33,498 nucleotides of DNA, from NCBI GenBank assembly GCA_021324075.1, contig JAJPJW010000163.1, positions 1 through 33,498 on the forward strand, read 5' to 3'. The position numbers and the translations under genes were made by a program. Every line of letters starts with the position of its first letter. The stretch's first letter is position 1. The notes under the pieces are model-generated. The model had not been told where the DNA came from. It made no database searches and worked only from the letters and a program-made list of their open reading frames with translations. This DNA comes from Pseudomonadota bacterium (GTDB lineage: Bacteria > Oederibacteriota > Muellerivitia > Muellerivitales > Muellerivitaceae). This document shows positions 1-33,498 of the stretch, in pieces.

Positions 1-781
1 CGGCCGAAAGCCCGAAACCCCAGTAATTCTCCCCCCGCCAAATGTTCCAGTTGTGGCGGCAGGCCTTTCCCGGTTTGGAGAAGTTGGAAACTTCGTATTG
101 TTCGAAGCCATTCCGGGCCAGGAAGGACTGGGCCCAGGCGTATTCATCCGCCACCGTATCTTCGGAAGGCAGCGGCAGCCCGTCCGCCACTTGCTTGGCC
201 AGGGGGGTTCCCTCTTCCACTTGCAGGGCGTAGAGGGAAAAATGTTCGGGGTTTAATCCGGCCGCTTTTTCGACGGACTCCTTGAACATCTCCAGGGTCT
301 GGCCGTGCAAGCCGAACATCAGGTCGAGGTTGATGGAGGCAAAGCCGGCCCGGCGGGCATCGGCAAAGGCTTGCTCCACCCTGTCCCATTCGTGGCCCCG
401 TCCCAGCTTCTTGAGGATTTCCTTTTGGACGGCTTGGGCGCCGAAGCTCAGGCGGTTGACCCCGGCGGCCCGGTAGGCCGAAAGCCTTCCCAGGTCCACG
501 GTTTCGGGATTGGCTTCCATGGAAATTTCGATGTCCGCGTCAATGCCGGCTTTCTCCCGGAGCGCGGCGAGGAGCTGTTCCAGTTTTTCCGGAGCCAGCA
601 GCGACGGCGTGCCTCCGCCGAAATAGACGGTTTGAAGGGCACCCTTCAGGGAGGAGTTGCGGATTTCGAGGCAAAGGGCCTCCACATAGGCGGCCATTTT
701 GGATTCCTGTCCCGCGAAGGACGTGAAATCGCAGTAGCTGCAGATGGAAGTGCAGAAAGGGATATGGAGATATGCGTTCAT
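1..781 (-). CDS. hemW: Radical SAM heme chaperone HemW (3' end outside the window)
   Basis: Translating the minus strand from the ATG at 781 gives 260 residues that run off the left edge, so this ORF is absent from the track. It begins MNAYLHIPFC and has the radical-SAM cluster motif CTSICSYCDF (Cys10, 14 and 17), GGGTPS at about 55-60, and EANPE, RLSFGAQ and NLDLMFGLHGQT further on. HemN itself carries CxxxCxxCxC. The form here, with Asp-Phe after the third Cys, fits HemW, the family member thought to bind and deliver heme rather than oxidise coproporphyrinogen. It is the third gene of a lepA-lepB-hemW run, 93 bp after lepB, and a heptamer repeat array fills much of that gap. The Shine-Dalgarno is weak (GGGG about 8 nt before the ATG). 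The C-terminal HemN-type domain is cut off by the window. The family call is secure; HemW rather than HemN is likely. Confidence 0.93.
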   Translation of the reverse strand, partial: MNAYLHIPFCTSICSYCDFTSFAGQESKMAAYVEALCLEIRNSSLKGALQTVYFGGGTPSLLAPEKLEQLLAALREKAGIDADIEISMEANPETVDLGRLSAYRAAGVNRLSFGAQAVQKEILKKLGRGHEWDRVEQAFADARRAGFASINLDLMFGLHGQTLEMFKESVEKAAGLNPEHFSLYALQVEEGTPLAKQVADGLPLPSEDTVADEYAWAQSFLARNGFEQYEVSNFSKPGKACRHNWNIWRGENYWGFGLSA

Positions 782-794
782 TCAAAAACCCCAA

Positions 795-873
795 CTTCAG
801 TTCGCCGTTGGCAGTTCGCAGTAAAAGTCTTGGCTTTCGCTGCGAACCGTGAACTGCGAGCTGCGAACTGCCT
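795..873. repeat. Two inverted arrays of a 7-bp repeat (ACTGCGA family)
   Basis: Positions 839-873 read as five heptamers: GCTGCGA, ACCGTGA, ACTGCGA, GCTGCGA, ACTGCCT. Positions 795-822 contain four heptamers in the opposite orientation; on the minus strand they read ACTGCGA, ACTGCCA, ACGGCGA, ACTGAAG. A 16-bp spacer separates them, so the whole element could fold as a long imperfect hairpin. The right array ends 1 nt from the lepB stop codon. A second copy of the family lies at 20347-20381. Confidence 0.75.
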
Positions 874-874
874 T

Positions 875-1813
875 TTACTTGATCGTCATGAACATCCGGG
901 CCTTCAGGGCCTGGCAGTTGTCCTTGAAGGTTTCCAGGCCTGTGACGCCGACGATGATCCCCGCCAGGACGCAGCACAGCACGATGGTGAAGAGGTAATT
1001 CTTCAATATATCCATCCTGGCCTTGGAGTCCGCCGCTTCCGCGGGGCTGGAGGAGCGTTTCACCACCAGGTCGAAGAGCATCATGAGCGTCGAAACCGCC
1101 GCCACCACCAGGGCCAAGAGGGCCAGGAAGTCGGGGATGCCGACTCCGTGGTAATAAATGAACCAGGCTTTTCCCTTGATCATTTGTTCATCCAGCTGCC
1201 CCCAGTAGCGGGAGTCATAGCTGTTGTCCCGGTTGTCCCCCATCATGAAATAGTGGCCGGGCTGGATCGTGACGGGGCCGAAATTCACCTTTACCGAGTC
1301 CGGGCCCTCCTCCTTGAGGATCAGGTCGGGCGTCCCCATGTGCTTCACATAGGGCTCCACTTGGAGCTGGCCGTTCACGTAAAGGTCGGCTTTCCTTAAT
1401 TCGATCACGTCGCCGGGGGTGCCGATGCAGCGTTTGATGAAATCCTTGGAAGGGTCCTGGGGGAAGACGAAGACCACTACATCGCGCCGTTGGGGCTTGT
1501 GGAAATCCAGGAACCGGGGGGTATGGTTGAGGAAGGAATAGCCGTATTCGTATTTCTTCACCAGGATGTAGTCGCCCACCTGCAGGGTGTCCTCCATCGA
1601 GCCCGAGGGGATGGTGAAGGGCTGGACCCAAACGGCTTTGAGGGAGAGGGCCACCGCCATGGCGATCCAGAAGGAATCGATGGTCTCCACCATGCCGGCG
1701 TTGGCGGGGTTTTTCCGGTAGGCCGGGATGCCCCAGCGCAGCAGGGCTTCCACGAGGGAAAGCACCCCGAAGAGCACCCAGAGGATCGAGTTCAAGTTTT
1801 CAATGAGGTTCAT
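875..1813 (-). CDS. lepB: Signal peptidase I
   Basis: This inner-membrane serine/lysine protease removes signal peptides from exported proteins. In the track numbering (314 aa), the catalytic serine lies in PSGSM (Ser74), the general-base lysine in DFIKRCIG (Lys129), and the C-terminal box is GDNRDNSYDSR at about 195-204. Hydrophobic segments lie near residues 10-28 and 48-65. Two more follow the catalytic core (about 230-250 and 273-293), which is more than the two N-terminal helices of E. coli LepB. The track starts at a GTG (1819) that touches the AAAGGG Shine-Dalgarno. The ATG at 1813 sits 5 nt from that AGGG and is the better start, giving 312 aa. It lies 30 bp after lepA, the classical neighbour. 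The window encodes many exported proteins that would be substrates. Confidence 0.95.
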   Translation of the reverse strand: MNLIENLNSILWVLFGVLSLVEALLRWGIPAYRKNPANAGMVETIDSFWIAMAVALSLKAVWVQPFTIPSGSMEDTLQVGDYILVKKYEYGYSFLNHTPRFLDFHKPQRRDVVVFVFPQDPSKDFIKRCIGTPGDVIELRKADLYVNGQLQVEPYVKHMGTPDLILKEEGPDSVKVNFGPVTIQPGHYFMMGDNRDNSYDSRYWGQLDEQMIKGKAWFIYYHGVGIPDFLALLALVVAAVSTLMMLFDLVVKRSSSPAEAADSKARMDILKNYLFTIVLCCVLAGIIVGVTGLETFKDNCQALKARMFMTIK

Positions 1814-1843
1814 TGTCACCCTTTCTATAAATAAGTGGTTTTC

Positions 1844-3643
1844 TTACTCTTCCACCTTCAATACCGCCATGAAGGCCTCCTGTGGTATTTCGACGCTTCC
1901 GATGTTCTTCATGCGCTTCTTCCCTTCCTTTTGTTTATCCAAAAGCTTGCGTTTGCGGGAAATATCACCGCCGTAGCACTTGGCCAAAACGTCCTTCCGG
2001 CGGGCCCGGACCGTCTCCCGGGCGATGATCTTGCCCCCGATAGCCGCCTGGATGGGCACTTCGAAGAGCTGTTGGGGGATGATTTCCTTCAGTTTTTCCG
2101 CGATGCCCCGGCCCCGGATCTCCGCCTTGTCCCGGTGCACCATGAAGGAAAGGGCGTCCACCGGTTCCCCGTTCAGGAGTATGTCCACCTTCACCACTTC
2201 GCCCACCTTGGTGCCGATGGGCTCGTAATCCAGCGAAGCGTAACCCTTGGTGGCGCTCTTGAGTTTGTCGAAAAAGTCCATGACCACTTCGGCCAAGGGT
2301 ATTTCATAGGTGATGAGCGCCCGGCTGGTATCCAGAAAATGGGTGTCCTTGTGCACGCCCCGCCGCTCCTGGCAAAGGGTCATGACCGCTCCGATATAGT
2401 CGGCGGGCACGATGATCTTGGCGTCGATATAGGGCTCCTCGATCTCCTCGATCTCGGAAGGGTTGGGCAGCTTGGAGGGGTTGTCCACGCTGAAGGTCTC
2501 CCCATTGGTCTTCTTTACCTTATAGACCACGCTGGGGGCGGTGGCGATGAGGTTGAGGTTGTACTCGCGTTCCAGGCGTTCCTGCACGATCTCCATGTGG
2601 AGGAGCCCCAGGAAGCCGCAGCGGAAGCCGAAAGAGAGGGCTAGGGAAGTTTCAGGCTCGTAGGAAAGGGCGGCATCCGAGAGTTTCAGCTTCGCCAGGG
2701 CTTCTTTGAGGTCTTCATAGTCCTCCGAAACCACGGGATAAAGCCCGCAGAACACCATGGGTAGCACGTCCTTGAAACCCGGCAGGGCTGAGGCCGTGGG
2801 GTGGCCGGCGTCGGTGATCGTGTCGCCCACTTTGGCGTCACGCACTTCCTTGACGTTGGCGGCTACATAACCCACTTCCCCCGCTGAAAGGCCCTCGGTC
2901 TTATCCATTTTCGGCTTGAAGACGCCTACTTCCTCCACCTCGAAGACCTTTCCTGTCGACATGAGCTTCATTTTGCTTCCCTTGGCGATGGCGCCGTTCA
3001 GGAGCCGCACGAAAATGATCACACCCCTGTAGATGTCGTACATGGAATCGAAGATGAGGGCTTTGAGGGGTTCCTCCGGTTCGCCCTTCGGCGGGGGGAC
3101 GCGTAAAACCACCGCTTCCAGGATGTCCTCGATGCCGATGCCTTCCTTGGCCGAGGCCAGGATGGCCTCCTCACCCGGGATGGCCAGGGATTCCTCCATT
3201 TGTTTCTTGCATCGCTCCACGTCGGCGGCGGGCAGGTCGATCTTGTTGATCACGGGCACGATGGCCAGTTTCTGGTCGAAGGCCAGGTAGGCGTTGGCCA
3301 GGGTCTGGGCCTCCACCCCCTGGGAAGCATCGATCAGGAGGAGGGCCCCTTCGCAGGCCTTCAGGCTCCGGGAAACCTCGTAGTTGAAGTCCACGTGGCC
3401 CGGGGTGTCGATGAGGTTCATCTCGTACTTCTGGCCGTCCTTGGCCTTGTAGAAAAACCGTACGGCCTTGGCCTTGATGGTGATGCCCCGCTCCCGTTCC
3501 AGGTCCATCTGGTCCATGAGTTGGTCGCGCATCTCCCGGGGGGGGATGGCGCCGGTGAATTCCAGCAGCCGGTCCGCCAGGGTGCTCTTGCCGTGGTCGA
3601 TATGGGCGATGATGCAGAAATTGCGGATGTGGGATAGCGACAA
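1844..3643 (-). CDS. lepA: Elongation factor 4 (LepA), ribosome-associated GTPase
   Basis: LepA is a translational GTPase that acts on ribosomes; back-translocation and a role in initiation or ribosome assembly have both been proposed. The 599 residues match the usual length of about 600. GTPase motifs are in order: G1 AHIDHGKS (13-20), RGIT (52-55), DTPGH (79-83), NKID (133-136) and SAKEGIG. The LepA-specific C-terminal domain is present with [20 protein letters not shown] near the end. The start codon is TTG, supported by an AAAGGA Shine-Dalgarno at 3651-3656 with 7 nt spacing and by the family N-terminus ([18 protein letters not shown]). It heads lepA-lepB-hemW behind the promoter at 3676-3703. 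Confidence 0.98.
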
Positions 3644-3675
3644 ACGGATTTCCTTTATCTGGTTTTGGGGGCGCT

Positions 3676-3703
3676 AGTATAGCAGGCCGGGGTAAAAGTC
3701 CAA
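3676..3703 (-). promoter_or_regulatory. Sigma70-type promoter of lepA-lepB-hemW
   Basis: On the minus strand TTGGAC (plus 3698-3703) and TATACT (plus 3676-3681) are separated by exactly 16 bp. Transcription would begin near 3669, about 25 nt before the lepA TTG codon. This is one of the best consensus matches in the window. Confidence 0.75.
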
Positions 3704-3736
3704 TGCAAGCGGGCCTTTGGAAAAGGCCCTTAAAAC

Positions 3737-3770
3737 AAAAAAAGCGGCCCCCGGAGGAAGCCGCTTTTTT
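3737..3770 (-). terminator. Intrinsic terminator of the porin/lipoprotein operon
   Basis: The inverted repeat AAAAAGCGGC / GCCGCTTTTT has an 11-nt loop. It is GC-rich at the base and flanked by A and T tracts, so it could work in both directions. On the minus strand it follows the stop of the lipoprotein gene at 3786 and precedes the lepA promoter, separating the two transcription units. Confidence 0.85.
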
Positions 3771-3785
3771 CATTAAAAAAGAGGA

Positions 3786-4676
3786 TCAATAGAATTGGAC
3801 GTTATCGACCCAGAAATTGGTTTCGGTGGTGACCGGGGCGGGCGTGCCTTGCGCGTTGTTGCTGAACTGCCATTGGATAAAGAGGAATTTGGTCTTATGG
3901 TTGGCCAGTCCCGGTGGGGTAACCGTGCCATAACCCGGTGATGCGAAGGCGGTAAAGGCAAATTGGGTCACGGCCCATTGGTCGACGCCTCCAACGGTGG
4001 TCGAGGTGTTCGGAAGTTTGACCTGGTAATGGTTGAAACAATTGGAGTCGGGAGGGGGGCAGGTTCCACCCGGCCCTCCGTCCGCCGGCAGGGTCTGGTC
4101 GATGGCGATCTGGACCACCCGGTTGGTGTTGTTGTCCGTTACGCTGGCCGAGGCGGAAGACTGGATCTTGTAATAAAACTTGATTCCCGTGAAAGCGGTA
4201 GCGTCGAAATAGGGGTTGGAAGGGGTGGTGACCAGGTGGCAAAGCAGCTGGTCCGATTCGTATTTTCCGGCGGCGATGAGGGTGACGGGGCCGACATGGA
4301 GCGCGTAAGTGCTGGAATCCACCGAATCCGCAACGGTATTGGGAACGACAAAGGTGCTATTGACGGCGTTGGACGCGCCCGGCGGCCCGCCGAATGTCGT
4401 CAGCACCCACACACCGGGTCTGAAGGCGGGGCTGCCGTTCGGATCCAATTCGGTGACAGGGCCGGTGGGGATGACCGGGGGGTATCCCAGCAGGTTGGGA
4501 TTCACGGTGACTGAACCGTTCTCGAAGTTGCTGATATAGTTGGAAGGAAGGGGCGTCGACTGCGCCACCACGGACGAAACGGGCGGTATTTGGTTGGAGC
4601 AGCCTTGGATCAGGACAAGGCCGAGCGTCGCCAGAAAACAACCCGCGCATAAAAAGAATTGAACCCTGCGTTTCAC
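3786..4676 (-). CDS. Lipoprotein with carbohydrate-binding-like beta-sandwich (paralog 3)
   Basis: The 296-aa protein starts with a GTG preceded by a good GGAGG (5 nt spacing). A signal peptide ends in a lipobox-like LIQGC with the lipidated Cys at 26. The mature part begins with FENGSVTVNPNL, has FTGIKFYYK in the middle, and ends with NFWVDNVQFY. This order is typical of jelly-roll carbohydrate-binding domains of the CBM11/CIA30 kind, although no single family is certain. A loop GGTC...NCFNHY holds two cysteines likely to form a disulfide; both are conserved in the paralogs at 4741 and 12951. It is the last gene of the operon, 64 bp after the previous lipoprotein and just before the terminator. 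Probably outer-membrane anchored and facing a glycan ligand (inference). Confidence 0.85.
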   Translation of the reverse strand: MKRRVQFFLCAGCFLATLGLVLIQGCSNQIPPVSSVVAQSTPLPSNYISNFENGSVTVNPNLLGYPPVIPTGPVTELDPNGSPAFRPGVWVLTTFGGPPGASNAVNSTFVVPNTVADSVDSSTYALHVGPVTLIAAGKYESDQLLCHLVTTPSNPYFDATAFTGIKFYYKIQSSASASVTDNNTNRVVQIAIDQTLPADGGPGGTCPPPDSNCFNHYQVKLPNTSTTVGGVDQWAVTQFAFTAFASPGYGTVTPPGLANHKTKFLFIQWQFSNNAQGTPAPVTTETNFWVDNVQFY

Positions 4677-4740
4677 GGCTTCCTCCCCCGCTTTACATCC
4701 GAAGAATGAACTTCACCCATCGTTTTCAATTTTACCACTA

Positions 4741-5574
4741 TCAATAGAACGAAACGTCGGCCAACCAATAGTCAAAGGTGGAAGTTCCGGCGGTGTTATT
4801 CCGGCTTTCCTCCCATTGAAGCCAAAGCATTTGTTGGAGGTTTTGCCCGGCGAAACTGGCGGTTGGCTGTGTGACTACCCCGGCATAAGCTTGTTGAAGG
4901 GAGGTAAAGGGGATGCTGAAAGCCTTCCATTGGCCTCCCGTTCCACCCGTAAGGTCAAAGGTGAAATTGTCGAAACACCCTCCCGCATTCCCCCCCAAGC
5001 AGCCCCCTTGGGGAAGGCCCTGGGTCTGGAAAACCGGAATTGAAAAATCCCTCTTCGTGGTAGTGTCATCGCCGGCGATCTTGAGGTAAAAATTAACGCC
5101 CGAAAAGAAACTTCCATCGTATAGGTTGGTCCCACCTTCCATGGGGACCTCCAATTCAACGGCCGGGTACTGGGCGTTCCCCAAATCGGCGAGGGTTCCG
5201 GAGACGCGGTAGGCGTAGGGAGAGGAGCTGCTGGGCCCCCCTAAAACGGCTTGGGTCACGGAAAAGGAGAGGGCGGCCCCAAAGTTATCGACGGCGGTAA
5301 CCGCGCCACCGACTCTCAAGTTGTAGCTGGGGGGATTGTTCATTTCCATGAGGTTGGGGTTGATCTGGGTAGTGCCGCCGTTGAAGTTACAGACCAAGTT
5401 CTTGTTCGGCACGGTGTTGAGAACCGGATAGGGACCGGGATAGCCCGAATTAAAGGGTGTACTGTTCGTGCAGCCGGCCAACACGGCCAGGCCCAAGCCC
5501 GCCGATCCTAAAACCCACAGGAGAAGGCGGGTTTTTGTGCCCTGCTTCGGTTCGCGGTTAAAATTCAATTTCAT
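4741..5574 (-). CDS. Lipoprotein with carbohydrate-binding-like beta-sandwich (paralog 2)
   Basis: This 277-aa protein has a signal sequence with lipobox VLAGC (Cys35). The mature region opens with CNFNGGTTQINPNL, contains FFSGVNFYLK and ends TFDYWLADVSFY, matching the paralogs at 3786 and 12951. The conserved cysteine loop is present as GGC...GGCFDNF. Between the start and the middle motif it has a longer variable segment rich in Ser, Gly and Pro. The ATG lies inside the last codons of the porin gene at 5558: the two ORFs overlap by 17 nt, which suggests translational coupling. No enzyme motif is visible. A surface lipoprotein that binds glycan and works beside the porins is the most reasonable inference. 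Confidence 0.85.
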   Translation of the reverse strand: MKLNFNREPKQGTKTRLLLWVLGSAGLGLAVLAGCTNSTPFNSGYPGPYPVLNTVPNKNLVCNFNGGTTQINPNLMEMNNPPSYNLRVGGAVTAVDNFGAALSFSVTQAVLGGPSSSSPYAYRVSGTLADLGNAQYPAVELEVPMEGGTNLYDGSFFSGVNFYLKIAGDDTTTKRDFSIPVFQTQGLPQGGCLGGNAGGCFDNFTFDLTGGTGGQWKAFSIPFTSLQQAYAGVVTQPTASFAGQNLQQMLWLQWEESRNNTAGTSTFDYWLADVSFY

Positions 5575-7999
5575 AAGTCAGCCCCATGTATTGGTTATAC
5601 AGCGTGCCAGTGGTTCCGGGGGGTGTCCCGATATAAGGTACCGCATTTCCCCAGGTCATGTCGTAGTCCCCATAAATACTGGAATTGCGGTTCACCTTGA
5701 AAGTGGTCGAAAACCGGTAACTTTGGTTGCTCCCATTGACATTAAAAATCTGGTATTGCCCCAGGTCCTGGTTATTGAAGGTATAGGAATAGCGGGCCAG
5801 GGTACTTCCCTCGTAACCGGCTTCCGATCCCGAGACACTCTGGGTTCCGAAGGAAGCCGCCCCTTCCCACCAGGGAAAGAGCTCCACCCTTACCCCGCCC
5901 AGGATCCAAGCGCTGGTCAGGGTCCCGATGGCGCTGGTGGTCTGCTCGTAGCGGACGTTCGCCCCGATTTCCAGGTCCCCCGTGCCGATACAGGGCCCCA
6001 GGTTGAACGAAGGCCCGGCATTGATGTAGGTGAAATTCCGTTGGGGAGCGGGAACGGCCGCGGTGGCATCCACCGGCGTGTAACCGGACCCGACGTTGTT
6101 CACCACCATGTTACCACTGATTTCTTGGACGAAGTACAGTGAGGCCGGCAGCTTGAGCGCGTCCTTTTCGAGGGCTTTCACGTCCAAGTCGATCCCAAAA
6201 CCCTCGCGGTTGGGGGTCGCCAAGCCGTAGGGGAAGGTGTTGTCCTGGGTCCGGTCATAAAAACTAAAGATGGCGTTGGCCCGGGGAACGTTGGAAAGGA
6301 AAAATTGGGTTCGCAAGGGGGCGGTCATCAGTTCGGGCCCACCGGGAACGGCTGTGTTGACGAACAACACGCCGCCACCCGTGGAAAGCGTCAGGTCGTC
6401 CTGCCGGGTCTGGGCCAGGGGCGAGTAATAATTAGGGCCCACATCCATGAGGCTAAAGGTGACTTTTGAACGACCGAACCTCACATAGGGCCCGCCTAAC
6501 ACCGCGTAATCGGAGATCGTCTTGTTGGCGTCCTGTTCGTCATCCTGGTAGGTGGCATAGGCCCCTTCAAAACTGCCGCCGATGGAAAAACCACCCCCGA
6601 GCCCTAAGTCCACGGAAGGCTTGAAACTGCCCAACTGGTATTGGTGCGCCCAAGTGTTGGGGTTGAATTGGGAATAGGGGGTCCCGGGTGTGTCCGTGTT
6701 CAAGGGTTCGGTCAGCAAGACCCCGTAAACATCCACGGCCAATTGCAGGGAGACGTCTCCGCCCAGGAACCACCGTTTGGATTTCAGCTCGCTGTCGCCC
6801 CCCAGGATCCAGTCGGTGAAGAAATAAGGCCCAAAGTAGCTGCCCCCGTTGGCAATGTCCTTGAAACCGTTCCGGATCATGTCCACCATCAGGGAAACCT
6901 TGAACTGGTCCAGGACGGCGGAGTCGGGCCAGCCCACATCCGTGCCCAGGCGCACACCCCGGAAAGGCCATTTCGGTTCGTTGTTGAGCAGGGTTTCATA
7001 TTTAGTCTCATCATCATAGCGCTGGTACATTTCGGGGTAGTAACGCAGGTCCAAATTGTTGCGGTTCCAGAGGGTCAGGGGCGTATAAGCCTCGTCGAAA
7101 TCCCCGAAAGTGGCGGAGAACCAGGGCGCGTTGAAATCGATGTGGGCCCGGCGGACGAAAAGGTTATCCAGGGCCAGGTTGGAGGACATGTCGGGCGACC
7201 CGTAGCGGACGGTGGCCTCCCAGCGGACTTGCTTGGACACGATTCCCTCGGGCATGAAGTCGATAAAGCCCGTGGCATAGCGGTTGGCCGGCTGGTTCAA
7301 GGCCACCGCGGTGGTGCTGCCGAAATATTGTTGGGACAACCCATAGGCCCGTCCCAAACCGTGCCAGTCAATGGTGGGATATTCGGTGATGCCCTTGAGG
7401 CTTTTCCAAAGGTCGTATTGTTCTCCCTCGGCCTTGGCCACCTTGTTCTCCACGTCGGCTTTTTGGTCCTGCACCAGTTTCAGCTCGAAGTCGTAGGCTT
7501 CCTTGAGGGAACGGAGGTTCCTCTCCATTTCGGCGATCTTCGCGGGGTTGTTCCAAAGCGCCGTGGAGGCCTCCGAAGGAGCCTCGGCAGGGGCCGGAGC
7601 GGGGGCTACGGGAGCGGGTGCCGGGGCGGTCTCGGGAACTGCGGCAGGAGGCGCCGCCGGGGCGGGACTGGGGGCGGAGGCTCCATCGTTGTCGGCCGGG
7701 GGGGGAGGGGGAATATCCGCGTCGGATTGGGCAAGGATGATTTCCTTATAGTTCTTTTCCGCCTTGAAAATCCTCTGGGCCACTTCAAAACGGGTCAGGG
7801 GGCCCCGGGAGGCGCCGGCAGGCAGGAGGCCCGTGGATTCCAACTCGAATAATTGCCTGTAAGTGGCATCGCCCGACGGGACCACGGCAAAAGGATCGGC
7901 GGCCGCGAATGCGGCAACCGTCCCCAGGAGGAGCGCAAAGCCCAGCATCCAAGCCGGGGCAGGGCGGGCGGCGAAGGTTTTCAGGTTAGAATTTGACAT
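5558..7999 (-). CDS. SLH-type porin, outer-membrane beta-barrel (paralog C)
   Basis: The track gives 816 aa from a TTG at 8008. I prefer the ATG three codons on (7999), giving 813 aa. After a signal peptide ending AAFAAA, a segment of about 40 residues (TYRQLFELESTGLLP...PLTRFEVAQRIFKAE) resembles one S-layer-homology motif. It is followed by a Pro/Ala-rich linker (about 104-150), a charged coiled coil (about 155-205) and about 600 residues of amphipathic strands ending in EIEF. Known SLH porins use the SLH part to hold the wall and the barrel to cross the outer membrane. GDFDEAYTPLTLWN and TWAHQYQLGSF are shared with the 753-aa neighbour. The ATG overlaps the end of that neighbour by 14 nt, and the stop overlaps the following lipoprotein by 17 nt. 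The substrate is unknown. Confidence 0.83.
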   Translation of the reverse strand: MSNSNLKTFAARPAPAWMLGFALLLGTVAAFAAADPFAVVPSGDATYRQLFELESTGLLPAGASRGPLTRFEVAQRIFKAEKNYKEIILAQSDADIPPPPPADNDGASAPSPAPAAPPAAVPETAPAPAPVAPAPAPAEAPSEASTALWNNPAKIAEMERNLRSLKEAYDFELKLVQDQKADVENKVAKAEGEQYDLWKSLKGITEYPTIDWHGLGRAYGLSQQYFGSTTAVALNQPANRYATGFIDFMPEGIVSKQVRWEATVRYGSPDMSSNLALDNLFVRRAHIDFNAPWFSATFGDFDEAYTPLTLWNRNNLDLRYYPEMYQRYDDETKYETLLNNEPKWPFRGVRLGTDVGWPDSAVLDQFKVSLMVDMIRNGFKDIANGGSYFGPYFFTDWILGGDSELKSKRWFLGGDVSLQLAVDVYGVLLTEPLNTDTPGTPYSQFNPNTWAHQYQLGSFKPSVDLGLGGGFSIGGSFEGAYATYQDDEQDANKTISDYAVLGGPYVRFGRSKVTFSLMDVGPNYYSPLAQTRQDDLTLSTGGGVLFVNTAVPGGPELMTAPLRTQFFLSNVPRANAIFSFYDRTQDNTFPYGLATPNREGFGIDLDVKALEKDALKLPASLYFVQEISGNMVVNNVGSGYTPVDATAAVPAPQRNFTYINAGPSFNLGPCIGTGDLEIGANVRYEQTTSAIGTLTSAWILGGVRVELFPWWEGAASFGTQSVSGSEAGYEGSTLARYSYTFNNQDLGQYQIFNVNGSNQSYRFSTTFKVNRNSSIYGDYDMTWGNAVPYIGTPPGTTGTLYNQYMGLTYEIEF

Positions 8000-10247
8000 A
8001 ATATCCAAATCTCCAAACCTCGTCGTAATGGGTATAAGCGGGGAAATCGCTCCAGTTGTACTGGGTCAGGAAGTAATCCGCCCGGAAATTGGCCATGTCG
8101 TTCAGGGGAAGTTTGAGGCCGAGGGCGAAGGTCTGCCGGGTGAGGTTCAGCGGCTCGTAGGAATATTGTCCCAAGGTGGACGTGTCCAACATGAAGGAAT
8201 ATTCACCGTAGGTGGGCGGATTGCCCTGCCCCAGCACATATTCGCTGCCGGTGGACTGGGTTTGCTCAAAGGCCGCGGACCAGACCACCGTGTTCAGGAA
8301 ATGGGCCGGGATGTTGAAATCACAGGCTGCGATCAAGGTATCCACGGTGAAGGGGGCCGCTCCCAGGCCCAAGTCCGTTTCCTGGTGCTTGAGGTCGAAT
8401 TGAATGTCATAAGTGCGTCCGGGCAGGTCAAGGGCCTTGGCGAAATCGACCGTCAGGGCGCCTTCGTAACCCGTAAAACTCCGGGCGGCGGCGGTGTTGG
8501 TGTTGCTGTCGACGGCCGCCACTCCCGTTCCGTCCGGCTTGACGACGAAATCCGGCTGGATTTCCTGGATTGACTCGTAGGAAAACTGGGGTTTGAACCA
8601 GCCCTTCTCCCCGATCTCGCCTGAAAAACCGAAGACCACACCTTGGCGGTCAGGCGTGGAATCCCCATAGGGAAGGGCGTTTTCGGCCAGACGGTCATAG
8701 GGGGCGAAGGAAGGCCGGGTGACGCTCTGAAAGGGCGACCCGTTGAGGTAACCGGGCAGGTTGTCGTCCAGGCCGTTCATATTGGTGCTCAAGTAAAGGG
8801 AGGAGCCCGTGCCGGGGGTGTACCGGTTGGTCTGGGCCCCGGGTGAGTAGAAATAGGGTCCGATATCGAGGTATTTTCCGGTGAAATGGATCCCTTCAAT
8901 ATTCAACGATCCATTGGCTAAGAGGGCCCAATCGGTGAAGACCCTCAAGGGGTTCATCTGGTCGTCATTGTATTGGCTGCCCGCATTTTCCACCGAGGCG
9001 GTCACGTTCACCTTGTCGGCAAAGGGCAAAGTGACCCGGCTGGCCACGCTGCCGATCTCATATTGATGGGCCCAACTGTTCGAATAATAGGAAAGGTAAG
9101 GCACGTTGGCGCTGCTGGGGTCCTCCCACAAAAGCAGGCCCGTCCCGGTGACTTCCAGGTTGTCGCCCAGGAGGCTCAGCGAACCCTGGGTTCCGCCGAA
9201 GTAGCTTCCAAAGGTGAAATTGGTGGCGGTGTTCATGGGCCCGGCCATGGCCTGCAGCTTGGCGTTGCTCAAGAAGGCATCCTTCCCGAAAGCCACGGTC
9301 GTGGCCGCCTGGAAACCCCGCAAATGCTCATCCGTGCCGTGGTCCATATAGACCCATTCCTCCACGTCCTTGCGCGTGCGGTTGAAAGAAGTTGGTTCGA
9401 TGAAGGTATAAACGGGAACCTCGTAGTTCCAAAGGGTCAGGGGGGTATAGCTCTTGAAGAAGTCCCCGGCGTTCAGGGTGGCGACATCATTCACGTTCGT
9501 CAGCTCCAGCCACCGCAACTGGAAATGCTGCAGGATCGGGTCCTGGTAGTACATCCCGATGGAGCGTAGGGCCCTGATGCGGGCGTCGAATAAAAGGAAG
9601 GGCACGGGAATGCTGCGAAGGTCCATCTCCATGAATATGGCGGCGTTGTAATCCATGGGGAGATAGCCGGGGAAATTCCCGAACCCGCGGTAGTTGGACA
9701 TGTATCCCCTGGAAAACCCGCCTATATCCATGCCTGTGCGCTTCAGGTAGGCCTGCTGCAGGGCGGCGAAAACCTCGTCGCGGTCCTTGACGTCCTGGAT
9801 GCGCGCCTCCAGCTTGTCCACGTCGATCCCCATGGCCGACAGCTCCCCGCGGAATTCCTCCACCAGGTCCGTCAGGCTTTTGGAGGCCTGGGGAGCGGAG
9901 GCCGCCGTACCGGGAAGGTCCGGAGCCCCGGGAAGGGCGGGCGTGCCGGGAGGAGGCAGTTCGGGTGGAGGCAGGTTCACCCCGCCGCCCGGAAGGGGCG
10001 GGGGAAGCTCGGCTTGGGCGTAAAAACGCTGGCCCGCTTGTTCGGTCAATTGGGCCACTTCCAGGTTGGTCATCTGGGCAATGGGTTTCTCCGGGGCGGC
10101 CACCAGTCCCGAGGAGACCAGGTCCGCCAGCTCCTGGTTGACCCAGGCGTCCCGGTCGGTCGAAACCAAACGGCCATGGCCGGCGTAGGCCGGCAAGGCT
10201 CCCACGAGGAGCAAGGCCACGATCCATTGTTGGCTGCGAAGTTTCAT
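7986..10247 (-). CDS. SLH-type porin, outer-membrane beta-barrel (paralog B)
   Basis: This 753-aa protein starts at ATG 10247 behind AAGGA. The signal peptide ends PAYA-G (about residue 22). An SLH-like stretch follows (DAWVNQELADLVSSGLV...MTNLEVAQLTEQA), then a Pro/Gly-rich linker (about 80-118), a coiled coil (about 122-170) and a long barrel region ending FGYYVKF with a terminal Phe, the usual outer-membrane sorting signature. It shares SYTPLTLWN, SWAHQYEIGS, FYSPGAQT and NALPYGDSTPDRQG with the 813-aa protein, so the two are clear paralogs. It lies 13 bp after the 871-aa porin gene, and its own stop lies inside the start of the next gene. General diffusion or glycan-specific uptake are both possible. 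Confidence 0.83.
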   Translation of the reverse strand: MKLRSQQWIVALLLVGALPAYAGHGRLVSTDRDAWVNQELADLVSSGLVAAPEKPIAQMTNLEVAQLTEQAGQRFYAQAELPPPLPGGGVNLPPPELPPPGTPALPGAPDLPGTAASAPQASKSLTDLVEEFRGELSAMGIDVDKLEARIQDVKDRDEVFAALQQAYLKRTGMDIGGFSRGYMSNYRGFGNFPGYLPMDYNAAIFMEMDLRSIPVPFLLFDARIRALRSIGMYYQDPILQHFQLRWLELTNVNDVATLNAGDFFKSYTPLTLWNYEVPVYTFIEPTSFNRTRKDVEEWVYMDHGTDEHLRGFQAATTVAFGKDAFLSNAKLQAMAGPMNTATNFTFGSYFGGTQGSLSLLGDNLEVTGTGLLLWEDPSSANVPYLSYYSNSWAHQYEIGSVASRVTLPFADKVNVTASVENAGSQYNDDQMNPLRVFTDWALLANGSLNIEGIHFTGKYLDIGPYFYSPGAQTNRYTPGTGSSLYLSTNMNGLDDNLPGYLNGSPFQSVTRPSFAPYDRLAENALPYGDSTPDRQGVVFGFSGEIGEKGWFKPQFSYESIQEIQPDFVVKPDGTGVAAVDSNTNTAAARSFTGYEGALTVDFAKALDLPGRTYDIQFDLKHQETDLGLGAAPFTVDTLIAACDFNIPAHFLNTVVWSAAFEQTQSTGSEYVLGQGNPPTYGEYSFMLDTSTLGQYSYEPLNLTRQTFALGLKLPLNDMANFRADYFLTQYNWSDFPAYTHYDEVWRFGYYVKF

Positions 10248-10260
10248 TTTGTCCTTAGCC

Positions 10261-12876
10261 TTAGAAAAGGAACCACATACGGCTGTAATACTGGTCGCCC
10301 GAGTAGTCGTTTTTCGGCACGTCGGCGTCGGTGAAGTCGATGTGCTTGTAGCGGAATTCCATCTTGCCCCCGCACCAGGGGATGTCCCAGGCCAGGCCCA
10401 AACCGTAGGCGTTGGTTTGGTAGTCCACGTTGGGGTAGGTATAGGCCGACTTCCAGGTTTCCAAGCCGATGTCCCCGCTCAAATCCAGGTTCTTGACGAC
10501 ATTGACCATGACGGCCCAGTCGAAAACCTGCTGTTCGAAAAGGTTCGGGATATTCTGCAGGTTGACCGTCTGTCCCGGACTGGTGGTGACGCTGGCCAGG
10601 GCGGGATTGGAGGAAACACCCGATACTTGGTTGTCCGCCATGAAAAAGGAGCCGTCCAGCGGGGTGGAAAGGCCGATCCATTGGTTCAGCTTTAACTTCG
10701 CTGTCAGGGCGATGTAATTATAGGTTTTCAAATTGTCCAGATTGACATAGACGTTATGGCCGACCATGCCGGTTACGGGTGCGTTGGCCGCTGTATAGGT
10801 AGTCGGCATGCCATTGGCTCCCAGGATCGGCACGATCAGCGGAAGCCGTTCCGAGGTCAACCGGAATTGGTATCGGGGGTCGTAAAGGGTGGTGTCCCCA
10901 TCGTTGCGCGCGGTTTCGATATTGTTGGCATAGGCTTGGCGCAGGGGATAATCGGGGCTGCTGTAGCCCCCCCAAAGGTTGAGGCCCCAAAGGCCTTCGT
11001 CATCGGGATAATAGAAGGAAATTTCGTTGAAGGGCTCGATGGTGTAATAACCCGTGTTGCTGTTCCCCACCGGCCCGGCCTGCTCCGCGGTGAATTCCGT
11101 CTTTTGGGCCAAGTCGAAATTGATGATGAAACTGTCGAGGAAACTCGGCCAATCCTTCATGAAGTCCTGCTTGCGGCCGTCCCAGCCCAGGTTCACCCTC
11201 CAGCCGTAGCGGTCGCTCACCAGGTTGTCCACCTCGCCGATGGCTCCATAGGCGTCGTTGAAGTCGTTGGGCGACTTGGTGGACAGGTCGCTCACCCCGT
11301 ACTGCTCGAAATGCACGCCCGCCATCAGGACCTTGCTCTGGAAATTGGCGTAATTGTCGCTGATCGCGAAACCGTAAACCGTGAAGGGGTAGAAACTGAG
11401 GGCGGCCTGTCCTGCCCCTGCTTCGATCGGTTGGGGATTGGGGTCCAGGGCCCCCGTATAAAGATTGGTGATGAACTCGCCGGTATAGAGGTGGGAAAAC
11501 CCGCCCTCGATGTCGAAGAAGACGGGCTTGAGGTTGAGGTTGATGTCGGCGGCGTAGTCCTGCATATCCAGTTGGGGGACCTGGTTGAACCCGAACTCAT
11601 CGTTGACCCATTGGGCGGAGAGGGAGGTCCTGATCGTCTGGCTCCAGGGCATGTCGATCTTTGCCGCTTCTTCCCAGCGCTGGGTCTGGGTGGGGCTGGT
11701 GCCCATGCGCCCGACGAGAACGTGCACCCTTGTATCGCCCAGGCCCGGCAGGTCGTGGCCCACGGCATACATGCCGTCGAAAACCCGGTCGCTGGTGGAC
11801 TGGACGTTCGCGGAGACGGTGGAAACGAAGCCCACGCTGTTCATGTAGTCGTCCCAGTTCTTGGCGTCCTTGTCGGTGGAGAAGGCCTTGATGTCGAAGG
11901 GGTCCTCGAAGCGTTTCAGGGAATAGGGGGCCACGCCGCGGGTGAAATCCCCCAGGGTGGTGTCGGACTGGTAAGCTTCCACCGCGAAGGTGGTTTCCCA
12001 TTTGCCCAGGTCCCCGTAAACGTCCAAGGTCAGGCTGGGGGATCCCACGTAAATCGAGGCGGGGGAGGCCAGGGCGCCGGTGGAGCCGCCCGGGGAATCG
12101 GAGAAGTTGGAATAAGGGATAAAGGCTCCGAAACCGATGGAATAAACCCCCGCACCTCCGATATCGCCCCACATCCCTAACCAGATGGTCTGCTCGAGCT
12201 TGCTCACATTGTTGACCAGCGGACCCGAACCCGAAACGGGCCCGGAAACGTTGAATTGCTCGAAACGCGTATCGGTATTGGTGTTCAGGTTGGGGTCTCC
12301 GACGTCCTTCTTGGCCTTGTTCTTGACCGCGACGACCTCGTCCTCGATTTTGCGCAGGTTGTCCAGTTCCTTTTGCTCGTCCGTAATCCGCTGGTCGTAA
12401 AGGCTCAGGCGGGACTTGAGCATGGCGTCTTCTTCCTTGAGTTCTTTCAGCAGTTCGTTGATTTCATTCAGGGTGGCGGCATTGGCCGGAGGCAGGAAGG
12501 GCGTGGGCGCGGGGGCGGCGGCCGTCGGCAGGGCCGGGGGCAGCGAGATTTCGTTGGTTACCGGGGCCGCCACCGGAAGGGGGATGGGCGTGGCGGTGGG
12601 AAGGGGGCGGTAGAGTTCGGGGGCCGTCAGGTGGGCCTTGGCTTTCTCCGTATAAAACGCCAGCTCCAGGCGGGTGACATACTTCCCTTCATCCAAAACC
12701 TGCTTGTCCTGGGGTTCCAAATAACCTTCATCCCCCAGTCTCTTCACGCGCTGGTAAAGGGGCGAACTGGAGTCCAACTCTTCATAAGGATTGGCCGAAA
12801 CCGGGGGCGCCCCGGACCCTAGGAAAAGGGCCGCCAAGGCGGCGGCGACCAGGAAGATTTTGGATCGGAAGCTCAA
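10261..12876 (-). CDS. SLH-type porin, outer-membrane beta-barrel (paralog A)
   Basis: At 871 aa this is the largest of the three. The start is TTG with GAGG 6 nt upstream, and the signal peptide ends PPVSA-N (about 28). An SLH-like segment (SPLYQRVKRLGDEGYLEPQ...YVTRLELAFYTEKA) precedes a Pro/Ala-rich linker (88-130) and a strongly charged coiled coil (133-190, NEINELLKELKEEDAMLK). The barrel region runs to the end and closes with YSRMWFLF. The loop motif that reads YTPLTLWN in the paralogs is diverged here (GDFTRGVAPYSLKRF), so this copy is the most distant. It lies 74 bp after the first lipoprotein gene of the operon. Coiled coil plus SLH suggests a barrel held away from the wall by a rod, as in OmpM-like proteins. 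Confidence 0.82.
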   Translation of the reverse strand: MSFRSKIFLVAAALAALFLGSGAPPVSANPYEELDSSSPLYQRVKRLGDEGYLEPQDKQVLDEGKYVTRLELAFYTEKAKAHLTAPELYRPLPTATPIPLPVAAPVTNEISLPPALPTAAAPAPTPFLPPANAATLNEINELLKELKEEDAMLKSRLSLYDQRITDEQKELDNLRKIEDEVVAVKNKAKKDVGDPNLNTNTDTRFEQFNVSGPVSGSGPLVNNVSKLEQTIWLGMWGDIGGAGVYSIGFGAFIPYSNFSDSPGGSTGALASPASIYVGSPSLTLDVYGDLGKWETTFAVEAYQSDTTLGDFTRGVAPYSLKRFEDPFDIKAFSTDKDAKNWDDYMNSVGFVSTVSANVQSTSDRVFDGMYAVGHDLPGLGDTRVHVLVGRMGTSPTQTQRWEEAAKIDMPWSQTIRTSLSAQWVNDEFGFNQVPQLDMQDYAADINLNLKPVFFDIEGGFSHLYTGEFITNLYTGALDPNPQPIEAGAGQAALSFYPFTVYGFAISDNYANFQSKVLMAGVHFEQYGVSDLSTKSPNDFNDAYGAIGEVDNLVSDRYGWRVNLGWDGRKQDFMKDWPSFLDSFIINFDLAQKTEFTAEQAGPVGNSNTGYYTIEPFNEISFYYPDDEGLWGLNLWGGYSSPDYPLRQAYANNIETARNDGDTTLYDPRYQFRLTSERLPLIVPILGANGMPTTYTAANAPVTGMVGHNVYVNLDNLKTYNYIALTAKLKLNQWIGLSTPLDGSFFMADNQVSGVSSNPALASVTTSPGQTVNLQNIPNLFEQQVFDWAVMVNVVKNLDLSGDIGLETWKSAYTYPNVDYQTNAYGLGLAWDIPWCGGKMEFRYKHIDFTDADVPKNDYSGDQYYSRMWFLF

Positions 12877-12950
12877 ACAAGACCTCGGTCAATGTTTTCG
12901 AAAGAATTAACAAATCCTCTAACTTCGGAAAAACAGGTCGGCGCAGATCC

Positions 12951-13721
12951 TCAGAAAAACTCGACGTCGTCCACCCAATAATCGATGTTATAGGTCCCAG
13001 CGACGTTGTTGCCGCTGTGGGTCCAGGCGAAATTGATGAATTCGGACAGGTGGTCGGTCAAATCCGGCGGGATGACCGCCCCGCCCCAGCCTTCGCGCTT
13101 GATGTCGGTGAAGACCAGTGTCATTTTCACCCAGTCGCCCGAGGAGGGCAGGTCGACGCCGAAATGGTCGTAGCAATTGTTGCTGCAGGTGCCGCCCTGG
13201 TCGGAGGGGAGGGTGGCCGCCATGCCGATGCCGAAACGGCGCTTGACCGCCGTGTCATCCGAAGGGCATTTATAGTAAAAAAACATGCCCGTGAAATTGC
13301 TGGCGTCGTAAAAACCCGTGTCCTTCAAGTGGCACTGGAGCTGGAACCCGGGGTAGCTTTTGTCACCCTTGTCGGTGAGCTTGCCGTAGATATGGACGGC
13401 CTTGGCGTCCCCATGGGCGCCGCCATCGGCAATGAGGTCGGAATTGATGGTGCCTCCCCCTCCGGAGGAAATGGCCATCCATTGGCCGCCCGAGGCCCCG
13501 AAGAGCTTGGGATTCACATTTTTGGAACCGTTGTTGAAGTCGCTGACCATGCATTGGTCTGCGGGGACCTGCACCTTGGCCTTGGCCACTTCGGGGTTGT
13601 GGAGCCCCGCCGCAAGGGAGGATTCCTTGGAGCCTTCATTGTAGAAAACCGCGCCGCAACCGGCGAGGAGGGAGATCGCGGCGGCGCCCAGCCAGAATGA
13701 AAATCCGCGGAAGCGGACCAT
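12951..13721 (-). CDS. Lipoprotein with carbohydrate-binding-like beta-sandwich (paralog 1), first gene of operon
   Basis: The track starts at a GTG (13727), but the ATG at 13721 has AAGGGG 5 nt upstream and is the likely start, giving 256 aa. The signal peptide has lipobox LLAGC with Cys22. The mature protein opens SDFNNGSKNVNPKLFG, contains FTGMFFYYK, the cysteine loop GGTCSNNCYDHF and the ending YNIDYWVDDVEFF. These align with the lipoproteins at 3786 and 4741 and define a small local family. The W-V-D-D-V ending is common in galactose-binding-like jelly rolls, where a residue near it often binds calcium. It is the first gene of the operon. A ligand-binding role outside the outer membrane is inferred. 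Confidence 0.85.
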   Translation of the reverse strand: MVRFRGFSFWLGAAAISLLAGCGAVFYNEGSKESSLAAGLHNPEVAKAKVQVPADQCMVSDFNNGSKNVNPKLFGASGGQWMAISSGGGGTINSDLIADGGAHGDAKAVHIYGKLTDKGDKSYPGFQLQCHLKDTGFYDASNFTGMFFYYKCPSDDTAVKRRFGIGMAATLPSDQGGTCSNNCYDHFGVDLPSSGDWVKMTLVFTDIKREGWGGAVIPPDLTDHLSEFINFAWTHSGNNVAGTYNIDYWVDDVEFF

Positions 13722-13755
13722 AAACACCCCTTCTTCGGTTTTAAGGAAAATTGAT

Positions 13756-13785
13756 TTTCTATTTTCGAAGGAATAAAAGCGCCAA
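13756..13785 (-). promoter_or_regulatory. Weak candidate promoter of the lipoprotein/porin operon
   Basis: On the minus strand TTGGCG (plus 13780-13785) and TAGAAA (plus 13756-13761) are 18 bp apart, about 35 nt before the ATG at 13721. The match is poor, and it is listed because a promoter is expected here and no better one is visible. Confidence 0.25.
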
Positions 13786-13853
13786 AGCCCCGGTATTCTA
13801 CTAAAAGGGTCTTAAGGCCGGTATCTTTTTTTGGAAAGAAGTTTCAGAATGTT

Positions 13854-13899
13854 CCGGTTTTTCGAAAGGATGAAGAATCCCCGAAAAAACCGTTTTTTT
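13854..13899. terminator. Hairpin downstream of the methyltransferase/hydrolase ORF
   Basis: CCGGTTTTTCG and CGAAAAAACCG form a stem with one bulged base, followed on the plus strand by seven T residues. The only gene ending nearby is on the minus strand (stop at 13932), for which the U tract is on the wrong side. Its role as a terminator is uncertain. Confidence 0.3.
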
Positions 13900-13931
13900 A
13901 AAACGTTCAACAGTTGAAGGCAAGGCGGGCG

Positions 13932-16900
13932 TTATTCTTGGTCGTCGTTTTCTTTCGGGTCCGAGCCGTTGCCCTTGTCGTTTTCCAAGTCCCTCACCGA
14001 GGCGCCCGAACTCTTCTTCATGTAGGCGAAATCGAAAACCCTCCAGGACTGGCCGGGTTTTTCCGCCACGACGGCGGCCATGAACCGGTTGTCGCGGTCC
14101 GGCTGGTTTTCCTTGGGGATGTTCACATAGAGGCTCTTCACGCGCAGGGTGTCCCCCGCGGGCAGGTCGAAGGGCCCTACCGTGGCCAGGTCGGCGTAAT
14201 AATCTTTGGAGGCGTCGATTTGGTGCAGCACGACCCCCTTCAGGTCCTGGGGCGTGGGATTGCGGATTTCAACCTGCAGGGGGACCGAGACTCCCCCCGG
14301 CACCTTCTTGGGAGCCGTCAAGGTGACCTCCAGGGGCGACAAACCCTCGGTTTGCCGGAGCATGGTGAAGGCCTTGCCGCCCGCCACCGTCCATTCCATG
14401 GCGCTGTAGGGGCCCTTCACCCCGTAAACGATGCGGTAGAGGTCGTGCCAGAACATGCCGATTTGGGCGTTCACCGGGAACCATTGGTGCAGGATGTCCA
14501 CTTCGCGGTTGTAAAGCTCCTGGGGCCCGGGCGGATCGACGGATTTCTGGACCCAGTTGAAGTCCACCATTTCGCCGGGCGCGAACATGCCATTGCCCCG
14601 CGCCAGGTACTCGGGCCATTGGGTTTTCATCGAAGCCAGGGTGCTCCGGTCGCTCTGGTAAAGCATGATTTGGTTGTAGCCGATGCCCGCGTCGATGAGC
14701 ATGGCCGGGTCCTGCCCGTGTTCATGGCCCATCTTCCAGCCCAGGGTGAAGGTGAAGACGGGTTTGGAGATCTTGGCCTCCTCCAGGATGCCCCTGACGA
14801 TGGTGGCCACCTTGTGGGCCCGCCACCAGTCGAACAAGGCCACGACCGGGGAATCTTTCTTGCGGCCCGTCTCGACCGTCTTGGCCAGCCAGTGGATGCG
14901 CTCCTCCTTGGAAAGGGACCAGAAGTTGTCCGGTCCGGGCACGTTCATGTCGTTCACGAACTCGTCGACCATTTCGTAGCCCGCATCCCCCGTGCGGATG
15001 TAATCCAGCCCCACCATGTCCACGTTGGGGTCCTGGTCCATTTCCTTGAGGAAACCGATGACGTCCTGCCGGCGCTTGGGGTCCTCCACCGAAATAAACC
15101 GGTCCTGGACCACTTCGTCGCTGTCCGGGTCGTATCCCAATGCGAACTGGTAGGGAACCTGGTTCCACGCGTCGCCCATGACCTTAAAGGTGGTCATATA
15201 GGCCCCAAACTTGAGGCCGACGGCGTGGGCGGCTTTGGCGTATTTGCGGCCCACTTCCATATCGCCGCGGTTGAAGGGAAAATCCCGCGGGCTGAAATGG
15301 TCCCAGGCGGAGGTCTGGGCCATGAGGAAGCAATAGGTGTCGGCGCCCATAAACTTGGCCCAGTCCAGGGCGTTGGCGGCCCTTAAGGAATCGCTGCCGT
15401 CGAGGGCCGGCACCGCCCCGCCGATCAGCCGCTTGCCGCCTTCCATGGTCAGGGCCGCATAGCCGGCGGGCATGCCGTTGGGCCTCAGGGGCGGGATCGT
15501 GAAGGCGGACTCGAAGTCCTTCGCGGTTTCCCAGGTGGGGGAAGTCACCACCACTTCGGCCACATAGGTGCCCACGGGGGGGTTATAGGGGATGGGCCAA
15601 TTGCCGATGAACTTCCCGTGCGGGACGTCCTTCTTCAGGCTCAGCTTGGTCCTTCCGTCCACCAGTGTGACGGGTTTTCCGTCCTGGAACACCTCCACGG
15701 TGGCGTGCATGTCGGGGAAGGAGCCTATTTCCTCGTGGTTGATGGTCACCTCGAAGGGCACCAGCTCGTACCTCAGGAAATTGCGGGTGGGCATGACGGC
15801 GATCACATCCGGGATCATCTGCGCGACGGTGGGCGACATGGCCCCGAATTTTTTGGATTCGGGGGAAAGGGTGGCCTTGGCGATCAAGACCCCGCAGGCC
15901 AGGAAGGCGGCGATAAGGGCATACCGCAGGCCCTTCTGGCCGTGGAACCAATGGAGGAGCGGCTGGAAATTGAAACGGGGGCGCGGGAAGGTCCAGGGCC
16001 GGTGCTGGGGCCTGAGGACCGGGGTTTCGGCCGGCGGGGCCGCCGGCGGCAGGGGTTCCAGGAAGGCCCGGTGGACTTCCTCATGGGAGGGCTCGGCAAT
16101 GGCCTGCTCCTGGACGGGGGTCTCAAGGGGGGCTTTCGGCGGTTCGGCCACCGGGGTGGAAAGCACCGGGGGAAGGATAACCGGGGTTTCGGGTACGGAT
16201 TCCAAAACCGGCCGGATCTCTTCGGCCTTTTCTTCCACTTGGGCGGGGCCTTCGATTTCCCGTATCTCTTCCTGGGACAAAACCGACGCCGGTGGGATGG
16301 ATTGGGAAAGGGTGGTTTCCGAATAGGACACCGTAGGGGCTTCCACGGGCGGTTCCACACTCGGGATGGCCAGCCCTTCCTCAATCTCTTCGATGGAAGC
16401 TTCCATGGGATCGGCGGTTTCCGCCTCGGTGGCCCCGGTTTGGGACGCGAGGACGGGGTTTACGGGATTTTCAGTGGCGGCCGGTTCGGGCCGGACCCTT
16501 TCCACCTGCTCTTGGGTAAGGGAGGCGGTTTCCTCCATCGAGGGCCAGACGGGCACCTCCGGTTCCATGGCCCGAGGTGCGGCCGGGGCGGAATGGATCT
16601 GCGAAAGAAGCCTCTCCTCCAGGCTGCCGCTCTGGATTTTCGGGCGCCCTTTAAAGATGGAGCCGGCCCCCTTTCCCAGGGATTGCAGGCTCCGGCCCAT
16701 ACCGCCGAAAACGGCCCGGGCCACCGAACCGGCCAGGGCTGAGGCCGCGGAGGCTTGGCCCGCACCGGCCTTCAAAAGGTCCGCGGTCTTTTCCTTCAGC
16801 GCATTGAAGTTGGCGGCGATGTTGAGCGAGGCGGGTTCCACGGGCTTGGGCAGGCGGAAAGGTTCGAGCTCGGCGCGGCCTTCCTGGTTCATCACCTCGG

Positions 16901-18347
16901 GCGGCAGGGGCGTGGTGCGGGTGAGGCGTACCACCGTCTCCACGTGGTAGGTCTGGGGGAACATGTCCAGGGGCTGGGCCCAATCCACCGCGTAACCGTG
17001 TTTGGCCAGGAGCGCCAGGTCCCGCGCCAGGGTGGCGGGGTCGCAGGAAACATAGACGAGGCGTTCGGGGTAGAAAGCCGCCAGCCGCGCCAGAACCTCG
17101 GGCAGCACACCCTTGCGCGGCGGGTCCATAATGGCCGCGTCGATCTGGGCAAGGCCCTTCTCCTTGAGGCCCAGCAGGATCTGGGGGACGTCCCCTTCCA
17201 GGTAGTCGATGTTGGCACGGCGGTTGAGGTCGGCATTGAAGCGCGCGTCGTCCACCGCCGCCCCCACTTCCTCCACACCCACGACGTAGTCGGCATTTTG
17301 GGATACGGCCATGGCCAGCGTACCGATGCCGCTGTAGAGGTCCAGCACCGTTCCCCATTGCTTCTTGTGCTTGGGCTCGCCCAGGGCCTCCCGCACCAGC
17401 GCGTGCAGGATATCGGCCTGGGCCGTGTTGACCTGGAGGAAGGATTTGAGGGAGACCTTCAGCCTCAGCCCGTCGATCTCCTCGTAATAATGGTCGCGGC
17501 CCGCCAGCAGTTTGGTCGTGGGCCCGAAGACGATGTTCGTGCGCGAGGGGTTGATGTTTTGCAGGACGCCCGCCAGGCCCGGCACCTCGGCCATGAGTTC
17601 CCGGGCGATGCGGGGCAAAATTTCCTCGAAGCTTTCGGGCAGCAGGGTTGGCTTTTGCACCCGTTCCTCGGGCGTTTCGGTACGGGTCACGAAGGCCAGC
17701 AGGGCCTCGCCGGTCTTCAGTCCCCTCCGCACGGTGAGGTGCCTTAAGAAACCCTCGTGTTTCTTTTCCTGGTAGGGCGTCAGGCCCGACCTTTCGATCT
17801 TTTGGAGGACTTTTTGGAGCAGGTCGTTGATCTCGTCCGCCTGGATGGGGCAGCTGTGGTAGGGCACCAGGTGGTGGGAGCGGGGTTCGTAGATGCCGGT
17901 GACGAAATGGCCGTCCCTCATGGAAAGCACCGGCATGGCCTTGTTGCGATAGGCATAGGCCGCGGGCGAAGGCAGGCAGGGTTGCACGGTGACGTTGTCG
18001 AGCTTTCCGATGCGCTTCAGGGAATCCACCACGAACTGGCGCTTGGTCTGGAGTTGGCGCGGATAGCTCAAGTGCTGCCACTGGCAGCCGCCGCATTCCT
18101 CGAAGATGCCGCAGTTGGGCGTGACACGGTCGGGTGAGGGCCGCAGGATGGAGAGGATCTCGCCGGTGGCGTAATGGTCCTTGACCTGGGTCACCTTGAG
18201 GCGCACCCGCTCGCCGGGAAGCCCGCCGGGAACGAAAAGGGCGAAGTCCTGGAACCGGCCCACGGAATCGCCTCCGAAGGCCAGTGAAGTGATTTCAATT
18301 TCGATTTGGTCCCCGTACTTGACGGGTTTGATGATTTTGGTGCTCAT
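13932..18347 (-). CDS. rlmD: 23S rRNA (uracil-5-)-methyltransferase joined to a membrane-anchored glycoside-hydrolase-like protein
   Basis: One open frame of 1,471 aa from ATG 18347; the track start at 18458 adds 37 unlikely residues. Residues 1-478 are a complete RumA/RlmD enzyme. It has a TRAM domain, Fe-S cysteines CGIFEECGGC (79, 85, 88) with YHSC (166), FLQVNTAQAD, SAM motif LDLYSGIGT, DPPRKG, nucleophile VSCDP (Cys435) and HVETVVRL (Glu470). It would methylate U to m5U in 23S rRNA. Then come about 100 residues with an Ala/Gly-rich helix, a Pro/Glu-rich linker (about 590-780) and one membrane helix (about 806-823). Outside the membrane follow an Ig-like domain, a TIM-barrel-like domain with VGLDYIRTGD (about 1112) resembling hypothetical glycosyl hydrolases of the DUF4015/GHL type, and a C-terminal beta domain. 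A cytoplasmic rRNA enzyme fused to a periplasmic hydrolase is odd. An overlapping two-gene reading with a split at 16892 is equally credible (see findings). Confidence 0.85.
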   Translation of the reverse strand: MSTKIIKPVKYGDQIEIEITSLAFGGDSVGRFQDFALFVPGGLPGERVRLKVTQVKDHYATGEILSILRPSPDRVTPNCGIFEECGGCQWQHLSYPRQLQTKRQFVVDSLKRIGKLDNVTVQPCLPSPAAYAYRNKAMPVLSMRDGHFVTGIYEPRSHHLVPYHSCPIQADEINDLLQKVLQKIERSGLTPYQEKKHEGFLRHLTVRRGLKTGEALLAFVTRTETPEERVQKPTLLPESFEEILPRIARELMAEVPGLAGVLQNINPSRTNIVFGPTTKLLAGRDHYYEEIDGLRLKVSLKSFLQVNTAQADILHALVREALGEPKHKKQWGTVLDLYSGIGTLAMAVSQNADYVVGVEEVGAAVDDARFNADLNRRANIDYLEGDVPQILLGLKEKGLAQIDAAIMDPPRKGVLPEVLARLAAFYPERLVYVSCDPATLARDLALLAKHGYAVDWAQPLDMFPQTYHVETVVRLTRTTPLPPEVMNQEGRAELEPFRLPKPVEPASLNIAANFNALKEKTADLLKAGAGQASAASALAGSVARAVFGGMGRSLQSLGKGAGSIFKGRPKIQSGSLEERLLSQIHSAPAAPRAMEPEVPVWPSMEETASLTQEQVERVRPEPAATENPVNPVLASQTGATEAETADPMEASIEEIEEGLAIPSVEPPVEAPTVSYSETTLSQSIPPASVLSQEEIREIEGPAQVEEKAEEIRPVLESVPETPVILPPVLSTPVAEPPKAPLETPVQEQAIAEPSHEEVHRAFLEPLPPAAPPAETPVLRPQHRPWTFPRPRFNFQPLLHWFHGQKGLRYALIAAFLACGVLIAKATLSPESKKFGAMSPTVAQMIPDVIAVMPTRNFLRYELVPFEVTINHEEIGSFPDMHATVEVFQDGKPVTLVDGRTKLSLKKDVPHGKFIGNWPIPYNPPVGTYVAEVVVTSPTWETAKDFESAFTIPPLRPNGMPAGYAALTMEGGKRLIGGAVPALDGSDSLRAANALDWAKFMGADTYCFLMAQTSAWDHFSPRDFPFNRGDMEVGRKYAKAAHAVGLKFGAYMTTFKVMGDAWNQVPYQFALGYDPDSDEVVQDRFISVEDPKRRQDVIGFLKEMDQDPNVDMVGLDYIRTGDAGYEMVDEFVNDMNVPGPDNFWSLSKEERIHWLAKTVETGRKKDSPVVALFDWWRAHKVATIVRGILEEAKISKPVFTFTLGWKMGHEHGQDPAMLIDAGIGYNQIMLYQSDRSTLASMKTQWPEYLARGNGMFAPGEMVDFNWVQKSVDPPGPQELYNREVDILHQWFPVNAQIGMFWHDLYRIVYGVKGPYSAMEWTVAGGKAFTMLRQTEGLSPLEVTLTAPKKVPGGVSVPLQVEIRNPTPQDLKGVVLHQIDASKDYYADLATVGPFDLPAGDTLRVKSLYVNIPKENQPDRDNRFMAAVVAEKPGQSWRVFDFAYMKKSSGASVRDLENDKGNGSDPKENDDQE

Positions 18348-18791
18348 CCCGGACCTTTGGAACAACAACCCATCGTGGTCATCCTTCGGACGCCGGTGGA
18401 TGACCCGTGGCTGGAAATCATTTTTTGGTGGATCACCGCTTTTTGGGGGACAGTCCAAAAGAACGCGGTTGGAATTTTCACGTGGAAGAGCCGACGGCTC
18501 ATAAAGCTTGCGACCTCAGTAGTGTTGTCCCGCCGCTCACGCGCCGGGGTTTGATGTTGTTCCGCCTTTATTTTAACGGTTTTCCGGGGCAGAGCAAAAG
18601 GTTTCCCGTGTTATACTGGCGCCCGCCTGAACCTCAAAACCCGTATCGACCCAGGGACTATGAAGACCTTTTCCCTAACCCTCATTAACCCAAACCGACC
18701 CAGAACTCGCGATCAAGTTTATGGGCTAAATCGCGGTAATAATACCCGGTCCCTTGGGTCGGGAAATTTCCGGCTTATTCCCCAAAATTTC
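18348..18791. other. Divergent intergenic region
   Basis: This is the leader region between the minus-strand methyltransferase ORF and the plus-strand outer-membrane protein. It holds an AAAGG-type ribosome site before ATG 18347 and an extended -10 for the plus gene at 18609-18617. An in-frame upstream extension (18660-18791) looks non-coding, because a signal peptide starts only at 18792. I see no convincing -35/-10 pair for the minus gene. Confidence 0.6.
18609..18617 (+). promoter_or_regulatory. Extended -10 promoter element
   Basis: TGTTATACT matches an extended -10 (TGnTATAAT). No TTGACA-like -35 lies at the right distance. Transcription would start near 18624, about 170 nt before the chosen start codon. 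Confidence 0.4.
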
Positions 18792-20264
18792 ATGACCAAG
18801 GGGCTAATCTTGCTCCGAATACTACTCTTGGTGGGGCTCCTCCTCGCCCCCGCCGCAGGGTGGGCGTCGGAGACCCGGGTGGACGCCACCGGGGGCCTGA
18901 CCACCATCCTGGACGACGAAACCACCAACCTGGACCTCTTTTTGGACGGCAACCCCGCCGGCCTGGTTCTCCTGAACACCAAGGACCGCTTCGACCTGGC
19001 CGGGGAATGGTCCTATTCGGACCAGGAAGGCCCCTGGGGGTCCAACAAACAGCAGGTTTTCACCACCATCCCCCGCTATACGGACTCCCCCCTTAAATAT
19101 GAAGGCCTGATGCTCTTCCCCGACCCCCATTGGGCCCTCCAGGTCACCGGGGATACCCTCATCACCCAGGGGGTGCCTTCAGCCAACTATTCGAATGAGA
19201 CCGAAACCGACTCCCAATACCGGGGCATGGTGCGGGTGGCCTACGCCCTTCCCTTTGGGGCCCTGGGGCTGGAAATCATGGATACGGAAAGCGACACCGC
19301 CTATGACGCCGGTCTTTTCAACCCCTATGTGGGCATCACTTCCGGCTCGGCGGCCCAGAACCAGGTCTTCCTCAAATCCGGTTTCATCACCACCTTCCCC
19401 GGCCCCACCTCCCCCCAGGACCCCCGCTGGCAGATGGGCGGCTATTTCGAGACCCAGGTGGGCTCTTCCGACCTCGACAAAAACTTGAATGTGGCCTATT
19501 CGACCCCCCCTCCCTTTACCGTAAGCCAGACCAACACCACCAGCGATTTCACCGATTGGGGCGCCGAACTGCTTTACGAGCTGCCTTCGGTGGCCAAGCT
19601 TCGCTTCACCGCCTCCATGATCAATTCGGACAACAATTTTGAGCAGTCCGTCCCCTTCACCTCCGCTTATTTCGGCAACCTGGTCCATTACCACTTGGCC
19701 CAATACCAGGCCATGACCGTGGGGGGCGCCTTCAAGGTCACCCTGCCCTTCTCGGAAACGGAAAACCTCAAACTGGGGGGGATGGTGAACGGCTTTTTCT
19801 TCAACCAGGACATCCTGCGGGTGGGCGGCACGGTTTCCAGCAACAACCAGAGGGAACAGGTGGCCACCGCTTTCGGGGTGGGACTGGAAAACCCCAAGGA
19901 ATACACCATGGGGCTCCAATGGAAAAGCCTGAGCTATACCAAGGCCAGCGACGTGATCAACATCGGGGGCACCACCTCCTCGGTCTCCGGCACGGGCAAT
20001 TCCTATTACCAACTGGCCTTTGGGGGCGAGAAGTGGGTTTCCTCCACCTGGGCTTTCCGCCTGGGGATCGTGGGGGAAATCGACGACTACGTGGACACGT
20101 CCATCAGCGCCTTGACCACCACCATCGACGCCGGTACGGGAGTCGAGGAGGCCTTCGGCCGGATGGACCTGCGTTTTTGGCTGGGACAATCCAGCGACAT
20201 GGGCAACCAGGCCAATACGATGGGCCTGATCGGCGCCGAAGTTTCAACGACGCTCTTCCTCTAA
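18792..20264 (+). CDS. Secreted outer-membrane beta-barrel protein, unknown family
   Basis: The track ORF starts at 18660 with 44 residues that do not look like an export signal. From the ATG at 18792 the protein reads MTKGLILLRILLLVGLLLAPAAGWA-SETR, a clean signal peptide, giving 490 aa. The rest is rich in alternating hydrophobic strands separated by turns (for example VRVAYALPFGALGLEI, GAFKVTLPF, KLGGMVNGFFF, AFRLGIVGEI), as expected of a transmembrane barrel. The last residue is Leu rather than Phe. I do not recognise the family; resemblance to FadL/PorV-type barrels is general only. No strong Shine-Dalgarno is visible before 18792. It is the only plus-strand gene in the middle of the window and converges on the gene at 20382. 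Confidence 0.78.
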   Translation: MTKGLILLRILLLVGLLLAPAAGWASETRVDATGGLTTILDDETTNLDLFLDGNPAGLVLLNTKDRFDLAGEWSYSDQEGPWGSNKQQVFTTIPRYTDSPLKYEGLMLFPDPHWALQVTGDTLITQGVPSANYSNETETDSQYRGMVRVAYALPFGALGLEIMDTESDTAYDAGLFNPYVGITSGSAAQNQVFLKSGFITTFPGPTSPQDPRWQMGGYFETQVGSSDLDKNLNVAYSTPPPFTVSQTNTTSDFTDWGAELLYELPSVAKLRFTASMINSDNNFEQSVPFTSAYFGNLVHYHLAQYQAMTVGGAFKVTLPFSETENLKLGGMVNGFFFNQDILRVGGTVSSNNQREQVATAFGVGLENPKEYTMGLQWKSLSYTKASDVINIGGTTSSVSGTGNSYYQLAFGGEKWVSSTWAFRLGIVGEIDDYVDTSISALTTTIDAGTGVEEAFGRMDLRFWLGQSSDMGNQANTMGLIGAEVSTTLFL

Positions 20265-20346
20265 AAGCAGTTCACAATGCAAATCAAACCCAAAATCCAA
20301 AAAAACAGGAAATGCCATTCAATTATATGTGGGTCTAAATGCCGTT

Positions 20347-20381
20347 ACTGCGGACTGTCGACTGCGAGCTGCGAACTGCCG
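20347..20381. repeat. Array of five 7-bp repeats (ACTGCGA family)
   Basis: Heptamers ACTGCGG, ACTGTCG, ACTGCGA, GCTGCGA, ACTGCCG run without gaps and end exactly at the stop codon (TTA on plus, 20382-20384) of the minus-strand gene. The 20-mer ACTGCGAGCTGCGAACTGCC is identical to positions 853-872. Both copies sit just after a minus-strand stop codon. Confidence 0.75.
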
Positions 20382-21155
20382 TTAGCGGCGCGGAGTGGGG
20401 GAAGCAACAGGAGCGGCGGCCCGGGGGGCCGAGGCATCCCCTTCGAGACGGATGTTGTCCAGGTAGACGACCACCGGCTGGGTGGCTCCCGTGGTTTCCA
20501 CCCAAAACCGGAGGGACCGGATGTTGCTCAGGTCCAGGCGGTTTTTCGCGATCTCCTCCAAGGGAATGGAAATGTTCGTGACCTTCTTGGGCGTCAGGGA
20601 TTCGGTGTGGTCGAAAAGATAGGCGTGGCTGTCGCCCACTTCCACGTGGCAGGTCACCGGCTGGGCTTGGTCGTTGAAGACGTCCATTTTGAAGTCGGCG
20701 TATTCCTCCCACTCGAAGACCTTGAGGGGGGTGACCGAATTGACGTCCAGGACCATTTCGGGCTGCCATGTAACGGAGGGCGTCGGAACGGGCTCCGGCG
20801 TGGTATTGCTGGCCGCCTGGGAAAGGGTGGCGGGCGCCGAAACCTGGGTTGAAGCGGCGGCGATCGGGGTTGCGGGATAAACAGGGGTGGCGTTGGGCAT
20901 GAACTGGCCCGCCAGCAGGAAGGTGGCCTTGGCGCAGGTCTTGCCATGGGTCTTGTTCTCGGTGGAAGGTTCCACCTTCACGTAACCGCCCGTAGTCCAA
21001 TCGAAATCATCGTTGGGGTTCTCAAAATCCGTGATCATCTGGGTCTTGGCCGTGGTTTTACGCTTGAACCCGTGGGTGAAGCCCAATCCCGCCAGCACGG
21101 CGTAAATGAGGCCGATGGCGAGGAGGATGCCGAGGATTTGCATAAATCTTCCCAT
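20382..21155 (-). CDS. Membrane-anchored carbohydrate-binding-like protein
   Basis: This 257-aa protein has one N-terminal membrane helix (about 5-25, ILGILLAIGLIYAVLAGL) and no lipobox, so it is probably a signal-anchored protein with its main domain in the periplasm. The domain opens ITDFENPNDDFDW, is interrupted by a Pro/Thr/Ala-rich insertion (about 85-128), and closes NIRSLRFWVETTG...VVVYLDNIRLEG. The D-F-E-N start and the Y-L-D-N-I-R-L end are typical of CBM11/CIA30-like jelly rolls. It is more distant from the three operon lipoproteins and lacks their cysteine loop. A GGA precedes ATG 21155 by 6 nt, and a good promoter is present at 21197. A heptamer repeat abuts its stop codon. The ligand is unknown. 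Confidence 0.75.
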   Translation of the reverse strand: MGRFMQILGILLAIGLIYAVLAGLGFTHGFKRKTTAKTQMITDFENPNDDFDWTTGGYVKVEPSTENKTHGKTCAKATFLLAGQFMPNATPVYPATPIAAASTQVSAPATLSQAASNTTPEPVPTPSVTWQPEMVLDVNSVTPLKVFEWEEYADFKMDVFNDQAQPVTCHVEVGDSHAYLFDHTESLTPKKVTNISIPLEEIAKNRLDLSNIRSLRFWVETTGATQPVVVYLDNIRLEGDASAPRAAAPVASPTPRR

Positions 21156-21196
21156 ATCGTTTCCAGGAAGCAGGGATGTGCGGCAAAGCGGAGGGC

Positions 21197-21225
21197 ATTG
21201 TACCGATTCTCAGAAGTGAAAACAA
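21197..21225 (-). promoter_or_regulatory. Sigma70-type promoter of the carbohydrate-binding-like gene
   Basis: On the minus strand TTGTTT (plus 21220-21225) and TACAAT (plus 21197-21202) are 17 bp apart, about 40 nt before the ATG at 21155. Confidence 0.65.
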
Positions 21226-21237
21226 ACAAAATGGAAA

Positions 21238-21252
21238 TCGGCACGGTGCCGA
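21238..21252. promoter_or_regulatory. 15-bp perfect palindrome between lacI-type gene and downstream promoter
   Basis: TCGGCACGGTGCCGA is a perfect inverted repeat around one base. It lies 45 bp after the LacI-family stop codon and 12 bp upstream of the -35 of the next gene. It could be a short terminator stem (the minus strand continues with a moderately T-rich stretch) or an operator. The sequence does not decide between them. Confidence 0.45.
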
Positions 21253-21296
21253 CATCCTTAAAATCATAAAAAAGCCGAGGAAAGTTAAGTTTAAAA

Positions 21297-22346
21297 CTAC
21301 TTCTTTTTGGAACCGGAGGACTGGCGCTCGGCGAGTTGGGTGGGCACCAACATCTGGCGGGGCTTCCAGTTGTCAGGGCGGTTGATCTTTTCGATGAGCA
21401 TCCGGGTGGCTTCCACGCTCATGGTGCGGTAATCCTGCCGCACGGTGGTCAGGGAATAGGGCGGTGTGTTGGCTTCGGCGATGTCGTCAAAACCCACCAG
21501 GGCCACGTCCTTGCCCACGGTCAATCCCATTTCCTGGGCCACGTCCCAGGCCCCCAGGGCCATCAGGTCGTTGGAGGCGAAAACAGCCGTGGGCCGGTCG
21601 GGCAGGGCCATCAGCTTGCGCATGGCGGCCGATCCGGATGTCTTGAGGAAATCCCCCTCCACCAGGTAGTTCTCCGGCAGGGGGAGCTTGTGCTTGGCAC
21701 AGGCTTCCTTGAACCCCTCCAGGCGGTCGGCGGCGTTGCGGGAAGTCTTTACCTGGCCCGTAATACAGGCGATTTTCTTATGTCCCAGGCCCGCCAGGTA
21801 ATCCACCACCTGCACCGCCGCGCCCCGGTTGTCGCTGTCCACGTAATCTACGCTGGGATCGGTGGTGCGGTAGCCGATCAGGACCATGGGGATCCGCTGG
21901 TTCATCATCCGGAGCACGTCTTTCTCCTCCAAATAGGGGGAGACCAGCAAAACCCCGTCCACAGCCTTGCTGGAAACCTTCCGGTAGACTTCCTGCGGGT
22001 CGAACACGCCCGAAATGGTGTTGATGAGCAGGCCGTATTGTTTTTCCTGGACCACGTCATTGATGCCGTTGAGCAGGCCCACATACCAGGCGCTTTGCAG
22101 GTTGAACTGGTAACCCTCCATGCTGAAAACCGGGCCCGCCCAGGAGAAAAAGACTTCGATGAGGTTGGTTTGCTTGACCACCAGGCCCCGGGCGATGGGA
22201 TTGGGCTTGAACTGGAGGTCCTCAATGGCCTTCAGGACTTTTTGGCGCGTGTCTTCCAGGACATTGGGGTTGTTGTTCAAGACCCGTGAAACGGTCGAGA
22301 TGGAAACCCCGGCTTTTTGGGCCACATCGTAGATGGTGATGTTCAT
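21297..22346 (-). CDS. LacI-family transcriptional regulator
   Basis: The start chosen is the ATG at 22346, giving 349 aa. The upstream TTG in the track adds 12 residues absent from the family N-terminus. Residues 1-60 are a classic LacI/GalR DNA-binding domain (MNITIYDVAQKAGVSISTVSRVLNNNP) with the hinge helix NPIARGLV. The rest is a periplasmic-binding-protein-like sensor domain (DGVLLVSPYLEE, DNRGAAVQVVDYLAGLGHKKIACITG, AVFASNDLMALGAWDVAQEMG, VALVGFDDI), which usually binds a sugar or nucleoside. The protein ends in a short basic tail (SGSKKK). It follows the giant autotransporter gene but is separated by a strong terminator and its own leader. Operator-like palindromes in the leader suggest autoregulation. 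Effector and regulon are unknown; a surface-glycan or sugar link is inferred from the neighbours. Confidence 0.95.
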   Translation of the reverse strand: MNITIYDVAQKAGVSISTVSRVLNNNPNVLEDTRQKVLKAIEDLQFKPNPIARGLVVKQTNLIEVFFSWAGPVFSMEGYQFNLQSAWYVGLLNGINDVVQEKQYGLLINTISGVFDPQEVYRKVSSKAVDGVLLVSPYLEEKDVLRMMNQRIPMVLIGYRTTDPSVDYVDSDNRGAAVQVVDYLAGLGHKKIACITGQVKTSRNAADRLEGFKEACAKHKLPLPENYLVEGDFLKTSGSAAMRKLMALPDRPTAVFASNDLMALGAWDVAQEMGLTVGKDVALVGFDDIAEANTPPYSLTTVRQDYRTMSVEATRMLIEKINRPDNWKPRQMLVPTQLAERQSSGSKKK

Positions 22347-22371
22347 AGGCTTCGTTTGTCCTTTGGGAAAA

Positions 22372-22392
22372 TTTTGGGCCAAAGGCCCAAAA
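22372..22392. promoter_or_regulatory. 9-bp perfect inverted repeat in the lacI-type leader
   Basis: TTTTGGGCC, three A residues, then GGCCCAAAA. It ends 26 nt before the ATG at 22346, so it could be an operator or an RNA hairpin controlling translation. Confidence 0.5.
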
Positions 22393-22459
22393 TAAGTCCG
22401 AAAACGATGCGCCCACCCGCAACCTTTGCCGGTCCTTCAAAGCAAGGCTTGGGTTCCTT

Positions 22460-22471
22460 GGTAGCGCTTCC
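22460..22471. promoter_or_regulatory. LacI-family operator-like palindrome
   Basis: GGTAGCGCTTCC is centred on AGCGCT with GG and CC arms and one mismatched pair. The form TGGnAGCGCTnCCA is common among LacI/GalR operators. It lies about 115 bp upstream of the regulator start and downstream of its putative -10, a position suited to autorepression. Confidence 0.45.
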
Positions 22472-22579
22472 TTCAACAGCTTTTCCGCTTTCAGCCGCTT
22501 TCATAACATCGCATGAAAATCCCCCTGGCTGAAAAGAGGGGATTCAACGGCCCGGAAAGGGCCCAGGACCAGCAAAGAA

Positions 22580-22608
22580 ATTATACCTTTCCCGGTTCAA
22601 AAAGACAC
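22580..22608 (-). promoter_or_regulatory. Candidate promoter of the LacI-family gene
   Basis: A perfect TATAAT on the minus strand (plus 22580-22585) has a poor -35 GTGTCT at 17 bp (plus 22603-22608). The -10 is the main support. Confidence 0.38.
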
Positions 22609-22660
22609 TTATCGATTCGAAAGGTGGATCCAGAAAGATTAAAAACCTGAATTAATAATA

Positions 22661-22690
22661 AAAAAGGCCCGGGGCAGATGCCCGGGCCTT
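22661..22690 (-). terminator. Intrinsic terminator of the autotransporter gene
   Basis: AAGGCCCGGG and CCCGGGCCTT form a perfect 10-bp GC-rich stem with a 7-nt loop. On the minus strand it is followed by a T-rich tract (TTTTTATTATT), about 30 bp after the autotransporter stop codon. Confidence 0.9.
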
Positions 22691-22720
22691 GGATTCAACC
22701 TTTTTTGATTGGTGGACGGC

Positions 22721-25700
22721 TTAGAACCCGAAGTTGACCCCCGCGTCGAAGCTCTGGGAATCATAGTTGGTGATGCCCAGCTTGCCCTCGTACTGCAGGT
22801 AGCCGTTCAGCCCCGCGGCAAAGCGGGCGTTGACCCCCGCCCCCACCAGGATCCCGTCCGTACCCGTCGAGGGGCCGCTCACCGTGAAGTTGCTGGTGGC
22901 CGTGCCCAGGCTGGCGTTCAGGCTGTCCGCGTTGCCCTGGTACACGTGTTCCCAGGCCGCGCTCACATTGGGTGAAAGGATGAATCCCCCTCCCATGTCG
23001 AGGCTCTTGCTGGCCTTAGCGCCCAGGTCGGTCAGGAAGGAGCCTTCCCCCTGGCTGGGGATGCTGGCCGGAGCGAGCGAACCCGTTTCCGTGAAACCAT
23101 TCATCTGCACATAGGTGTATTGGCCCGAGGCAAAGGGCCCCACTTTGGCCTGGTCCACGGTGAAGTCGTAGCCGCCGGACAACTGGCCGCTGTACTCAAC
23201 ACCCTGGGTGCTGCCGTCGGCGGTGCCGCCCAAGGCTGCCCGCTTGGTGCTGTAGTTGTTGAGCCCGCCGGAAACCAGGGCTTCCAGGTGCACCGCGTCG
23301 CGCTGCATCCCACCGTAAAAACCCACCTGCCCGCCGGTCACATCGACCGTGGTGCCGTCGGGCGTGGTGGCCCCGGACTGGGTGAAGGACAGCATCAAGC
23401 CGGCCATCATGCCGTGGCCGAAGCGGCGGTCCATCCCCGCCGTCATGCCGCCGGTGGAAAAGTTGTAGCCCGTGGCGTTGGAACTGCCGGTCAGGCTCCC
23501 GAAGTTGCCCGCCCCGCTCACGAAAACGCCCCAATCATCCGCGCCCGCGGGGGCGGCGGAAGGCTGGTTGGAGGCCGCCGGAGCCGCGTTGTCCGTCTTG
23601 ACGGCCTGGGCGATCATCCGTTCTTCCTCGGCCGAAAGGATGCCCGCGAACATGGGCTCCTGGCCGCTGTTATAGTGCAGTGCGCTGCCGCCCAAACCGA
23701 AGCCCGACCCGCCCATGAGGGCTTCCAGGCGCTGGCCCACCAATTGGGCCTGGGCCTGGGCGTTCGAGAAGCCGATCTGGTAGATGGGCACCAGGCCGCC
23801 CGGGGCGATCAAGTTGTAGTCCCCCGCCAATTGGGAAGCCGTCTGGGTCCCCAGGAAGGCGAAGAGGCCGTAGTACTTGGGGTCCCCCCAAAGGCCGTTC
23901 AAGGCGCTCCCCACCTGGCTTCCGTTGCCCGTGGTGGCCACCGAGGCGAAGTCCGAAGGCACGGCCTCCAACAGCACGTCCGTGGCCTGATAAACCGGCA
24001 TCAGGTTGATGCCCGTGATGGCCGAGGAATAGGTGCCGAAGGAACCCGAAACGCCCGTGGCGTTGACCACCTGGAAGGAGCTTCCGACAGTCGGGGTGAA
24101 GCCGCTGTAGGAAACCACCTGCAGTTTCCCGCCCAAAACCGCCGTACCGCCCACGTTCAACAAATCCCATTGGCCGGCGGTGGTTCCGCCCAGGCCCAGT
24201 TGCAGGGTGCCCGCCGAACCCTGGGCGTAATTGCCTGTTACGCCGATGGTCATAGGGCCCGCGCTGGTCCTCAGGGTACCGCCATAGACCGTCACACCCC
24301 CCGTGCCCAAAGAACCCGTATTGCCCACCAAAAGCGTGCCGCTATAAAGCTTGGTCCCGCCCGAATAGGCAAAGGCGGTAGGAAGGTAGAGGGTGCCATT
24401 ACCCGCTGAATCGGCCACCGACAGGGCGCCCGTACCGCTCAAGTTTCCGTCCCAGGTCACGGCAAAACCGTTCACATCCACTGTGCCACCGGGCGCCAAA
24501 AGGGTCGCCACCTGGACGGTGTCCAGGTTTGCGCCAGCCTGCAGGGCGCCGCCGTTGAAAAGGAGCGTATCGCTGGAACCCAGGCTGGAATCACCTTGGA
24601 TGTCCACCACGCCGCCCGAAAGGGTGGTGGCGCCGCTGTAGCTGTTGGAAGCCCCCAGCGTCAGCATGCCCGGACCGGTTTTTTCCAGGCCCGAATTGCT
24701 TGAAACGGAACCGCTGAAATTGCCGCCACCTACTTGAAGGGTCGAGGTGTTCCCCGATTCATAGAAGTAGCCGGCCCCATTCAACGAGCCGATGGAAACG
24801 GCCGCCGAACCCGAAACCAGGCCCGAACCGCCGTAAACACCCAGGTAGGAATTGGAATCCGCCAGGTTGAGGCTGCCGATGGTGACATAAGCGTTGCCGC
24901 CGTTGCCCCGGATGGTCCCGCTGCCCCCACTGCCGGCATAGACGTCGATATAAGAGCTGCTGGTCAGGCCGGCCGAGGCCATGTTCAGAATGGCATTGCC
25001 GCCGTTGCCGCCGTTGCCCAGGACGTCGCCCGTACCGGCGACGCCGTTGAGGGCGTTGGAGTTCAGGGCTCCATTCACTGATGAGCCGTTTCCTTGGCCC
25101 GCAGCCCCGCCTGAGCCGCCTGAACCGCCGTATTCGTAGAAGTAGGAGCCTGACATGGTCACGGCGCCAAAGGCCATATTGGCATTGCCGCCGTTGCCGC
25201 CTTTACCGCCGGTATTGTCGTTCCCGCCGTTGCCTCCCAGGGCCGTGACGGACGAGGAGGTGTAGTCGTAATAAGGTACGTCAGCGTAAGATTGGACCGA
25301 AGCGTATTGCCCCGAACCCGCTTCCCCGCCCGAACCGCCGGAGCCGGCCTCAAAATAAGCGTAGGCGCCGTTGAGGAAGGTGACCGGACCGGCGTTCAAG
25401 TCCAAATCCCCGCCGTTGCCTCCCAACCCGCCGGTGTTGTTGTTTCCGCCGTTGCCGCCTTGGGCCGTGACGAAAGTGCAGGCCCCGCCCGCATAAGCCC
25501 CGCCACCCGTGCCTGCGTCGCCGCCCGCGCCGCCTGAACCGCCGTAGAAATAGCCGTAGGTGGAATGGTTGAAGGAGAGGGCGCCGAGGGCTAGCGTCAC
25601 GGCGCTTCCCGTACCGCCGATCCCACCCGTGTTTCCGTCGCCGCCGTTGCCGCCCGTCAAGGTGACCGTTTGTCCGTAATAACCGAGCTGGGCCGTGCCG

Positions 25701-28700
25701 CCGTCACCGGCCGAACCGCCCGAACCGCCCGAACTGCCCTCGAAATAAAAATTGGAACTGGTGTCGAGGGAGACCGAGGCGATGGAGACCGAGGCTCCGC
25801 CGCCCGCGCCGCCCAGACCGCCAGTGTTGTTGTCGCCGCCCGTCCCGCCCGTCACGGTCAGGGAAGATCCATACCAATCATCAGTGATCCCTGATGCTAT
25901 GCCCGCACTGCCACCCGATCCACCCGAGCCGCTGTAGAGGTCGAGGTAAGCGGAATTGCTCATTTGGACCGGACCGATGGAAGCCAGCAAGTTTCCTCCC
26001 TGGCCCCCCGTGCCACCCAGGTTGGTGTTCCCGCCGTTCCCGGCCGTCAAGACTTCGTTGGTGACATAGGTGCTGGACTGCAAATAACCGCCGGAGCCCG
26101 CGTTTCCGCCGCTCCCGCCTGTCCCGGGGTCAAAGTAAAGGCCGCCGTCATTGGAAAGATCAGTGGAATCCAATGAGACGAAGGCGTTTCCGCCGTTGCC
26201 TCCCAGCGTTGCCGCAACACTGTTGGACCCGTTGCCGGCCGTGTAATTGTTGTTGGAATCGCCCGAGGAGACATTAAGCGTGGGCGCCGTACCTGTCGAA
26301 CCGCTGGAACCACCGCTGCCGCCGTAAACATACAACTCAGAGTTATCGAGGCGGGCGGTCGTGGTGGTGAAATAGCCGTTGCCGCCGTTCCCCCCGACGC
26401 CCGCGGCATTATCGTAAGCGCCCGAACCGCCCCCCACCTCAAAATAAGCGTTGCTACCCGCGGTGACGGGATGTCCATTGGTCGAAACCGGCTGGCCGTT
26501 GATGGTGATGGGATGGCTGTAGGCGTCGGAAGTTAGGGTCAGGCTGCCCAGGGTGACAAAGCCGTCCCCGCCCGAACCCTCGGTCATGCCGGCCGAGCCG
26601 TAGCCGTAATATCCCCCGCCTCCGTAAATTTCGGCATAGGAGGAGTCGAGTGAAACCGCGCCCGAGACCAAAAGGGTCGCCGCGCCGCCGTTGCCGCTGA
26701 CACCCGGCTGGTTTCCGTTGTTGTATCCGCCGTAGTAGCCTTCGAGGTAAAATTCGCCGGTATTGTAGGTGGAGGTCACGGTCAGGTTGGGCATGAGCGC
26801 CAAAACATAGCCGCCGTTGCCGCCGTTGCCGCCATAGGAAGTCCCGCCGTAACCCGAATAGGCGTAAATTTCGGCGGAGTCGATCGAGACACCCCCCGAG
26901 GACAAGAGCACCGCGTTGCCGCCGGCCCCGCCGTTGCCCGAGCCGTGATCGCTCCCGCCCGTACCGCCATAAATGTAAAATTCGTTGTACTCGCCCACGC
27001 CGGTGACCGGATTGCCGCGGAGGATGACGGGGTCGTAGTAGGTCTGGTAATAGTTATTGGAGGTCAAGGTGAGGCTGCCCACCGAAACCCAACCGGTGCC
27101 GCCCGCGTTCTCCGTGACGCCCGCGCCGGTGTAGCCGCTTCCGGCCGAATAGGCGTAGATTTCCGTATAGCTGGAATCCATCGAAGCAGGTCCTGAAACC
27201 CAAAGGCCGGCGGAACCGCCGCTGCCGCCCAGGCCCAGGCCATTGGAATCGGTATTGACCCCCCCGTTACCCCCGTAAATATAAAGTTCGCCGGTGGAAT
27301 AGGTGGAGGTCAGGTTGAACCCTGAATTCACCGCCAACAAGCCGTTCCCGCCGTTGCCGCCGTTCCCGCCGGCGGAATTCCCGCCCGAACTCGGATCGAT
27401 ATCCAAGTAGGCGGAATCGATGGAGACCGCGCCCGCGGAAAGAAGGGTTGCGCCGCCGCCGTTGCCGCCCACCCCCAGGTTGGAGTCACTCCCGCCCGAA
27501 CCGCCGTAGATGTAAAAATCGCTGTATTGGCCGTTTTGGCTGCCGTTGTAATAGTTGTTGGAAGTCAGGGTGAAGCTTCCCGCCGAAACCCAGCCGCTTC
27601 CGCCCGAACCCTCGGTCACGCCCGCGGTGCCGTAGCCGCTGCCCGCCGAATAGGCGTCCACGTCCGCGTAAGCCGAATCCACCGAGACCGCGCCCGAAAC
27701 CCAAAGCCCGGCCGAGCCGCTGCCGCCGCCCAGGCCCGAACCGTTGTTGCCGCTGTTGGAGCCCCCGTTTCCGCTGTAAAGGTACAAGTCGCCGGTATTG
27801 TAGGTGGAAGTGAGGGTGAAGTTCGAGTTGGTGGCCAGCAAGCCGTTCCCGCCGCTTCCGCCGTTGGCCCCATTGGCCGATCCCGCGCTTCCGCCCTCGA
27901 GTTGCAATTCGGAGGAGTCGATGGAAACCCCGCCGGCCGAAAGCAGGGTCGCGCCGCCGCCGTTGCCGCCCGCCCCCAGGTCGGAATCGCTCCCGCCCGA
28001 ACCGCCGTAAAGGTAGATGTCGGTGTATTGGCCGTGCCCGAGGCCGTTGTAATAATTCTCAGAGGCCACGCTCAGGCTGCCCACCGAAACCCAGGCGTCA
28101 CCGCCCGAGCCTTCGGTCACGCCCACCGTCCCGTTTCCGTTCGAGGAACTTCCGGCTTCCCACTCAATGCGGCTGGAGTCCACTGAAACCGCCCCGTCCA
28201 CGATCAGGCCCGTACCGCCCCCATTGCCGCCCACACCGTTCGCGCCGCCTAAGTTATAGACATAACCGTCGCCGCCGCCGTTCACGTAGAAATCGGAAGT
28301 GTTGTAAGTGGACGCGACGTTCAAGGACCCGCCGATGGAGGTCCAGGCGTTGCCGCCGTTCCCCGAATTGCCGCCGTAATAAGTATATCCGCCGCCGCCG
28401 CCGTAGACGTTCAGTTCGCTGGAATCCAGAGAGACGGCGCCTGAGCTGAGGAAGAACCCGTTTCCTCCGTTTCCGCCGTTGCCTTGGCCGTAATCGTTGC
28501 CGCCCGTGGTACCGCCCACTTCAAAGTAGGAATAATTGCCGTTCCTATTCCCGTTGTAATAGTTGTTGGAAGTCAGGGCCAGGCTCCCCAGGGAGGCGTA
28601 GGCATCACCGCCCGTTCCCTGGGTCATGCCCGCCGAGCCGTAGCCGTAATTGCCGCTTCCGCCGTCCACATAAACACTGTTTGAGGAATCGATGGAGACC

Positions 28701-31369
28701 GCGCCGGCGACCGAAAGGGTGGCCGCTCCGCCCTTGCCGCTTACGCCTGGAACCGTGTCGTCGTTGTACCCCCCCACACCGCCGTAAATGTACAACCGCG
28801 TCGGGATATAGTTTGAGGTCACGGTCAGGCCCGAAGCCGTTGAAAGGATGCCGTATCCGCCGTTCCCGCCGTTGGCCGAATCCGAATAACCGCCGGCACC
28901 GGCCTCGATGTCCAATCCGGCCGAGTCCAAGGAAACCGGTCCCGCCGACTGGAAAAAGGCGTTGCCGCCGTTGCCGCCGTTGCCCTGGCCGTAATCGTAG
29001 GCGCCTGCTCCGCCATAGATTTCGAAATAGGAAGGCTCGCCATTGGCACTGCTGTAGTAGTTCCCGGAAGTAAGGGCCAGGCTCCCCACCGAAACGAAAG
29101 CGTCCCCACCCGCGCCTTCGGTCATGCCTGTGTCGCCTGCGCCGTATTGGCCGTTCCCCCCGAGGACATAGAGGCTGGTGGAATCACCTGAAAGGCTGCC
29201 GGTGGAAACCAGGGTTGCGCCGCCTCCGTTGCCGCCCACACCGAAAAAGAAATCACCTTTCGAATAGCCCGCCTCACCGCCCGCGATGCTGACCGAGGAA
29301 GTGCCGTAAGCCGAATCCACCGCCAAGGAACCCACGGACATAAAGGCGCTTCCGCCGTTGCCGCCGATGGCCGAATCCGAATTGCCGCCCTGCCCCCCGC
29401 CCACGGAAACGAAGCCGGATTCGATGGAAGCCGGGCCGGACGAAAGAAGGGTCGCCTTGCCGCCATTGCCGCCATTGCCATCCGAACCGTCGAAGTTGGG
29501 GTCGTCCACGCCGCCCGTGCCGCCCTGGATTTGGAGGGAAGCCGGATTGCCCGTACTGTTGTAATGGTAGGTGTCGGAAAGGACCGAGAGGCTTCCGAAA
29601 GAAGCAAAAGCGTCGCCCCCCGAGCCTTCGGTCTGCCCGGTAAGCCCGAAACCGCTTCCCGCGTTGCCGCCCCGGACGATGGTGCTGGTGGAATCCGCCA
29701 AAAACCCGCCCGAAACCAACAGGGTGGCCGCGCCGCCGTTGCCTCCCAGGCCGTCAATGCCGTTCCAATTGAGGCTGCCGCCGTTGCCGCCCGTTAGATT
29801 CAGGAGTCCGTAACTGCTGTAGGCCGTCAGAGAAAAGTCCGCATGGACAGAAACCGCCGCAGCCCCGCCGTTGCTGCCGTTTCCGTAATCCGAATTACCG
29901 CCATTACCGCCGATAACGGAAATGGCGCTGGAATCCGCCAAGACTTGCCCCCCCACGGAAAGGGAAGCTAACCCGCCTGCCCCACCGTTGCCGCTGACAC
30001 CGATGGCATTGCCGCCGTTGCCGCCCGCAATGGAAACTCCCGAACCGGTGACATTCAAGCCTCCCACGGTGGCCGCCGCCGCACCACCCGCTCCGCCGTC
30101 ACCCCCGTTGTTATCCGTCCCGGCGCCGCCAAGGACGGCCACCAGGCTCGGGTCCACGGTCATCAGGCCGGCGGCGTTGATCGTCCCGTTGCCGCCGTCC
30201 CCCCCGTTGGTCGTTCCCGAAATCCCGGATAATTCAAGTCCGCTGTTGGTGACGTTCAAGTTGTTGCAGGATAGGGAATCCGAAGCACCCGTATTGCCGG
30301 CAAAGCTGCCGGGCAGGAATAATGCGCCGCCCCCCATAACGGAAAAATCCCCCGTGCCGGATACGGATCCAATATCGGCCATCAGGTTGCCGTTGGTGTC
30401 GATGGTCCCACCGTTGGTCCCGAGGGTGATGTTTTGATTCAGGATAAGGAAGTTGCTTCCGGCCTGCAGGGTTCCCCCGTTGAGGGTCAATTGGCCGCTC
30501 AGGCCCAGGTTGCTGTTGTTGCTGACGTTCACGATGCCGCCGTCGATTTCGGTGCCGCCCGTGTAGGTGTTGGAACCGGTCAAGGTGAGCGTGCCTGTGC
30601 CGATCTTGGTCAGGGAGGCGCCGGTGTAGCCGCTGTCACCGCCGTCGGAAAGGATGCCCGATAGGGCCGTGGACTGGTTGTCCGCGCCCGTTACCAGGTT
30701 GACCTGGCCCAGGTAGAAGCTGCCCGACCCGCCGATGGAACCCACCGTTACGGCGGTGCCCGCGACGAGCGAGGCGTTGCTGTCGCTGAAATCCACGTAA
30801 CCCGTGCCGTTGGCGATCAACTGGGAGTCACCGGGAGTGGCGTTCGAGTAGAAAAAAGTACGGGCCCCATTGCCCGTCGTGACCACCGAATTGCCCGCCG
30901 TCGAGCTGTCCGTAAAATAAATGTAGCCATTACTGGTGGAGGCGATATTGGCCTGGCCCGCGGTGGAGGTCCCGAAAAACCCTAGGTTCCCGCCGTTGAC
31001 GTTGAAGGTCTGGCCTGCGGCGTTGGAAAAGCCCAATCCAAAGAGGAACAAGGAGTTGGCGCCTGTATTGATGTTGTAGGCCTGGGCCCCCGGGTTGAAA
31101 ACAATGGAATCCAGGTTGACGTTACCGCTCAAGTTGACGGTGCTTTGGCCCAGTACATCGAAGGTGGCGATGTCCCCATTGCTTTGGGGAACCAAACCCA
31201 ATCCCCAGTTGCCGGGGGTGTTCCAGTCGTTCGTGGCTCCTGTCCAAACGTTCGCGACCGGAACGGCGGACGCCACACTGGCGGTCACCGCCAGCAGAAC
31301 TAATCCCCGGAGGATTTTGCCCACCCCCCAAGTCGGGATAGAAGAAACGATTTTCTTGGAAAAGGTCAT
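22721..31369 (-). CDS. Giant Gly/Asn-rich repeat autotransporter
   Basis: The ATG at 31369 follows AGGAGG by 6 nt, giving 2,882 aa; the upstream start in the track adds 10 residues. A long signal peptide ends ASVASA-VPVAN. In track numbering (2,892 aa), about 50-390 and 2200-2480 are beta-helix-like with autotransporter-associated PATR-type motifs (LTLTGSNTYTGGTEIDGG at about 271; LTLGASNSYSGATTLSGG at about 2246). Residues 395-2190 are Gly/Asn repeats in several tiers. Residues 2620-2892 form an autotransporter barrel that starts DDWGVFVSGAG and ends AGVNFGF. Type V secretion would expose the passenger at the surface. No protease or lipase motif is visible, so an adhesive or structural role is most likely. 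Repeated DNA of this kind invites recombination and misassembly. The regulator downstream is separated by a terminator. Confidence 0.93.
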   Translation of the reverse strand: MTFSKKIVSSIPTWGVGKILRGLVLLAVTASVASAVPVANVWTGATNDWNTPGNWGLGLVPQSNGDIATFDVLGQSTVNLSGNVNLDSIVFNPGAQAYNINTGANSLFLFGLGFSNAAGQTFNVNGGNLGFFGTSTAGQANIASTSNGYIYFTDSSTAGNSVVTTGNGARTFFYSNATPGDSQLIANGTGYVDFSDSNASLVAGTAVTVGSIGGSGSFYLGQVNLVTGADNQSTALSGILSDGGDSGYTGASLTKIGTGTLTLTGSNTYTGGTEIDGGIVNVSNNSNLGLSGQLTLNGGTLQAGSNFLILNQNITLGTNGGTIDTNGNLMADIGSVSGTGDFSVMGGGALFLPGSFAGNTGASDSLSCNNLNVTNSGLELSGISGTTNGGDGGNGTINAAGLMTVDPSLVAVLGGAGTDNNGGDGGAGGAAAATVGGLNVTGSGVSIAGGNGGNAIGVSGNGGAGGLASLSVGGQVLADSSAISVIGGNGGNSDYGNGSNGGAAAVSVHADFSLTAYSSYGLLNLTGGNGGSLNWNGIDGLGGNGGAATLLVSGGFLADSTSTIVRGGNAGSGFGLTGQTEGSGGDAFASFGSLSVLSDTYHYNSTGNPASLQIQGGTGGVDDPNFDGSDGNGGNGGKATLLSSGPASIESGFVSVGGGQGGNSDSAIGGNGGSAFMSVGSLAVDSAYGTSSVSIAGGEAGYSKGDFFFGVGGNGGGATLVSTGSLSGDSTSLYVLGGNGQYGAGDTGMTEGAGGDAFVSVGSLALTSGNYYSSANGEPSYFEIYGGAGAYDYGQGNGGNGGNAFFQSAGPVSLDSAGLDIEAGAGGYSDSANGGNGGYGILSTASGLTVTSNYIPTRLYIYGGVGGYNDDTVPGVSGKGGAATLSVAGAVSIDSSNSVYVDGGSGNYGYGSAGMTQGTGGDAYASLGSLALTSNNYYNGNRNGNYSYFEVGGTTGGNDYGQGNGGNGGNGFFLSSGAVSLDSSELNVYGGGGGYTYYGGNSGNGGNAWTSIGGSLNVASTYNTSDFYVNGGGDGYVYNLGGANGVGGNGGGTGLIVDGAVSVDSSRIEWEAGSSSNGNGTVGVTEGSGGDAWVSVGSLSVASENYYNGLGHGQYTDIYLYGGSGGSDSDLGAGGNGGGATLLSAGGVSIDSSELQLEGGSAGSANGANGGSGGNGLLATNSNFTLTSTYNTGDLYLYSGNGGSNSGNNGSGLGGGSGSAGLWVSGAVSVDSAYADVDAYSAGSGYGTAGVTEGSGGSGWVSAGSFTLTSNNYYNGSQNGQYSDFYIYGGSGGSDSNLGVGGNGGGATLLSAGAVSIDSAYLDIDPSSGGNSAGGNGGNGGNGLLAVNSGFNLTSTYSTGELYIYGGNGGVNTDSNGLGLGGSGGSAGLWVSGPASMDSSYTEIYAYSAGSGYTGAGVTENAGGTGWVSVGSLTLTSNNYYQTYYDPVILRGNPVTGVGEYNEFYIYGGTGGSDHGSGNGGAGGNAVLLSSGGVSIDSAEIYAYSGYGGTSYGGNGGNGGYVLALMPNLTVTSTYNTGEFYLEGYYGGYNNGNQPGVSGNGGAATLLVSGAVSLDSSYAEIYGGGGYYGYGSAGMTEGSGGDGFVTLGSLTLTSDAYSHPITINGQPVSTNGHPVTAGSNAYFEVGGGSGAYDNAAGVGGNGGNGYFTTTTARLDNSELYVYGGSGGSSGSTGTAPTLNVSSGDSNNNYTAGNGSNSVAATLGGNGGNAFVSLDSTDLSNDGGLYFDPGTGGSGGNAGSGGYLQSSTYVTNEVLTAGNGGNTNLGGTGGQGGNLLASIGPVQMSNSAYLDLYSGSGGSGGSAGIASGITDDWYGSSLTVTGGTGGDNNTGGLGGAGGGASVSIASVSLDTSSNFYFEGSSGGSGGSAGDGGTAQLGYYGQTVTLTGGNGGDGNTGGIGGTGSAVTLALGALSFNHSTYGYFYGGSGGAGGDAGTGGGAYAGGACTFVTAQGGNGGNNNTGGLGGNGGDLDLNAGPVTFLNGAYAYFEAGSGGSGGEAGSGQYASVQSYADVPYYDYTSSSVTALGGNGGNDNTGGKGGNGGNANMAFGAVTMSGSYFYEYGGSGGSGGAAGQGNGSSVNGALNSNALNGVAGTGDVLGNGGNGGNAILNMASAGLTSSSYIDVYAGSGGSGTIRGNGGNAYVTIGSLNLADSNSYLGVYGGSGLVSGSAAVSIGSLNGAGYFYESGNTSTLQVGGGNFSGSVSSNSGLEKTGPGMLTLGASNSYSGATTLSGGVVDIQGDSSLGSSDTLLFNGGALQAGANLDTVQVATLLAPGGTVDVNGFAVTWDGNLSGTGALSVADSAGNGTLYLPTAFAYSGGTKLYSGTLLVGNTGSLGTGGVTVYGGTLRTSAGPMTIGVTGNYAQGSAGTLQLGLGGTTAGQWDLLNVGGTAVLGGKLQVVSYSGFTPTVGSSFQVVNATGVSGSFGTYSSAITGINLMPVYQATDVLLEAVPSDFASVATTGNGSQVGSALNGLWGDPKYYGLFAFLGTQTASQLAGDYNLIAPGGLVPIYQIGFSNAQAQAQLVGQRLEALMGGSGFGLGGSALHYNSGQEPMFAGILSAEEERMIAQAVKTDNAAPAASNQPSAAPAGADDWGVFVSGAGNFGSLTGSSNATGYNFSTGGMTAGMDRRFGHGMMAGLMLSFTQSGATTPDGTTVDVTGGQVGFYGGMQRDAVHLEALVSGGLNNYSTKRAALGGTADGSTQGVEYSGQLSGGYDFTVDQAKVGPFASGQYTYVQMNGFTETGSLAPASIPSQGEGSFLTDLGAKASKSLDMGGGFILSPNVSAAWEHVYQGNADSLNASLGTATSNFTVSGPSTGTDGILVGAGVNARFAAGLNGYLQYEGKLGITNYDSQSFDAGVNFGF
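24995..26221 (-). repeat. Class B passenger repeats, about 66 aa, about six copies
   Basis: Within the autotransporter, units such as GLGGAGGGASVSIASVSLDT...GGTGGDNNTG recur with starts near residues 1794, 1861, 1926, 1991 and 2065 (period about 65-74 aa). Each ends with the motif GGNGGxxNTGG. They have a different layout from the class A repeats before them. Confidence 0.75.
26300..29632 (-). repeat. Class A passenger super-repeats, about 168 aa, six full copies plus a partial one
   Basis: The signature T[EQ][GN]xGG (TEGSGGD in most) begins units at residues 590, 760, 926, 1095, 1262, 1429 and 1606, so spacings are 170, 166, 169, 167, 167 and 177. Each unit contains four sub-units of about 38-46 aa that alternate a Gly-rich turn (GGNGG) with a strand such as ATLLSAGAVSIDSAYLDI. 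Confidence 0.85.
29633..30217 (-). repeat. Simple 42-aa class passenger repeats preceding class A
   Basis: Residues 395-589 hold about four to five shorter units (for example GGNGGNAIGVSGNGGAGG, then ASLSVGGQVLADSSAISVI). They resemble the sub-units of class A but have not been joined into the 168-aa super-unit. Confidence 0.65.
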
Positions 31370-31465
31370 CACAATCCTCCTGGCGGATAGGTGAATCAAG
31401 GAGTCATCAAGTTTGGATTTAGCGTTTAGATGTGGGAAGCCGGCTGCGGCTCAAAACCCCGGCAA

Positions 31466-31502
31466 AGCAGGAAAACCCTAAAGGTTATCTGTTTTCCTTG
31501 CT
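31466..31502 (-). promoter_or_regulatory. Stem-loop in the autotransporter upstream region
   Basis: AGCAGGAAAAC pairs with GTTTTCCTTGCT through 11 bp with one bulged base and a 14-nt loop. It is 97 bp upstream of the autotransporter ATG. No known riboswitch class was recognised. Confidence 0.5.
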
Positions 31503-31510
31503 GCGATAAC

Positions 31511-31528
31511 TTACCCCTTTTTGGGTAA
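31511..31528. promoter_or_regulatory. Short inverted repeat upstream of the autotransporter
   Basis: TTACCC and GGGTAA flank a 6-nt loop (CTTTTT). It lies directly beside the larger stem-loop and could be a protein-binding site or a second RNA stem. No convincing -35/-10 pair for the autotransporter is visible in 31370-31652. Confidence 0.4.
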
Positions 31529-31606
31529 AAGACAAGTTTTTCGTGACGGCCTTCCTCTTGATTTAACTTCCACAAAATCCCCGATCGTTTCATGACTTTA
31601 AGACCT

Positions 31607-31635
31607 TTGAACCTGTTAAAATCCGCCGAAATATT
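31607..31635 (+). promoter_or_regulatory. Candidate promoter of the inositol monophosphatase gene
   Basis: TTGAAC (31607-31612) and AATATT (31630-31635) are 17 bp apart. An AAGGA lies shortly before the ATG at 31653, so the leader would be about 10-15 nt. Confidence 0.4.
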
Positions 31636-31652
31636 GTGAATTTAAGGAATTC

Positions 31653-32480
31653 ATGAACCCCTACCTGAAAACCGCGCTCCAGGCCGCCCGGAAAGCGGGC
31701 CAAATCCATAAAAAACACTACGGCCGGGTCCGCAACATCCGCTACAAGTCGAAGAACAAGCTCAACCTGGTCACGGAAGTGGACCAGCAGTGCGAAAAGG
31801 CCGCCCTTTCCCTTTTGCGCCGCGCCTTCCCCACCCACAACTTTTGGGGGGAAGAAAGCGGCCGGGACAGGGGCCAGTCCGATTTCACCTGGCTGGTGGA
31901 CCCCCTGGACGGCACCACCAACTATGCCCACGCCTATCCCTTCTTTTGCTGCTCCATCGCCCTGGTCCGCAAAGGCACGCCCCTGGTGGGGGTCATTTAC
32001 GACGCCCTTCGCGACGAATGCTTCACCGCCGAAAAGGGACGGGGGGCTTTCCTGAACGGGCGCCGGCTGGCCGTCTCCGCCACCAAAACCTTGGACGAAA
32101 GCCTGCTCTCCACCGGTTTCGCCTACGCCGTGCGGGAGACCCACTACAACCTGGACAACTTCCGGCAATTCGTCCTGAAAGCCCAGGGCGTCCGCCGCGA
32201 CGGTTCGGCGGCCATGAACCTGGCCTATGTGGCCGCGGGGCGCTTCGACGGCTTCTGGGAGAGGGGCATCCAGGCCTGGGACATGGCCGCGGGGGTCTTG
32301 ATGGTGGAGGAGGCGGGCGGCAAGGTGACCGACATCACCGGCAAACCCTTCGACCTGATGGCCGAGAACGCCCTGGCCAGCAACGGGAAGGTCCACGGTG
32401 CGGTTTTCAGGATCCTGAAAAAGGGCGGGGATGAAAAAAATTGGGCGGCCCATTGGGCCAAAAAACCTAGGCCAAAGTAA
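31653..32480 (+). CDS. suhB: Inositol-1-monophosphatase family protein
   Basis: The 275-aa protein belongs to the Li-sensitive, Mg-dependent phosphatases. Metal ligands are in their usual places: GEES (Glu67-Glu68), WLVDPLDGTTNYAH (Asp83, Asp86, Gly87, Thr88) and WDMAAGVLMVEEAGG (Asp210). It would hydrolyse myo-inositol-1-phosphate or a related sugar phosphate in the cytoplasm. In E. coli, SuhB also acts in ribosomal RNA transcription, but that cannot be read from the sequence. The start has AAGGA 4 nt upstream. The last 14 nt overlap the end of the convergent SAM hydrolase gene. The C-terminal extension (KKGGDEKNWAAHWAKKPRPK) is basic and lies beyond the family core. Family certain; substrate uncertain within the family. 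Confidence 0.93.
   Translation: MNPYLKTALQAARKAGQIHKKHYGRVRNIRYKSKNKLNLVTEVDQQCEKAALSLLRRAFPTHNFWGEESGRDRGQSDFTWLVDPLDGTTNYAHAYPFFCCSIALVRKGTPLVGVIYDALRDECFTAEKGRGAFLNGRRLAVSATKTLDESLLSTGFAYAVRETHYNLDNFRQFVLKAQGVRRDGSAAMNLAYVAAGRFDGFWERGIQAWDMAAGVLMVEEAGGKVTDITGKPFDLMAENALASNGKVHGAVFRILKKGGDEKNWAAHWAKKPRPK
32433..32460 (-). terminator. Probable terminator of the SAM hydrolase unit, inside the suhB 3' end
   Basis: GGCCCATTGGGCC is a perfect palindrome. On the minus strand it is followed by GCCCAATTTTTTTC. It begins 6 nt after the stop of the minus-strand gene at 32467 and lies inside the coding end of the plus-strand suhB. Confidence 0.5.
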
Positions 32481-33237
32481 CGGTCGCGCCGATCCCCGCA
32501 CCCAGTTTCTGGGCGGCGTTGCCGCCGTTCACTGAAATTTCCAAATTCCCCGACGAACCCACCAGGGCCATCACCGTCCCCTTCTTGGCCTGGGCGTAAT
32601 GGGTGGCCAGGTTCAGGATCACCGCCTTGCCGATCTTGAGCCGGAAAGCCTTGGGCAGGTGCCTGGCTTCGAGGTTGGTGATGAGGTTGCCGAAGTGGTC
32701 CACCCACAACACCTGGCCCGTCCAGCCCTGGACCCCCTTGAAGGCCTTGGGGATCTCCCGCCAAATCCAGTTGTTTTGTTTCGTGCCCAGCCGGGCCAAG
32801 GGAACCCCCCCGGCCAGGTGGGCGGCGGCGGGCGCGAAGATGTCCCGGCCGTGGAAGGTGGCGCTGGGGTTGGGCAGCCGGTACTTTTTTTCCGTCAGCT
32901 CCACCACTTGTTCCATTCCCCAATGTTTCAGGGCCGCCGGGAAAAGGCCGTTGTCCGGCCCGACGAAGAAATGGCCCTTGCTCTTGAGGGCCACCGCCTT
33001 GCGGGAACTTCCCACGCCGGGGTCCACGACCGCCAAATGCACCGTACCCTTTGGAAAGTAGTCGATGGATGTTTTCAATAAGTAAGCGCCCGCCGTCACC
33101 GATTGGGGAGGCACTTCATGGGACAGGTCCACCAACCGGGCCTGGGGACAGATGGAAAGCATCACGCCCTTCATCACCCCCACGAAGGGGTCGCTGGTGC
33201 CGAAATCGGTGAGCAGGGTAATAACGGGGCTTTTCAT
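32467..33237 (-). CDS. S-adenosyl-L-methionine hydrolase (adenosine-forming), DUF62 family
   Basis: The start used is ATG 33237, giving 256 aa; the 36 extra residues in the track have no family match and overlap the upstream gene. Motifs are TDFGTSDPFVGVMKG, DLSHEVPPQSV, VVDPGVGSSRKAV, VGPDNGLF, FHGRDIFAP and VDHFGNLITNL. The known Asp-Arg-His set of this family is intact as Asp72, Arg79 (DPGVGSSR) and His129 (FHGRD). The enzyme splits SAM with water to adenosine and methionine. The family also includes fluorinase and chlorinase, but the archetype without extra loops is the hydrolase. The gene begins 2 nt after the stop of the upstream gene, so the two are probably coexpressed. It is convergent with suhB. 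Confidence 0.9.
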   Translation of the reverse strand: MKSPVITLLTDFGTSDPFVGVMKGVMLSICPQARLVDLSHEVPPQSVTAGAYLLKTSIDYFPKGTVHLAVVDPGVGSSRKAVALKSKGHFFVGPDNGLFPAALKHWGMEQVVELTEKKYRLPNPSATFHGRDIFAPAAAHLAGGVPLARLGTKQNNWIWREIPKAFKGVQGWTGQVLWVDHFGNLITNLEARHLPKAFRLKIGKAVILNLATHYAQAKKGTVMALVGSSGNLEISVNGGNAAQKLGAGIGATVTLA

Positions 33238-33239
33238 TC

Positions 33240-33498
33240 TTATCCCGCCCAGCCGGCGAGGAATTCCTCGATCAAAAGCGGCAGGTCGTCGTGGTATCCG
33301 CCCTGCAGCAGGGCAAAAACCGGGAAGCCGGCTTGCGCCAGCCACTGGCCCATTTTGCGGTAGTCCTTGCGCGCCAGGCCGAACTGGGTGAGGGGGTCCT
33401 TCTCATAGGTATCGAAGCCCATGGAAACGCCGACCAGGTCCGGCTTGAAGGCCCGCAGGCGTTTCACCGCATCCGCCATGGCCGGAAAATAGTCCCCA
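33240..33498 (-). CDS. Histone deacetylase superfamily protein, C-terminal fragment
   Basis: Only the last 85 or so residues are inside the window; the frame is open to the right edge, and the ATG at 33479 in the track is internal (GDYFPAM continues upstream). FKPDLVGVSMGFDTYEKDPL and ALLQGGYHDD are the C-terminal motifs of the zinc-dependent histone deacetylase / acetoin utilisation / acetylpolyamine amidohydrolase superfamily. The Asp of GFD is a usual zinc ligand and the Tyr of GGY is the usual transition-state residue. In bacteria these enzymes remove acyl groups from small amines or proteins. The stop is 2 nt upstream of the SAM hydrolase start. Subfamily cannot be set without the N-terminal part. 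Confidence 0.85.
   Translation of the reverse strand, partial: GDYFPAMADAVKRLRAFKPDLVGVSMGFDTYEKDPLTQFGLARKDYRKMGQWLAQAGFPVFALLQGGYHDDLPLLIEEFLAGWAG

Follow-up and report, generated by a model that had tools for sequence, protein, structure and literature searches.

A conserved operon of OmpM-like stalked porins and CBM11-like lipoproteins as a candidate module for TonB-independent glycan uptake across the outer membrane

A six-gene operon in the 33,498-nt stretch of DNA analysed here (the window) probably encodes a TonB-independent outer-membrane module for capture and diffusion of glycans that combines stalked, OmpM-like porins with CBM11-like lipoproteins. We put the probability of this reading at about 0.55. 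The passage of oligosaccharides through the outer membrane of non-Bacteroidota cellulose degraders is an open question, and cellodextrin import in Fibrobacter is described as unsolved. The operon supplies named candidate genes for outer-membrane oligosaccharide import. In the ORF list its six ORFs all lie on the minus strand, and they are transcribed in the order LpA, PorA, PorB, PorC, LpB, LpC. The features are the following:

12951..13721, minus strand: LpA, first gene, lipoprotein with a predicted CBM11-like beta-sandwich; lipobox LLAGC; homologous to LpB and LpC
10261..12876, minus strand: PorA, putative outer-membrane porin of 871 aa, from its N-terminal and full-length profiles, stalk and terminal F
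7986..10247, minus strand: PorB, putative outer-membrane porin of 753 aa, from a phylum-wide N-terminal profile; conserved family-wide
5558..7999, minus strand: PorC, putative outer-membrane porin, from its N-terminal profile and homology to PorB
4741..5574, minus strand: LpB, lipoprotein sibling, from homology to the other window lipoproteins
3786..4676, minus strand: LpC, lipoprotein sibling and last gene, GTG start, from homology to the other window lipoproteins
about 3734..3774, minus strand: intrinsic terminator at the operon end, GCGGC...GCCGC between A/T tracts, from folding

The genes are tightly packed. Gaps of 74 nt (12877-12950), 13 nt and 64 nt (4677-4740) separate LpA from PorA, PorA from PorB and LpB from LpC, and overlaps of 14 nt and 17 nt join PorB to PorC and PorC to LpB. 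LpA starts with ATG at 13721 (alternative GTG at 13727) and PorC with ATG at 7999 (alternative TTG at 8008). The hairpin at 3734-3774, which was overlooked by a simple terminator scan, folds with a dG of -24.4 kcal/mol (z -5.5), and none of 200 shuffled sequences is equally stable. Terminator-like sites within the genes are rarer than chance in the simple scan (12 against 17.2 in shuffles), and neither of the two gaps folded, 12877-12950 and 4677-4740, gives a stable structure or does better than shuffled sequence. The initial annotation had described six genes on a single strand with these gaps and overlaps and one terminator at the end, which agrees exactly with the ORFs and the folding; no terminator inside the operon is supported either, as it had stated. 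It had named separate promoters for each gene as an argument against one operon. No such promoters are supported by a consensus scan limited to sigma-70, which found no sigma-70-like site on the operon strand; this negative says little, since the organism's own promoters may depart from that consensus.

The three lipoproteins are mutually homologous in BLASTP (E 1e-25 and 5e-13), as expected from their earlier description as siblings. PorB and PorC are also homologous (E 6e-30). PorA has no relation to PorC by BLASTP, and a profile search relates it to PorB and PorC mainly via the N-terminal domain and the stalk.

The gene order is strongly conserved. The complete gene order, with rlmD upstream and lepA downstream, is found again in several genera of one family, f1 (loci L029, L032, L034, L036, L037 and L038/L039), some copies being cut by contig ends or lacking one flank, and L037 has two lipoproteins instead of three. 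The same order is found in a sister family, f2 (L040), and a related form occurs phylum-wide, so that the conserved synteny proposed earlier as a check is clearly present. Chance grouping of the six genes is ruled out by this recurrence in other genomes. Of the 12 copies read, 11 have an overlap of exactly 17 nt between PorC and LpB, a pattern suggestive of translational coupling. A paralogous cluster, Lp-A-B-C-Lp, is present in the window genome, split over two contigs (C212 and C42) such that residues 1-223 of its PorB lie on one contig and residues 224-741 on the other, and in four further genomes (G001, G002, G003 and G005). In other families of the phylum a secreted protein of about 245 aa and one to four lipoproteins, of CBM11/CIA30-like type, come after an A-B pair; the secreted protein in L067 is a CBM9 (E 4e-19). 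A scan of viral contigs found no further relatives. An exported protein of 220-254 aa without a Pfam match follows LpB in paralogous clusters (L027 4717-5433, L031 333-1097, L033 3793-4458).

Several neighbouring genes have unusual features of their own. The gene at 13932-18458 (minus strand) encodes a 1508-aa RlmD-type rRNA methyltransferase (TRAM, tRNA_U5-meth_tr) fused to a membrane segment and a C-terminal domain of about 600 aa, and relatives keep this long fusion (1240-1509 aa) ahead of their operon copies. Its C-terminal part has no Pfam match, and its best PDB match is a GH29 with E 0.28. A 534-aa exported protein at 18660-20264 (plus strand), possibly a barrel, has no Pfam family. The membrane protein at 20382-22382 (minus strand) has a faint Agarase_CBM match (E 0.008) and adjoins a LacI-family regulator; in L040 a protein that appears LacI-like by eye lies directly upstream of the operon. 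The gene at 22721-31399 (minus strand) encodes a protein of 2892 aa that is glycine-rich and repetitive and has no Pfam family; its C-terminus looks autotransporter-like by eye.

The relatives of the operon point to glycans. The paralogue in the window genome sits after a GH44 and a sugar-ABC binding protein, the paralogue of G005 has the same GH44 linkage, and that of G003 adjoins GH29 and GH31. Elsewhere in the phylum the A-B pair is found near GH9, or near a GH74-type BNR protein, GH2 and SBP_bac_8. Within 10 kb of porin loci GH9 was observed 6 times against 0.74 expected and GH44 3 times against 0.47 expected, although the significance of both enrichments is overstated because related genomes were counted as independent. 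The mixture of GH44, GH74-type, GH31, GH29 and GH2 enzymes around the relatives presumably recalls xyloglucan loci. The abundance of GH9, GH44 and CBM11 would agree with an assignment of the phylum to Goldbacteria/FCPU426 (PMC7031533), and if that assignment holds, these neighbourhoods suit a phylum rich in CBM11 and cellulases. No CAZyme lies beside the window operon. The window copy, at its fixed rlmD-lepA site, is perhaps a general-purpose version of the paralogue in CAZyme loci.

PorA is composed of a signal peptide, a divergent SLH-like domain, a proline-rich linker, a coiled-coil-like stalk of about 60 aa and a putative beta-barrel of about 670 aa. PorB and PorC have the same architecture, with putative barrels of about 580 and 600 aa. 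The N-terminal profiles of PorA and PorC have the SLH domain of OmpM (8bz2) as best PDB match (E 2.2e-7 and 1.3e-5), and the full-length PorA profile matches 8bys (E 8.7e-8). A phylum-wide N-terminal PorB profile matches the SLH domain of Sap (3pyw, E 5.4e-4) and OmpM (8bz2, E 7.1e-4). The phylum-wide PorB profile also retrieves canonical SLH porins in other phyla with genome-level E values of about 1e-9 to 1e-12, and these porins score with Pfam SLH at E 8e-12 and 9e-13. Pfam SLH has no match across the window genome; in 44 genomes of the phylum it finds a single one, which lies in a different protein. The initial annotation of SLH porins is thus right only in the sense of a divergent SLH-like domain detected by profiles, not of a canonical SLH. 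A TR-E motif is partly retained in the window porins (TRLE, TRFE, TNLE), but the tryptophan and the GYPDG stretch of the SLH pocket are mostly lost, and because of this loss ligand binding cannot be assumed.

A simple composition rule found the stalk feature of OmpM-type porins, here a helical stretch of some 45-65 aa free of proline, in most homologues of PorA, PorB and PorC, and a terminal F is present in all of them except one. Neither the window porins nor their homologues match a plug or barrel family of Pfam; one PorA relative has a weak match to the SlpA barrel, below cut-off (E 9e-4). A structure model of PorB from four sequences reached a pLDDT of 37.5, too poor for a fold search. With the PorB model unreliable, both the barrel fold and the number of strands are inferred, the fold from protein size, the signal peptide, the terminal F and the relationships seen with profiles.

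A lipobox is present in LpA, LpB and LpC. Six related sequences went into an AlphaFold (AF2) model of LpA, which shows a beta-sandwich core at a pLDDT of about 75. For this moderate-confidence model the top Foldseek match is the CBM11 of Clostridium thermocellum (CtCBM11, 6r31; E 7.2e-8, TM (target) 0.67, probability 1.0), followed by a second CBM11 entry (1v0a, E 1.0e-7) and then by CBM30, CIA30 and other CBM folds. None of the window lipoproteins has a Pfam family above cut-off, LpC giving a sub-threshold CBM_6 match (E 0.07), and their relatives within the phylum pass or approach the CBM_11 and CIA30 cut-offs. The full lipoprotein alignment retrieved no match from the PDB, and NCBIfam yielded no informative family. 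A CBM11-like fold would mean that LpA could bind a glycan, not that binding occurs.

A distant counterpart was found outside the phylum. The PorB profile matches a barrel in two genomes of one genus, G132 (E 4.5e-30) and G272 (E 2.5e-21). In G132 the locus (L094) has the order GH5 (390 aa), CBM30 protein (267 aa, E 5.4e-18), three barrels, lipoprotein and GH18:

L094 5055-13666, plus strand: Fibrobacter-like CBM30-barrel-barrel-barrel-lipoprotein locus between GH5 and GH18

The three barrels (848, 759 and 716 aa) match, in this order, the profiles PorA-like (E 1.8e-20), PorB (4.6e-38) and PorB (2.6e-18). L094 thus shares with the window operon the order with related barrels and is flanked by GH5 and GH18. 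It differs in that its barrels have no visible SLH-like N-terminus and a CBM30 protein replaces the CBM11-like lipoprotein. In F. succinogenes, Fisuc_1523 is a GH5 of 42 kDa, Fisuc_1525 a CBM30 protein of 29.2 kDa and Fisuc_1530 a GH18, and published work lists the latter two among cellulose-binding or envelope proteins (PMC4619616, PMC4668043). The published tags leave four genes between Fisuc_1525 and Fisuc_1530, which matches the layout of L094. Judged by sizes, families and spacing, L094 is apparently the Fisuc_1525-1530 region. No discussion of the genes in between was found in the open-licence literature searched. L094 is a candidate locus for the import of cellodextrins, a step that is still unsolved.

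In the proposed mechanism, which would resemble that of SusCD but do without TonB energy, LpA, LpB and LpC on the outer membrane would bind beta-glucan chains or oligosaccharides and pass them to the stalked barrels of PorA, PorB and PorC, with which they may form complexes. Oligosaccharides would then diffuse through the barrels into the periplasm, where ABC systems would complete the uptake. The SLH-like domain and coiled-coil stalk of each porin would extend to the peptidoglycan and, by analogy with OmpM, may hold the membrane to it. An extension of this mechanism, which we consider unlikely, is that PorA, PorB and PorC form an A-B-C heterotrimer in which three unlike SLH domains make one wall-binding prism fed by the CBM11-like lipoproteins. 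It would be a TonB-independent, wall-anchored glycan importer common to the phylum and Fibrobacter, and the missing outer-membrane cellodextrin step. The fixed order, the conserved overlaps and the similar stalk lengths are weakly compatible with such a heterotrimer.

For the uptake reading we count the conserved order, the CAZyme-linked paralogues, the fold of LpA, L094, the OmpM- and Sap-like N-termini, and the lack of SusD and plug matches. Against it we count the window copy without CAZymes, the lipoproteins and barrels without Pfam match above cut-off, the failure of the PorB model, an enrichment that ignores kinship, the presence of 8 TonB-plug proteins in the window genome, and the loss of most residues of the SLH pocket. 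A rival reading is a general housekeeping role, in which the porins are OmpM-like porins and outer-membrane tethers, and the CBM-like lipoproteins merely help the barrels to assemble or attach to peptidoglycan or surface polysaccharide of the cell itself, with no specific glycan uptake. In its favour, the window copy keeps its place between rlmD and lepA in the whole family without CAZymes, the porin N-termini resemble OmpM, and OmpM itself is an outer-membrane tether and general porin (PMC10628300). We regard this role as possible but rather doubtful, since the paralogues and phylum relatives sit in CAZyme loci, the genome already has 6 OmpA-domain proteins, the SLH ligand residues are degenerate, and several porins with a CBM family in each locus are more than a tether needs.

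An adhesion machine, with lipoproteins holding the cells to plant fibre and barrels as anchors instead of transport pores, has in its favour the reported cellulose-binding or envelope nature of Fisuc_1525 and Fisuc_1530, the apparent counterparts in L094 (PMC4619616, PMC4668043). Three different barrels of 580-670 aa in one fixed order would be unnecessary for this, and relatives are linked to ABC sugar-binding genes, which makes adhesion improbable. Assembly of a surface layer, or export of polysaccharide or enzymes through the barrels, is very improbable: the SLH relatedness of the porins and the sub-threshold SlpA match of one PorA relative would fit, but no gene for an S-layer subunit, a glycosyltransferase or an export ATPase lies beside the operon copies read, and the linked CAZyme and SBP genes speak for uptake. 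The initial annotation had offered TonB-independent glycan uptake and surface-layer assembly side by side. The uptake reading is partly supported by the CAZyme neighbourhoods of the relatives and the CBM11-like fold, while the surface-layer alternative gains nothing.

The operon consists of parts of known kinds, OmpM-like porins and CBM-like lipoproteins, in a combination for which no description was found in the open-licence literature searched. As in SusCD of the Bacteroidota, an outer-membrane barrel, putative here, and lipoproteins predicted to bind glycans share one operon, with glycoside hydrolases near the relatives. Unlike SusCD, the porins have no plug match, the window genome has no match to SusD (PF07980), and LpA resembles CBM11 and not the TPR fold of SusD. 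Membership in SusCD is ruled out by the lack of a plug domain in the porins and of SusD in the genome. The 8 TonB-plug proteins imply that TonB-dependent import exists in this organism. With the CBM11, CBM30 and CIA30 domains the operon shares the best matches of the LpA model and the relatives that pass or approach the CBM_11 and CIA30 cut-offs, but the window proteins are stand-alone lipoproteins below every Pfam cut-off and not domains of enzymes.

The porins are closest in plan to OmpM of Veillonella and SlpA of Deinococcus, with a signal peptide, one N-terminal SLH-type domain, which is divergent here, a coiled-coil stalk and a C-terminal barrel, which is putative here. They differ from both in that three different porins are combined with lipoproteins, in SLH-like domains beyond the reach of Pfam, and in barrels of about 580-670 aa. 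They also differ from OmpM in their lineage, which has OmpA-domain proteins and LolA; LolA is weak as a lineage marker because its model also matches Deinobacterium and archaea among the controls. OmpM was reported to be absent from Gracilicutes and confined to Terrabacteria (PMC10628300), and the stalked, OmpM-like porins of the present lineage, with its OmpA-domain proteins and its LolA, bear on this claim.

Follow-up and report, generated by a model that had tools for sequence, protein, structure and literature searches.

In viral polyproteins, internal signal peptides are cut by host signal peptidase; an internal hydrophobic stretch is followed by a small-x-small cut site, and the products end up in different compartments. 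Gene fusions normally join proteins that act in one place. The gene described here resembles the viral polyproteins in having an internal hydrophobic stretch, then a small-x-small motif, and products predicted for different compartments, but it is a bacterial chromosomal gene that joins a housekeeping rRNA enzyme to a putatively exported protein, and its cleavage is predicted from sequence. The N-terminal half corresponds to RlmD/RumA (TIGR00479; PDB 1UWV and 2BH2), the C5-methyltransferase of U1939 in 23S rRNA, with which it has the TRAM domain, the central Fe-S domain and the SAM domain in common, along with the SCxP cysteine, the DPPR aspartate, the glutamate of the C-terminal HxE and the four cluster cysteines. 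The SCxP cysteine of RlmD is the nucleophile (PMC7226160), and the C-terminal glutamate is the proposed general base (PMC5614603). Unlike RlmD/RumA, the fused protein has a C-terminal extension of ~1000 residues with a putative export signal and a glycosidase-like protein. This second half, referred to here as the hydrolase, has free secreted homologues in other families of candidate division FCPU426, a little-studied bacterial phylum, and in other phyla. They have the same Ig domain, TIM barrel and beta-sandwich, many invariant acidic and aromatic residues in common with the fusion and a similar lepA neighbourhood; unlike the fusion, they lack RlmD, their open frames measure 498-787 aa, and those inspected start with a signal peptide. 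The hydrolase also has significant structural matches to TIM-barrel glycosidases that carry flanking beta domains (GH66 dextranase 5AXG, GH2 enzymes, beta-amylase 1B90 and PgaB 4F9J), at ~8-12% identity and whole-chain TM-scores of 0.2-0.4, and it has no Pfam family.

The window, by which we mean the whole stretch of 33,498 nucleotides analysed, comes from genome G000, and the records of its near relatives place these in candidate division FCPU426. Its features are collected in Table 1. The start Met of the fused gene matches the start position of the relatives in the alignment, and AAAGG stands directly 5' of this ATG. The RlmD half matched TIGR00479 with 405.6 bits (cut-off, 183.55). All checkable fused proteins of the order have the nucleophile Cys (SCxP), the DPPR Asp, the QVN Gln and the C-terminal Glu base, and their set of four Fe-S cluster Cys is complete. 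By its motifs the RlmD half is intact, and from these we infer that it is active, including in methylation of U1939 of 23S rRNA. Since no second RlmD above the TIGR00479 cut-off was found in the fused genomes, the fusion protein would have to supply whatever RlmD activity they have. For the hydrolase, an AlphaFold2 model of 13995-15836 had a mean pLDDT of 89.2 and a pTM of 0.89, and Foldseek matched it to glycosidases with E-values down to 3e-12. GH66 dextranase, GH2 enzymes, beta-amylase and PgaB were among the best matches; GH66 dextranase was the best fold match, at 9-10% identity and with a low whole-chain TM-score. The model predicts a glycosidase-like protein with the TIM-barrel glycosidase fold; D278 of the model (window 15003-15005) is one of its conserved acidic residues. 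Placement in a described family was rejected, because the hydrolase of the window has no Pfam family (scattered weak matches among 28 members), a profile search of PDB sequences with it gave nothing significant, and only its fold is glycosidase-like.

Table 1. Features of the fused gene and of its conserved downstream neighbours in the window
Feature	Position	Strand	Basis
Fused gene rlmD::hydrolase, 1471 aa from ATG 18347	13932..18347	-	single open frame
RlmD half: TRAM, Fe-S central domain, SAM methyltransferase domain	16923..18347	-	TIGR00479
GGGG run, suspected indel site	16907..16910	+	frame kept on either side in relatives
GAGGTGATGAAC element: private ATG and +1-frame TGATGA	16887..16898	-	absent from 8 relatives; no function inferred
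Linker, 331 codons	15930..16922	-	alignment, dN/dS, hydropathy
LRYALIAAFLACGVLI: hydrophobic core of putative internal signal, basic residues before	15882..15929	-	hydropathy, alignment
AKA: candidate signal peptidase I site; predicted cut between 15873 and 15872	15873..15881	-	A-x-A in 9/9
Exported part (predicted)	13935..15872	-	AlphaFold2 model, Foldseek matches to glycosidases
Ig-like domain of hydrolase	~15444-15824	-	AlphaFold2 model
TIM barrel of hydrolase	~14349-15377	-	AlphaFold2 model
C-terminal beta-sandwich of hydrolase	~14010-14330	-	AlphaFold2 model
lepA (EF4), ancestral downstream neighbour of free hydrolase	1844..3643	-	Pfam LepA_C; synteny
lepB (signal peptidase I, Peptidase_S26)	875..1819	-	Pfam; synteny
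Radical SAM gene, last of conserved block, cut by window end	2..781	-	Pfam; synteny

The first-pass annotation of the window had offered two readings, a cytoplasm-to-periplasm fusion or a pair of overlapping, coupled genes that a single extra base had joined, and had proposed a comparison of the junction in related genomes. This comparison revealed a fused open frame in several independent assemblies. The fusion was present in all nine members of the order (G000 and eight relatives), as a complete single ORF in seven and cut by a contig end in two, and the join was open in all nine, including both truncated ORFs. Relatives with a complete contig had fused ORFs of 1243-1521 aa, and the ORFs cut by contig ends measured 1451 aa (G002) and 1153 aa (G004). 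The fused genomes G001, G002, G006, G007 and G008 stem from several separate MAG assembly projects. In the protein alignment of the closer relatives, T-R-x-x-P-L-P on the N-terminal side of the suspected spot and L-E-P-F-R-L-P-K-P on its C-terminal side lie in one frame, and the frame is identical on both sides of the C-run in the eight relatives. Across the junction, pairwise dN/dS was 0.11-0.21 for two pairs, with saturated synonymous sites in a third; in the linker it was 0.30-0.41. Changes in junction and linker were in excess at third codon positions, as expected of translated sequence. With an open fused frame in 9/9, the frame kept in eight relatives and dN/dS well below 1 in both junction and linker, the fusion reading held, and we are almost certain that the rlmD-hydrolase gene fusion is real. 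The fusion is ancient.

No RlmD-hydrolase fusion was found outside the phylum, where the hydrolase-matching open frames of 16 other genomes (498-787 aa) are too short for an RlmD, and none was found described in open-licence papers. Long frames in G011 and G012 were considered as other RlmD fusions and discarded, because they consist of an upstream high-GC open frame with RlmD at the C-terminal end. A free RlmD in G024 (L106) carries a basic, low-complexity C-terminal tail rich in Gly, Lys, Arg and Ser, and long RlmD open frames (639-681 aa) are seen in further genomes of the same family.

A hydrolase homologue is carried by 32 of 45 genomes of the phylum and is found in other phyla as well; except in the fused lineage, it is a free protein. 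In most phylum genomes with a readable flank, the free hydrolase lies directly upstream of lepA, and in several of them lepB and the radical SAM gene follow lepA. The fused order has kept the lepA-lepB-radical SAM block downstream of the fusion, with about six conserved genes in between where the contig reaches that far. The conserved gene order was seen at loci L078, L080, L082, L083, L085, L087 and L093 and in window 2-3643. The retained block suggests that rlmD arrived upstream of a hydrolase gene which had not left its ancestral position. The interval between fusion and lepA (window 3786-12876) contains four to six genes without a Pfam match that are conserved across the order: three related small proteins, two related proteins of ~750-820 aa and one of 871 aa. 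Two tandem lepB-like genes are found in the hydrolase-lepA block of L078 (G009:C39:14042-15377). Elsewhere in the window, an open frame of 2892 aa (22721-31399, minus strand) has no Pfam match, and its similarity to relatives in G003 and G007 is limited to its ends.

How could the hydrolase leave the cell? In the free hydrolases of all 18 phylum genomes inspected, the Ig domain follows a hydrophobic signal-like segment, usually at a distance of 12-20 residues. In the fused proteins, the linker is ~90 to >300 residues long; in G000 it has a short conserved stretch (LEPFRLPKP) and a hydrophobic or amphipathic segment and is then rich in Pro, Glu and Ala. In all nine order members its end consists of basic residues, an uncharged run of 14-17 residues and the A-x-A, and this segment stands where the free homologues have their signal peptide. 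It has the anatomy of a Sec/signal peptidase I signal (positive n-region, hydrophobic core, A-x-A c-region) in 9/9, but it is not N-terminal and lies ~800 residues inside the chain. The motif is AKA in five members and AAA, ATA, AMA or ARA in the others, so that only the middle residue varies, and of the 96 ungapped linker columns seven are invariant, two of which are the Ala pair of A-x-A. The nine sequences are related, and 9/9 does not stand for nine independent events; conservation of A-x-A is good but not conclusive evidence for the putative signal peptidase I site. The membrane segment, which the first-pass annotation had not recognised as such, looks like the signal peptide of the free secreted protein, passed on to the fusion, now internal and possibly cleavable. 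We regard export of the hydrolase from this internal signal as highly probable, and cleavage by signal peptidase I as the most likely next step after export, if with rather modest assurance.

Of the other explanations, a permanent signal-anchor survives best. The protein would then remain uncut, with a single membrane span, RlmD inside and the hydrolase tethered outside, and the fusion would still be real. A hydrophobic stretch with a positive N-side in 10/10 fused proteins, including the more distant G013 discussed below, is consistent with such an anchor, as is the lack of a clean A-x-A in G013. However, the uncharged core is just ~14 residues long in most fused proteins of the order and 17 at most, and both this length and an invariant A-x-A with a variable middle residue fit a cleaved signal better; we consider the anchor unlikely. 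A cleaved internal signal is moderately preferred because the A-x-A pattern fits a signal peptidase I site. A weaker hydrophobic segment is found ~55 residues past RlmD in most members; it is below threshold in G000 and absent from G008 and G013. Were it to cross the membrane, the hydrolase could end up inside, but the export of the free hydrolase homologues argues against this. A signal peptide ~800 cytoplasmic residues into a chain is unusual and counts against our best explanation, and no bacterial precedent for an internal signal peptidase I site of this kind was found in open-licence papers.

Free products might also arise if translation started within the linker or shifted frame at the junction, in which case RlmD and hydrolase would largely be made apart. 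In-frame ATG, GTG and TTG codons with purine-rich upstream sequence are indeed scattered over the linker, but no linker start is conserved in position across the relatives and the +1 stop at the junction is private to G000, which makes this route improbable.

The sequence elements behind the two-gene reading were all found where they had been described. HVETVVRL, the RlmD motif, ends at 16923; from there the frame is open up to the stop at 13932-13934. The minus strand at 16898-16887 reads GAGGTGATGAAC, with an in-frame ATG at 16892-16890 and TGA TGA one frame over (+1) at 16894-16889, and the plus-strand GGGG corresponds to CCCC on the minus strand. From this ATG a second gene would encode 986 aa, in agreement with the first-pass annotation (about 985 aa). 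TGATGA occurs a single time in the fused ORF, 28 nt past the RlmD end. As evidence of a frameshift, TGATGA and GGGG are weak: the coincidence is only mild, because the ORF contains 42 +1-frame stops and 59 C/G runs of at least four. Within 400 nt of the RlmD end, TGATGA was found in none of the eight relatives, and at the codon of the internal ATG these have CTG, CTG, TTA, CTC, CCG, TCC, TTG and GGG, but never ATG. By this comparison, TGATGA is a coincidence private to the G000 genome, and an overlapping, translationally coupled gene pair was rejected because the stop/start overlap is not conserved (0/8). Two such genes (rlmD ending at TGATGA, the second starting at ATG 16892), merged by a one-base sequencing or assembly error, are hardly credible, since the stop and ATG adjoining GGGG just past RlmD are outweighed by 8/8 relatives whose fusions share the frame and lack both that stop and that ATG, by residues on either side of the C-run that align in one frame, and by a second start that would fall inside the linker.

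G013, from another family of the phylum, has an ORF of 1148 aa with an RlmD-hydrolase fusion in the order TRAM, four cluster Cys, methyltransferase-like region, hydrophobic segment, hydrolase. Its RlmD half (L094:2109-3527, G013:C161) has kept the TRAM domain and the four Fe-S Cys but is without the catalytic Cys, Asp, Gln and Glu and the SAM motif. A model of the methyltransferase half was of low confidence (pLDDT 53.9) and still matched RlmCD/RumA; it carries no weight in the argument here. No other RlmD was found in this genome, which is 89% complete. The possible cut site is A-F-G (LAFG), not A-x-A. G013 groups with the fused proteins in the hydrolase tree (90/91, or 96/93 without two long branches) and in the RlmD tree (98/99, or 94/98), with very long branches of its own and a position within the RlmD tree that departs from taxonomy. 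The trees favour a single origin of the G013 and order fusions but do not prove it. Judged from the residues lost, the RlmD half of G013 would be catalytically dead; it is still encoded in frame, which may be due to the lack of any other start and export signal for the hydrolase.

Overall, we consider it probable that an ancient fusion combines a cytoplasmic RlmD with a hydrolase that is exported by an internal signal and cut off by signal peptidase I. The RlmD half would stay in the cytoplasm as the cell's only RlmD, and the hydrolase half would be exported via a signal that was once the N-terminal signal peptide of the free protein. Signal peptidase I would most likely cut past the invariant A-x-A and release the hydrolase outside, as a product of ~70 kDa that would begin with TLSPESK; RlmD would stay behind on a flexible linker, its tail embedded in the membrane. 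The result would be a two-compartment polyprotein. Only tentatively do we extend this to the full picture of a bacterial two-compartment polyprotein, in which an rRNA methyltransferase and a secreted hydrolase are split by signal peptidase I at a conserved internal signal and the methyltransferase of a sister lineage has decayed to a non-catalytic leader. Joining the two may serve membrane tethering of RlmD or co-production, or may be a simple lock-in following a chance fusion; G013 fits lock-in.

An rRNA-maturation enzyme and a putatively exported enzyme are found on one chain across an order. Annotation calls for caution here, as pipelines may label the ORF RlmD and overlook the secreted half. 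If the internal signal is cut, bacteria can run a polyprotein that is split by signal peptidase; if it is uncut, a ribosome-maturation enzyme is placed on the membrane. G013 suggests how, when the partner has come to rely on it, a fused enzyme can survive as nothing more than a leader.
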